Source: Zingiber officinale (lineage: Eukaryota > Streptophyta > Magnoliopsida > Zingiberales > Zingiberaceae). From it: a DNA stretch of 64,000 bases. A program made the position numbers and the translations under genes. The stretch lies in NCBI RefSeq assembly GCF_018446385.1, contig NC_055989.1:132025004-132089003 (forward strand), given 5' to 3'. Below the pieces are notes generated by a model. It was not told the DNA's origin. It did no database searches and was given only the letters and a program-made list of their open reading frames with translations. Positions 1 to 64,000 of the stretch are shown here, one piece after another (the first letter of the stretch is position 1; every line of letters starts with the position of its first letter).

Positions 1-438
1 AAGATTTCACATTCTTGGGTGACACCTGGCTTGTAGTTGTATGCTCATTTGAAATTATCATGTCCAAGGATAAGATGAGCAAAATAAATTGTATATATAT
101 ATATCTTCAATAAGAGAGGCCAACTGATTTGCTCTTTTTAAAGGACAATAAGAATCCAAAAATAAGAATTTGGAGCAGCATTGTTGGAGTTTCAGCATCC
201 ATACAAGTATTCAAGTCTGGATGCATGTTATATGATAAAATACAAGAGAGACATGTTTCCTACTTCATTTTATAGGTAAGCGCATTCCACCATAAGTCTG
301 GTCTAACCATAGTACTCTGCAGCTGCCACATTACTATGCTGTTCCTTTTCCCCTCAAGGATGATATGTTTTCCAAATTATTCAACCCTTCTTCATACATC
401 GACTGATTCTTGTGCATCCTGTTCCCATAATTCTGCAG
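1..438. other. Upstream non-coding stretch, probably intron of the APEM9-like gene
   Basis: No exon could be recognised before the acceptor at 437-438. The DNA is AT-rich and holds a short TA run near 92-104. The next exon starts in the middle of a codon, so the 5' part of the gene must lie in an unrecognised exon here or beyond the left edge. Confidence 0.4.
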
Positions 439-1883
439 GATAGAAGAAATAATTGTTGAGCTTAGAACATTGTTTGGCTCAGTTGCGGCTATACCTGTTC
501 AAGTGTTTCTGACAGGGTAAAGTTCTTTGTTGCACCATTCATACTTTGCAAAACTTATGTTGGCTTTGTCTTTAATCTGTTGCCTCTCTTGATTGTTGTA
601 AATATCTGATTTGTGCATATTTGAACTTGGCTGAGCTTGTTTTCTCAATACTATAAACCTTTTGATATACGGTAACTTCATTAGACAAGTTCCCTTGTAA
701 ATATATCTATTTTGTATTTTTCATAAAGCAATATAGCAATGATTTGTAGGGCGTGCCTGCAAATTTCTGAAGGATATACATCCAACCTTGGGTCAATCTT
801 TGAGGAATTCCTCAGCAAATGGAAGCTTGTGGATGACAAAATGTACATTTTGACAGATGCAGAACCTCAATGTTCTAATAAAGGAAGCCCAAAGCAGCTT
901 GTAATGAGTCCTGAAAAGTACTTGGCGGTTGCTGAAGTTTATACCATAACAGTTCTTGGGCAAGTCTTTCATAATCTTAACCTTGCAATATCCTGGACAG
1001 AGGAAGCAGAGTTGCTTGAAGAGAGCCGTCAGGTAAGATTTCCATCTCAAGTCATATCGGCTTTCTGCATGTTGATGCATGCAATTCAGTAAATTCTGTA
1101 ATCTAGTTGATCTTAAAAGTTAAAACCCAAATCATATCATAGAAGTCGTTAATTTTATGCAAATTATGGTCCTATTTATAGATAGCAGGCTTTTTAGTTT
1201 TATACGCCCGACCACTAACGTATACTTTCACCACCAGCGAAAGGATCATGCATTAAAGTTTCTTTAGAAAATCCATTAAAGTTTTCATCATTCATCCTTT
1301 GCAGGTCTTGCATAGGAGGTTACACTCTTTGCTAAATGCTCAAAGGCTAGACCATGCGCACTCGTCTTCTGCCAATGGATCCATGCAAATTGGAAATGAA
1401 ACCTACCCTAAAGCAAGAATACAAGAGCTGCAATCCGACGAGAGCAGATCGATAGCGAGTTCTTTAAAAACTTCTCATCCAAGCAAGAAAATCGCGGATC
1501 AAATATTCTGGTGGTTTGATACAGTCCGTATCAAAGTTGGCAACATTCAGCTGGTTCTTCCTCGTGGGAAAAATTGGCTCTTTGGCTTCTTGATCATTCT
1601 AGCCTCCTACATTCTCCGTCGCAGAACTACTATGCTGAAGCGGTAAGGTTACTCATTTCTTCACATCAATTGCTAGTGAATTTTTGTCTAATAGGCTACG
1701 TAATTGGTTCAACAAGTTCGTTAGTGTGCCATCACTGACCCCTCGCCTTGCGAACCACACAGATTGGTCGCTAGACAAGCTTCAGTTGTTAAAGGGGCTC
1801 TGCTTGATGCCTGGCGACTGGCGTTCTCTGTCCAGGTGAACCCGCTGGCTGCTATCCAACAGCTTCCCTCTGCTCCGCAATGA
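439..1883 (+). CDS. APEM9: APEM9-like peroxisomal tail-anchored protein, 3' part (4 exons)
   Basis: Four exons can be spliced in one frame: 439-516, 750-1032, 1305-1642 and 1763-1883, all with GT/AG borders. They give about 272 C-terminal residues. Recognisable pieces are VFLTG..CLQISEG, FEEFLSKW, MSPEKYLAVAEVY, ISWTEEAELLEE and RRLHSLLNAQ, then a hydrophobic segment (NWLFGFLIILASYIL) and a basic tail ending near QVNPLAAIQQ. This layout fits plant APEM9, a peroxisomal membrane protein that tethers the PEX1-PEX6 ATPase complex and so plays the part of PEX26/Pex15. Family assignment is from memory of its layout, not from a search. The last exon is easy to miss: the donor after codon AAG-CG at 1642 leads to an exon at 1763 that completes Arg and runs to TGA at 1881-1883. 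If that intron were retained, translation would stop at 1646. The 5' end is not in view. Confidence 0.68.
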
Positions 1884-3580
1884 AACGCCCAGTGATGTAT
1901 GTATAATAATGCCCAGTGGAATTGAGTTTATACTGCAGTATTATGTAAACAATACTATTCTAATTGTTTACACTTCATATAGCTGTTTCTGTAATTCTCA
2001 AAAATTAATATTTATTTATTTATTTATTTATTATTTTTTTAAATAATAAAAGAACACACTATAAGCATCATGGTCGTCAACCGCTGCTCTGGCTTGGAGA
2101 GAACATTTCCACTGAATTATATTGACGAGGATGTTCATGACCTAGCAAGCCTGAGGAAAGTATGACTGAGTATGAGCTGTGGCAGGAATTAGAGAATGAG
2201 TCATGCATGCCGATCTAGGCAAAGGAAGAAGCTGATCGTGAGAACTCAAAGTCAGAGGGCAAGATTGGGATTTTCTTGATAGCAAGGTCACTCAACGGCG
2301 CTCTCACAGTCGATTTTCTTGGGAAAGAGTGCCATGGTGATGAATCGATATTGTTGCAAATGTATTGGCGTGTACATTTCCAGTACCACTAATAAAATAA
2401 AAATGTAACATATATATATTTTTAAATTTTTAAGAAGAATTATAATATGGTAAAAAATTTCCCTCTTTAATAAATATATAAATACGTAGCTTTATACATT
2501 ACATATACAATCAATTTTGTCGTTTTACACGATTTGAAACCAAAGCAAAGTCGGAATCTCCTTTATTTTTATACCAAAATAAGTTGATAACTCGATAAAT
2601 TTGATTTATTTGATTGGATTCTAATATGATTGCTTTTATGTTTTTTTTTTTTTTTGTAAAACATGTGATTCATGCATCGTTTGAAAAGACGAGACTTCGT
2701 AAAGAATATTTATTTACAGGATGATTCAGCATGACAATTTAAAAAAAAAATAAAGAAAGAGAAAAAATAAAGTAAAATAATTTTGTTTTCATTTTCTTTG
2801 ATGGAATAAAGAGAGGAAAGGAGAGAGTTAGTTTTTTTTTTTTAAATATCTTTTTTTAATTTTACTCTCCTAAAATACTATTCATGCAAAGATTCAATTA
2901 TTTTTTTTTTCAATTTTATTAATAATTACACTCATTAAAAATGAAGTTCTAAAATGCCTATCCATAGCATTGCGTGAAGGACTCTTAATAGTTAATGCCA
3001 CTATTGCCATCCTTTGACATTCTTTGCCTCAATTGAAATGTGCCTCCATGAACTTATATTTGTACTTTTAATATGTGCTATTTAGCTCTAAATTCTACAC
3101 CTTTCTATGATCCACCCACCCTAATTTTAACATCACTTGCAATAATTGTTCGACAAAGGAATACAAATGATGTATAAAATTCAAAAAAATGAGAGGGGCA
3201 TATTGAAATGAAGCCATAACATTTAGAGTTTATTGCTTGAATTCATATATCAATAAGCATGATCGAAGTACTCCACTTTATATGGATAATCCATTTTATT
3301 AAAAATATTTTTTTTAAAACAAACAAGCAAAGCAAATAAAGCATGCGTCTATAAAGAAGTCCATATGAAGCAACAAGACCAATCTCCCACGCCATCAGTA
3401 GAAGTACTCAAACATCTACCGGTTTCACGATTAGATAAGAAGGCAGTTGCGTTTCATGATGGGCCGATGAAAGGAGTCCTTTATGCGCAGCTCGCTTGGT
3501 TTCGCACGAGCACATCGTTGCTCAATGTGAGTGAGACTCAGGGACTAGTGTAGGCGTGCGGGTCCCGCCTGACTCACGCC
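1884..3580. other. AT-rich intergenic stretch between APEM9-like and ERF genes
   Basis: It begins with the presumed 3' UTR of the APEM9-like gene. It holds a TTTA/ATTT run near 2006-2040 and several poly-T or poly-A tracts (2641-2656, 2739-2750, 2830-2845). Apart from the decayed coding-like patch at about 2090-2380, no gene was seen. Confidence 0.5.
2090..2380 (+). pseudogene. Decayed coding-like fragment, family not identified
   Basis: Three overlapping frames read like protein but shift into each other: one with NYIDEDVHDLASL, one with MTEYELWQELENES, and one with KEEADRENSKSEGKIG followed by about 30 more open codons. The composition (charged, helical) and the smooth hand-over between frames suggest an old exon broken by small indels. 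I do not recognise the family. It could also be chance open frame in otherwise AT-rich DNA. Confidence 0.25.
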
Positions 3581-3587
3581 TGTCCGG

Positions 3588-3594
3588 TATAAAA
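3588..3594 (+). promoter_or_regulatory. TATA box of the ERF gene
   Basis: TATAAAA lies about 45 bp before the ERF start codon at 3639, in a GC-rich promoter. A start of transcription near 3620 would fit. The position agrees with an intronless ERF gene. Confidence 0.5.
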
Positions 3595-3638
3595 GGGGTC
3601 GCAGTGCTGTGTGAGATGAGCGATTTATTTTTTTGTTG

Positions 3639-4096
3639 ATGGAGCGGCGGCGGTACAGGGGGGGGGGGTGCGGCGGCGGAAGTGGGGGCGGTGGGTGTCA
3701 GAGATCCGCCGGCCCAACAGCCGCACGCGCATCTGGCTGGGGTCCTACGACACCCCCGAGAAGGCGGCACGGGCGTTCGACGCCGCCTCCGCCTGCCTCC
3801 GCGACCGCCGCGCGCGCCTCAACTTCCTCCGACGATGCACCAGCTCCGCCGGCCTCCGGGCCCGGCCTCTCACCGTCCTCCAGATCCAGGCCGCCGCAGC
3901 CCGCCACGCCGCCTCCGCGTCGCCCTCAGATGGGCCTCGGTCCGAGAGCCAAGTGGACGATATAGACGATCATTTCCCCGGATTCTGCGTGGACAGCTCG
4001 CGATCCACGTCACCGCCGCTGTCGGGCGGAGCCCACTTAACCAGCCACGCGGAGGATATAGATTGGTCCACATTCGAGCCGCTCCCCGCGCGCGAT
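3639..4096 (+). pseudogene. AP2/ERF transcription factor, 5' part, frameshifted and interrupted by a MULE
   Basis: The start ATG at 3639 opens MERRRYRG, the YRG element of an AP2 domain. A run of 11 G (3658-3668) then breaks the frame. The following frame continues the domain with [31 protein letters not shown] and [13 protein letters not shown]2/ERF proteins bind GCC or DRE boxes in the nucleus. After the domain comes an acidic motif, [12 protein letters not shown], typical of the C-terminal region of several ERF groups. The frame runs into the MULE terminal repeat at 4097 and stops at 4198. The last 9 bp before the element (4088-4096) are the target duplication. The G-run looks like a real homopolymer expansion, but a sequencing error there cannot be ruled out. 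Confidence 0.8.
4088..4096. repeat. Target site duplication of the MULE, left copy (GCGCGCGAT)
   Basis: The 9 bp GCGCGCGAT sits directly before the left terminal repeat and is repeated exactly at 10387-10395 directly after the right one. Nine bp is the usual duplication made by Mutator-like elements. Confidence 0.88.
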
Positions 4097-4539
4097 GAGT
4101 CCAGATCCTCTGCGCCCGCCTCCCGTTCGCCCTCTGCGCCCGTCGCTACGCGACAAAAAACTCACGCGCTAAGCATGTGCGTTTCTCCGCTCCAATAATA
4201 AAACCCAGCTCCAACGCACACATATCGCTTCCTGCTGATCGGTCTGTTGACCGATCAGCAATCAGCAGACCGATCAACAGGAATGCTGATCGGTCATGCT
4301 GACCGATCAGCATTCCAGCAGGAAGATACTAATGTTTGCTTTATTAACTTTTTTTTAAATTTTTTTTCTTTTTTTTTTAAAAAATAAAATAATAAATAAA
4401 AACGTTTCTAATACATATAATAATTATACAAGTCCAATATACTTCGATCCATATTAATCCTAATAAAAAATAGTAAATACTAATGTTATATTTTTGTAAT
4501 ATTAGGATAATTAGTAGGCATTAACGATCAGTCTGCTGA
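4097..4539 (+). repeat. MULE left terminal inverted repeat
   Basis: It matches the reverse complement of 9953-10386 with only small indels and scattered changes. The outer 140 bp are GC-rich and the inner half is AT-rich. Five copies of GATCGGTC or GACCGATC at about 4237-4312 form short palindromes. The copies may be transposase binding sites; that is inference. Confidence 0.85.
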
Positions 4540-4559
4540 AAAAGCCCGCCGAAAAAGCC

Positions 4560-4724
4560 CGCTTCTCCTCTCCGCTTCTTCTCCAGCCGACGACGGAGCT
4601 CTCTTCGCTTCTCCAGCCGAAGACGGAGCTCCCTACGACCGCAGAACCTCGCGAACCCTAGCTCTCAGACGATTCCCTCTACTCCCTCTGCGCCCGCTGC
4701 CCCGTGTGCCCTCTTCGCCCGGAG
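4560..4724 (+). promoter_or_regulatory. Probable non-coding first exon (5' UTR) of the MULE gene
   Basis: A pyrimidine-rich, GC-rich stretch ends with donor GGAG|GTAACA at 4724/4725. It holds two near-identical direct copies of a unit like CTTCTCCAGCCGACGACGGAG. The downstream ATG at 5291 would then follow a 5' UTR intron. No exact acceptor was fixed. Confidence 0.4.
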
Positions 4725-5290
4725 GTAACAAAGATTGCATCATAACGAATTATGAATTTTAGTTGGCCTTGATATTTGGGTGGCTACATTGATGTTTCAA
4801 TAACTTCCTTATCATTTCTAATTTTGTAAATGTCACAGAAAAATCCTGTGCTCAACCATGTTACTAAAATCCTAGATATTGGTTTTGTATCTAAGGACAT
4901 GCTTGATCCTTATGTTGGAGTTGGAAACCTCATTATTTCTCTATTTATCTTACTTGCTCATGCAAACTGGAACCTAAAATTTTAAGTTGAACTAATGGTA
5001 AATTACTGCTTCAAATCTTAAATTTTTTTGCTAATTGGCCGCAGCCTCGCGCTCTGTGAATGAAACCTATTGTGATTACTGAAAGCACAGCACTTTACAG
5101 TATATGGTCCATTGTTCTGGATCAGCTTGAAGTGCTTGCACATTTTCAGGATTTTTCTGTGACATTTTTTCACATGTTAAGTTTCCTAGAAAGTTGTTCA
5201 TTGCTATTTGTTAATAATAAAACTGATATTACTTAATACTGATTGTAGAACAGATCAGAAGTATCCTCTGAAAGGTGTTCTTGTTAAGTC

Positions 5291-8028
5291 ATGGAGGGCG
5301 AATCTACGAGTTGTCGTAGGTTGAATTTTGATGAGTCAATTGAAGAGTATTCTGAAGCAAACCAAGGCTGTGGTGATTATGAAGTTAATATAGAAGAAAG
5401 GGCTGATGAAGGTAATAAGATTCATAGTGCGTTATATTGAACTTTATATACTTCATTTTTTACATAATTTGATTATCTATGTGCATTGTTAATTGATTTG
5501 TTTGCATTAATTGATTAATTTTAAAGGCAATGAAGATGATACAGAGATTTTCCCCCCATTAAGCACAGATGAATTGGTGCCAAAAATTGGTATGAAATTT
5601 CAAACAGAAGAGGAAGCGTATGACTTTTATTTGAAATATGCTAAACAAGTTGGATTTGGCATACGAAGGACAAGAACCCATAATGATAATTCGGGCAGAT
5701 TAATTGACAGGACGTTTTGTTGTAGTGCACAAGGAAAAAGGGGAAAGGACAAACAAGATATTTATGTGAAGCAAAGTCGTGCTGAGACAAGGTTTGGTTG
5801 TGATGCTAAACTGAGGATTAGTTGTCGAAATAATGACAAGTTTTATGTGGTGAACTTCATTAAAGAGCATAATCATTATCTTTCAAGCCCAAACAAAACA
5901 CATCTCTACAGATGTCATAGGAACATATCTTCTTCTGCAGCGATACAAATTGAGATGGCAAGTGAGGTGGGAATCCCCCCAAAAGCATTTCATGATCTTA
6001 TGATGAGACAAGCAGGTGGGAGGGAGAATTTAGGGTTTATTCCTGAAGACTATAAGAACTACTTGCGATCTAAAAGAACAAGAAATATGAGAGTGGGGGA
6101 TACAGGAGGTGTTCTAGAATATTTGTAGAAAATGCAATGTGATGATCCAAATTTTTTTAATGCTATTCAAGTTGATGAAGATGATTTGATCACAAACATT
6201 TTTTGGTCTGATGCTAAGATGAGAGATGATTATGGCAATTTTGGAGATGTTGTTTGTTTTGACACAACCTATAGGAAGAACAATGAAGGTCGTCCAATTG
6301 CATTGTTCGTGGGTGTTAATCATCATAAGCAATCCATAATTTTTGGTGCAGCTTTATTATATGATGAAACTACTTTGTCATTTGAATGGTTGTTTGATAC
6401 CTTCACTAAAGCTATGTCTGAGAAAAAACCAACAACTATTCTTACAGATCAAGATGCTGCAATGGCAAAGGCTTTAGCTTCCAGATGGCCTGAAACACAT
6501 CATCGTTTATGCATTTGGCACATTTATCAAAATGCCGCAATACATTTGAGTGGAGTTTTTTCTCAATTCAAAGAGTTTGCTAAAGATTTTACCTCTTGTA
6601 TATATGATTTTGATGAAGAGGAAGACTTTCTTTCTACTTGGAACTTGATGTTGACTAAGTATGCATTTGAAGATAATGATTGGTTGAGACGTTTGTTTAG
6701 CATAAAGGAAAAATGGGCTTTAGTATATGGAAGACAAATATTTTGTGCGGATATGACTACAACCCAAAGAAGTGAGAGCATGAATAGCATTTTGAAAAGG
6801 TATGTCACTTATCAGCATAAGTTTTTAGAGTTTTTCAATCACTTCGAAAGATTGCTTCAGGATCGTCGATATGAAGAGTTAAAAGCAGATTTTAGATCCA
6901 ATTCAAGTGTTCCATGTTTATTGTATCCGGTTGAAATATTAAAACATGCTAGTTATACTTATACTCCTGAGGCATTCAAGTGTTTTGAAAAAGAATGGTA
7001 TAAATCTCATGATTCTATTGTAGAAATTTGTGAGATTGTTGGATCACATGCAACATACAAAGTTACTTCGCACAAAAAGAAGCACCATCATATAGTTACA
7101 CTCTATTCATCTTCTGAAAAAATTCAGTGCAGTTGTAGCTGTAGAAAATATGAATTTGCTGGGATTTTATGTTCTCATATTTTGAGAATATTTTCTATGA
7201 AAAATATTATGAAGATCCCAAATGAGTATATTTTGAAAAGATGGACAAGAAATGCAAAAGGTGGATACTTTGAAGGTAATGATACAATTGTGAACAAAGA
7301 TAGTTTGGATCCAAAAATTCTTCACAATATGCGATATAGAGATTTGTGTGGGTTATCTGTTCAATTGGTTACCAAAGCAGCAGAAAGGGATGACACCCAC
7401 ATGGTTGTTAAAAATGCTATGTTGAGCTTATGTAAGATGGTTGATGAAAAATTACAAGTTAATGAATCAATTGTGCATCAATCAAATCTTAGCCAAGAAG
7501 CTAGTCAGTTGGTTCAATCTCTAGATGACACAACAAGAAATTTGAATGAAACAGAGTATCAAATTGGCGAAGGAAACGATCTTACAGTCAAAGGAATTAA
7601 AGCTAAGAAGAAAACAGTTTCAGGCAAGAGGTTGAAAAGAGGCATAGAACAAATTTCTAGAAAAAAGAAAGGGGCAAGCAAAACTAACCAAACTCCAACA
7701 ATTGTTCAGGTTTCATTCTTACTAATATTAGATTTTTTTTGTTTGATGTTACATTTAAAAAGCATATAGAATTAAATAATTTTATTTTTTTAATAGGGTA
7801 TAGAAGATCCCAATATAGAAGATCAATTTCCACCACTTTTGCCAACACAACTATCTCAGGTTTACTTATTTTTTAACATTCCAAAATTAAATATTTATTA
7901 ATAAATTCAGGCAACTATCTCAGGCTAACTTTGTTAGTGATTATTATCAGGTGACTTCCTCAACTTCAAAATTTCAGACTGCTATCTCAGCTTTGGACAA
8001 CAGATTAAACGAAGAACAAGTAAGATGA
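5291..8028 (+). pseudogene. FAR1/FHY3-type MULE transposase with one in-frame amber codon
   Basis: Exons 5291-5411, 5527-7709, 7797-7859 and 7924-8019 join in one frame. The start is MEGESTSCRRLN. A FAR1 DNA-binding zinc finger follows (residues about 55-150, FYLKYAKQVGFGIRR, TFCCSAQG, CDAKL, EHNHYL). The MULE transposase core comes next, with acidic residues at VVCFDTTY (about 281), TILTDQD (about 344) and QRSESMN as the likely DDE set. A SWIM zinc finger, CSCSCRKYEFAGILCSH (about 574-590), is near the end. One codon breaks it: TAG at 6126-6128, between GVLEYL and KMQCDDPNFF, where relatives usually have Gln (CAG). The frame on both sides is open and clean, so the mutation looks recent. If the intron after 8019 is retained, the protein ends at TGA 8026-8028; if spliced, it runs in frame into the captured exons downstream. 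Confidence 0.85.
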
Positions 8029-8188
8029 ATACCACTTGCTATCATATTTTATTATGATAGTTTGACATTTACATTATGTGTTTATTACAATACATCATGA
8101 GTATTATTGTCTTGCCTAATCTGCTTATTATTGCTTTGCCTACTCTCTACTTCTCACATAGTTATATTCCCCCCCTCCCCTTTTGCAG

Positions 8189-8429
8189 CGAAGATATCCA
8201 CCTACTGGATACCACTCGCTGGATACCACCTGTTGGATACCGCCTGCCAGATTTTTTCCTCCAGGACATCCACCTACTGGATATCCACCGTCAGGATATC
8301 CCGCATCTGGATATCCACCTTTCGGATATCCTCCAGTTGGTTATCCACCTTCGGGATATCCCCCAGTTGGTTATCCACCTTCTGGATATCCACTCTTTGA
8401 GTATCCTGGTACATCAGCTCCACACCACG
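8189..8429 (+). CDS. GYPP-repeat (XYPPX-type) exon captured inside the MULE
   Basis: A strong acceptor (pyrimidine tract and TTTTGCAG) precedes 80 codons rich in Gly-Tyr-Pro-Pro. The repeats read GYPPSGYPASGYPPFGYPPV and similar, ending PGTSAPHH. The last G before donor GGTGAG leaves phase 1. Such repeats occur in plant XYPPX proteins, for example the glycine-rich protein A3 type, and in CYSTM-like proteins. The first third (about 8207-8250) has slipped out of the repeat frame by small deletions and come back, giving HSLDTTCW in place of GYPP units. The upstream transposase exon ends in phase 0 after Gln, and this exon begins in phase 0 with Arg-Arg-Tyr, so splicing would fuse it in frame to the transposase. 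It is best read as a captured host exon. Confidence 0.6.
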
Positions 8430-8980
8430 GTGAGTCTCATTTTTTATTACCAATATTCACATATCAAGTTTATAGGTGACATGATGTTTACATGTGGGCA
8501 TATTCTGAATACAAGCGGACAGCACGGGCATCGAAAGGAAAAACATGGTACCTCTTGAACAAATAGGAAAAACATGGTACCTCTTCTTTTGTAGGTACCT
8601 CTCGATCTTTTGTTACAGTGTAAGATTGCTTATGTAGCAGGAATTTGGTACACCTCAAATTAACTGCCTTAGTTAGAAATGCTACATGTATTATGTAGGT
8701 ATATGCTAAACTGCACAGATTGTTTCCTTCCATATATAAACAAATTTCTCAATTCAATTGGATTTTTTTTGTTGAAAATATTAGTTCTTATTATACAATT
8801 CCTTTTGGTGATGTTTAGTAATGGCTAGTTCCTTGATTCAAGTCATACAGTTTTGTGTTTTGAGTTTCATTAATATTATTGACGATCCTTTACAATGAAC
8901 ACAAATTACTTGTCATTCGTGTTAAAAATCTATTTGATGTAAGTATATTGTCTGTTCAATATTATTTCTATCTTGTGTAG

Positions 8981-9285
8981 GAAAGTTCAGCTTGGGTTAC
9001 TTCACATTTTGGGCAATCATTGCCGTCGCCTGGGGTTCTATTGCCTCCGCCTTAATCATAGTCTTGCCAATACTGGAAAGCTGGAGGACAATTACATGTG
9101 TCTTGAGTGGCATGTTCACCAACGATGCTTTGATTGAAAAGGTAGATGAAATGAATATCCGGATGCGTGCCATCATGTTGGCAATGCCAGAAATCGAGAG
9201 ACACTACTTGCTGGAAAAGGGCACGGCCAAGAAACTTGATTCCTTTGAAGAGGCAACCCCCGGTGTCACAGGTGGTGGTTGCTGA
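8981..9285 (+). CDS. DUR3 urea/H+ symporter last exon, captured inside the MULE
   Basis: The exon starts after acceptor TTGTGTAG (8980) and encodes 100 residues to TGA at 9283-9285. It has the C-terminal features of plant DUR3: YFTFW, a membrane helix (AIIAVAWGSIASALIIVLPI), ESW, GMFTND, KVDEMN.R.RAI.LAMPE and YLLEK.TAKK. Full DUR3 is a roughly 700-residue plasma-membrane symporter of the SSS family, so only the last membrane segment and tail are present. The exon needs one base from upstream to fill its first codon, and the GYPP exon supplies exactly that (G + GA = Gly). It lies between the MULE repeats and has no other DUR3 exon upstream, which fits transposon capture. Alone it cannot transport urea. 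Confidence 0.75.
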
Positions 9286-9734
9286 ACTGTGACTGCTTGC
9301 TATGAGGAACTTCGCGACTTTGTATCATCTATTATGTGCTGTGTAAACTACTTACTAAAGGTGCATAATTTGTTGTACGCTATGCTCTTGCTTTTCTCCT
9401 TCAGCTTTGTTCAGTTTCCAAGATTTAATGGCAAAAATATTACTGTGTTTGACATAAGATTTATTTTGAAAATGATGTAACACTTTCAGTGATTCGAATT
9501 GACCTCTATCTTCGATCAATTCTACCACAGCCCATGTTTCCTAAATTTTGTGGAATGATGCGCATGAATCTTATATTGAGCACAAGAAAACTGTTAACTT
9601 GAACTATTATGTTTTGTTAAAACTATCCACAAAACATTATGACATCTGTTCAACAGGCTCACACTTTAGTTCCTCATCACGTCACCCATCATATTGAAAG
9701 TTTAGTTCAGAAACATATTGTGAACTCAAAGCCA
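9286..9734. other. Non-coding stretch inside the MULE after the DUR3 exon
   Basis: Probably the original 3' UTR of the captured DUR3 exon followed by host flanking DNA. No further exon was seen. Confidence 0.4.
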
Positions 9735-9960
9735 GGTGGTTATCTGATCGGTCACCAGACCGATCAGTAACCGATCAGTAACCACCGAGAATTACTGATC
9801 GGTCTACAGACCGATCAGTAACCGATCAATAACCACCGAGAAGTTACTGATCGGTCTGTGGACCGATCCACAGCAGGCAACGGAGGCAACGGAAGGATAG
9901 GGGGATCGGTCTGTGGACCGATCCACAGAAGGCTGATCGGTCCACAGACCGATCAGCAGA
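9735..9960 (+). repeat. Subterminal cluster of GATCGGTC palindromes
   Basis: Five inverted pairs of GATCGGTC and GACCGATC, with 4-8 bp between the halves, are packed into about 225 bp next to the right terminal repeat. Between them lie direct repeats like CAGTAACCACCGAGAA. The same octamers also occur in both terminal repeats. Dense octamer pairs next to a transposon end suggest protein binding sites, but a plain minisatellite expansion is possible. Confidence 0.7.
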
Positions 9961-10386
9961 CTGATCGTTAATGTCTACTAATTATCCTAATATTACAAAA
10001 ATATAACATTCCTAATATTACAAAAATATAACATTAGTATTTACTATTTTTTATTAGGATTAATATGGATCGAAGTATATTGGACTGGTATAATTATTAT
10101 ATGTATTAGAAACGTTTTTATTTATTATTTTATTTTTTTTTAAAAAAAAAAAGAAAAAAAATTAAAAAAAAGTTAATAAAGCAACATTAGTATCTTCCTG
10201 CTGGAATGCTGATCGGTCAGCAAGACTGATCAGCATTCAGCATTCTTGCTGATCGGTCAACAGACCGATCAGCAGGAAACGATATGTGTGCGTTGGAGTT
10301 AGGTTTTATTACTGGAGCGGAGAAACACACGTGCTTAGCGCGTGGGTTTTTTGTCGCGTAGCGACGGGCGCAGAGGATCTGGACTC
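9953..10386 (-). repeat. MULE right terminal inverted repeat
   Basis: It is the inverted partner of 4097-4539. A 28-bp unit (around 9992-10045, ATTACAAAAATATAACATT) is duplicated in tandem here but single on the left. Confidence 0.85.
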
Positions 10387-10395
10387 GCGCGCGAT
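10387..10395. repeat. Target site duplication of the MULE, right copy (GCGCGCGAT)
   Basis: Exact copy of 4088-4096, directly after the right terminal repeat. Confidence 0.88.
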
Positions 10396-10650
10396 CATCT
10401 CCTGGGACTCGGAGTGGACAGCTGGCGATCCACGTCGTCCACCACGTCCCTATCGCACTCGGAGGCGCCCAACTCTGATGAACACGTAGACTGGTCGTTC
10501 ATTGAGCCGCCGCACGCCGGCGTTCATCTCCCGGATTTTGCGGCGTCCATGGAGGACTTCGCACTCGGTCTATGGTTCTCGGCGGCGGTGCCGCCGGCAG
10601 AGGAGCACCCAATGCTTTCCTTTGGAGCTTCTGAAGGATCACCGCTATAA
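10396..10650 (+). pseudogene. AP2/ERF transcription factor, 3' part beyond the MULE
   Basis: After the duplication the ERF frame continues with HLLGLGVDSWRSTS, then DEHVDWSFIEPP, DFAASMEDFALGLW and a stop at 10648-10650. Codon phase matches the left part: both read the duplicated bases as Ala-Arg-Asp. The DSWRSTS...DWSFIEPP part resembles DSSRSTS...DWSTFEPLP on the left side of the element. The original protein therefore carried a tandem repeat of about 40 residues, with the element inserted between the two units. The acidic DW motifs may belong to the activation region. Without the MULE and the upstream G-run shift this would be one intronless ERF gene. Confidence 0.75.
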
Positions 10651-11432
10651 AAACAGCACGAGGTGGAGCTCTTGACGTCATTTCTCATAATAAGGGAAAC
10701 AACATTCACTAATTCATTCAAAATATTTTTTAAAAATTATTATTCATTGGACATTATTTTTATTTGTTATTTTTTTGGTGAAATTTTTATTTGTTAATTT
10801 GTCTGCAAAACCGCCGACAAATTTTGGCCGTTTGCTGTCGAGTAAAAACATTTGTAATCAAATTTGATTTTATATATATTTATATTCATTTGCTCTCATA
10901 TTTGCTTATTATCTCTTCAATTTTGTGAAAGATAATTATGCTGGAAAAAATATGTTCGTGTGTTAGCAAATAGATATCCTAGACCACAAATTTGGGCGTC
11001 CAAAATTAGAGCAGTTAATTTAGATTGAGTTCATCAAATTGATATCTGTTAAATAATTTAAATGGATTGAATTAAATTTTTATCAATCCAAAACTGTTAC
11101 GGATTGATCTGCCTAGGCCCGTGATCCATGTGGATCGACCTATAATAGGCTTGGTTAACCTACGAATTGAAAAAGACATGTACTTTATTTTTTGATAGGG
11201 CAAATGTAGCATGAACATGAGTACATTTTATACCATGATCATATTTGATTATTATATTATTTGAGTAAATCATTAAATTAAATAAATATATTTAATAGAA
11301 ATTTAATTGTGGATCTAAACAAATTATTAAGGAGAAATTTTTCTATAAACAAAATTTTAACAACAAATCAAATACATTATACATGCACGAAGGAGAGATT
11401 TATTAATTTCATATCAATGTTCCCTTTGGCCG
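10651..11432. other. AT-rich intergenic stretch
   Basis: Presumed 3' UTR of the ERF gene followed by AT-rich DNA. No coding or repeat structure was recognised. Confidence 0.4.
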
Positions 11433-11714
11433 TCAGATGATGACGACAATGATTCCTCTCATCGAGGGGGCCTTGGCGCTGATGGTGAGACCTCGGCACG
11501 GACAACAAGACATTGCCTCCAACAGGCATGTTGGAAAGCAAGGCCAGCCAGCGGCGGACGTTGATGGAGCGCGTTGGCCGAGGCTTCTCCTCACCCTGTC
11601 ATCGGAGAAGATGGTAGAGGACTTGGAGAGGATGAGATAGATGAGAGCCTGAACTAGAGCGAACAACGTCACCTTCGTCAGCAAGTTGGGGTCGGAGAAG
11701 AAGTCGTCTATCAC
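11433..11714 (-). pseudogene. Small plant membrane-protein gene, frameshifted
   Basis: From ATG at 11714 (minus strand) it reads MIDDFFSDPNLLTKVTLFALVQALIYLILSKSS and then SDDRVRRSL. The hydrophobic stretch is one membrane segment. After RRSL the frame gives unlikely sequence, while the neighbouring frame reads RPTRSINVRRWLALLSNMPVGG. Short plant proteins with a hydrophobic N-terminal half followed by FRPARSVSIRR...LPPGGE are known to me as an uncharacterised family, and the two halves here fit it if about 7 nt were lost at the join. So the gene is probably inactive. I know no function for it. Confidence 0.55.
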
Positions 11715-12111
11715 TCAAATTAAGTGATTAAAATCGTAGAGACTAAATTAACGGAGAGATCTCCTACAGTAGGCATATTTTTAAAAAAAAATTTATAGGC
11801 CCGCGGGTTGACTCGTCTAACCCGCAATCGTCTTTGGATTGGGTTGGATTGGGAATTTCTCAATCCGCCAAGATGATGGGTTGACCCGCCCCGCTAAATG
11901 GCTGACCTACCATGAGCCGACTCGCCCTGCCATGAGTTGGCTTGTCTGACAACTCTGCCCAGGATGGACGACCCTTATAGCTTAGGGTCTTCGGACCTGG
12001 TCCGGATGCCCTAAGTATTTTGACTGTGAGGGTGGTCCATCTTGATTACCCAAATTGGTTGCCACACACCCATAACAATTATACTATGCACACTCTTAAC
12101 AATTATACTAT
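11715..12111. other. Intergenic stretch, no gene seen
   Basis: Contains repeated GGTTGA/GACCCGC-type phrases (about 11790-11960) and a 28-bp direct repeat (AACAATTATACTATGCACA at about 12073 and 12100) at its right end. Confidence 0.35.
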
Positions 12112-12279
12112 GCACATTCTTACCTGAGCGAGAGTGGAGCGACATCTAATGTGGATGATCTAACATAGCTATTTTTTTTAAATTTTCTTTTATCTATATG
12201 CAATGCTTTTCTCTCTCCTATATGCAAGCAACTCTTTTCTTTCTCTAGCATGCAAGATGGTACTAGTTTGTACAAACAA

Positions 12280-12760
12280 CACCAGTGTTGGTGGTGGTCT
12301 TTAAAGACTACCACCACATTGGTATTGGTATTTAAAGACCAACACCATCGTTGGTGGTGATTTCAACAGTAGTTGATGCTGGATTCAAACCAACACCATA
12401 TTAGTTAGTGCTGATCTTTAAAGACTAGCATTGATTTGAAGCTAACACCTGCTAGCAACAACATGGTGTTGGTCTTTAAAGACCAGCACCAACATGATGC
12501 CGGTCCAATGTGGTGCTGGTTTGAAACCAACACCACATCGGCTGGTGTTGGTCTTTAAAGACCAGTACCAATGCTGGTTTGAAATCAGTATCAACCAACA
12601 CCAACGTGGTGTTAGTATTTAAAGACCAACACCAATGCAGTTTGAATCAAGCACAAGCCAGTACTAACGTAGTGATGGTCTTTAAAGACCAACACTAATA
12701 TGGCGTTGGACTTTAAAAACCAACACTAATGTTGGTGTTAATTTGTACAAATCAATATCA
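12280..12760. repeat. Palindromic minisatellite centred on TCTTTAAAGA
   Basis: About eight units of a hairpin-like motif, GGTGTTGGTCTTTAAAGACC with variants, are spaced unevenly at 30-80 bp. Each unit is itself near-palindromic, and between them lie CAACACCA or GTTGGTGTTG blocks in both directions. The whole stretch can fold into many small hairpins. Confidence 0.75.
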
Positions 12761-12913
12761 TCTTTATTCTTTCATGCAGGAGAGAAAAAAAATTGCGTGT
12801 ATGCAGAAGAGAAAAAAAGTGTTTGCGTGCGGATGAGAGAGAAATAAAAAATGAGTTTTGACCGTATCAAATTATTCATATTGGATGTTTATCCACCGTC
12901 GCTCACGTAAGAG

Positions 12914-13531
12914 TAGAGCTGTAAATGAACCAAGCGTTCGTGAACAAGCTTGGTGTTCGGCTTGGTAAGAGCTTGTTTATGTTCGTTCAATATACATAAG
13001 ATTAATTAAACAAACAAGCTTGAACAACTCGTTAAGCTAAACAAACAAGCTTGAACACATATGTGTTCAACTCGTTAACGTTCATGAACAATGTTCGTGA
13101 ACAATGTTCACGAACCATATTTATTAATAAAACTCTTTCAATATACTAAATAAATAATAAAATAAAATAAATAAATTTAAATTATCAATCTTAATAACTA
13201 ATCAAACAATTAAAAATTTCAAACAATCAAACAAGCTTGAATTGAGAGCTTGATAATATCTAAACGAACCAAGCTCAAACCAAGCTCGAACCAAGCCCAA
13301 GCCAAGTTCAAGCCAAGCTTGAATTGAGAGCTTGATAACATCTAAATGAATCAAGCTCAAGCCAAGCTTCAAACAAGCTCAAGCTTATAAAAAATTAACC
13401 AAGCCAAGCTTGAACACTTATTTCAAAAGCTTAGTTCATTTTAAATTCGGCTCGGCTCGGCTCGGTTATCTTATCAAACAAGTTTGAATATCCCAAAGCT
13501 CGGCTCGGCTCGGCTCGTTTACAGCTCTATA
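12914..13531. mobile_element. Nested TIR element of the AGAGCTGTAAACGAGC type
   Basis: It starts TAGAGCTGTAAATGAACC and ends GGCTCGTTTACAGCTCTA, inverted to each other, and is flanked by TAAGAG on both sides (12908-12913, 13532-13537). It interrupts the right end of the surrounding element. The body is made of degenerate AAGCTTGAAC and CAAGCTCAAGCC repeats, and ends in GGCTC repeats. Elements with these ends are common in plant genomes and usually non-coding. Confidence 0.6.
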
Positions 13532-13903
13532 TAAGAGTGTGCAAATGTTGATGCTGATATGTAGAAATTAGTATATATAGGAGAGAAAAGAGAATTAAAA
13601 ATGAGCACAATTATATGGAAGAGATAGAAGAGAATTTATATGAAGATGAGAGAAAAATTAAAAAAATTTAAGTATGATGCGAATGAGAATGACATAGTAA
13701 AAAAAATATGTTGAATGTGTTATTTTTGTTTTTACTAAAATAAAAACATGTTTGTTTTAATTAAATAAAAAATGCACACTATAATCACCTACTACCACTA
13801 AATAAAGATATTTATTATACTACAAAAGATGAATACAATTAGTGTTATTAAAATATACGATCAAATGCTTTTGAATGGTCAAATTAATGTTTTTGTCTAT
13901 TTT

Positions 13904-13919
13904 GGGCCTTATCGGCCCA
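13904..13919 (+). promoter_or_regulatory. GGGCC/GGCCCA promoter motif pair upstream of the EDR2-like gene
   Basis: GGGCC and GGCCCA form an inverted pair about 40 bp before a pyrimidine- and GC-rich probable first exon (from about 13950). Such site II/TCP-type motifs are common in promoters of broadly expressed plant genes. Function is inferred only. Confidence 0.35.
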
Positions 13920-13949
13920 TTAACTTTCCACTAGGCTTATAGTCTATTA

Positions 13950-14250
13950 AAAGAGTGCAGAGTCAACTTCCACTCCGCGTGGAACGAATCGCGGTGGTTG
14001 TCTCTTCGTTGCGTGCGGACAGGAGATGCGACTGGGCGGCGCACGCAAAGTCCGTTCTTTGGCCTTTGCTCCCGTCAAAGCGTCTCCAACTACCAGTCTT
14101 GAATTCGCCTGCCGTTTCATCACGGAAATCTGCGCAATCGAGTCATTCGTCACCCTTCTTCTCTGCGATTTTCGCCTCCCGGCCCTCCTCCTGATTCGAC
14201 GAACGGAGCGATCAGAAAAAAGGCTAAAGTTTCTCTCCATTCGAGTAATC
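13950..14250 (+). promoter_or_regulatory. Probable non-coding first exon of the EDR2-like gene
   Basis: A GC-rich island in AT-rich DNA, with no convincing coding frame of its own. It lies about 750 bp before the EDR2-like start codon, with a pyrimidine-rich intron-like stretch and an acceptor near 14979 (TCTTTGTAG) in between. Its exact donor was not fixed. Confidence 0.35.
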
Positions 14251-15003
14251 GTCTTCTGTTAGACCCTTCCATAGTCTTGAATTTTCTTTTTTTTTAGTAT
14301 GATTTTGGTTGTGATCTGATGGAAGTTGCCTTTTTTTTCGTCGCGAGTTGCTGAACTTTTTAAGTTTTGTAATTATCGATTTTCGGGACTTAGGAAGGAA
14401 TTTTTAGAGATGCTATGCCGTGCGGAACTCTTGGTTATTCGATGCGATGTAGGGATGGCTTGAGGATTTAGGGACTCAGAAGTTGTGAACGATAAAACAG
14501 TATTCATCGATTTCTTGATCTTAGTTTCCTAGTCAATTTTATGATAAACTAAGCTTAATGCCAAGAACATATCCTTGTGTTCAAAACTCAAACCCTATCC
14601 ATATCCATCCAAAGTCAGTATGAGCAAATGAGAATTCTGTATGTGTATACTAATTTTACTATAGTTTGTATCATACATTAGCTTATTAGTCAAATTCCAG
14701 TGGAAATATGAGAAAGGGAAAAAAATCCAGGGAAAAAAGATGGCACTGTTATAAGCTTGTATACCTAAGATTTTATCTCACAACATTCCTTGAGGAGATT
14801 ATTCATTTCTTGCCTATGATCCTTCTTCCAGAAAATAATTGCTAATGTTTCACCACCATTTTTTTTCCTGATGGGTTAACATTATTACTTAGGCCCCTAA
14901 GATGAATCTACTTCCCTAACATGCATAGCTTACACAGATCCTGTTCCTGATGTTTGAGATCTTTACTATTCTTTGTAGGAGTCTAAAATTGCATTTCCTG
15001 CAC

Positions 15004-17205
15004 ATGGCTGGTTATGACGGTGAGAAGGATTATTCGTGGATAGAGAAAGTGAGATCTGGAGGTGCAGTTCCATATCTTGAACCAGAAAATTGTTCAAATG
15101 GTTGGGCGACTCCTACAAGTGATAATTTCATGGTTAGAGGTCCCAATTATCTCTCAGACAAGATAAAAATACGCGGTGGTGATTACTTACTAGAGCCTCT
15201 TGGATTTGATTGGATAAAAGGTCCTGCAAAAGTTAGTGAAATACTTAGAAATGCAAATCACCGTGTCAGGAGAGCTGTTGATGATGAAATTGAAAGAGGT
15301 AATAGACCTTTTGTTTGGGCCTTTAATCTACAACTTCCAACCAAGGATAATTATAGCGCAGTTATGTACTTTGTAGCCCTTGAACCTATCCAAGATGGAA
15401 CTCTTATGGATAAGTTTTTGAAAGGCGATGACAGCTTCCGTAATTCTAGGCTTAAACTGATAGCTAATATTGTTCAGGGTCCATGGATAGTGAGAACAGC
15501 TGTTGGCGAGCAGGCTATATGTATTCTAGGGAGAGCTCTTTCCTGCAAGTACACATCAGGGTTGAATTACATGGAGGTAGATGTGGATATTGGATCTTCA
15601 ATTATTGCAAATGCAATTGTGCATTTGGCATTTAGTTATGTAACAACTTTGACAGTGGACTTAGCATTTCTTATCGAGAGCCAGACTGAAGAGGAACTTC
15701 CGGAGCAAATTCTTGGGGCTGTAAGGTTCTCAAATCTAAACCCAGTTTCAGCTGGCATCTGTGATCTAACATCTGATGTGGATGCTGTAAGCCTCCCACC
15801 CTTGCTTCCCACAAGATTGTGGAGATCAATTGGATTTGGTTTTACTAGCCTGCCGTCACAGGGGAGCTTAGAACCTTATGCCAACGGAAATCTTCATGGA
15901 GAAGATGATGCAAAGAAGGATGAAAATTGGTATATATTATTAAACTTTATTTTACACTGCTTTTTTTTTTTTTTAAAAAAAAATCCTTTTCTCTTATCTA
16001 TTATGTTTCTTGTAAGCATGACACAGTTACATTACTCCTAATGATCACAATATTTGAATTTCAATCTTTTTTATGGAAGTTTTTCTATATTACAAGTGCC
16101 TTGTTCGATCTCATAAGAAAAAAGCATCCTTCTGTGGTTGCATAGACCTAAGATAATATGAAAAATCCTTAGTCTTAAACAAATAGCTTAAGATTCATGC
16201 TTATGCTTGTGGGATTCTTGTCTAGTTACTAGAATTAATCTACTACATGTTCAATTTTTCATTCATTCTCGAGACTGACATTACATTGTTATCATTGTTT
16301 CTCATCTCGACTTCAAAATGATAACACTGTAATGTCAGTTTCAAGGATGAATGAAAAATTGATCATGCAAGATTAAGTCTAGTGACTCGCCTGACCCACA
16401 CTTGTCTTGAATATTCCAAGTTCATCTGACTGATTTGACCAATCACTCAATCCAATTGATTGACTTGGATAGCTTGACCCATCTAACACAACTCATCTAG
16501 CTGGTCCTTTCAGCCAGTTTAGCTCAACTACCCCTTTCAACCTGTTTGGCTTGACTACCCCTTTCGGTCGATTTGGCTTGGCTACCCCATTCAATGACTA
16601 TCCCTTTTGACCTATTTGGTTAAAATATCCCTTCAGACTATTTGGCTTGATTACCCCTTTTGGCTTATTTGGCTCGGCTACTCCTTTGGCATGACTTTCT
16701 TGTTCGATTAACTGGCTCAACCAACCTAGTTAACCTATTCAGCTCGACTAACCCAATTAGCTTTTTTAACCCATTCGGACTAGCCTGCCAAATCAACTTA
16801 CTTGACCTGTTTTGTTCAACGAACTTGACTAGCTAGTTTGACCTAGTTAGCTCGCTTAATCCGAACCTCCCAACTTAGTTCATCTAGCCCACCGACTATC
16901 CTCCCAATTGGTAATGCCAGATAGCTTGACTCATGCAAATGAAGGAATAACTATATGAATAGGGATCACAATTTTATGAGGTAGTAGTTTAAATTAGTTT
17001 TTTCAATCAAACATGGAAATGTTTCTCATAAGAATTAGTAGAATAATTATTCATTTGAACAACCCAAGTTTCAGTCTCAGTGGAGCAGGACCTACAAATA
17101 GTTTCAACCACCAAATTTCAATGCATTGACAACATCAACATCCTCTTTGATCTCTGTTTGATGTGTACCTTAACATAACTAACTAGATGCATTTTTACTT
17201 GCAGA
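15004..17205 (+). CDS. EDR2-like C-terminal domain (DUF1336) protein
   Basis: ATG at 15004 opens MAGYDGEKDYSWIEKV and a frame of 308 codons. A DUF1336/EDR2_C domain covers nearly all of it: NFMVRGPNYLSDK, PLGFDW, PFVWAFNLQLP, FLKGDDSFRNSRLKLI, QGPWIVRTAVG, YMEVDVDIGSS, LAFLIESQTEEELPEQ. The domain occurs in EDR2, a lipid-binding negative regulator of salicylate-linked resistance, but here without its PH and START domains. Short DUF1336-only proteins exist in plants and their role is not well known. The frame upstream of 15004 (to 14950) is probably intron. The coding exon ends at donor 15929/15930 (AAT-TG|GTATAT). Spliced to the acceptor at 17204, the next base makes TGA, so the stop codon spans the junction. 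Reading through the intron would add 37 hydrophobic, unlikely residues. Confidence 0.78.
16222..16388. repeat. Fold-back (inverted repeat) in the EDR2-like intron
   Basis: Two arms of about 75 bp pair with few mismatches: CAATTTTTCATTCATTC..GACTGACATTAC against GTAATGTCAG..GGATGAATGAAAAATTG. The loop is short. It could be a small MITE or a hairpin RNA source. No flanking duplication was fixed. Confidence 0.65.
16430..16900. repeat. Degenerate short tandem repeats in the EDR2-like intron
   Basis: Units such as TTGGCTTGACTACCCCTTT and GGCTCGACTAACCC recur with much variation, 20-30 bp long. No coding frame runs through them. Confidence 0.55.
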
Positions 17206-17356
17206 AATCCCAAATGCATTATATAGTTCAAGACAACTTTGTGTTTGTTCTCGGGCTTCAAATATTACGACGGATGATAGACTAACCTCCATTGATGGCT
17301 ATCTATTGAACTACCTTGATGGTGCCCTGCTTCAATTTTTATCGAAGAAAGGGTGA

Positions 17357-17921
17357 AAGAAAAATATCTATGTTTACTTTTGCAGGCTCTCAACTTGCTG
17401 CATCAACACCGTTATCATTGGAAAGATTATAATCTTCAAGGAGAGAGAGAGAGGCCATTTATAAAGATTATTTGTGTATTTGTTCCAGACTTGTACATTG
17501 AAACATTTCTTTCAGTGATCCAGTTACTAAATTATGTCACTATGCTCACTGTCATTTCGGATGAATCCTGAATCACTCGCTTTCTATGATGTTGCAGTTG
17601 CTAATAAATACCATTGGTCTGTATGTCAACCCGGCACTAGGGTTTTAAAATCATGGTGGCAGCAGTATCATCACTTTGCTGAAGCCCAAGTTGACCTGAC
17701 ATGAAACAAATACTGGCTGCTAATATGCAAAGACAACAACAGTGATATATATCATCTGAAAAGTATCAACTGCAAGATCTCACCAATTCTCAAGATGAAT
17801 TTTCTTTTCTTTTCTAGGTTCTCTTTGAAGCCTAGAGTAGAACATGCATAGATACAAATGTCGCTGAAATTGAATAATAACTTTTTACAAGCATTTGTTC
17901 TCATAGGTTTATAGTTTTCTA
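17357..17921. other. Tail-to-tail gap between the EDR2-like and lipase genes
   Basis: Holds presumed 3' UTRs from both sides. A short open frame at 17207-17356 (LYSSRQLCVCSRASN...) just before it may be chance or an alternative last exon of the EDR2-like gene. No other gene was seen. Confidence 0.4.
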
Positions 17922-20900
17922 TCATCTGCTGCAATGCTCCTCAATGTCAGCAGACACATCTACATCTGTAGTTGTTTGCACAACTGATGATACTATCGGT
18001 CGCTTTGATACGACAAAGTTTCCTGCAAGATCTTCATAGCAATGTAACTTTTCATCCTTGTAGAACACAATTCCACAGGAGTCTGAACTGTCTGCCCGCA
18101 TGTCGACCCCCATGTACCCGAGGTGATCCGTGATGCTGTTCCCAGTTACAGACCTTCGATGGGAAAGATGAATGGAGCATGCATCAGCCAAGAAATCAAA
18201 TTGAACCAAGATGGCAATATCAAAATAGTAGTATTGCATACCTGCTGCAGGAAGGATCTTCGCCAGATTCATCACAAATCTTCTCAACCATAGAAACAAA
18301 AGTACTACTCACTCTGCTGTTATGGATCCATACCTGATAAAAATTCACAAAACATGAATTGAAATGTAGGTCAAAGTATGTTGTTAGTCATAACACATTT
18401 CTCGTATCAACATTGGAAAGGAAATGAAGAACTACTCATTTGAACTGCTTACCTCTCTTGGAAAGTGATGGTATGTCTTATGGGGAAAGTAAGAATAGAA
18501 TGGAGGTAAATGTGGCACAATATCATGCCCATTGGTAACGCGAATTGTGTGGTATACATGTTTGCTGAAATATGAAGCAAAAGCAGCATTGCCAACCCGA
18601 GGTTGTCCGAATGTCATAAGTTGAACATTGTGTATTCCAAAATTAATCTATGAGAAAGATACCTCTTCTTAGAACAAAACCATTTAAAAGACATCTGTAT
18701 ATATATAATGAAATAGAAATCAAACTACCAAAAAAATATTTTAACAGTGCCAGAAAATGTGAAAGAAAAACATTGCTTCAAGGTTTAAAATTTCATACAC
18801 TCGAAAGATTTTAAAATTCTTACACTCCTTCAAGGCTTAAAATTTCATAGTCTTACATCTAAAATTCAGTACACCTCTTCAATGTTTACAATTTCATACA
18901 CTCCTTCAAGGTTTAAAATTTTGTTCCAAGATGGAGTTTCAGTCTAACTGAAATTAAATAGTACTGGTGTAGAGTTAGTGTTCCAACACGTGTTGCCTGT
19001 GGCACCAATGAGGATGAAAAGACATGAGACTGGAATTGAGGAGGATAAAAAGAAGAAATACAAGAGGAAGAAGAGGTGGCTTACAATTTACCTCATTGAA
19101 ACAATGTATCATGCACCAAAATAAAGAGCCCAAAACAAAGGGCTAGAACCCTAGCACACAAAGCCCTCTCTACCAATCATCTTGCAAATAGAAGTCTAGT
19201 GGAGGCTTAAAAAACTAAGAGTGATGCTCGCCCTTCTTAATTATGCACTGTGTCTTCCATCACAACTCCAAGATGCTTACCCTTCTCCTCAATTCTGCGC
19301 TGTGTCTCCCATCACAACTCCAATGGTCATAAGTTGATTTGCATATCATCTTGTGGTAATATTTAAAACTTGAAATACTCAACTTGGGTTGTCTCAAAGC
19401 TACACATGGGATAGATATGTGATTTTCACCAGGCAAGCTAATTTGTAACGCAATTTGTGCTATGAAAAATGGCATAGAAGACATTTCATTGCAAATTAAC
19501 TTGCAGCAAGATTTATGACCAAAAATGTCTTTTTACACCTGACAGTACAAAATGGATGTCTTAAACTAGTTTACACCTGAAAATTTTATTATTTTTATAG
19601 TGCAAATCAGTTTGCAACTATTATGGAGAAAAAAAATAAATCTATGGTGCTTTTTGGTAAGGGTGTGTTTTGTTAAATACTAACTATGAAGGGTGGTTTT
19701 TGGTGAAATGCTGAATGTAATATTTAATAGGAGAGTGAACTAAATGCAACAGTAGTACAGTATAGAATAATAAATGCATAAAACCATACAAGAAATGTAG
19801 GAACTTACAGCCAGATCAAGCGCACAGAATGAAGCAATAGCCCCTCCCATTGAATGCCCAGTAGCGATGACAGGAATATCTCCATATAATTCCTTAGCCC
19901 TTTGAACTGCGCTAACAATGCCAGGACGAAGGGTTGTGTTATGGTAAGCAGCATAAAAACCATGGTGCACCTTTAGTTACACAAAAATTATACAATTAGA
20001 AATTATTAGAAGACATTTACAAGTAGAAACTTTACAAGTCTTCCTTATTCTTTGACACAAAATCTAAATTATCTTAGAATACCATAGCATCAGGCATGTC
20101 TGGATAATTAAGATCTAGCTGTTTCCACAGGAGGTCTTCAATCCAGTTGCGAATGCTAGCATAGTAATAAAATTCCGTCAAATTACAAGGGAATTCAGAA
20201 GTAAAATACACTTGATATGACAAACAGCTTGACTATGCAAGAAAAAAAATAAGAATCTCAGAAGGTAGAACTCGAGTCTCTTCAAGAAAGCCAAAAAAAA
20301 TAAAAAAATCATGACTAAGTTAATGGAAACATAGTAAGAAAAAAGGTCGGCTAACAAAAGACAAAAACAAAAAATCTGGAGCAGTGAACAACTCAAACTG
20401 CTCTCTCATTACAGTCAAATCACAGATTCAGTAATTACAGAAGATAATTTTGGTTCATAACCTGCTTCAGTCAATTAAGATGAATGTTCAAGCTAAACTA
20501 AATCCACATTACAGATAAGTAGAAAGAAAAATCCCAAAGTCAGAAATCTTCTAGGGATCTAGCATTTCAGCTTAAAGTGATAGTTAAGTAATAAACTTTT
20601 TGTGCATCATCCTAATAGCATCATTTTAATACGATGGCATACATAATTAACAAGTTTCTCAAGCAGGAAAAAGAAAGATATCCATTTTCTGGACCAAGTT
20701 CACCTATAACTGATTTGTAAGTAATTTAAAAAACAATAATTTCCTAAATACCTGAGCTTTTGAGTTCCTCTGAATGCAATTATAATAGCATTGAGACCGT
20801 GATCAATACCAACAAATGACTGTTCATAGTCATCAATATGGTAAGTTCATGCATGGAATGAAAGGGATGAAATTAGTTATCAATCAGAGTAATGTAGAAA

Positions 20901-23900
20901 GAACACACCTGCAGACAATTCTGAATATCAACAATCAGTTCTATAACCTGAAAACCCTGTTATAGATTTCTTGTTAGTTTCACCAGTTATTTGTGGTAAA
21001 AAAAAAACTTTTAGAAAACTCTAATAACTGCAGATCTAAGCTATTCATGGTTCCCAAATACTATCAAATAAACAAAATTAAAATTATCAAAAAAAAAAAA
21101 AAAACTACAAACCTCAGTCAAATCTTTACATCTGGAGCAAGTCCATGTAATTAATGCATTTGAATCTGACAATTGCACCTGCAGGTGTTATTCCTTTTTA
21201 ACAATGCAATAAACGATAAGGTGGGTAGGCATATCTGAAAATTTGTGGTTCACTGATAAGCATCAATCAATAGAAGTTAAATGAAAAGTTTATTAACAAA
21301 GTAAGAAACTAAATGTTCTGAACCATAGTTTGCAAAATCGCGATCCGGATCGTAGGATTGTACGATTCTACGATCCGGAAACCCAAAATCGATCCAGGAT
21401 CGTGCAGAATCGAGTTTTGCAGTAGGATCGCAACAGGATCGGTAGGATCGGAACAGAATCAGTAGGATCGGAGCAGAATCGGAGCAGGATCGGTGGAAGC
21501 TTTAAGAGGTCATAACTTTTGATTCGGATTGAACCATGGGGCCTATAATATATCAAATTAAAGCTCGTTCAGATATCTTTAATAAATTTCAAGGTTTATC
21601 CTTAACCACCTTATTTCAAATCCAAAAAATATCATTTAAATCCTTTTCAGATGTCTAGGAGATTTTATCTTTTTTTCATCTTATTAGGGTTTTAAATTAT
21701 TTAAACATATGTTTAATTATTTTTGAGTTAGTTTTTTATCAATAATATTCTGTCATTTCTTTTTCCCAAAATAATGAGTTTTTGGATACCTATTATGTAG
21801 TATTGTGTGACATCAACTAGTCTTTAGAAGATTATTTCCAACGTTCATATTTGAATAAAGGATTCAATAGCTTCTTAGGTGCTTTGTTGGCCTGTAAATT
21901 GAATTATCTTATAAACCAAGGAAATATTTATTACATTGAATGTGTTATTATTATTGTATTAATAGAACTTTTATATTTTTTTATTTTATGATATGAAAAT
22001 ATAAATATTATTACTATAAGAGAATGATAGTTGAATTACAAATTAATTTAAATTTGTACATGTAGTAATGTAATTTGAGGTGTTGAGTGTAAATGATTGC
22101 ATATATATACAAAATTAGTTATTTATTTATATGTAAATGAGTTTTTTAGATATTTTTTCTAATTATTAATCATGTATGATAAGATTTTAAGGGTTTTTGG
22201 TAGGATCGTACGATTCTACGATCCGATCCTGACCGATCCGATCCTGACCCTAAATCGATCCTGCGTAGGATCGCGATTCTACAAACTATGTTCTGAACCC
22301 TTCAAAAATTAATAGTCAATTTTAACACATGAGGATAATTAGAGTTGCCCAAGAATTTAAAGAGTGTATGCTGGTGAATGCAATCTAATTACTACATCGT
22401 GCCTAATGAAGTAAATATGTACTTCTGTAGAAATTGATGTGAAGAGTTAATAGTATCTTTTAGCTTCATTGTTGACACAATCTTCATTGTCTCTCATAGC
22501 AATCACTGACTTCCACACTCCAGTCAAACTATGTAACTATGTTGTCGTATATTAATTTTGCTACCCTTAACAAGTGAATTTGGGGCACCACCTTATTGCA
22601 GAGAGCGCATTAGCTCCCAAAATGTTTATACGAAAATGCAACATCAAGGTTGATCTCACAGGGACCCGTATTTTTTTAAATCATCAATAAGACAATAGTC
22701 ATTTTTTTTTGCAATTATCACAAATTTTAGGCCAAGGGCATCCCTTGTCATTTTCTTGATAATTATGAGTGTATTAAATTGAATGCAAACAATATAACTG
22801 CACAGAATTGAATCTGAAAGATATCATATACAAACCTCCTGTAGTCAATTTGTTAGGGTCATATCTTGCTTCAATGATTTCAATCCATCACATTGGTATG
22901 ATCTAGAAACTAATTGAAGATTTGACTACATATGCACTATGAAGTCATCATATCATTGCATATCCATATAAAGCTAAATTCTAGAATTACAATGCAAGTG
23001 CAATTTGTAATGCAATGTAGTACTGCATAGAACCTCCATGAATCACTCTAAAAATAAAGATGCTTATTGATTTCATAATTACTAGTAGAAAGAAATTGGA
23101 AAACAAACTTACAGCAGAAGCATATTCAACAAGTATTGTGGCAAGAGTATGGTTATATACATCGCTGTTGTCATGTTGACCAATCCTAAATTCTGTAAAG
23201 TCCAAAACACAAAATTTGACAACCAAGAACAAATATACAAAAAACACAAGCTATGAAAAAAACACATAAATACACAGCAACAGTGTATAATTTCTTCTCT
23301 TTGTTTTTTCTTTTAAAAAAAAGTCATTTATAAAACAAGGACCTATTATAAACTTCAACTGAAAGCTTGATTAAAACTGAACACAGCCAATTACTGTCTT
23401 GCTACTTGGATGGATGAGTAGGAAGAGGGGAGGGGATGAAAAGCACAAGATAAAAAATTAATGACAGACACATTAGTGTGCAGCAACAGTTTACAATTCA
23501 CTTTTTTATTCCAAAAAATCCTTTACAAAACCAGGACCCATAGAAACTTCATGCGAAAAGCATGCACAGATGGTCATTCATGTCAATTGGATGGATGAAT
23601 CAAAGGTAAAAATATCACAAAATAAAGCCAAAGAATATCGCAGCTAACAGTTTGTCAGCTCAGTTTCACCAACATAATTTGCTTCCTCTCTTCCCTTTCC
23701 TTCAACAGCATGACATTGAATTGAATAGTTCAATTAGGGGCCCAAGAAAATGGAACCTTTTTCCTACTCAAGATCATTAATCTGCCATAACATCCTGAAA
23801 GTAAGAAAATCACAAAACCCATTCCTTTGCAAAACCCTAATTGTGTCAACTAGGTCGAAAAAAAGGGATTACCTCTTCCTCGACAAGAAGGTAAAACGAA

Positions 23901-23939
23901 CATCAAAATCAACAACGCCAGAAAGCGTGACCGATCCAT
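17922..23939 (-). CDS. Class-3 (fungal-type) lipase, secreted, 10 exons
   Basis: Ten exons on the minus strand join in frame to 357 residues: 23939-23873, 23192-23113, 21178-21113, 20947-20909, 20819-20752, 20155-20083, 19970-19809, 18647-18453, 18333-18242 and 18153-17922. The N-terminus MDRSRFLALLILMFVLPSCRG is a clear signal peptide. The lipase_3 core holds AFRGT, the nucleophile elbow TGHSMGG (Ser171), the Asp of NGHDIVPHLP (Asp227) and a likely catalytic His in ITDHLGY (His291). It closely follows the layout of Arabidopsis At5g18640-type lipases (WKQLDLNYPDMP, MTFGQPRVGNAAFASY, KTYHHFP). The predicted role is hydrolysis of acyl glycerides in the secretory path or outside the cell. All splice borders are GT/AG and all catalytic residues are present, so it looks intact. 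One intron carries a hAT-like element. Confidence 0.9.
18780..18930. repeat. Short tandem repeat in a lipase intron
   Basis: Four to five degenerate copies of about 30 bp built on CATACACTCCTTCAAGGTTTAAAATTT. Confidence 0.6.
21324..22290. mobile_element. Non-autonomous hAT-like element in a lipase intron
   Basis: The ends CATAGTTTGCAAAATCGCGA and (inverted) CATAGTTTGTAGAATCGCGA match over 20 bp. The 8-bp flanks TTCTGAAC at 21316-21323 and 22291-22298 are identical, which is the hAT duplication length. Subterminal GGATCG/CGATCC repeats occur on both sides. No transposase frame is present in 967 bp. Confidence 0.8.
23262..23620. repeat. Old tandem duplication in lipase intron 1
   Basis: Two diverged copies of roughly 150 bp (about 23262-23420 and 23475-23615) share ACAGCAACAGT, ATAAAACAAGGACC, AAACTTCA and TTGGATGGATGA in the same order. 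Confidence 0.5.
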
Positions 23940-24868
23940 AACCTATCAGAAAAGCGATCCCAAAAATATATACATAAATATTCCGCAGAGCAATCAGCAC
24001 ACCACACTCTAAAATTGAGATCAGCTAGAAAAGAGGAAGATCTGAGATGAGTAATACCTTCGCGGGATCGAGATAGTTTTCGCATCCACGAATTACGACA
24101 AAGATTCGGGGATGAATCGGATCGAGAGGGAAGGAGAGGTTGTGTACAAGTAAAGCCACCGTTGAGTTGCCCCAATACTCACTCGTACAAGAGACGACGC
24201 CGTTGACCAATACGATGGAAAATCAGAAAATTATATATGAATTATTTTTTAACACTATAAAATTGTATACATATTAATTAAAACTCCATATAAATATTTT
24301 AATTTCTGTTATGACCATCATATTGGGTTATATATCTATATATGCCTCTATGCCAACCTTAGCATCGCTCTCCCGAAAATCCCTAACCGCGATTAGCCAG
24401 TCGCATCTCCTTCTCTCATCGCCTCTTTCACCGCAGTTCCTCGCTGCCGCTCAGTTCCTCTCAGTCGCCTCCCTCTAGTCGCGATCAGACAGCTGCACCT
24501 CCCTTTCTCGCGTATGAACGCCGCGACTTCCTTCTCTCATCCCACAGCTCAGTTCCCCTCCTTTTCTCTCCTCGCGCCTCGGTTCCTGACCGCCACGAAG
24601 CCTCACAGGCGCGCCCTTCCCTTCTTGATCGGTTGTTGGTACTTTGTTTGCTTTGATTTGTGTTCATCGATATGAAAATTAGGGTTATAGTGCCAACAAG
24701 TTGTTTTTGACACTTGTTCCTGATTCTTGGTTGCAGTTGTTTACCTTAGAAATTGTTCTTGATTATTGGTTGCAGTTGTTTACTAGTTAATCTTCTAGTT
24801 AAAAATTGGAGCAGGTGATTGGAATAACATCATGCGCTAGGATGTTATAATTATCTATGGATGGTATT
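23940..24868. other. Lipase promoter and a pyrimidine-rich stretch without a gene
   Basis: From 24210 leftwards is the lipase 5' region. From about 24340 there is a TATA-like run (TATATATCTATATATGCC) and then CT/GC-rich DNA resembling a plant 5' UTR reading rightwards, but no start codon with a convincing frame follows. At 24716-24783 a 29-bp unit (TTCTTGGTTGCAGTTGTTTAC) is repeated. Confidence 0.35.
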
Positions 24869-25729
24869 TGATCCTGTCCGAGAGTCGAGGCAATGGACGC
24901 TGGGGGATGTGGAGCTCCTGTTGACTGTTGACGGACTCCGACTTGAAGGAACCTGCAACCACAGCAGCGTTAGTGTCGAGCCAGGGAGGGATTCCTGACG
25001 ATGACCCTCTGACACTCAAGTCAGTCTCCGACGATGTATAAGCAAGAAAACAAAGAAGCAGAGTAACAGTAGCTACAGTAAAGTGTGCATACCTCCGTCA
25101 AAGCTTGGAGCCCTTTATATAGAGCTCCAGGGAAGCACGTGCACGCTTCTCGAGGCATGCACGCTTCTCAAAACTTCCCCTAAAGAGACATGTCAGGAAA
25201 GCGTTCCTAACACCATACCTCAAAGACCCTGGCATATCTCTAACATGACAGTGGAAGCTTCCGCCGTACGATCCTTTGCCTGCCCATGCCACCAACCATG
25301 GCGTTTGTTGGCGCCGCGAGTTTCCACAAGGATATCAGCTGATTCTCCTTTTGTCTGTTAGTATAGGTCGAGCGGGATGGCCTCTCGGCCAACCCTTGGC
25401 TGTTCGGGTGGTCTAGCCTTTCGACTGAGTGGATTGGTAGCTTGGCCAACATTTCACTGTCAGCGTTCCGTTGTGCTGTGATCCCTTTTCACCGGCTCTC
25501 GAGGTTCGATGTAAGTCCGAGTGAGCCAGCCGCTCGGCGTATGTCTTGCTTTGAGCGTCGGAAGCTTGGTGCCTAGCCGAGCTGTGGTGATATCTGATCG
25601 GTACTTCTTTGTTTTGGTCGAGCGAGTAAGTTGTCCGACCAACCACCGATACATGGATGTTGACCGCTTAGACTTTGACTTCCACCGTGACCATGACCCC
25701 CTGAGGGGTGGGCCCTTATCACCGGATCA
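24869..25729 (-). mobile_element. Solo LTR (861 bp), minus orientation
   Basis: Read on the minus strand it starts TGATCCGGTGATAAGG and ends GGACAGGATCA. The 5 bp GTATT on both sides (24864-24868, 25730-25734) are the target duplication. A TATA-like box (minus strand CTATATAAAGGG, near 25118) lies inside. There is no internal domain, so it is a product of LTR-LTR recombination. Its superfamily was not determined. Confidence 0.8.
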
Positions 25730-26124
25730 GTATTCATCTATTTTCTTTATTTGTATGTTTGATTGGTTTAGTGCATTTCTTGTATTGAGGTGTTTGTTAT
25801 TTGGTTTAGTGCTTTCTGGTCTATTTCGTTCATCTAACTTCAATTGCCAAGTGCTAATCCTCCTTTTGTAGTCTGGCTTAGGAGGGTTGTCTTTCGATGA
25901 AGGCCAATTTTCATATTTTGGGTAATTCTTAATTCTTCGACTAATAAATATTTAGGAATAACTTTTACATGATGCAGTGTGCACCCATCAGAATCAGATT
26001 TACTTGGTCTTTAACGATTGAAAATTTCTGAAATTATTCTACCATTTTCATTTTGCAGATATACAGTCAGGGGCAAAGAAATATTACCCCAAATAAAAAC
26101 AGGAGATATTATCAAATCAGCTAA

Positions 26125-26265
26125 GTTGGCATCACAACTCTACATATGGCAACACTAAATGGGCAAGCAGAGACCGTGCATTTACTACTAGACTTGGGTG
26201 CTAGTGTTTCTGAAGTCACTGAAAGATGGGTCAACAATTGATCTTATTAGTGATGTGAAATCTGG
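26125..26265 (+). pseudogene. Ankyrin-repeat relic of XBAT (ankyrin-RING) type
   Basis: In one frame it reads [20 protein letters not shown], then [12 protein letters not shown], a full ankyrin repeat. A second frame continues with KDGSTIDLI. Plant XBAT32/33-like E3 ligases have this order (ankyrin repeat, then an [16 protein letters not shown] link). A frame break follows SEVT. No RING domain or other exon was found nearby, so it is a truncated copy. The 5' UTR-like DNA at 24340-24680 might belong to the same dead gene; that is speculative. Confidence 0.5.
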
Positions 26266-26597
26266 AGACGTTTTCAACTATGTTGTAATGAGATACTGAT
26301 TTTGTTCTTATTTAAGGCATAATTATATTTTACTTGGTGTAAGAAAGATGTACAATGTTGGCATGTCTGACTTGTTCTTTATTACTAGCAAATCAATCAC
26401 ACACTTGTTCTTTATTACTTGCAGCAGATTTGTCGAATGGATTCAATACACCATCTGTATTTACCTTTTGTGATAGCTCTTGTTAGTTGAAAAGATTACT
26501 CCAGCCGAGAAATGATATGATGCGGTAATGAAAAGCACGAAAAGTTCAAGGAGTGAGTCATCTCATTCCTAGGTGGAAAAAAAAACACGAACCGAAT

Positions 26598-26731
26598 CCT
26601 GCGTAGCTCTTCCCTGCGTAGGGCTTGAAATATCAGTCCCTATGTGGGGCCTAAAATATCAGGCCCTGCGTATGCACCCCTACATAGGGCTTGATATATC
26701 AGGCCCTACGTGCGGGAGGAGCTACGTAGGG
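26598..26731. repeat. Short fold-back element with nested GGGCTTGATATATCAGGCCC palindromes
   Basis: The outer ends pair (CCTGCGTAGCTCTTCCCTGC with CCCTACGTAGCTCCTCCCGC when inverted). Inside lie three tandem near-palindromes of about 26-40 bp around GATATATCAGG. It can form one long stem or several small ones. Confidence 0.65.
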
Positions 26732-26769
26732 TTCACAATAAAATGGTTGTGCTTGGTGTTGTTGTAAAT

Positions 26770-27126
26770 TTAATAGATCTCAAACCATGAATTGCATAAT
26801 ACACAGTGGAAAAAAAGATCTCAAATGTTATAGGATTCACTTAAATACCAACAATTTCATTTCCTTCAATACCAAAACAAAATTAGCCAACTCCATGATA
26901 ATTGACTACAAATAAGAATTTGACTAAATAGCATAACAATAATCAAGATGTTTCAACTCAGATAAATTTTATCTTTAACACAAACAACATCATTATCATA
27001 CCACAATTACAACACAAACATTATTCAACAGTGATTAACGTTTCCAACACCAACTAACAAATCAATTTTGTATCCAGAATTAAAAACATTTAGCCCGTTA
27101 TATTACAACACCAACATTACTTAACA
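26770..27126. other. AT-rich stretch, no gene seen
   Basis: Rich in ACAACA and AACAC phrases. Nothing recognisable. Confidence 0.4.
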
Positions 27127-27452
27127 CTAACTAACAAGATGAACTAACAACATAATCAAGATTACAGCTAAGAGAATCAAGTTCACCATCACTGATATCC
27201 AAATGAATATTGGTACATGAATTATTCCCAGATTATGTCCATGAGAAGTATTGTGTTCACTTTCAATATTGCCAGATGAACTAGTATCGGCATCACCTAC
27301 TTTTGCTATCTATGTTGACCACATCAGTAATACTATCTTCTAGGATTCTTGGTTGATCTAGAAATACAAACCATTGTTCTTTGTCCGCAGTCCCTACATG
27401 TTACAACTTGAAATATTGTATTGTCGATGCTGCTATAACTTGATGATGCCAT
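27127..27452 (-). pseudogene. GRF-type zinc-finger and membrane-tail protein relic
   Basis: From ATG at 27452 (minus strand) it reads MASSSYSSIDNTIFQ, then CRDCGQRTMVCISRSTKNPR, then two stop codons (TAG, TGA) where the family normally has RRYYxC. The tail is GIIHVPIFIWISVMVNL followed by more hydrophobic residues and a stop at 27127-27129. Small plant proteins with a GRF zinc finger (CxCG...TxxNPGRxFxxC) and a C-terminal membrane helix match this plan. The two stops and a lost reading frame in the middle make it a dead copy. Such small GRF genes are often spread in plant repeats. Confidence 0.55.
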
Positions 27453-29059
27453 GAAATAACAATCTAACAATCAAATTTTCATTACTTAGATTTTAAAAAA
27501 ATACAACATTCTACGGAAGGAATACTTAAAGTAAATGAAAATGACACAAAATTAAGAAACATAACAATGATTTCACACTAGCAAGCCTTCCAATAATCAC
27601 TCTAACTATTATTTCCATAGAAGTCCAAGAAACATGTTTTCTTAGAGACAATATATGCAACGAATGTAAACACCACATTCAACAACATATCCACAAGTCC
27701 TGCATATAATGTTGCCATCTGAATTCCTAGTGCATGTTTGATTGTTAATTTATATTTTTTTATAGAAAGTTTCAATAGGAATATGATGCAATCAGACTAT
27801 CAGAGACAGGAGGGGACAAAAAATGATACTTTACTCTCCTCTTCTATGTCTCTCCATAAAATAGATACAACATCAAGTCATATACATGATATAGATACAT
27901 TAAGCACGACTCATAAGACTAATATAATATACCTATCCTCACTATTTATTTTCTAATTAAATTAAGAATTCAAATGAAATTTTCAATCCATAAAAAAACC
28001 TAGGTCACATGATTAACAATAACCGGCATGAACTTGAAGTTCACATTAGCAATCCTAAATATCCAATTTGAACTATGCATCACGCGAAGAAAAAAAAGTC
28101 AATTATATACTTCAGAATCTTACAAACAGTCAGTTGTGATGAATTGCAATTTTTCACCTCAGAAACAACATCCATGCAAATCGCTGCATGAGTTAGCTTA
28201 GAGTTGGGATAAAACAATAGAATTTTTTCATCTTCTATTCATGTTTTCCATTTCTTATATGAAATCAGATGATAGATCCGAAGAGTCTTTTCTTATTTTA
28301 AAATTTAGTAGATACCAATTGCTATTTTTGGATGTTGGGCACACATATATCTTGTCCTAACAGAACATCAGCTAAGTTAAACATGTACTTGAATATATAC
28401 GAAAATTTTCAAATTATACATCTTGCATTGTTTCTATAGGATTTTATTAACTTAAAATTTTCTTATTATTTCAATTTTCAGAACACATTCTCATATAAAC
28501 AAAGATATATTAATATTGGAGCAGAAAAAAATAGCACTGTTCAAGAAAAAAAGCTAGTCATAAAGTTTGATAATTTAGTAAGAAAAATCATGAATTATAA
28601 TGTATAATTTAATTTTCATATCGATAAATGTAAAATCAGAGCAAACAAAGTACTGACAAAATATATATATATATATATATATTATTGTTTTTATGTATTT
28701 GTATGTGTTACTAAGTTTTATTTTAGCTACCTAACTAGCACAGCACATCACGCCGCAGCACAACCCGTTTGCGTTATTGCCATATTTCTTTAATGGCAAT
28801 AATCACATCTAAACTCACCGAATAGTACAATTAACAATTCTATCAATTGCAATAGGGACTATTTTATCGTGATGCTTTATCATACAGCCCAAAGTCTACC
28901 TTGACAGCGAATAAGTCAAAAGTTTACTTCAATCCCATTTTGTGTATTCATTTAATTCGATTAAACTAATATGAAGGGATTTATTATTAATAATTAGAAG
29001 CTCCGTGCTTCCTCCTCAATCCCTTCCTCTCTCTCTCTCCCTGTCTGCGTTTCTCGGCC
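27453..29059. other. AT-rich intergenic stretch with a TA microsatellite
   Basis: Long AT-rich DNA. An (AT)n run lies at 28660-28683. No gene was recognised. The last 60 bp before the next gene are CT-rich (TCTCTCTCTCCC), as in many plant 5' UTRs. Confidence 0.4.
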
Positions 29060-29236
29060 ATGGGGAAATTTGCCTGCTGCGCTTCCGACGACGACGACGA
29101 CGGCGGCGGCGGTCTCAGCATCGACATGATGGGGTTCCTCGTCATCGTCGTCGTCGTTTTGCTGCTGATGCTTCTCTGCAGCCCGCAACCTCGCCGGCGG
29201 AGGGTGGTGGCAGTCTGCCCTGGCCGCTGTTACTGA
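29060..29236 (+). CDS. 58-residue membrane microprotein
   Basis: ATG at 29060 sits in a strong plant start context (GGCCATGGGG). The protein begins MGKFACCASDDDDDGGGG, then a membrane segment (MMGFLVIVVVVLLLMLLC, residues about 23-40), then a basic tail PQPRRRRVVAV and CPGRCY. N-terminal Cys residues could be lipid-modified. Small plant proteins of this plan (acidic/glycine start, one helix, basic tail ending in Tyr/Cys) exist as an uncharacterised group. The coding region is GC-rich and codon-biased in contrast to its AT-rich flanks, and the CT-rich leader supports a real gene. It is too short for most gene callers. Its function is unknown to me. Confidence 0.6.
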   Translation: MGKFACCASDDDDDGGGGLSIDMMGFLVIVVVVLLLMLLCSPQPRRRRVVAVCPGRCY

Positions 29237-30015
29237 AGAATAAGAAACAGAAAATTAATAATCCTTCTTAAAATTTCTTGTCAATTTGCTTTTCTCAGTC
29301 AGGAATTGCTCCAATACAATTAATTAAGGAGATTCTTGTGGAATAATATTTAATGATTACAGCATTTCCAGTATTTCCTTTGGCATCTCTCTTTAATTAA
29401 TTAATTTTTTTGCTGAATTTTCTTTTATTTATTTCAATTTAACTGTAACTTTTGCATAGCTCATCTGTTTTCCTGCACCTTGTTTGAGTTGGTGTGCAAA
29501 AAATATCTTATGCAAAAATCATTTTGTTAAAAAGATCTACCAAACATAAATTTACATTAGATCAAGTATTAAAAAAAGTAAAAAGGCAAAAAGAAAAAAA
29601 GAAAAAAAACATTGCCTTTAGGGTATCCACAGTCGTGGAATCATGAACTCCTTTGTTATCATATTTGTGCAACGTCAAAAATTTAAAAACTCACGTATCT
29701 CTCTATTATAAAAAATAACACCTCGAACTAACTTTTTTTTATGGGTCATACACTTTTTAATTCATAAATTATCATTAAATATTATTAATAATTAAAAAAT
29801 AAATTATATTATTTGAAATAAAAGATCTAAAATAAAAAATTTATTAACTTTTTAAATTAAAATTAAAATAATTATTTTAATTAAAAATAAAAAAATAAAA
29901 AGGAAGGACTAGGAGCTTCTTCTTCCCAAAAACGAGGGAACTCCCTTCTACCATGAGAGGGAACTCTTTCCCTCCTGTCACATCCATAATAGGAGCTCCC
30001 AAATGGATGCTCTTA
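29237..30015. other. AT-rich intergenic stretch
   Basis: 3' UTR of the microprotein gene and AT-rich DNA. No gene or clear repeat was seen. Confidence 0.4.
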
Positions 30016-30955
30016 GGGCCTATTTGATTCAGGATTATTCTCTTTAATCTTAGTTATCCAACCAAGGTTATATTATTTCAACCTGTTTGGTTCAGGGTGA
30101 TGGATGATTCTAAAGTTATATTTGATTCTTGCCACGTTAACAATTTCTTCCAATTTTTTTTCGCAAACTTAGGGCAGCGAGACTTCTCTTCGAACCAGTA
30201 GCGACGGCGAACTTCTCCATCTTTGCTTGTCTTCTTCCACTTTGTCTTATTCGAACTGGCGGCGACAGATTTCTCCCTCTGTCTTCTTCGAATCGACGGC
30301 GACGACAGGACTTCTCTTGCTTCGTTTCTTCAATCGATGGTGATAGACTTCTCCTGCTTCGTCTTCTTCAAATCGGCGGCGACAACAAGCTTCTCCACCT
30401 TGGGTCCTTGGAATCATTGGTAGCAAGCTTCTCCGTCTCGGTTTCCAACTTCAAGAGGATCTCACATTTCGGGTAAAAAAAATCAATTTTAAAGCTTCTC
30501 CGTCTCAGTTGGACTCCAACTTCTCCGTCTATGACCATTTCAAATCTCCATCACCCACCTTTAATTTTCTTGCTCATCCCATTCAGTTTTGTAATATATG
30601 CCTAATACATCTTTGTCAATACACTATGTTTGTATTTATTTTTCTCTTATCAGTTATTGGGATTTTCCACCTTGTTGATTTCCTATTTGGTTCATTGTCC
30701 TTTTTATATGATAGGTTGATATGACTCGGTTGGCAGTAAGGCAAGAGATGAAAATGAGTTCTGTATTCATTATGCACATGAAGATGATGGAAAACAAGAT
30801 ACTTTTTGCTTTTATTATTGACAATTGTCTTAGCTGTAAAGAGAAGAAGTGCTAGGTTCAAGAGGAGGATATCATATGCTAATCAAGCATTGTGTAGATA
30901 CAATATTAGGTCTATAAACTTAAATGGGATGGTTTTTCGTAGTGATTGACAATGC

Positions 30956-31913
30956 GTGAATAATTGTAGGATGGATAGAAGGACTTTAGTCAAACTTTGT
31001 TATTTGCTAACGACTCATGGACAATTGCAAGGAAATAGAAATATGTCAATTAGTGAACTTATAATATCTTTTATTCACATTATTGCATATAATGTGAAGA
31101 ATAGGGTCCTAAAACGACAAACATCTAGATCCGGCAAGACAGTTAATATACAATTTCATTTAGTTTTGAACTCCACTCTAAGGTTACACAACATTTTACT
31201 TGAGAAACCAAAACCAATACCAGAAAATCAGACAGATGAGAGATGGAAATGGTTTAAGGTACAAGTATATAATTTTCATAAATTTATTTTTAAAAATATT
31301 TTAATGTACACAATAAGATTAATTTAATTTTATGATACTTTTTTGAGTGTAGGGTTGTTTGGGAGCATTAGATGAGACTTATATTACTATCAATGTCCTA
31401 GTAGATGATAAACCTAGGTATCGAATTAGAAAATATGAAATTGCAACCAATGTCTTGGATGTATGTACACCGAATATACAATTCAGCTATGTCTTACTGG
31501 GTTGTGAAGGATCTACGACAGATGGTAGAGTCTTAAGGGATATATATATATATATATATATTGTAATATTTATAGGTGCTTATTATTTGTGTGATGCTAG
31601 ATACACAAATGGGGAAGGATTTTTGGCACCATATAGAGGTCAAAGGTACCACTTAGCTGAATGGAGGCAAGGTTACCGACTAACTACAATCAAAGAGTAC
31701 TTTAATATGAAACACTCTCAAGCAAGAAATTGCATTGAGAGATGTTTTGGTATTTTAAAAGCTAGATGGGCTATATTGAGAGATAAGTCTTTTTATTCAT
31801 CTAAAACTCAATGTAGGATTATATCTGCTTGTTGTATTCTCCATGATTTTATAAGATCTGAAATGACAACTGATCCAATAGAGACTGAGGTTGGTGTCCT
31901 TGAGTCAAAATGA
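30956..31913 (+). pseudogene. PIF/Harbinger DDE nuclease (HARBI1-like), broken
   Basis: Two pieces: 30956-31300 (MDRRTLVKLCYLL, HIIAYNVKNR) and 31351-31913 (GCLGALDETYI, ATNVLDVCTPNIQF, TTDGRVLRD, YTNGEGFLAPYRGQRYHL, NMKHSQARNCIERCFGILKA, RIISACCILHDFIR). The three acidic residues of the DDE set are visible (ALDET, TTDGRVL, CIERCFG). Between the second Asp and YTNGEGF a (TA)n run at about 31540-31561 replaces the usual 12-15 residues, and an apparent intron-like sequence follows. The 5' end is missing or split. The protein is surely inactive. Confidence 0.75.
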
Positions 31914-32313
31914 AAGTCACGATGATGATGATAATGATGATGATTACGATGATAATAATTTGATCAGGCATTGTGAGACTAGTGTTGCTTGGACGGAATG
32001 GAGAGACAAGCTTACAGATGATATGTTCACGAGCTCGCAGTCATTAGTTAATTAAATATAATGTTATTTCTTGAAATTTGAGTTTCAATTCCATGTATTT
32101 GAACTATTTGATTGTGTTGTATTTGGGTTTATTATCCATTTGAAAAAATTTAAACAATTTAATTATGTTTGAACATTTTGTTTATATTTGAACATTTTGT
32201 TTATGTTAAAACACTTGATTGTATCTGGGTTTTATATATTATCAATTTAAACAATTAGATTATATTTTTCATATGCACAATGTTGTATTTGGGTTATTTA
32301 ATTTCAGTTTCCA

Positions 32314-33460
32314 ATGGAAGGAAAGAACCAAAAGATGCTAAAAGGTGTAGCAACAACCAAGGACGTACCAACTTCACAGCCAACTCTATCAAGCCCAACT
32401 GAACTTGTAGAAAGTTCAATGTCAATGAAGGTTAAAAGAAAAACTCATAGCACCAAATACTTGTGGATAAAACAAGAGAATGCTGCATTAGTTGATTGCC
32501 TAGTTGAGTTGAGCAAAGATTCAGCTTGAAAGAGTGAGAATGGTTTTAGAACTGGGTGCTTGTTGCATTTAGAGAAACTCATGGCTACTAAAGTGCCATC
32601 AAGCAATCTGAAGGCTACCCCTCATTTCGAGTCAAGGTACAAGCTACTGAAGAGATAGTTCCACGCTATCAACGAGATGATAAATCATAACAGTGGATTT
32701 GGGTGGAACGATGTTGAGAAATGTATCATTGCATCAAAGGATGTGTTTGATGATTGGGTTAAGATAACTTTTTCCATAATTTCATAAGGTTTTTCGTTTC
32801 TTTGATGATTGTGGGTTTTTTCTGCTAATAATATATTTTTAATTTAGAGTCATCCGACTACTATTGATTTAAGGAACAAAGAGTTCCCCCCACCTTGATG
32901 ATGTAATGTTTGTGTGGGGGAAGATCATGCCACAGGAGCTTGAGCAGAAACCCCAACTGATGCAGTCGAAGAGATAAATTTATGCGATGAAGAAATTGAC
33001 AAATTTGAGTGTGAAATAAATGAACATGCATGCTGAATTTTACAAAGATGAAGAATATGTCAGAGAGGAAAAAAAGAAATTTGAGATGGAGACTCAGGAT
33101 TTATCAGTTTATCCATCAAGCAAGAAGGCAACCACTATAAAGAAAAAAGGAAGTTTGATGATGTTCTAGGTGACTTGGTAGGAGAGATTAGCAAGTATGT
33201 CACTGTTACTACAGAGGCGAATGAGGAGATTAAGGGAATTTCTACCTACTTCAAGAAACAAACTGAGATCGGTGATAGAAAAATGAGGATATATGATTAG
33301 TTAATGGAGCTTTCTGATTTTTCTCAATAAGAAATTATGGATGTTGGGGAGTACATTCTCAAGGATGAACATAAGGTTGACAACTTCTTTGCATTGCTAA
33401 AGACATTTAGGAGAGATTATGTGATGAAGAAGCTCTCCGAGATCAATCCATAGGTGACCA
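32314..33460 (+). pseudogene. Myb/SANT-like protein of the Harbinger element, broken
   Basis: It starts MEGKNQKMLKG. A Myb/SANT-like DNA-binding domain follows (LWIKQENAALVDCLVEL, then after a TGA at 32527-32529 ENGFRTG, LEKLMA, LKATPHFESRYKLLKR, a stop, [20 protein letters not shown]). A second patch (33020-33450) has helical charged sequence with several stops. Harbinger elements need this partner protein for nuclear import and DNA binding. The many stops show long decay. Confidence 0.7.
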
Positions 33461-34598
33461 ATTAGAAAATCAATTAGATATTTGAATTAGGTCATTGAAT
33501 CTTATATTTTGATTTACTTTTGAACAATTAAGATATTATTTAAGACAAACTTATTGGATGAATGCCATTTTGGATTAAACTTGTTGGATGATTTCTAATT
33601 TTGGATAGAATTTGTGTGATTGCAACTTACTTTTCTGGCGTGTGTGGATGCCGTTATTTTATTTTTAAATGTCTAATTCCTCCTTACTCCTTACTTTGTG
33701 TGCTCCTTACTTTACTGGGGATCTTTTCTTGTGTTATCCTATTCTACTTCTGCCATGTTTGTTAATTTACTGTATAAAACACATAGAGCACTCTTATATT
33801 ATGGTAATTATTCACTTTCACTTAAACTAATTTTGCCAACAATTATTTAATGAAGGATGAATTCTAAGGCTTTGATGTAGACCAACATTGTTGGTCTAGA
33901 TTAGGAAATTATTTGATTCTGTATTTTAGCCAACTTATTTAATATCTGAACCAAGTCATCATTTTAAACTGAGGCGCTCTATCATTTATTTTTCAATATT
34001 TCAATCATAGTCCATATTGTCTTTGTGGAAGTTTCCACACTTTTACTTAACATTTTGAAGAATGAATATCAACACGCTTCAAACCTATTCTCAGTTTTTC
34101 TTATCCTTTTGTTACACTAGCGAACCTTGTCTTGTTGTTTACAGTAGTGCTATCACAACCATTTATTGCATTTAGATGAATTATAATGGAATAAGTTTTC
34201 TTATGTTTGATTAAAGAATAAACTTGGAATAACCAGTCTATGAAATATTAAATGCATATTTTTATTTCATTCCCATAAAATAATTGTTTTATCAATTCGT
34301 CTCTGTGAATCAAACGATAGATACATAGTAAGCACAATTCTGTGCTGATACCTTGCTTTGTTATCATTATTTGATTGGGAAAAATCTCAAATCCAATGTA
34401 GTGTGAAGGCACATCATGGGCAAGAACAAAAAAAAAAAAATACAGACACAAACACATGAGAGACATTCAATTTGAAATGTGTATATTTAGTACTAAGCAA
34501 CTACGTACATCTGGTCATTTTGTTACATTGATCTCCTCAGATCAGCTTCATTGTATAATTCTTGTTTTTGTTCAACTTTTTTTTAATAAATTCCATAG

Positions 34599-34766
34599 GG
34601 CTCCAGCAGTCTTCTCCTATCATCCTCTGAAGGGCAAGGTGGTGCAGACATCTCAGGTTTAGATGACAGCATAGCCTTCGAGCAGGAAGTTGTGAAGCTC
34701 ATGGAAATTAATGTCACCAGTGCTATGCAGCTCCTTCAGAAAAAGGACTCTGCCTCCTGGCAGTAG
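34599..34766 (+). pseudogene. Exon-like fragment inside the Harbinger-like element, family unknown
   Basis: After an acceptor-like TTCCATAG, 55 open codons read GSSSLLSSSEGQGGADISGL, DDSIAFEQEVVKLMEINV and TSAMQLLQKKDSASWQ, then TAG. Composition is protein-like (helical, charged) and unlike the AT-rich surroundings. I do not recognise it. It may be a host exon carried by the element. Confidence 0.35.
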
Positions 34767-35639
34767 GTCTAGCCACTGCAATCTCAACCAACAAAGACAC
34801 CTCCACTGCGGTATCACCTGACGCTCGAAAACTGATGATAAGATACAATTCAAAAGTCAGTGGGTGTGAGGAACCTTGGTTAAAGAAGAAGCTCACCAAT
34901 TGGATGATAAAGAAAGATTGTCAGATTGCAAACCTAATTAACTGGCTGATAAGACATGCTATTCCCCCCTTTTTTTATCAGATTAATTTGAGTAGAGATT
35001 CAGTCACTAATATGTTAGCTTTCTATTTGAATATGTATACTACAAGAGAAGTTGTAGCACCTAGGCTTGTCAAATTTGCATGTATTTTGGTTTGAAATAT
35101 GCAATTAAGATTTTGGATTTGAGAAAGTCACACAATCTTCTATATATCTATAAAGAAGATTTCCTTTTTTGCAAAATTGATCTTCTATCTTTTGTTACTA
35201 GCAACTTTTGGTTCAATTAAGCACCAAATTCTTTGCTGAGACTTGCTTGAGTGTTCATTATATCCAAGTCACATTTGGAATGACTGCATGTCATGATCTC
35301 TGAAAGGATGGTAGGATTTGGGAAATTACTTATTGAATTAATTCAATTCATTTTAATATCACACGTATTTTCCATTTTTCCTAGTGTTGAGATATGGTTG
35401 AGATATGATTTTGTTGTATCCAGGATATTACAAAAAATTATCGTAGCAATCAATCAATTATCTGTGCTTGCAAACCTTAACAGACCATTAGGATTTAATC
35501 TCTTAGTTAGCCGCTAGCTTCTAAGATTGCATATTAATGATGATTTTATGCGAATAATATTATTACATGAATAATATTTTTTTTTGAGAAAAAATATGGT
35601 AAATATGGAATTAAATTCCTTTGTGACCTAGTAAAGTTA

Positions 35640-35725
35640 AGTCTAAAATAATAAATAATAAATAATAAACAATAAACAATAAATAATAATAATAATAATT
35701 TAACATTAATAATAATATTTTATTT
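35640..35725. repeat. AT-rich trinucleotide/tetranucleotide repeat
   Basis: Runs of AATAATAAATAATAAAC type, ending in (AAT)n. Confidence 0.7.
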
Positions 35726-35905
35726 TATTTTATTTTAAAAAATTAATCAAATATCAAATTAATTTAGTTGTGAAAATGTTTCATTAGGAGTAATAAAGTA
35801 AATGTTAAACTAGGTTAATACACTAAAACCTCCAACCAAACAAGTTTTTATTACATTATTTAGCATTGAACCAAATATATATGATGACTTGAACCAAATG
35901 CATCC

Positions 35906-36610
35906 TAAATGATATGACGTAATCCTAATTATTGATCATCATTAGACACGTTTTGATTAGTGATGTGCAGGAGATCATCTCAGCAAGTGCCCATGGTTAT
36001 GTAGAGTGTATATATATATATTGTTTTGTTATCCTGCATATCTATTTATGGGAAACCTATGAATACCTAGTGTTAAATATTTTTTTTTAAGATTTAGGAA
36101 TTAAATTAAAGGAAGTGAATTTTTATATATATATATATATATATGATTCTTCCAACTATCGAGCACCAAAGGAATCTTTGGATAGATGTCTAGAAAGACT
36201 CAAGGAAGATGTTAGAAGGGGGACAAGGCGAACCTTGGCAAGGCTCATTCGACGCTCAAGTCATACTTCAGAGAAAAGACGGAGAAAATGATAATTGAAT
36301 TGCTTGCCTTGATGTTGCAACCGATTACCTTTAAGTAGAGTGAAAGGATGACCTTGGTTTCCAAAGGACATACTTCTTCCCTCTTGAACGATAAGATACA
36401 CCGCTTGATGATTGGTGCTTTAATACTGACTCACCGAATCCTAATTCCAAATTATGGCGAATCAAACTCAGATGCGACTTAGTTGGATTTAATTTGATCA
36501 GGTCTTCTAACAGGGGCTAACTTGACCCAAGCTCGGTCTTGATTTGACATCCAACTCAACTTGACTTTTGACTTGATCATACCACGTGATACCGACTATC
36601 ACCACCATAT
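35906..36610. other. Unassigned stretch with two TA microsatellites
   Basis: (TA)n runs lie at about 36009-36020 and 36124-36144. The DNA between 36150 and 36600 is less AT-rich and may be LTR-derived, but no boundary was found. Confidence 0.35.
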
Positions 36611-36748
36611 ATATAGGGGGTTGATATAGTGCAACCCCTTATATTAGCAGCATTGTCCACGACTGAGGGGGCGTGGCACTCAGATCACTTCCAAGCGGCG
36701 CAACCTATGAGGATCACGAACAGTGCAACTAATATAGGGGTTGCACCA

Positions 36749-36790
<42 letters not shown>

Positions 36791-36960
36791 ACATGATAAT
36801 ACGCTGCAAGCACCCGCGTGCACGCTTGAGGGTAGTTTCCCACGTGGCAGGCATCAGTCAACACTGCCACGCTGCCCGCTGTCCTCAAGAACGCACAGTG
36901 GGCATCCCTCATAGTTTCGGACGCTGGGTGCGTAACATTGGCACCCAACATAACTAATTC
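36611..36960. repeat. Inverted repeat with CT/CA microsatellite
   Basis: GTGCAACCCCTTATATTAG (about 36637) pairs with CTAATATAGGGGTTGCAC (about 36730). A (CT)n(CA)n run follows at 36751-36793. No coding frame is credible here. Confidence 0.55.
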
Positions 36961-37059
36961 CTATATATAAGTAATAAGGCTCTACTTAAGCAATGAGAAA
37001 ACTAAGTCTTGAAATTAAGTAAATATTGGGATGTATGAGAGATTTTATCTAAAGCTTAG

Positions 37060-37851
37060 GCGGGGAAAGAGAAGATCCAAAGTCATCACAGTTGGTATAA
37101 AATTGTAAGTGAGTATTCCTTACAAACTTATGACAGGATAGTTGTTGTTCATCAAACTAGATACTAACCAATGGTTGAGTGGCAGTTTTGATGAGTTCAG
37201 GAGGGACTATTGATAATATATTAGTTTCATCAATTATCGAATTAGTGGCCCTACTATCAAGGAAAGCATGAAGTGTAAATTCATGTTCATAGATATTGAC
37301 TAAACAACAAACTCTGATATGAATAGTTCATTTAGTATTGCAGATACTGGGGGTTTTATGAAAATCAAGTCAGTATCAGAAGTAGGTTTATTTATCGCAA
37401 GTCCTGTGCCTCTATTATTAGGTATAGGGGCAAAGCTTTGCTTGAGAGTAGAAAACTTAGTTTCTATCAAATTAAGTCTGGTTTCTAAAACAGAGACTCA
37501 GATTTTAAGTACATTTCTTACACTGCCATATACTTATGGAGTAATAGGTATAAGAATATTAAAAGTTTATTGTAAGCGTAGAATGCAAATTTATTTTCTA
37601 CAGAGCTTACAAGTTCCTCTTTTGTCTATGATTAGATAGAATTCGTATAGAAAACAAGGAACAATATATGTTCTTATTTTTAATGTCGTCATGGGGACAT
37701 TCTGGTACTTTGTGTCTTATTGATATAGTTTGTGGTATAAACTGTGTGAACATAAGATTCAAGTCATCTAAGTCTTCCCATTGTTCTGTTAAGTCATCTA
37801 GTTCTAGTTGGAAAGGGTTATTAGAGATTCCATAATTTTCTGGCAAGGGAT
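37060..37851 (-). pseudogene. Endogenous pararetrovirus relic: protease-region fragment
   Basis: On the minus strand, 37320-37100 reads like a caulimovirid aspartic protease region, with EFTLHAFLDS..TNSIIDE and PPELIKTATQPL. The active-site Gly is replaced (DSR). Upstream on the same strand 37851-37607 is an acidic linker (LELDDLTEQWEDLDDL). The part between them has several stops. Order and direction match the other minus-strand relics at 39304-39727 and 44690-45430: capsid, zinc knuckle, protease. No reverse transcriptase or RNase H follows toward 37000, so the copy is truncated. Many stops make it non-functional. The link to Caulimoviridae rather than to a Ty3 element rests on the capsid fragment and is moderately sure. 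Confidence 0.6.
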
Positions 37852-39303
37852 TGTTGGTGCGGGAAGCATCTGACGATCGAACCTGGGTTTTGATTGTCAA
37901 AGGGTCAAAAGTTAAGTTGTCTTGTTATCTAACAAGGTTGATTGAGCTTGCAAGAAAAGTCTTAAGTGTTCTTAGGCAAAAGTTCTAGTGAATTCTAGGT
38001 AAGTAGAAAACCCTAGAGGGTGGTAACCCTAGGACCTAGGGGTGGTAACCCTAAGTGAGTAAAAGTCCTAGTTGTAGTTAGGCAGGTGGAAAACCCTAGG
38101 GGGTGATAATCCTAGATCCTGGGGGGTGATAGCCCTAGGTGAAAAATATTGACGGGTCGAGCGCTTTAGGTAAAATCCTAGAGTTGGGGACTCTAGGTTG
38201 AAATCCTGGTGGTCCCGGACCGGGTGAAAGTTTGGGCGGGTCGTGAAGCCGACGTCTAGCATGAAGACCGGAAGCATCGGACGCTGAGCAAAAGTCCAGT
38301 CGGTATGGAGGGCCGGTCTGGCAACAGATAATTTCTCCTGAGAGGAGTAGGTGGGGATGCGTTCCTCTATGAGTGAACAGTAGGGGTCGGTTTGATGTAG
38401 GGTTTCCGGAGAAAATCCGAAGTCAGAACCGGACAGTCTAAAGGTTGTCAAAGTTATTTATTTACATATTATTTGCTATATGTTAACTCTATTTTACAGG
38501 AAGACTAATGATTATGCAGGTTGATGTTCGACCTAGATCGGTCAACCAAACCTGGGGATCGATCGACCGAACCTCTAAGCAAACATAGCAGAGTTCCAGC
38601 GAGTGGACCGGGTTTGACCGAGGGATCGGTTGACCAAACCTCGGGATCGATCGACCGAACTGGGGATAAGCGGTGACATGGCCGAGCCATGTTGATCGGA
38701 CCATATGTATTGGGGATCAGTCGACCACATGGGGGATCGGTCGATGGAAAGAAGAAAGTATATCAGAGTAGAAGAACCGGAAGGTGGACCGATTCAGGCG
38801 GGATCTGTCAACCGATTAGGAGGATCGGTCGACCGATCTACGACAAGTTAAACCTGATCCTGAGATCAGGGGATTTGGATTAGATCAAGCCCGGGTATAA
38901 AAGGAGGGCTCGACCAGGTGCTTCAACAACAATTCTTGAAGAACAACTTGAGCTCTTGCGCGCACTCTGAAAACGTCTAAACACTGCTCCGACGATGATC
39001 AAGCTAGAAGTTCTATTTCTCCAAGTAGTTGGTAACAAGTTTAATTTTGAACAATATTTGTAAGCTGCATATTTGTACTTGTACTCAATTTCTGAATCTA
39101 TAGTGATTGCCTAACAAAAGTGATCAACGATCGCGGGCCTTGGAGTAGGAGTTGCCACAGGCTCCAAACCAAGTAAAAGAAAACTTGTTAGCATTGCTTG
39201 TCTTTTCATTCTTTATTCCACTGTGTATTCTGTGTGTTCTCCGAAATGAGTGAAAAAGCAACGCGTGCTATTCACTCCCCCCTAGCACATCTACGATCCT
39301 ACA
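37852..39303 (+). mobile_element. Solo LTR of a Copia element (1452 bp) inside the pararetrovirus relic
   Basis: It starts TGTTGGTGCGGGAAGCATC, the same start as the complete Copia LTRs at 48715 and 57503, and ends ACGATCCTACA. The 5 bp GGGAT on both sides (37847-37851, 39304-39308) are the target duplication. The TATA box is GGGTATAAAAGGAGGGC near 38893. Upstream of it lies a cluster of GATCGGTCGACC-type palindromes (38530-38845) where the related LTR has GGCGCC repeats. No internal region is present. Confidence 0.85.
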
Positions 39304-39727
39304 GGGATGTGGGGTATCTAGGAATGAGCTAATAAGTTTATAATTTGAGGAGGTCGGTATTTCTTCTGTATCTTCTATTAAAATAATAGAGTAGATAGAG
39401 GAAGTGTCAGATACATCCTTTTGTATTTCTATTAAGTCTAAATTAGTACAGAGACTAATTGTGTCTCTCTTGTATATAAATTTTTCTTGTTTGGACATGC
39501 TGAGAATAAATATCCTAGTTCATTATAGGCAAAATACATTATAGTGTGACATATATATTTTTTTGGTTTAAATCTTCTGACATGTTTATCTATGCTAAAT
39601 AAGGCTTCTTTTCCTTACTTTTTCTTAAGTAGTAAGCCTTTCTAGGCCTAGTTTTTGGTTTGGGCTGGATAGCTAAGTGAGCCAAATTTCTTTGTTGTTT
39701 GTGCCTATGTTGGTTTGATCCATATTG
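39304..39727 (-). pseudogene. Endogenous pararetrovirus relic: capsid C-terminus with zinc-knuckle remnant
   Basis: On the minus strand, a basic stretch (HRHKQQRNL, RPRKAYYLRKSKEKK) is followed by a remnant of a CCHC knuckle (CHTIM...NELGY..SACPNKK) in which Cys and His positions are altered. A further acidic stretch leads toward the solo LTR at 39303. Frame shifts separate the pieces. The order basic, knuckle, acidic fits a caulimovirid capsid C-terminus. Confidence 0.55.
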
Positions 39728-41362
39728 TTGAAAAATATATACTTGACTATAGAAACTATATTATTAGTTTTAAGTTATTTTTGTATTTGGATATAAGTAC
39801 ATTTTCCCTTAAGTACTGAGATGATATGTTGTATTCGTATCCCTATATTGTCGTATTGGGGTGCTACTTTTATATTTGTTCAAGCTTTATGAATTTTGGT
39901 CTCCTGGTAATTTATTGTTATATTTGAGAGATTTCCTAAGATAATCATCTTATAGTTGTCCTATGTATTGGATAAATAAAAATTTACTATTTGAATGTAT
40001 ATATTTAATGTATATTATTAGGTCTTAAACTCACTTACTGAATGTCTGCTATACGATCCATAATATAAGAGGACTTGTGATTGAATCACAACTAGTGAGC
40101 ATCTCTACATGTGTACTTCTGAATATATTGCCCTACTCAACGAATTGATGTATTCAGACACCATTGATTCTATGAGACTAGCAAGGGTTATACTCCTTAG
40201 TTTAATCAAACAACTATTCCTCATTGGTTGGAGACATTAAAATATCGAGAGTTAAACATGTATGCTAGTTATAGTAACTAGTTCATTGAAGTGAGATGCT
40301 GTAAGACTTCATACGATTCTCTACGTATATGAATATGCCAATGAAGCTCTTACTATCGCTCAATTGCAAGTTCCTTCGACTTAAAGTATTCAAGTCACCT
40401 TTGTCATGGAGACTTATACTTTGACATCTTAAGTAAGCATCTCCTTAGAGGTGTAGCCTCGGGATGATTGGGTATAAGTCAAAGTACCCGAAAGTGTTTA
40501 GATAGCCCACAGAGAATTCATCGTTTCTTATGAGGATATGTATACCCTATGACCACTTGTCAGGATTGTTACTTAAAATCTTTAGCTAAAGCATCACATG
40601 TTAAGAGTATTGTACTCTTGGACACATGTACGAGTAATTTAAATCTACAGGATGAGAAAGTATTACTTGGGCTAGGTATGACATAGTCAGCTTAGTGAGG
40701 ACAGACACATAGACCATATTATAAAATAATTAGTGGTTATAAGATGAGTGAAAGGAACGAGGCATAACTCATCGTAGCTGCTTAAAGGTTTTAGAAGAAG
40801 TTCTAGGATTAACCGTTGATTTTTCAATCAATCGGTAGTCATGATGTACTACTAAGTGTCGCTTATGATTGATTCATAATTAATAGTTAATTATGAACGA
40901 CCAACATAACCGTGAATATATTGGGTCACATGTACTACGAATTTATTCGAAAGATTTAAAATGAGTTTGAGAATTGAATTCTTAGATCGAGAGAGACTGA
41001 GTCTATTTGGACTAGATGAAGGGCAAATATGGAAACATCAGAGTTGGAACACCATATCTTTTAAAGACAAGTTAGTCCCTCTTTGGTTTAATTATAAACC
41101 AAATTAGTTTGATTTTAATTAAAAGAGTCATGGTTTTAAATCGAACCAAGAGCTTAATGGGTTGTATTTTGGTTAAACCTTATTGGGTTGGGTTTGGGCT
41201 TGCTCATTAAACCCATCTAGGAATTCTATATATTGATATAGAGTTGGGAGAAAGAATAAGATTTGGATTTTAGGTTTTTAAAATCCTTTCCTCTTCTCTC
41301 CCTCTCCTCTTTGTGCTGCCAACCACCAAGCACCAAGGATAATTGTTCTCCTTGGTCCGTTA
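39728..41362 (+). mobile_element. LTR-like insertion in the pararetrovirus relic, left part
   Basis: It begins TGTTGAAAAATATATACTTG, an LTR-like start. It carries promoter-like DNA near its right end (TCTATATATTGATATAGAG at about 41226) followed by a CT-rich leader-like region (41280-41360). It has no open frame. It is itself interrupted at 41363 by a solo LTR. The matching right end and target duplication were not found. Confidence 0.4.
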
Positions 41363-43976
41363 TGTTGGAATATATACTAAAAGTCTAGCTTTTATATAAA
41401 TATTTATTTAGAAATAAAGAATCACATTGGTCAAATGTCTACATTTATATGCTAAGTGTATTTGTTCAATTAATTTATATTGTAGATAACGTGGTGTGTG
41501 GTGTCACACACAGAAGATCATGTTATCAGTTCTTTATAAATTATAAACAGTTGCTCACGACTAAGATGGATAGGAACAAACCATTGGAATAGTCGTAGTG
41601 TAATTTGGTATTAGTTTATCTTGACTATAAAATTACACTAGTACACTCCGAGTGTATTGAGCCGGACCATTTAAGATAAGTTCTTTTTATACTGACTTAA
41701 TAAAAGAACTAGACCTTTGTTATTATGGAAGTGTGTGCTCTTAATCCCGATATAGTAACAAGCACGCATACTTAGTATTTATTTCTTTAACTTATCAAAG
41801 GGTGAGATTTAGCTCGATAAATCAAGAGGCCCTATAAGTTAGGAAATGATATTATTTATAGTGTGTGTTGTTGATTATAGAAGGAAACTGTGTCCTAGGA
41901 ATCTAGATTGATAATGTCCCCAAGAGGAGCTCATAAGGATTGTCATGTAAATCATGCAGGTGGACTTAGTCCGACATGACAATAAGGTTGAGTGGTACTA
42001 CTCTTGGAGCTAGATATTAATTAAGTGAGTTGTCAGTAACTCATTTAATTAGTGGACATTCGATATCTTCAACACAGGGAGACTAACACACTCATGATAA
42101 GAAGGAGCCCAAAATGTAATTTGGAATTAGTGTGGTAGTTCAATAATAATTCTTTAGTGGTATGAATTATTATTGATGAAATTAAGTTGGGTGTTCGGGG
42201 CGAACACGGGAAACTTAATTTCATCGGGAGACCAAAATCAATTCCTCCTCTCGGTCCCTATCATAGTCTCTTATTTATAAAGTATTATACCCACTTATAC
42301 CCACCTTCTTACCCACCTTAAGGTGGTCGGCCAAGCCTAGCTTGGAGCCCAAGCTAGGGTTGGCCAAACTAAGGTGAATTGGTTCCATTGGGTGACCGAC
42401 CCTAGCTTGAACTCAAGCTTAGGTGGCCGGCCAAGATAAAATAAAAGGGATTTTATTTTTTAAAATTTTTCTTATGTGGAAGCCATGGTTTTAAAAGAGA
42501 GTTTAAAATTTAAATCTTTCCTTTTATAGCTTTCTACAAAAGATTAAGAGAAAGGTTTGATATCTTTCCTTATTTGTAGTTAAAAGGAAGATTTTAATTT
42601 TTGATAAAACTTTCCTTTTTTGTAACCATCTTCATGATTTAAAAGAGAGTTTTAAAATTAAATCTTTCCTATTATAGTTTCTATAAAAGATTAAGAAAAG
42701 ATTTGATATCTTTCCTTATTTGTTGATTGAGAGGAAGATTTTAATTTTAGAGAAAACTTTCCTTTTGAAAATCATCCACATGTTTTAATAGAGAGATTTT
42801 AATTTATAAAAGTTTCCTTTTATGACCAACTATGAAGGGAATTTTCAAAAGAGAAATTTTTATTTAAAAATTTTTGGAAACAAATTAGGAAGTTTTAATT
42901 TTGTGTTTAAAACTTTCCTTGTTTGGAGGGATTAAGGTGGTCGGCCATTAGAGGTTTAATAAGGATATTTTAATTAAATTTTTCTTCTTAAACAATGGTA
43001 AGGAATATAAGGAAGTTTTTATTTATAAAAAGTATCTTTATTTGCCAAGACCAAGGATTATAAAAGAGAGGGTAGAGGTGTCTCACCTTATAACATATCC
43101 TCTATTATTCCTCTCTTTTCTTCCTTGGTGTGGCCGACCCTATTCCTCTTCTCCTTTCTTCTTCTTGTGGTCGAACCACATCATCTCTTGGAGCTCTTGT
43201 GGTGGCCGGATTTTGCTTGGAGAAGGAGAGAAAGGAGGCATTGTTTCTAGCATCCCTTGGAGCTTGGTGGTGGTGGCCGAACCTCATCCTTTCTTGGAGC
43301 TATTGAGGTGGCCGAATCTTGCTTGGAGAGGAAGGTAGCTTGGGTGGATTCTCGTCTCGGTAGATCATCACCCACACGACGTCCGAGATAAGAAGAGGAA
43401 TACGATAGAAGATCAAGAGGTTGTTGCTTACAAAGAAAGGTATAACTAGTAATTCTATTCCGCATCATACTAGTTTTCTTTGTATAGATTTTGAAATACT
43501 AAACACAAGAGACATATGATTCTAGGTTTCGAGTTTGTGATTCGAGTTTGTGTTATTTTCTTTTCTTTTTCGATCTTGTGATTCGATTGTTCTTATTGGT
43601 TAAACCTAGGGTTACTATAAGGAGATTAAATATTGAATTTCTTTAAAAGGCTTTGTCAAGGAAGTGGTGGATGATTCCATAACCAAGAAGGCCTAGTGCC
43701 TCGCCATGTTTAACCTGGAAGTCAATTTTAGAAATAAATATTTAATCAACTTTGTAACATGGGTTGACTTGGATTAATAATGTTAAGCATCATTTGCGAT
43801 CTAAATCTAAACCTCTAAGAACAAATAATTTAAATTTGGAATCAATAATGTTAAGTTCCGCTTGCGATTCCTAATTTAATTTCTAAAGAACACAATAGGT
43901 TGTTAGGAATGGTTCAGGACTTGTGCAAAATTTTTATATAGGAAAACCAGTACGATATTCTGAGTATCAACCAACA
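41363..43976 (+). mobile_element. Very long solo LTR (2614 bp)
   Basis: It starts TGTTGGAATATATACTAAAA and ends GAGTATCAACCAACA, inverted ends TGTTGG/CCAACA. CGTTA flanks both sides (41358-41362, 43977-43981). Within it, AAAGGAAAGTTT-type phrases (42490-42960) recur as degenerate repeats of roughly 110 bp, and GGTGGCCGG phrases recur at 42300-43320. No gag or pol frame is present. It may be a solo LTR or a very short non-autonomous LTR element. Confidence 0.7.
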
Positions 43977-43981
43977 CGTTA

Positions 43982-44689
43982 GTCCCCTCACCTCCAACCA
44001 CTCCTCCCCTCCATCCAGCACCTCCTTGCTGGCTAGTAGGCGCCCCGAAGCAATAGCCCTGGCCAACCATTGCTGAATGAGGACATATTCTGGCCGCTAG
44101 CAGTTTGCTCTTCCCTGGCCATCTCTGACCTCCGTTTTGATAATAAAATGTTGCTACTGGAACCCTAACACTTTGGGGTACTTCATACCTCATCGACAAC
44201 GACCTTACAGACCCTTGACAACAAGGGAAAAGGGCCAGAAAACACCCTTTTTCGGATGAATAGCAACCCGTTCTTTAGGGTCCATCTCTCGTTTAGTGTC
44301 GACTAGTTGCATATGTCGCCGAACGCCACACTCCATCTTCGCACACAAGGCTATGGTTGCATATATCGCCGAACGCCAAACTCTATCTTCGTACACAAGG
44401 CTAGTACTTTTAGTGAGAAAAAACTCATGACTTTCGAAGTCATCTCGATGATCGCTCAGTGTGGATATGAATAGAAGCGAGGCTTCAGAGCGTCAGTTGG
44501 TTGATATCATTTCATCTTCACATAATCTGTCAGGTATAAATAGAGTTAATGTATTTCTATTAAATTTTATTATACAATTATGTCTAGCATGGATGCATAA
44601 GGTGTGTAATGTGTGTGCTGTAATAATTTATAATTATTATACTATTTTTGTCTTTCGATGCGCATATTTACAAAATGTATTTTAGCACA
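43982..44689. other. Unassigned right part of the insertion
   Basis: GC-richer DNA with a 58-bp tandem duplication at about 44306-44403 (GTTGCATATGTCGCCGAACG, twice). A minus-strand frame at 44199-43903 exists but has no recognisable domain. Probably internal DNA of the same LTR-type insertion. Confidence 0.35.
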
Positions 44690-45430
44690 TACTTGCATTG
44701 AGCTCCCCAACAGTTATTGAATAGTCTTTCACCTAATTTAGTATTACAATAGTTTCCTGAGACTGTAGTAAGTGGTAGGAAATCATTACAAAAAGATTTA
44801 ATCCAGTTTCAACTAAATAGTTGAAGTTGTTCTAAATCTCTCATAGCTTCTTTCTATCTTAGATCTAATCCTATATTGACATCTCTGGCTATTAGAAGTT
44901 TATGTATGTTATAGTAGAAGTTTAGAATATTATTTCCCCGGGTTGCTATACGAGCTATTTCTTCTAAAAATTTTAGCTTATAGGCTTTCCATGTAGCTCT
45001 AGCTACATCACGTATGTAATTTTCTCCTATACGCATCATAGCTTCGCTAGTTTCTATGTCAAGTTTATGATTATCTTGATAATATCTTCGAACTGAGACA
45101 ATCTATTATTCTAAATAAGTATCATACATCTGAGGCTCTTCACACTCAGCTATGTTTAGTAGGACTGAGTTTTTTTTTTAAATAAGTAATTTTGGGTGAC
45201 CTTCTTTTCCCTATAGTTCAAAGTAAAGAATTGTTAAATTTGTATATGAAGTTATTTCTGTCCTTGATGGATGGCCATGTCCATAATATATAGTTCTCAT
45301 AGAACTTTCTCGATACTAGATTATTGATGGTCTAGAGGTAGCAAAGGTCGTGGTAGATTCTATTGGATTCATAAGATTAATCTCATTGGATTATTTTTAA
45401 CAATTATTATTTTTTTTTGTCAAAGTATAA
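44690..45430 (-). pseudogene. Endogenous pararetrovirus relic: capsid core
   Basis: On the minus strand the frame reads RIGENYIRDVARATWKAYKL, NILNFYYNIHKLL, a stop, KEAMRDLEQLQL, NWIKSFCNDF, SGNYCNTKLGERLFN. This pattern (IGENYIRG..WKAY, FxNxIHxLLxG, NLEQLQL..W, SGNYFxxxLGxKLFxKLPG) is characteristic of caulimovirid coat proteins. Upstream codons (AECEEPQMYDTYLE) continue the frame for about 100 residues with two stops. It is a dead, old integration. Confidence 0.65.
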
Positions 45431-45457
45431 TTCCTAGTTAGGGTCAAGTTTTTATTA

Positions 45458-46190
45458 TTATTTGTCAAAGTTTTCTAGTTCTATTAGTTCCTCTAGGGTT
45501 ATATGAGTTGTTATTTCTACATGTATATAAACGTACCAACAAGCGACAAGCGACAAGAGACAAGCTGATCTGTTGCACGGGCGCTCACATGAAGCCAACC
45601 GAAGGATGAGATTCTTCGAAACTTTATAGGTATCTACTATAAATGCCCACAGTGCATTTTGAGGAAAGGAGTTGAGAGTGTACCTTATCATATCACGGTT
45701 CTCAAGTTGATGCCCGATTAGGTAAAAATCATTCAAGATGTTCTTTATTCTGGCATGGAGCTGACTTGCAGTTTCACCATTCTATATTTTAATATTAAAT
45801 AAACTGTTCAAAAGTAAGTCTCTCTTGGTTACGTTTGAATCAGTTGTGCCCTCGTGTAATTCGACCAGCTTGTCATATAAGTCCTTCACATTCTCATGCG
45901 GACCGACGCGATTTAGTTCTTCTTTCGTTAAACCACACTAAAATGTATTCAGTTCCTTTGAGTCAATCTGGGACTTCTTCTTGTCTTTTCGATTCCATCT
46001 GGGTCGAGAGGTATTTTATGGGTCAAGAGGTGTTTTAGTTACTTTGTCTACTAGTACCTTGTTTCCTCGTTGGATGGTGAACCATTGATCGATAATAGTC
46101 TTCAGGTATACCTTCATTCTTCTCTTCTAGTAGGGAAGTCATCCCCACTGAAGAGTGGAGGGCGAGCAATGTTTTAACCTTTGCTTTGGG
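45458..46190 (-). pseudogene. Copia gag remnant
   Basis: Minus-strand pieces RPPLFSGDDF (about 46160) and HQLENRDMIRYTLNSFPQNALWAF (split by frame shifts, 45715-45620) are homologous to gag of the complete Copia element. Stops and shifts separate them. The zinc knuckle is missing. Confidence 0.65.
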
Positions 46191-46487
46191 CCATTAACGA
46201 TTGAACCTTGCACACACAAAAATAAACTAACAAAAAAATCTCAAGACTAGGTCTTCGATTAGTAGTGTGGGAGAGATGAGCACAAAAAGAAACTTGATTA
46301 GTGTTGCACCAATTCAAAGTATTTTACAACAAAAAAAAATTATCCAAAAGAGGTAATTGGACCAATTTAAACTAGGTCGAAAATCTTAAAACTAAAAGAG
46401 ATTTAAAAAAGAAAGAAAACAAGAGACCTTCCCTTGCTCGATTGGTGGTTGCACCAATTCAAAGCATAATCTTGCTCTGATACAATT

Positions 46488-47649
46488 TGTTGGATCATGA
46501 GCACGTGAGAGTGGGATGAATTACGTGATTTTAAAATCATTCTTTTCTTTTAAAACACCAAGTTTGCGGCGGAGATAAAGTTAAGGAGAAGGAAGGGGGA
46601 AAGAAAGAGACAAGCGCTAATACAAGTAATTTTTTTACTTGGTTCAGAGGTTTCGATGACTCCTACTCTAAGGTCTGTACTCGTTGAATGCTTTTGTTGA
46701 GAAATCCACTAATAAGCAAAACTTGATTATCGATTGTTGGAGGAGCGTTACAGCTTCATAGGAGCTTTTTCGGAGTAGTGCGCAAGAACAAAAATCGGAG
46801 TACTTGATGTGTTAAAGCTGATAGTTGAAGGCTCCTTTTATAGCCCCATCCAGGGGCCTGGATCCCCTCCTGGACGCCTGGACTATACTGATATGGGTAG
46901 CTCTCATCGAAACTTCATTCTCAAAGTTTATCCACCTTTGACTGCCCGGATCTCCTCTTGGCACTTGGACCGCTGACGTGGGTCAACTAATAGTTGCTTT
47001 CCAACTCAACATGAAGATGAAATTTCCCTTGTTCGGGCGCCTAGAGCAACTCCGGGCCCTCGAACCAGATGCCTGGCCAGACATCGTCCCGGGGGTGCTC
47101 CCTCTACAAAGCTTGCCTAGGCGCCTGGAGCAACTCCGAGCGCCTAGATCAACTTTTTCCAGATTCTTCTTTTTATAAAATAGAATTAGTCCAGATAATA
47201 ATATATGAAGCAAAAATAATATCTTGACAACCTTTAAACTATCCAGTCCTGACTTTGAGTTTCGGTGAAACTCTTGGTCGGACTAACGCCTATAATTCCT
47301 CAACGTGGGAATGTGTCCTCACTAGATCTCTCCTCTAGTTTCTTATCTCTTCTTATTAATCACAAACTTCTTTGATGTCAGGTCCCTTGATCCACCAGGA
47401 CTTCCTACTAGATCTCAACCAATCTGGACTTTAGCTAGTTGTCAGCACAATTGGAATTCGTTCTTCCATATCTCAATCAATTTGGACTTCGTGTCAGTTA
47501 TCAACCTAGTTGGACTTCAGTCTAGTGTTTTTGTCCTCTAGACCCATCAAGTCCTGCACACTTAGTAAAAGGTTAGATAAACAACACATCTAACTTTAAC
47601 CTATTTGTCATACATCAAAACTTGATTATTAGTGCAATCTACACTAACA
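46488..47649 (-). repeat. LTR of the truncated Copia element (1162 bp)
   Basis: TG...CA ends on the minus strand, directly followed by a primer-binding site. It carries GGCGCC and GCGCCTAG phrases (47037-47150) like the U3 region of the complete Copia LTRs. Confidence 0.7.
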
Positions 47650-48709
47650 CCTCATTCGGTGTGAGGGCCTATCCTTGACATAGTTGAGTTGTTCTGCATA
47701 TGTCACCCATCTGCTACTTGTTGATGTTGTACTAAGCTCGGGAAACTATCCTCCTGTGACAAAGAAATGGTAGCGAGTCATCCTGACTCTTCCATCTCTG
47801 CATTTTAGATTCAGGCAAAGTTCAAAATGGGAGAGATGATGTGCTGGCTAGGTGACATCGAGGTGTCTTGGATGTTAACCATGCAAAGAGTCTGAGCTGG
47901 AAGAAGATGATACTAAGTGATCTTAGAGCTAGGGGTTGCAGACCTACTCACACCACAGACAGAGCCAATGGAAATATTAGAGCGACGTTCAATGAGGGGG
48001 GTCCCTAGCGCAAGCACTCTGACTCTAAAGTTAGAATAATAGTCGAGTGGAATGGAGAAGAAGATGAACAGTAGTAATAAATGATGAATTGTGGTAGCAA
48101 GAACTCGTGTACCTGAGCATACTTGGCCAATAAAGAGGACCCCCACTTTTTATACCATCCCTCATAACCTCTTCCATTAATGAGGTGATAAAGAATATCA
48201 TCCTGTCTAAAATTAGGAGAGATAATGCACTGGCTAGGTGGCGTCGAGGTGGCTTGGATGTCCACCGTACGAAGAGTCTGAGCTGGAAGAAGATAACGCT
48301 AAGTGATCCTGGAGCTAGGAGTTGCGGATCTACGCACATCATAAACAGAACCAACAGGAATGTTAGAGCGAGAACCAAGGAGGGGGTCCTTGGTACAGAT
48401 ACTCTGACGCTCAATTCAGAACAATAGCCGAATGGAATGGAGAAGAAGATGAACAATAGTAACAAATGATAAACTATGATAGTGAGACCTCTCATACCTA
48501 GGCATACCCGGCCAATGGAGAGGACCCATTTTAATACCACCCCTCATAACCTCCGCCATTTATGAGACAACAAACAATGTATGGTGTCAGAATATGTCGG
48601 GTAATGGAGTATGTATGACATCCTTCCTATAGGCGGAGGAAGGCTTCATTACATGTATATGTCAGAGTAATGAGATATTCCTTGATAGGTTATTATGATT
48701 CTCGAACAA
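47650..48709. other. LTR-derived DNA with a tandemly duplicated segment
   Basis: Mostly made of the two copies described at 47816-48580. No gene was seen. Confidence 0.4.
47816..48580 (-). repeat. Tandem duplication of an LTR-like segment (2 copies of about 380 bp)
   Basis: The copies at about 47816-48199 and 48200-48580 share GGAGAGAT.ATGC.CTGGCTAGGTG, GAGTCTGAGCTGGAAGAAGAT, GGAATGGAGAAGAAGATGAA and CATCCCTCATAACCTC in the same order. A TATA-like box on the minus strand (GTATAAAAAGTGGG, about 48150) suggests a minus-oriented LTR promoter. Confidence 0.7.
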
Positions 48710-48714
48710 TATTA
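48710..48714. repeat. Target site duplication of the Copia element, left (TATTA)
   Basis: TATTA at 48710-48714 and 58674-58678 flank the element exactly. Confidence 0.85.
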
Positions 48715-49941
48715 TGTTGGTGCGGGAAGCATCCGACGATCGAACTCGTGTTTTGATAATGGCAAAGAATTCAAAGTTAAGATGTTTTGTAATCTAACAA
48801 GTCTACTTGAGAATGTCAGGAAAGTCCTAGCTGCGGTTAGGCAAAAGGGAAAACCCTAGGGGGTGGTAACCCTAGGTCATAGGGGGTGGTAACCCTATGC
48901 GGAAAGTCTTGGTAGGTCGTTGGCTTCAGGCAAAAGTCCTAGGGGGTGGTAACCCTAGGTGGAAAGTCCCGGTGTCGCGAACCAGGTGAAAGTCTGGACT
49001 AGCCGGGAAGCGGATGTCCAGCAGAAAGTCCGGAAGCATCGAGTGCTGAGCAAAAGTCCAGTCGATCTGGAGGATCGCACTGGCAACAGGTAAATCTCCT
49101 GAGTGGAGTAGGTGAGGATGCGTTCCCTGTAGAGGGAACAGTAGGCGTCGGGTCGACCTAGGGTTTCCAGTAGGAAACCCGAAGTCAGGCTCGGATAGTC
49201 CGGAGACTATCAATATCACTTCTATTATGCGTTATGTGCTAACTTTGTGTTGCAGGGTATATTTGGGATTAATGTATCTTGCAGGGACCAAAGTGCAAAG
49301 GTTAACCTCGGATGAACAGTGTCCGAGGGGCCTCCATGGAGCTTGGAGGCGCCTCGGGTGCAAAGCGAAAGCTCATCGAAGGCGCCTGAAGGGGTTTAAG
49401 GCGCCTTGGAAGGCGCCTTGAGCAGGGTTTGAGGCGCCTTAAGCAGATGAAGTTCGACCAGATCAAGTTTGATCCGTGTGGAAGAATCGGCAGCATGGAG
49501 GCGCCTTGAACAGCCTTCAAGGCGCCTTGAACACCCTTTATAAGGGGGTTTCGACCAGCACTTCAGAATATCAAGTCTTAAGTGATTCAAGTGCTACGTG
49601 CTGCTCCAAACGACGTTCCGAAGTGCTGCTACTTGTGCCCGACGACCAGGAGCTCCGAATCTTCATTTCTTTGTCGTTGGTATAATTATTTACTGTCGTT
49701 CATTGTACTTCAACTTACAATCTTTTATCGAGCTTATAGTTGTTGCCCACCGGAAACGATCAAGGATCGCGGGCCTTCGAGTAGGAGTCGCCTTAGGCTC
49801 CGAACGAAGTAAACGACCGTGTCTCTGTGTTTGTGTTTATTTACATTTTCCGCTGCGTATTTTACTCCGATAGTTTTACGAATTGAACGAAATAGCCACG
49901 AGCGCTATTCACCCCCCCTCTAGCGCGGTCTCGATCCAACA
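48715..49941 (+). repeat. 5' LTR of the Copia element (1227 bp)
   Basis: TGTTGGTGCGGG...GATCCAACA. TATA-like TTTATAAGGGGG at about 49539 and, before it, at least seven GGCGCC palindromes (49340-49535). Confidence 0.9.
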
Positions 49942-49943
49942 AT

Positions 49944-49955
49944 TGGTATCAGAGC
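49944..49955 (+). other. Primer-binding site for initiator tRNA-Met
   Basis: TGGTATCAGAGC lies two bases after the 5' LTR and matches the 3' end of plant initiator tRNA-Met. Confidence 0.85.
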
Positions 49956-50191
49956 GGGGTCGTCTTGAATCAGTGCAACCACTATTCGAGACAATTTTTT
50001 TGTGGTTTTGTTCGGAGTCGATTAGAATTTAGCCTCATAGCTATATTCTAATTTCTTTTCACGAATCGATTTTCTGCTCAAAGTTGGTCAATACCACTTG
50101 AGCCTGTTATTCTTTTTTCCTTCCTCCCGCACTACTAATCCAAGACTTAGTCTTGGAATAGATCTTGTTGTTTCTGTTTTCGTAGATCTAA

Positions 50192-51836
50192 ATGGCCCAA
50201 CAAGAAGGATATAACACCGTTCGTCCCCCACTATTTTCCGGAGAGGACTTCGGATATTGGAAGGGGCGAATGGAGATATATCTGAAGATCCAGTTCGACA
50301 CCTGGATGATCGTCAACTGGTACCGACGGTAAGCCTACATCCTGTGAAAATTGGAAGCCAGCATTTATCAAAAAGGTGGAAGCCGACGCCAAAGCCACCT
50401 GCACCATCCAATGCGGTCTTACCAAAGAAGAGCTCAACAGAGTCGGTCCATTCTCCTCCGCAAAGGAACTATGGGAGAAACTGATCGAACTTCACGAAGG
50501 CACCTTGGAAACCAAGGTAAGTAAGCGTGATTTGTTACTAAATAAACTGTACAATTTGAAAATGCAGGAAGGCGAGACGGCAAGTTCTTTGCACGCCCGA
50601 ATTCAAGATATCCTGAATTCTCTACATGGAATCGGGCAGAAGGTAGAAAACAGAGACAAAATAAGGTATGCCCTTAACTCATTCCCTAGGAGTACACTAT
50701 GGGCATCAATGGTAGATGCCTATAAAGTCTCTAAGGATTTGTCCTCCTTAAAATTAGACGAATTATTTAGTGAGTTTGAACTCCATGAACAAACTAATGC
50801 ACAGCCATCCGAGAAAGGGATTGCTTTGGTTGCAAGAACGAGTCGAACACGGGAATCAAGAGGACGGCGAAAAGTTGAATCGGAATCAGAAGACGAACCC
50901 GATTCAGAAGATTCAGAAGATGAACTGGCCAGCGAATTTGTGAATCTTGTAAAGAAACTCTACAAGAAGAAGAAGGGCTTCAACAAGAAAGATCTGAAGA
51001 AGGCAGTTCAATCCAAGGAGGCTCAACAGAACTCAAAGACAAAGTTCGAAGTCACTTGCTACGGGTGCAACCAAAAGGGGCATATAAAAGCCAACTGCCC
51101 AAATCAAAAGGAAGCCAAGAAGCAAAGAAGAAGGAAAGTCCTAAAGGCAACCTGGGACGAATCCTCTTCGGAGGACGAAGACGACGAACTCGACCAAACG
51201 AGTCTACTCGCATTGATGGCCCGGGACCAGATCAGCGAATCCGAGAGCAAGTCAGAAGCCGACTCCGAGCAAAGCCACGGATCCGCATCCGTTTCCGAAG
51301 GGCCAGACTCCGCTGTAAGTATTCCTAGGCTTAATAATTTAGTCAATTATTTACTTCGCAAATTAGCCAAGTCAAATTTGAAAATTAAGTCACTTTTAAA
51401 AGAAATAACCATTCTTAAAGGAGTAACTAACTCAAAATCTTTAATTGAAGATTCAACTCAAGTACAACAACTTGAGAAAGAAAATTCAAATCTGAAAAAT
51501 CAGTTAAATGATTTAAAAATTACTTTAGAAAAGTTCTCTCTGAGATCCAAGAATTTGGATCTAATTCTTGGAACACAAAGAGCCGTCTACAATAGAACTG
51601 GACTAGGATATAAAAGTAAAAAGAAATATAAATCCTATTTATCCTTAATAAACAAACAAAGTAGTAAATCAGTCCAAGCATGGGTCCCCAAGTCCAAATT
51701 GATCAATCAAATTGGACTTGGCCAATACTGGATTTCGAAGGATCAAATATACTACCTCGACAGATCATATCGAGGCCGTGATCCAGGGAAAGCTAAAATG
51801 AAAACGATCAAAATTCAAAATTCGAAATTAAATTAA
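50192..51836 (+). pseudogene. Copia gag (capsid and zinc knuckle), one frame shift
   Basis: ATG at 50192 opens MAQQEGYNTVRPPLFSGEDF, followed by GYWKGRMEIYL. The frame shifts at about 50310-50330 and stops at 50332. From about 50334 the +1 frame continues with SCENWKPAFIKKVEADA, the capsid helices (LWEKLIELHEGT, LLLNKLYNLKMQEGE, LNSFPRSTLWASMVD), an acidic region, and the knuckle CYGCNQKGHIKANC (about 51057-51100). A coiled-coil-like region (LRKLAKSNLKIKSLLKEIT, LEKENSNLKNQLNDL) follows, then a stop at 51834-51836. Apart from the single shift the frame is open for 500 codons. The gag packages element RNA into cytoplasmic particles. Confidence 0.85.
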
Positions 51837-51837
51837 A

Positions 51838-52165
51838 AATCTAAAATTAAATCAGATTCAAAACTTATTCGAAATTAAATTAAAATTCGAAATTAAATTA
51901 AAAATCTAAAATTCAAAATCAAATTCAAAATTCAAAATTCGAAATTAAATTAAAAATCTAAAATTATCAGATTCAAAACTTATTAGAAATTAAATTAAAA
52001 TTCGAAATTAAATTAAAATTCGAAATTAAATTAAAAATCTAAAATTATCAGATTCAAAACTTATTTGAAATTAAATTAAAATTCGAAATTAAATTAAAAA
52101 TCTAAAATTAAATTCAAAATTTGAAATTAAATTAAAATTAAAAATCAGATTCAAAATTCAACAAG
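51838..52165 (+). repeat. AT-rich tandem repeat, first block (AAATTAAATTAAAATTCG)
   Basis: Units of 15-40 bp built from AAATTAAATTAAAATTCG and AAATCTAAAATT recur many times directly after the gag stop. Confidence 0.8.
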
Positions 52166-52734
52166 TTGAAATTATAAAAAGTAGATGGAGGATTCAAACT
52201 AGCTGGCACCTCCAACTGAACTACCCGACAGGGTAACTGAACCTAACTTACCCGGAATGGGTAAAACAAGAATAGATTACCCGGCAGGGCAATTAAGATT
52301 AGATTAAAAATGGGATAAGTTTAACTTGAACCACAGTACTGGTGAAGTTTTTGGATGATAGTACGTTAGGGAAGCTTGGGCATCGCATGTCAAGGAAGAT
52401 ATGGCTTCGACCTGGTGCATTTGGCCAAGTGGAACTGACCGAAGCTACCCTTAAATGGATCCTAACTAGTTAGACCAAGTTTTAGTATTAAGTTCAATGG
52501 GTAGGACTATTTGGAAAACCTCGAAGACATGGTTACTTTAATGAGCTCCTTGTGACTCACCATAGCCCAGAAGTTTATCCAAAGAATGCTTACTTGTTGA
52601 ACCCAAAGCTAAACCTGAATCTAACACAAAGTTAAAACCAGACCCTTGAACTCAAAAATAAATCATCTCACATCAATTATAGGATTCCCTGATTGACAAT
52701 TTAGATCAGGTGAGATGACTAAGAAATAAAATTA

Positions 52735-53540
52735 TTTAAAAATCTTTTCAAAATCTTTTAAAATCTTTTCAAAATTATTTTCAAAATTACTTTAAAAATC
52801 TTTTCAAAATTAATTTCAAAATTACTTTAAAATATTTTCAAAATTAATTTCAAAATTACTTTTCAAAAATTAATTTCAAAATTACTTTAAAAACTTTTCA
52901 AAATTAATTTCAAAATTACTTTAAAATCCTTTTCAAAATTATTTTCAAAATTACTTTAAAAATCCTTTTCAAGATTAATTTCAAAATTATTTTAAAATCT
53001 TTTAAAAATTAATTTCAAAATTATTTAAAAATCTTTTCAAAATTAATTTCAAAATCTTTTCAAAATTAAATTCAAAATTATTTAAAAATCTTTTCAAAAT
53101 TATTCAAAATCTTTTCAAAATTAATTTCAAAATTATTTAATCTTTTCAAAATTAATTTCAAAATCTTTTAAAATCTTTTCAAAATTAATTTCAAAATTAT
53201 TTAAAAATCTTTTCAAAATTAATTTAAAAATCTTTTAAAAATCTATACAAAGTTAATTTCAAAATCTTTTAAAATCTTTTCAAAATTAATTTCAAAATTA
53301 TTTAAAAATCTTTTCAAAATTAATTTCAAAATCTTTAAAATCTTTTAAAATCTTTTTAAAATTAATTTCAAAGTGACTTTAAAAATCTTTTCAAAATTAA
53401 TTTCAAATTTACTTTAAAAATCCTTTTCAAAATTAATTTCAAAATTACTTTAAAAACTTTTCAAAATTAATTTCAAAATTATTTAAAAATCTTTTAAAAG
53501 TTAAAATTATTTGAAAAACTTAAAATTCAAAATTATTTGA
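52735..53540 (+). repeat. AT-rich tandem repeat, second block (TTTTCAAAATTAATTTCAAA)
   Basis: More than 25 units of about 30 bp, such as CTTTTCAAAATTAATTTCAA, fill 800 bp of the spacer before pol. A 570-bp stretch between the two blocks is ordinary DNA with ACCCGGCAGGG phrases. Confidence 0.85.
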
Positions 53541-53627
53541 AATCTCAAACTCAATAAACACAGTGTTTGCTTCAATCACGCTATCTCCATTAAAAAGAAA
53601 CCAATTCAACTACTTCATGTGTAGGAA

Positions 53628-56600
53628 TTGGATCAATGGATGTTGGATAGTGGATGCTCCAGACATATGACTGGAGATAAGTTGAAGTTTACCAAACTCA
53701 AGTACAAGAGTCTAGGATCAGTTGCATTCGACAACAACGGTAAACTTAAAGTAATCGGAAAAGGTAATATTGAACTTAGTTCCGATTTCATTATTCGAAA
53801 TGTTTTATTGGTTGAAAATTTTAACTTTAATTTACTAAGTATAAGTCAATTGTGTGACAGCGGATACCTAGTTAATTTCGATAAATCTGGATGTCTAGTT
53901 AAAAATATTGAACATCCAAAAATTAAACTTAAGGGACTTAGAAAAAATAACATCTACACAATTGATTTATCAATTTCCTCAATAAAGTATCTCCTGACAC
54001 AGCAAGAGGAAACCCAACTGTGGCACAGAAGGCTGGGTCACACACACACAAGACTTATTTCAAAAATGAGTCAAAATGGTCTAGTTAGAGGTTTGCCCAA
54101 ATTAAAATTTATTGAAAATTCAATCTGTGATGCATGTCAAAAAGGAAAACAAACCAAGTCAACCCACAAGTCAACTAACCTAGAAAGATCCAACACCATA
54201 CTTGAGCTTCTTCACCTTGATCTATTTGATTCACATGGAGCCAAATCACTAAACAAGAACCAATATTGCTTAGTAATAATTGATGACTACTCTAGGTACA
54301 CTTGGGTGAAATTTCTAAAAATAAAAGATGAAACCTATGAAATATTTAGTAATTTTTGCAACTTAACGGAAAATGAAAAAGATACTAAAATTAAAAGAAT
54401 ATGAAGTGATCACGGAGGGGAATTTGAAAATCATAAGTTCACCCAATTTTGTAAAATAAATGGATACCAACATGAATTTTCATGTCCTAGAACCCCCCAA
54501 CAAAATGGCCTAGTGGAACGTAAAAATAGAACTTTACAAGAAGCAGCTAGAACTATGTTAAATGAATATCACTTAAATCATCAATTTTGGGCTGAAGCAA
54601 TAAATACTACAAATTACATTCAAAACAGAATTTTAATTAATAAATTTCATAATAAAACAGCATATGAACTTTACTATAATAAAATTCCCAATCTAAACTA
54701 TCTAAAAGTATTTGGATGTAAAGTTCACATTTTAAATACTAAAGATTACTTAGGAAAATTTACACCCAAATCTAACCAAGGAATATTCTTAGGATACTCC
54801 TCAACCAGTAGAGCCTTTAGAGTATTTAATCAAAATACCTTGAAAGTTGAAGAAACAACTAATGTAATATTTGATGAAGAAAACAATTTACCTAATATAA
54901 ATGAAAATATTGACACTAATCCTAGAGCAGCAGACGATGATGAAATCCAACCTAATCTTAATGAGTCAGAAGAACCAGTTTCTGACTCACAAATAAGACC
55001 AACTAGAATAAGCTCCTCTCACCCACCTGACCAAATTTTGGGTAATCCAAACCTAGGAGTCAGAACTAGATCGTCCTATAGAAACCTTAGTCAGATTGCT
55101 CTAATTTCTAAAATTGAACCTAAAACTATAGAAGAAGCCCTGCCTGATCCAGACTGGATCATTGCGATGCAGGAAGAATTAGCCCAATTTGAGAGAAACC
55201 AGGTCTGGGACCTTGTACCTAAACCCATAGATAAATCAATAATAGACACTAAATGGGTTTTTAGGAACAAGTTGGATGATCACGGTGATATAGTAAGAAA
55301 CAAAGCAAGGTTAGTAGCCAAAGGGTTTAGTCAAGTCGAAGGCTTAGACTATGATGAAACTTATGCTCCAGTAGCTAGACTCGAGTCCATTAGGATGTTA
55401 TTAGCCTATGCAGCCAATAAAGGATTCAAATTGTACCAAATGGACGTTAAGTCAGCCTTTTTAAATGGTTTTATCAAGGAAGAGGTCTACGTAAGCCAAC
55501 CTCCAGGGTTTGAAGACATAGACTACCCTAATCACGTATTTAAATTAAAAAAGGCACTATATGGACTAAAACAAGCCCCTAGAGCATGGTATGAAAGATG
55601 ATCTAATTACTTAATATCCAAAGAATTTAACCAAGGACAAATCGATCCTACTTTGTTCGTAAAAACTATAGGAAAAGACATCTTTATAGCCCAAATTTAT
55701 GTTGACGACATAATCTTTGGTTCAACCAATTCAAAATTCTTAAAAGAATTTGTCAAATTAATGGAAAGTGAATTTGAAATGAGTATGGTTGGAGAACTTA
55801 ATTTCTTCCTAGGCTTACAAATTAAACAAACTAAAGATGGAATCTACATTTATCAAACTAAATATGCTAAAGAGTTGATTAAAAAATTCTATATGGAAAA
55901 TTCAAAAATAATAAATACTCCAATGGCAACCAACATAAACATTGACTCTGACCCTGAAGGAAAACCAGTTGACTCAAAATACTATAGAAGCGCCATAGGT
56001 AGCTTACTCTATCTAACTGCAAGTCGACCTGACATATTGTTTGCAGTAGGTATGTGCGCTAGATACCAATCATGCGCAAAAGAGTCACACCTATCTTATG
56101 TCAAAAGAATACTTAGGTATATTAAAGGAACTCTTAATGTAGGACTTTGGTATCCAAGAACTTGCACTTTTGACCTTTATGGATATTCTGATTCAGACTA
56201 TGCCGGGTGCAAGCTAGACAGAAAAAGTACAAGTGGTGGCTGCCAGATTCTAGGTCAGTGCCTAGTAAGTTGGTCAAGCAGAAAGCAACATTGTGTTGCT
56301 CTATCCACTACAGAAGCTGAATACATAGCTCTAGGAGAATGTGCATCTCAATTGTTATGGATGATGCATACACTAAAAGACTATCAACTAGACTATAAAA
56401 ATACTAAAATTTTTATTGATAATATCAACTCAATTAATCTGACCAAAAATCCTATACACCACTCTAGGACCAAACACATAGAGGTAAAACACCACTTTGT
56501 AAGGGATCATGTAGCTAAAGGTGATATTGCACTCAACCACGTTGAGTCCAAATCAAACCTAGCTGACATTTTTACAAAACCCTTACCTGAACTTGAGTTC

Positions 56601-56642
56601 AGTGGACTTAGAAGGCAAATAGGAATGTGTTGGGTAGAATAG
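53628..56642 (+). pseudogene. Copia pol (protease, integrase, reverse transcriptase, RNase H) with two stop codons
   Basis: One frame runs 3015 bp with only two stops, both TGA (54402-54404 and 55599-55601). Order: aspartic protease LDSGCSRHMTG at the start; GAG-pre-integrase zinc finger WHRRLGH...CDACQKGK; integrase with [26 protein letters not shown] and [14 protein letters not shown]; reverse transcriptase with [41 protein letters not shown] and YVDDIIFGST; RNase H with SDSDYAGCKLDRKSTSGG and STTEAEYIAL. It ends with stop 56640-56642. The Copia order (integrase before reverse transcriptase) is clear. The frame begins in mid-protein at 53628; the stretch before it is the AT-rich spacer. The first stop lies where relatives have Arg (KRIRSDHGGEF), the second where they have Leu. 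Confidence 0.9.
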
Positions 56643-57490
56643 ATATCTTACTATTATTATTTTGTTTTCAAATTCTAGGAAATTTTTTTTTCAAAACTCC
56701 AATTTTGCTAGACTTTCAAAAGTTGGGTTTAGTCTAGGACTTCCCCCTAGATATCATGTTCCCCTAGAATTAAACCAGAGCATCTCACAAAGCACCTAGG
56801 TTCACCTTGATTGTGATTGAAAAACATAGAATGGCGTGAGATGCATAGGGTATAGCCTGGACTCAAGAATGCTTATATCTGTGCATCAATATGAGTCTGG
56901 GCGTTAAATATGCAATAAACATTAATCAAGTTAAAGTTCTCCAGCTCTAGTCAAGTCTATCTGGACCTAAATAACTTAACTTGACTAACCTAGTAAAAGC
57001 TATTGTCCTATAGACAATCAGCATGTAACTAAAGGTTAGACAGTTGGCAAAAGATACTCGATTTCTTTTTCCAAGAATGTTTTGTTCTCTATGGCTCTGA
57101 TACCTAATATATAAACATGACTTGTGCTTGGACTTAAGGACCAACTGAACTTAAATGAATAATCTTGTCCTAAAAACTTAAATTCCAATTGACCTTAACT
57201 TCCAAACTTTGTTGAATATTGCTAACTTTAATCATGTACAACTCTTTATGCATTGCCCATTTTTTTGAGTTATGGCAAAGGGGGAGAGTAGCAAAAATGC
57301 AAACATAAAATTCAAGTTAAAAATTAAGGGGGAGCAAAAGTTAAGGGGGAGCCAAAGTTAAGGGGGAGTATATAGGGCAAAATTTACTTTAGTTACCTTA
57401 TTCATCTATACTTAGCAAATTTTGCCTGTGTTAAAAATGACTATCTATTCGCTTGTTTACTTAACTTCGAATTTGTGTTGCCATAATCAA
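56643..57490 (+). other. 3' untranslated region of the Copia element
   Basis: About 850 bp without a convincing frame. Near its end (57280-57370) AAGGGGGAG is repeated four to five times, resembling spare polypurine tracts. No env-like protein. Confidence 0.6.
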
Positions 57491-57502
57491 AAAGGGGGAA
57501 AT
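57491..57502 (+). other. Polypurine tract of the Copia element
   Basis: AAGGGGGAAAT directly before the 3' LTR at 57503; the usual primer site for plus-strand synthesis. Confidence 0.8.
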
Positions 57503-58673
57503 TGTTGGTGCGGGAAGCATCCGACGATCGAACTCGTGTTTTGATAACGGCAAAGAATTCAAAATTAAGATGTTTTGTAATCTAACAAGTCTACTTGAGA
57601 ATGTCAGGAAAGTCCTAGCTGCGGTTAGGCAAAAGGGAAAACCCTAGGGGGTGGTAACCCTAGGTCATAAGGGGTGGTAACCCCATGCGGAAAGTCTTGG
57701 CGGGTCGTGCGGTAAAAGTCCTGGGGTGGTAACCCTAGGTGGAAAGTCCAGTGTCGCGAACCGGTGAAAGTCTGGACTAGCCGGAAGCGGATGTCCAGCA
57801 GAAGTCCGGAAGCATCGAGTGTTGAGCAAAAGTCCGGTCGATCTGGAGGATCGCACTGGCGTAAATCTCCGAGTGGAGTAGGTGAGGACGCGTTCCCGTA
57901 GAGGGAACAGTAGGCGTCGGGTCGACCTAGGGTTTCCGGTAGGAAACCCGAAGTCGCTCGGATAGTCCGGAGACTATCAATATCACTTCTATTATCGTTA
58001 TGTGCTAACTTTGTGTTGCAGGGTATATTTGGGATTAATGTATCTTGCAGGGACCAAAGTGCAAAGGTTAATCCATGGAGCTTGGAGGCGCCTCGGGTGC
58101 AAAAGCTGACCTGGCTGTGAAGCTTCAATGGAGGCGCCTTGAAGGGGGTTTAAGGCGCCTTGGAAGGCGCCTTGAGCAGGGTTTGAGGCGCCTTAAGCAG
58201 ATGAAGTTAGACCAGATCAAGTTTGATCCGTGCGGAAGAATCGGCAGCATGGAGGCGCCTTGAACACCCTTTATAAGGGGGTTTCGACCAGCACTTCAGT
58301 ATATCAAGTCTTAAGTGATTCAAGTGCTACGTGCTGCTCCAAACAACGTTCCGAAGTGCTGCTACTTGTGCCCGACGACCAGGAGCTCCGAATCTTCATT
58401 TCTTTGTCGTTGGTATAATTATTTACTGTCGTTCATTGTACTTCAACTTGTAATCTTTTATCGAGCTTATAGTTGTTGCCCACCGGAAGCGATCAAGGAT
58501 CGCGGGCCTTCGAGTAGGAGTCGCCTTAGGCTCCGAACGAAGTAAACGACCGTGTCTCTGTGTTTGTGTTTATTTACATTTTCCGCTGCGTATTTTACTC
58601 CGATAGTTTTACGAATCGAACGAAATAGCCACGAGCGCTATTCACCCCCCTCTAGCGCGGTCTCGATCCAACA
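57503..58673 (+). repeat. 3' LTR of the Copia element (1171 bp)
   Basis: Matches the 5' LTR throughout, but carries many 1-5-bp deletions, and the GGCGCC minisatellite differs in copy number. Confidence 0.9.
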
Positions 58674-58678
58674 TATTA
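58674..58678. repeat. Target site duplication of the Copia element, right (TATTA)
   Basis: Partner of 48710-48714. Confidence 0.85.
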
Positions 58679-58689
58679 TTTCCTAGAGA

Positions 58690-58955
58690 GAGTTTGTCCG
58701 GCTCTAGGCTGATCGAATGTAAACTAGAAGTCATGCTCATGTGTGGGGAACTGGATCTTGGATGTTTAACTGGCTCTGTGGCCGGACGGATGTTAGTTGA
58801 GGGTCATGCCCATGAGTAAGGAGTTGAACCCTGGAGGTTCGACCATCTCTTGGACCGGGCGATGTAAGTTGGGAGCCTTACATTTAGAGAAGTGGGGCGC
58901 TGGACCCCATAGGTCCAACCAGTGCTGGGGCTGACTGACTGTAGACTAGAAGCCT
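58690..58955. repeat. Tandem repeat of about 75 bp, four degenerate copies
   Basis: Units share GTCATGCYCATGAGT, GGAACTGGA, CCTGGAGGTTCGACC and CTCTGG.CCGG in the same order. Probably part of an LTR. Confidence 0.6.
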
Positions 58956-58962
58956 TGAGCAC

Positions 58963-59344
58963 AGATCTCTTGAACCATTTTTTATGGTCCAGGGAATGTG
59001 TCACTCGTATTTGCGGCTGGATCACGACCGCGATCTGGTCGTAAATGGTTGCGATCCTTTCCTGGATTCATCATCCCCACTAGGTTATAGTTTTTGTTCG
59101 GAGCGGGCGACCAGAGGTCACCCGAAGTCCTCCGGTGGTGGATAAGTGGCCAGGTTACTGGGCACTGAGCGAAGGTGTCCTTCGGGCGGCTTCTGGCCGC
59201 CCGCTCCGAACAAAAACTATAATCTGGTGGGGACAGTGAACCCAGGAAGGGATCACAATCATTTGCGGCCGGATCACGACTATGATCTGACTACAAATGC
59301 GAGTGACACATCCCCTGGACCACAAAAAGTGGTCAAGGAGATCT
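58963..59344. repeat. Long inverted repeat (382 bp, arms about 155 bp)
   Basis: The left arm from AGATCTCTTGAACCA to GTTCGGAGCGGGCGACCAGA pairs with the right arm through CCGCTCCGAACAAAAACTAT, CAGGAAGGGATCACAATC and GGCCGGATCACGAC to GGTCAAGGAGATCT. Pairing is about 85%, with a loop of about 60-70 bp. Neither arm codes. A fold-back transposon or a hairpin RNA source is possible. Confidence 0.78.
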
Positions 59345-60043
59345 TGCCTCGGAAGCCCTGCCACTGCGAAGTGCGGAGTTAATCTCGTGGGTCTAACCGG
59401 CTCTAAGTCTGTCTATATTTATGTTGGGGATTCGACATCAGTTTAAACAATATGTCTGGTCGGACTTTATGTTGGGGATTTATCTTACACTCTGATGTGA
59501 CACTTGACTTATTTTGGCATGACACCGATACAAACCGAGAGTTGATCCCTACTAGACTTTGACCGCCACATCTACAAACTTTCTTGACATCGAGACAAAT
59601 TTCAGGGGTCCCACCTTACTCGTCATATCAATGTGCATAGCATCTGATTGATGAGCATCACGACCGACAACTGCAGCCTCCAGGGGTCCCAAGGTGGAGG
59701 CGGCAATCATCTGCGTAACTAGCCATGATGACTGCTCGATGGTCTACAAGAGCGTAGAGCTAGTCTTTGCCTCCCTACCGTCCTTCCTCAACACTTTGAT
59801 GTGGTCGCTCTTCCATTGCGCCTCCCACACCCACTCCTGGGTCATTACCCTCAAATCGCTCCTCCTCACCCACGGCTTCCTACTCTACTCCGATAATGCG
59901 TCGCCCGTAGCTCGTCTCATCTACCTCCCCTTTGATCTCTCTGATTTCAGTTGTACTTACTCTTCATGCGAGTGTTTTCTGAAAACATGAATAGTCATGA
60001 GCGTTATTCACCCTCCCCCCTCCCTAGCGCTTTCAATCCTACA
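59345..60043 (+). other. LTR-derived DNA, right end of an LTR at 60043
   Basis: The stretch ends with GAGCGTTATTCACCCTCC...CTTTCAATCCTACA, the same kind of LTR end as 39270-39303. No matching start or target duplication was found, so it is a truncated LTR. No gene. Confidence 0.45.
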
Positions 60044-60761
60044 CAAGGGTCCTTGGATCCTAATCTGGTGCTCCGGAGTCAGAGACTCGACAAAATGTGT
60101 AGACAGCAAGTCCTGAGTAGGCAGCCTAAGGATGACCCATATTTTCTTCTGTTGGCTTGTTCCATTGGATTTTGTCAAAGTGGATTTGGACTTACCTTTG
60201 GAATTAGAGAGAGGAGATGAGTGTACTATTGATAGTGGTCGCGCTGATTCAGTTGGTGGTGGCATCAGATACACTATGGGTTGATCGAGAAGGGGGTCGG
60301 TTGGCAACTCAGACAGTGAGAGAGTTCGATAGGAGGAAGTAGTGGAGATTTGACTGGCCGCCACTTCAAGAATCACGGGGGTAGATCTCTCTCCCTGCTT
60401 GGAGGGTGGTCACACAGTTTATGTGGCAACGGACGCTTGTGAAACAAAGGTCATCGATCGGACAAGAGTCTCTGCACGACGTTTTTTGCGACGTTAGTAG
60501 TGGATGAAGGGTTCAATCGAAGTGGTGGACTTTGAAGAAACTACGATGGGCATCAAGGAAGGGCACTCAGGAGGCAACTCCTCAGTATTAGCGGCTGCAT
60601 CACTCCTCACTAGTTTGCTCGCACCTTCTTCACTGGTTAGCCCTTCAGATGGTCCGATCGGCAAGGCTTGTGGCTCTCTAGCTTAGCAGCTCCACAAACG
60701 TCAAGTTCTTCATCAGTTAATTTGGTGGACTCACTCAGCAAAGCCTTCCACATTAATTTAG
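60044..60761. other. Unassigned stretch, probably internal DNA of a minus-strand Ty3-type element
   Basis: Contains a minus-strand frame at 60376-60008 without a recognisable domain. Its position downstream of the gag-like relic on the minus strand fits one decayed element. Confidence 0.35.
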
Positions 60762-61522
60762 CTACATAAAAAAAATATAATATGTTAGAATAAAAAATAA
60801 CAGATCGAGGGATTTCTCACCAAAAGAGTTGGGCAGTGAAGTGAGAACAGTACTCATCCTAAACATATATAATACACCCTCAAGCAACAACTTGTGAATA
60901 TGAAACTTTAAGTCGATTAGCTGAGCAATGACTTCTAGGTAGACTGACTCCCAGTGATATTTACCTAACTCAGGAGGGTTAGACAACTCTATTTGCCAAC
61001 TAGTTAAGAAGACCATCGGGTCAGGGAGTCGAATGTAAAAATAGTAGAATTTTCAACCCTTATTAAAAGAGGACATTTTTTCGAAACATACGCCGCCCAC
61101 TCGGGCTTGAAAAAGAAAAACGTCCAGCTAAGATTTTTTTAGATAGTAAAAGTAGTTTAAAATGCGAGGATGTAGGGGAATCATTACAAGTGGAATAGTA
61201 TTACTATCCCACATTCCCACACAGTAAAGGAGTTAGGCACTAGTTGCTGTAGGGAGATGTGGAAGTAGGCATAAATGGTAGAAAAAAAGAGATGCAGAGG
61301 AAAGAAAATGCTGGTATAAAGCTGATCTTTGAAGAAAGTTATGAAGTCATTTGGAGGGGTATGAGGACGATCGTAGGCGGAAGGAATAACAATTTGATAA
61401 TTAGAAGGAATGCAGTACGTGAGCTTCATTTGATCTACTTCATCTCCATTGAAGAAGGATGAAGTAGAGGTATACCATAATCTGGGAATGGAAGGAGGAG
61501 GAGGAGCAGGCGAGAAAGCCAT
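60762..61522 (-). pseudogene. Ty3-type 'putative gypsy transposon' gag-like protein, broken
   Basis: From ATG at 61522 on the minus strand: IPSNYQIVIPSAYDRPHTPP, FFKDQLYTSIFFPLHLFF and ISLQQLVPNSFTVWECGIVI. After several stops it resumes at 61016 with VFLTSWQ and FHIHKLLLEGVLYMFRMS. This is the plan of the plant PF04195-type gypsy gag-associated domain (IPxxYxVxxPxxxxRPxxPPxGxFxxYxDQL...FPLxPFxxxVLxxYxxxxxQLxPNxxRxxxGFxxL). The middle is full of stops. No pol region could be assigned next to it. Confidence 0.55.
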
Positions 61523-61951
61523 CGAGGGAGAATATCGAAGATTGAAGAAAAGGAGAAAAAGGGAGACTTACTCGATGTTAATCATTGGCGACAAGCAAAA
61601 GACGAAGGAGAAGAAAATGAAGAGGAGGAGAGGTGTTACAATGCATCGAAGAGAGGAGCTTTTAAAAACCCTAGTGTTAGTTATTGGCAGTCGCCCTATC
61701 AAGAGATTAAAAAGGGAAGATTTAATTTGGACCGTTAAAATTTTAAAAAGTAGCTATCACATCAAATCACAACAGTCTACTGTCGCATTGGATATTCTTC
61801 TATGCAGGCGTGCAACACATGTTAGTACAATACAAGTCGCATTAATGAGGGATGGGAGGCAATAAGCAAGCTTATGATGAAAAGTTGTGCTTGACATGCT
61901 TTACATTAATGGTAGGTGATTTACTCGATTTTCAAAGAGTCAAGATGATGT
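61523..61951. other. Unassigned stretch before the solo LTR
   Basis: Purine-rich DNA. Read on the minus strand it could be the 5' leader of the gag-like relic. No gene seen. Confidence 0.35.
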
Positions 61952-62779
61952 TGTTGGAACCCGAAGGTTGTTTTGATGTGATCAAACAAGTTAAGTTAAG
62001 TTCTGTTGGTTTTTGATCCCTGTGTCTAAGTGTGCAGGAACTTAGGAGCACAGGAAGTCGAGCGGAAGACGCGGTTAGCGAGAAGGACGGTATGAGAGAG
62101 AGCTGACGGGCTCGGTACGTTTGAGGGATGAGGCGCTGTTGAAGAGTACACCGGTGGACGAGAAGAACGTGCGTGACGTTCGAGGGACGAGAAGCTGGAG
62201 CGGAAGCCTGCTCGATGAGAAGGCTGAAATTGAGTTCGGGTGAGCCTTATTTCGGTTGGCCGAAATCACCCAAGCGAGCGAAGCCGGAGCGAAAGACCCG
62301 GACTGAGGCAAGAAACACTAGAGCAGAGGACCCAGATCGAAAAAGTCAACCATGTTGACTTTAAGGGTCCGGGCGCCCGGAACCCGATTCTATCCAGATC
62401 GCATTTGATCGCTATCCATTACGGAGGAGATAAAGTTTTATCCCCCTTTAGGCGCTTGAAACCCTTCCAAGCACCCTGACCAAGGTTATAAACATTCTTG
62501 CAGCAACACTTATACACACTCTAGTTTTCATTTAGCTTCTAATTTTTTGTGCTTACACTGCTGTAAAGAGGCTTCTCCGCCTAAAAGAGAGTTAGTGCAT
62601 TTCACTTCCTTGGATTAACAACCTCTCCGGTTATAACCAAGTAAATTCAGGTGTCTCTTTCTTTTTAGTTCATTTTCTATTCTATCTTTATACAAGTGTT
62701 CTTTTAAGTCTGAGAAGGGTTTGTCTTTATTTTTGCAGGGCTATTCAACCCCCCTTCTAGCCGGCCAATGGTCCCAACA
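61952..62779 (+). mobile_element. Solo LTR (828 bp)
   Basis: Starts TGTTGGAACCCGAAGG and ends CAATGGTCCCAACA. GATGT flanks both sides (61947-61951, 62780-62784). It has a GGGCGCCCGG palindrome (about 62369-62378), a TATA-like region near 62487 and CTATTCAACCCCCCTTCTAG near its end, as in the other LTRs of the window. Confidence 0.82.
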
Positions 62780-62784
62780 GATGT

Positions 62785-63454
62785 CAGCTCAATCCGAGCA
62801 GATTTTGTAAGTGAATGTCCAATCGGGGGTATCTCGTCATACTAAGTCACTCGGCGACGCTGGACTAACTAACCATACATCAAGAATATCGTAGGTAAGA
62901 ATGGTTAAGTATAATATTTTTTTTTAGCCAATCAATGACACAACACAAAAACTCCCGATCAGAGGATAAGAGGCTCAGACAGACATCAGAGTCTTGTCAG
63001 TCAGACTTGCAACCTCCTTCGACTAGACTTGAAGGGGAGGTTTGTGATACGGTATTTAAGGCGGGCCCTTGTGAGGGGGATAAAATCCAGAAGGTTGGCT
63101 GACATGGAAGTCAAATTCAAGGACAAAGGGTGGTCAATATCATTTAGAATAAGAGAAAGCTTGACTGGACCTTCATGCCGAGCAGACTATGAATCTTAAA
63201 CCAAGGACATGCCCAATCGGACCCTTTGGTCGAGATGACCTCAAAATTGGATTTCATGATCAACGATGAAGTATGAGGAAGTGTGCAGTCAAGCATCCAT
63301 TATCTTGACCGAGTGCCCCAATCGATCAGATGTAGAGTCCAATCGAATGTACAGGACACCTGGTCAAGTACAGTCAGAGTAAAGAAGTCGAGTGAAAGCC
63401 AAGTCACCGACCACACACATAAACATAGACTGAGCACTCCTCAGGAGTCACAAC
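62785..63454. other. LTR-derived or unassigned DNA
   Basis: Continues the DNA interrupted by the solo LTR. GACCGATCAG- and AATCGGA-like phrases recur. No gene was recognised. Confidence 0.35.
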
Positions 63455-64000
63455 TGTTAGGACCAAAAGTAGCTAGAGGGGGGTGAATAGCTCGTCGCGT
63501 GCTCGTCGCTTGGCGTTGCTTGTTTCTTCAAGGATATGCAGCGGAAAATACAGAAACAAATACAACCACGCTAACACTAGGATTTTACTTGGTATCCACC
63601 TCCAAAGGAGGTGACTAATCCAAGGATCCACACCACGCACGCACCCTCCACTATGAAACACTCCTTTTCGGTAACTACCGAGGGTGGAGAAGCCCTACAA
63701 GACTCTCAGTACAAGAAGAAGAAAGGGTAGTAAAGATTAAGTAAAAGCTTACAAGAAATGCAGTGAAAAACCCTAACCCTAACTTCTTCCTCTTGCAATG
63801 GATCCGCCTCTTGACTTGGAAAGCCTCCAAGAACCTTCAAGAACTGGCGATCACGTGCTTGTAGAGAGCTGTGGAGAAGCTGGTGAAGAGCTGGAATGAA
63901 TCGGTGAAGTTACGCTGACGATCGCCTGCGGCTATAAACGACGCTAACGGTCGGATCCCGATTCAATCCAGATCGATCGGGAGGCTGGATCGATCCACGG
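63455..64000 (-). mobile_element. LTR, minus orientation, running off the window
   Basis: Read on the minus strand it ends TATTCACCCCCCTCTAGCTA and then CTTTTGGTCCTAACA, the LTR end type seen in this window. TATA-like TTTATAGCCGC (minus, about 63937) and a GATCGATCC palindromic region (63970-64000) lie upstream of it in LTR direction, the same layout as the solo LTR at 37852-39303. The start is beyond the window. Confidence 0.6.

Follow-up and report, generated by a model that had tools for sequence, protein, structure and literature searches.

The element and its insertion site

The window analysed here, 64,000 nucleotides of the ginger (Zingiber officinale) genome, contains a Mutator-like transposon at 4097-10386 that is inserted in an AP2/ERF exon and is flanked by a perfect 9-bp target duplication. 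Its features, together with those of the interrupted host exon, are the following.

3620..4096, plus strand: 5′ portion of the AP2/ERF exon that the insertion splits (Pfam AP2, E 8e-12)
4088..4096, unstranded: left target-site duplication GCGCGCGAT, identical to 10387-10395
4097..4539, plus strand: left terminal inverted repeat (TIR), agreeing with the right TIR at 393 of 407 aligned bases
5291..5411, plus strand: exon 1, ATG at 5291 (frame and comparison of copies)
5527..7709, plus strand: exon 2, with FAR1, MULE (DDE) and SWIM domains (Pfam and frame)
6126..6128, plus strand: in-frame TAG inside the transposase, at residue 241 of the spliced frame
7797..7859, plus strand: exon 3, 21 codons (frame)
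7951..8019, plus strand: exon 4; if unspliced at 8020, it reads into a TGA at 8026-8028
8160..8521, plus strand: segment taken from a glycine-rich A3-type gene (BLAST aligns 8264-8521; the left edge was placed by eye)
8189..8429, plus strand: exon 5, GYPP repeats, entered in phase 0 and left in phase 1
8515..8558, plus strand: short terminal exon GGQHGHRKEKHGTS, ending in a stop at 8556-8558 and reached via the captured gene's own intron
8633..9737, plus strand: stretch captured from a DUR3 locus, comprising intron end, last exon and 3′UTR (genome matches)
8981..9285, plus strand: exon 6, the DUR3 last exon, with one predicted hydrophobic helix
9953..10386, minus strand: right TIR (alignment with the left TIR)
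10387..10395, unstranded: right target-site duplication GCGCGCGAT, matching the left copy at 9 of 9 positions
10396..10650, plus strand: 3′ part of the host AP2/ERF exon (joining of the flanks)

When the AP2/ERF flanks are joined minus the second target copy, a single open frame results. A DNA search for an empty allele of this site, as a second haplotype would provide, returned none; apart from weaker matches to AP2 genes (at most 85% over at most 309 nt), its hits were the window itself and one copy located 20 kb upstream. Within the window, the outer 22 nt of the left TIR are confined to the element's two ends, even with up to 3 mismatches allowed. MULEs are characterized by long TIRs (100-500 bp) and target duplications of 9-11 bp (PMC3310237), and the ginger element combines TIRs and a 9-bp duplication with a MULE-type DDE transposase and dispersed copies that share its TIR. 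A search of Rfam at gathering thresholds found nothing. The paper on the ginger assembly (PMC8342452) reports RNA-seq.

The transposase gene encodes, in order, FAR1 (E 5e-23), MULE (E 1.5e-30) and SWIM (E 7e-8) domains. The MULE DDE match (PF10551) scores 106 bits against a cut-off of 27.6, and a search of the PDB with the transposase core gave no match. The six best predicted exons listed above sum to 2982 nt, not to the 3009 nt given in an earlier note on this DNA, and the divisibility by three reported there is retained. The frame is not open, contrary to the note, which had overlooked the TAG at 6126-6128. This stop is absent from the 8 other DUR3-bearing copies of the element whose frame is readable here (L016 and L018 are out of frame), and an intron that would remove it was rejected, as the nearby GT...AG pairs that could excise it, sought by eye, span only some 9-18 nt. 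Thus, the window copy is broken and cannot make the full protein.

Captured exons and their donors

The splice junctions described in the earlier note are present in the sequence. Exon 4 ends at 8019 in phase 0 before CAA|GTAAGA, the acceptor preceding 8189 reads ...CCCCTTTTGCAG, the GYPP exon begins in phase 0 and ends in phase 1, and the DUR3 exon needs exactly one base and ends with its own TGA. The note does not mention an alternative splice path that exists in the family and that joins 8429 to the captured gene's own acceptor at 8514, located 85 nt past the donor. The window copy has this acceptor mutated to TACAA, whereas 21 of 23 copies retain a terminal AG, and it is intact in 10 of the 11 copies that bear DUR3.

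The origin of the GYPP exon was established via a gene of the same genome. This glycine-rich donor gene, found at C13 and C14, has the same CACCACGgtgagt donor, and a CCTTTTGTAGTGAAGAT acceptor, when compared by eye. The captured stretch (8160-8521) holds the acceptor of a 5′UTR intron, the repeat exon, the next intron and the start of the following exon, and the adjoining 8522-8590 is common to type B and type C copies. Three consecutive 14-nt units amid the 15-nt units of the GYPP exon produce a net frame change.

The DUR3 exon matches three solved DUR3 sequences (E 2e-27 to 2e-26) and aligns with residues 613-708 of a 773-residue DUR3; it represents the last exon only, and not the full-length solute symporter that defines the DUR3 urea-proton symporter. 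Donor loci in the same genome lie at C18 (4.055 Mb) and C17 (3.254 Mb), with the same acceptor and reading frame. The tail is predicted with low confidence (pLDDT 68) to form one long helix when folded as a single sequence, and no relative of it was found in IMG/VR.

Does the fit of this exon to the frame signify function? A captured terminal exon has by chance a 1-in-6 probability (1/2 x 1/3) of matching both strand and phase. The fit in a single copy is therefore unremarkable, and we rejected it as proof of function. Conservation across many copies carries more weight, though the copies are young.

The family and its subfamilies

A genome search with a query that included the GYPP exon found 23 copies. 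The earlier note had named copies without the two exons as counter-evidence, and on this point the outcome is mixed: both captured exons are present in 11 copies, which reside on several chromosomes at 95-100% of the query, and a further 12 close copies have the transposase and GYPP exon followed by other 3′ ends without DUR3. In total, the 3′ ends define three subfamilies, carrying the DUR3 last exon and 3′UTR (11 copies), an antisense Frigida-like fragment (4) or another piece (8). Homology between subfamilies ends at 8566-8590, just beyond the stop at 8558. Two reading frames of type B tails compared with Pfam gave no family, with one match below its cut-off. A second search, with the transposase, returned 22 places at ≥96%, all of them elements already known to carry GYPP; both searches scored the best candidates only, such that relatives lacking GYPP may have escaped them. 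A sister lineage, diverged by about 13%, lacks GYPP in all 4 copies fetched among the 18 listed.

Among the 11 DUR3-bearing copies, the target duplication is a perfect 9 bp in five (the window copy, L015, L017, L018 and L020) and has one mismatch in four (L011, L012 and L014, 9 nt; L019, 10 nt). L013 has no target duplication, and the left end of L016 was not found. The ATG at 5291 is kept in 10 of the 11 (L016 being the exception) and the GT of the exon 1 donor in every one. The splice dinucleotides at 8020, 8187, 8430 and 8979 are likewise kept in 11/11. The earlier note is supported in describing a transposase-bearing MULE, as opposed to a classical Pack-MULE, whose two host-derived exons follow the transposase strand and frame. 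The C-terminal half is open in 7/11. The whole frame, captured exons included, is open in five (L011, L013, L014, L015 and L017) and broken in the other six. In the copies without DUR3, the 8020 donor is present in 12/12 and the 8187-8188 acceptor in 11/12 (lost in L028). The GYPP exon in phase, followed by the shared short exon and its stop, is found in 19 of the 23 copies, including 9 of the 12 that lack DUR3; L019 has its frame shifted already before this stop.

Substitutions within the family are compatible with neutrality. Across 22 copies, exon 2 shows 77 nonsynonymous and 29 synonymous changes and 11 stops, and exon 5 shows 33, 11 and 2, respectively. L034, whose locus is not homologous before 7527, was dropped from both counts. 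Exon 2 reading frames were judged in copies other than type B copies L029-L034, whose loci begin inside this exon. The DUR3 exon has 10 nonsynonymous and 8 synonymous changes (p = 0.10), with a pooled pairwise pN/pS of 0.34. The exons vary about as much as the introns. Because the copies are so young, an open frame may reflect merely that little time has passed.

Proposed products of the lengthened gene and comparison with known systems

We propose, with a probability of roughly 70%, that these elements form a young MULE family with a transposase of its own, in which transduplication lengthened the transposase gene. Comparison of the copies shows that the family ancestor captured a piece of the A3-type gene after its split from the sister lineage. 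The piece was placed directly 3′ of the transposase, in sense, bringing its 5′UTR-intron acceptor, repeat exon, donor and short intron. The captured acceptor is in phase with the last transposase donor, and splicing would therefore add about 80 GYPP residues and a 14-residue tail, with the predicted product ending at 8556-8558. Comparison also shows that the DNA beyond this stop was exchanged at least twice, since it differs among the three subfamilies. Finally, the default mRNA would encode transposase, GYPP repeats and short tail, and the DUR3 exon would supply a 3′UTR and poly-A signal, or act as an alternative last exon whenever splicing bypasses the weak 8514 acceptor or that site is mutated, which is the case in the window copy. 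A point against this reading is that the transposases of sister elements could move family members in trans.

The strongest competitor, which we consider distinctly less probable but still a serious contender, is that the captured pieces are mere cargo in the interval from the 8028 stop to the right TIR and never become connected to the transposase, with splice sites in phase by chance. The in-frame TGA 6 nt past exon 4 would by itself yield a complete transposase without captured exons, the 1-in-6 odds and the compatibility of exons 5 and 6 with neutrality speak for cargo, and the extra fragment of one subfamily lies in antisense. Against it stand the near-universal retention of the 8020 donor and 8187-8188 acceptor in copies with and without DUR3, the 19 of 23 copies with the GYPP exon in phase, and the position of the subfamily breakpoints found, beyond the 8558 stop.

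The earlier note suggested a transposase that gained a repeat-rich linker and a membrane helix; as a model, the main product would have a GYPP linker and a C-terminal DUR3 helix that tethers it to a membrane. The phase and splice sites do fit, the pyrimidine tract is better at the DUR3 acceptor (14/20) than at 8514 (10/20), and the competing acceptor is mutated in the window copy. Moreover, the tail holds the only strongly hydrophobic 19-residue window (2.4 versus at most 1.2 in exons 1-5), five of the 11 copies keep this whole frame open, and the pooled pairwise pN/pS of the DUR3 exon is 0.34. As a main product, however, this form seems unlikely. The GYPP piece has retained the intron that follows it in its own gene, which leads to the 8556-8558 stop in 10 of the 11 DUR3-bearing copies and makes the DUR3 tail less secure; 9 of the 12 relatives lacking DUR3 share that stop in frame; DUR3 is by parsimony the younger capture; and the window copy contains a nonsense codon. 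In addition, transposases must act in the nucleus. Thus, the default product is more probably the transposase with GYPP repeats and short tail, and DUR3 would be a subsequent addition, serving as an alternative last exon or 3′ end. A more speculative extension, to which we give little credence, is that the GYPP-tailed lineage amplified and that splicing in one subfamily toggles between a soluble and a DUR3-anchored form, braking nuclear entry; if true, a brake on the transposase would be composed entirely of captured host exons. A domesticated host gene with odd 3′ exons has almost no probability: the FAR1-MULE-SWIM order is that of FAR1/FHY3, but TIRs and 9-bp target duplications, 11 copies on several chromosomes and six broken frames rule this reading out.

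Capture of host exons by MULEs is mostly discussed for elements that lack a transposase, such as the non-autonomous Pack-MULEs, reportedly described by Jiang in 2004. As in the Pack-MULE and Pack-TYPE elements portrayed in PMC8903248 and PMC3276141, the ginger element has MULE TIRs, a 9-bp target duplication and host fragments from several genes with introns and exons, and its donor loci reside in the same genome. It differs in also having a transposase gene, whose reading frame the fragments extend. In the packFinder pipeline, as outlined in PMC8903248, a transposase match is enough for an element to be classed as autonomous, and one of the ginger type would therefore likely not be listed as a capture. 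More generally, pipelines that sort elements as either transposase or captured gene would probably overlook such cases.

Published exceptions exist to the earlier note's statement that captures usually sit in elements lacking a transposase. In PMC2528002 and PMC13317346, transposase-bearing MULEs with a transduplicated ULP1 domain are described from Arabidopsis (KI-MULE), grapevine, melon and rice. These resemble the ginger element in carrying host sequence beside the transposase in amplified elements, located 3′ of the transposase ORF in grapevine. Unlike the ginger exons, which are in sense and in phase, ULP is described there as a separate gene, reversed in KI-MULEs, and a Pfam scan of six ORF pieces of our element gave no match to a ULP family. 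Rice CACTA proteins that join Tnp2 and ULP1, as presented in PMC2528002, likewise place a transposase and a captured domain in one predicted protein, but differ in superfamily and domain. FAR1/FHY3 and other MULE-derived genes (PMC8599713) are set apart by the TIR, target duplication and many copies of the ginger element.

The ginger family is a case of MULE transduplication, a known process, in which captured exons lie in phase with the transposase gene and would extend its frame. A sister lineage without capture, the GYPP capture and three alternative 3′ ends form an ordered series in one genome that illustrates how a transposase gene can grow. Since the donor genes and splice sites are at hand, along with both broken and open copies, whether capture alters a transposase protein becomes a testable question.

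An interrupted transposase gene within an AP2/ERF exon

The Mutator-like element (MULE) at 4097-10386 is bounded by the only two instances in the window of a 22-nt terminal sequence, one at 4097 and the other in reverse orientation with its end at 10386. Between its TIRs, 393 of 407 ungapped aligned columns are identical, with several length differences, the largest of 24 and 25 nt. Because these paired TIRs are directly adjoined by target duplications (GCGCGCGAT on one side, GCGCGCGAT on the other), and because in silico removal of the element and one target copy yields one uninterrupted AP2/ERF reading frame, the insertion is of the canonical MULE kind. A palindromic motif, GATCGGTC...GACCGATC, has many copies within the TIR regions (4229-4320 and 9738-9960).

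The transposase gene contains FAR1, MULE and SWIM domains (Pfam) and six exons bounded by GT-AG sites:

5291-5411, exon 1
5527-7709, exon 2
7797-7859, exon 3
7951-8019, exon 4
8189-8429, exon 5 (GYPP)
8981-9285, exon 6 (DUR3)

This reconstruction bears out the exon phases of the earlier note but replaces its total of 3009 nt with 2982 nt. The proposed continuation of the transposase frame to the DUR3 stop is likewise found, but a TAG at 6126-6128 interrupts the spliced frame, and the window copy is broken.

At 20 kb upstream, a second copy (L019, C4:132012508) is inserted in the same ERF site; its target duplication is almost identical to that of the window copy, and the two loci are a tandem duplication. 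The flanks compared (3300-4096 and 10387-11195) show 87% identity over 797 nt; on the left, 121 adjacent nt reach 97.5%, and on the right 809 columns give 93.4%. The elements themselves exceed this, at 98.8% over aligned columns of 6451-9740, perhaps through gene conversion between them.

Other features of the window are:

12274-12750, inverted and direct repeats clustered around GGTCTTTAAAGACC
14929-16041, EDR2_C gene exon (E 3e-76)
31353-31913, DDE_Tnp_4 transposase piece (E 9e-22)
50310-56642, Copia-type retrotransposon (gag match E 1e-16; pol part named by eye)

Related copies and the age of the GYPP capture

A genome search with 7951-9740 gave 51 matches, and 40 of 46 candidates were scored. 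Among these, the transposase end, GYPP and DUR3 occur together in at least 11 places (type A: the window and L011-L020), whereas at least 12 places join the transposase end and GYPP to other tails. The pair of captured exons described by the earlier note therefore recurs, but only GYPP is common to all three types. The other two are:

Type B: L023, L024, L029-L034; tail other than DUR3
Type C: L025-L028; tail with a Frigida-like fragment (L025 scanned)

The L025 fragment is antisense (PF07899, E 2e-12), and the tails of L026-L028 are 95-99% identical to that of L025, which also has GATCGGTC repeats resembling those near the window's TIRs.

In MAFFT alignments to the window, the splice dinucleotides at 8020, 8187, 8430 and 8979 are present in 11/11 type A copies. 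The frame 6451-9285 is open in seven of the 11 (L012 has two stops; L018, L019 and L020 have frameshifts). Upstream, 5291-6450 is open as far as read in eight, with gaps of L013 and L017 read separately; the defects are the window's TAG, the missing start and lost frame of L016, and the shifted frame of L018. The whole frame is open in 5/11, namely L011 (3 nt shorter, in frame), L013, L014, L015 and L017. Thus, intact type A copies exist, the window copy not being among them.

End pieces from L040 (type B) and from L065 and L066 (type C) are ~79-90% like the type A TIR over 57-71 nt, whereas exon 2 subfamily majorities differ at 4 to 12 of 1257 sites. This disparity suggests that transposase module and element ends have been recombined.

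A transposase search yielded 492 candidates. The best 40 comprise 22 places at 96-100% (type A copies other than L018, 10 of 11, plus eight type B and four type C) and, next in the list, 18 at 86-88%. One of the type B places, ~7 kb from L034, ends at window 7531 and L034's own homology begins at 7527, so that this is one element split by an insertion (L034/L041 and C19:98711272-98713511; ~6.8 kb of other DNA at 7527-7531, 5-nt overlap). GYPP is absent from 4/4 sister copies fetched of the 18, within the 1.9-2.0 kb read from the exon 2 end, and all 18 are absent from the matches of the 7951-9740 search (40 of 46 candidates scored); the capture is therefore most likely younger than the split from this sister lineage. 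Sequence of the exon 3 to 4 region (7823-7866, 7912-7950) is matched by three of these copies, and the frame of one of the four, L067, seems by eye to end shortly beyond that point.

Donor genes, splice paths and constraint

For the GYPP exon, BLAST gives an 81-82% match to a gene on contigs C13 and C14 that we take to be glycine-rich A3-type; its product, translated by eye, starts MGGGKDKHDESDKGLFSN and has GYPP repeats. The splice donor CACCACGgtgagt is identical in gene and element. The acceptor of the gene's 5'UTR intron reads CCTTTTGTAG, then TGAAGAT, in L045 (L044 has one extra T), and the element's counterpart, by eye, CCTTTTGCAG, then CGAAGAT. An internal deletion has removed the gene's start codon from the element, which retains the intron that follows and the opening bases of the exon after it.

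This retained intron offers a second path, from 8429 to a short terminal exon (8515-8558, stop 8556-8558). Its acceptor ends in AG at 8513-8514 in 21/23 copies and reads TACAA in the window copy and L032. Joined to it, exon 5 yields GGQHGHRKEKHGTS* or a close variant in 19/23 copies (the window copy counted by frame), and the likeness of types A, B and C ends at 8566-8590, 8 to 32 nt past the short-tail stop. Because of these two observations, the joined transposase-GYPP-short tail frame is the family's shared unit, with later exchanges behind it. This is the main reason for ranking the DUR3 tail second: the membrane tail proposed earlier has a frame that closes at the DUR3 stop, but is doubtful as the default product.

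A DUR3 locus on C18 and C17 gives a 93-95% match to window 8885-9703. At ~2 kb further upstream, the same locus also matches 8633-8887 (99.2% and 96.9%). The donor has ~1.97 kb extra between these matches, which overlap by 3 nt. In the comparison with L042/L043, 8633-8887 differs from the C18 locus at 2/252 positions, whereas the adjoining intron end, exon and UTR are only 89-96% alike. Compared with the family majority, the donors differ as follows.

Differences between DUR3 donors and the family majority
Intron end 8888-8980: C18, 8/93; C17, 10/93
Last exon: 16/305 in either donor
3'UTR: C18, 17/413; C17, 18/411

The exon is thus overall no less diverged than the 3'UTR. Its differences by codon position (5, 2, 9 and 4, 2, 10 for the two donors) hint at constraint, although in a comparison with no outgroup the donor branch alone could explain them. 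At L048 (C1:92802000-92811900), positions 1700-5917 hold several family TIR copies and only 175 nt of DUR3 exon (9108-9282, 98%). Across 9.9 kb this locus has no match to the transposase; it is a non-autonomous, Pack-MULE-like derivative. A similar DUR3 match lies at C12:64059657.

Substitutions were counted against a neutral expectation whose transition weighting was our own choice. Among 22 copies, exon 5 (33 nonsynonymous, 11 synonymous) and exon 2 (77, 29) show no departure from it. Exon 4 (4, 5; p = 0.08) and type A exon 6 (10, 8; p = 0.10) were also counted, and exon 6 may lean weakly towards constraint; we claim no selection. Pooled pairwise pN/pS values for type A exons 2 to 6, from non-independent pairs, are 0.58, 1.72, 0.30, 0.64 and 0.34, and exons and introns are similarly variable.

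Relation to known elements

At the DNA level, exon capture has lengthened a transposase gene here, a real and well-documented case; a fused transposase-captured-exon protein, as predicted, is unproven. Among the titles and abstract beginnings listed by text searches of open-licence PMC papers, none reports in-frame splicing of a MULE transposase to captured host exons other than ULP, an absence that does not prove novelty. Published work already describes elements that bear a transposase together with captured genes (PMC2528002, PMC13317346).
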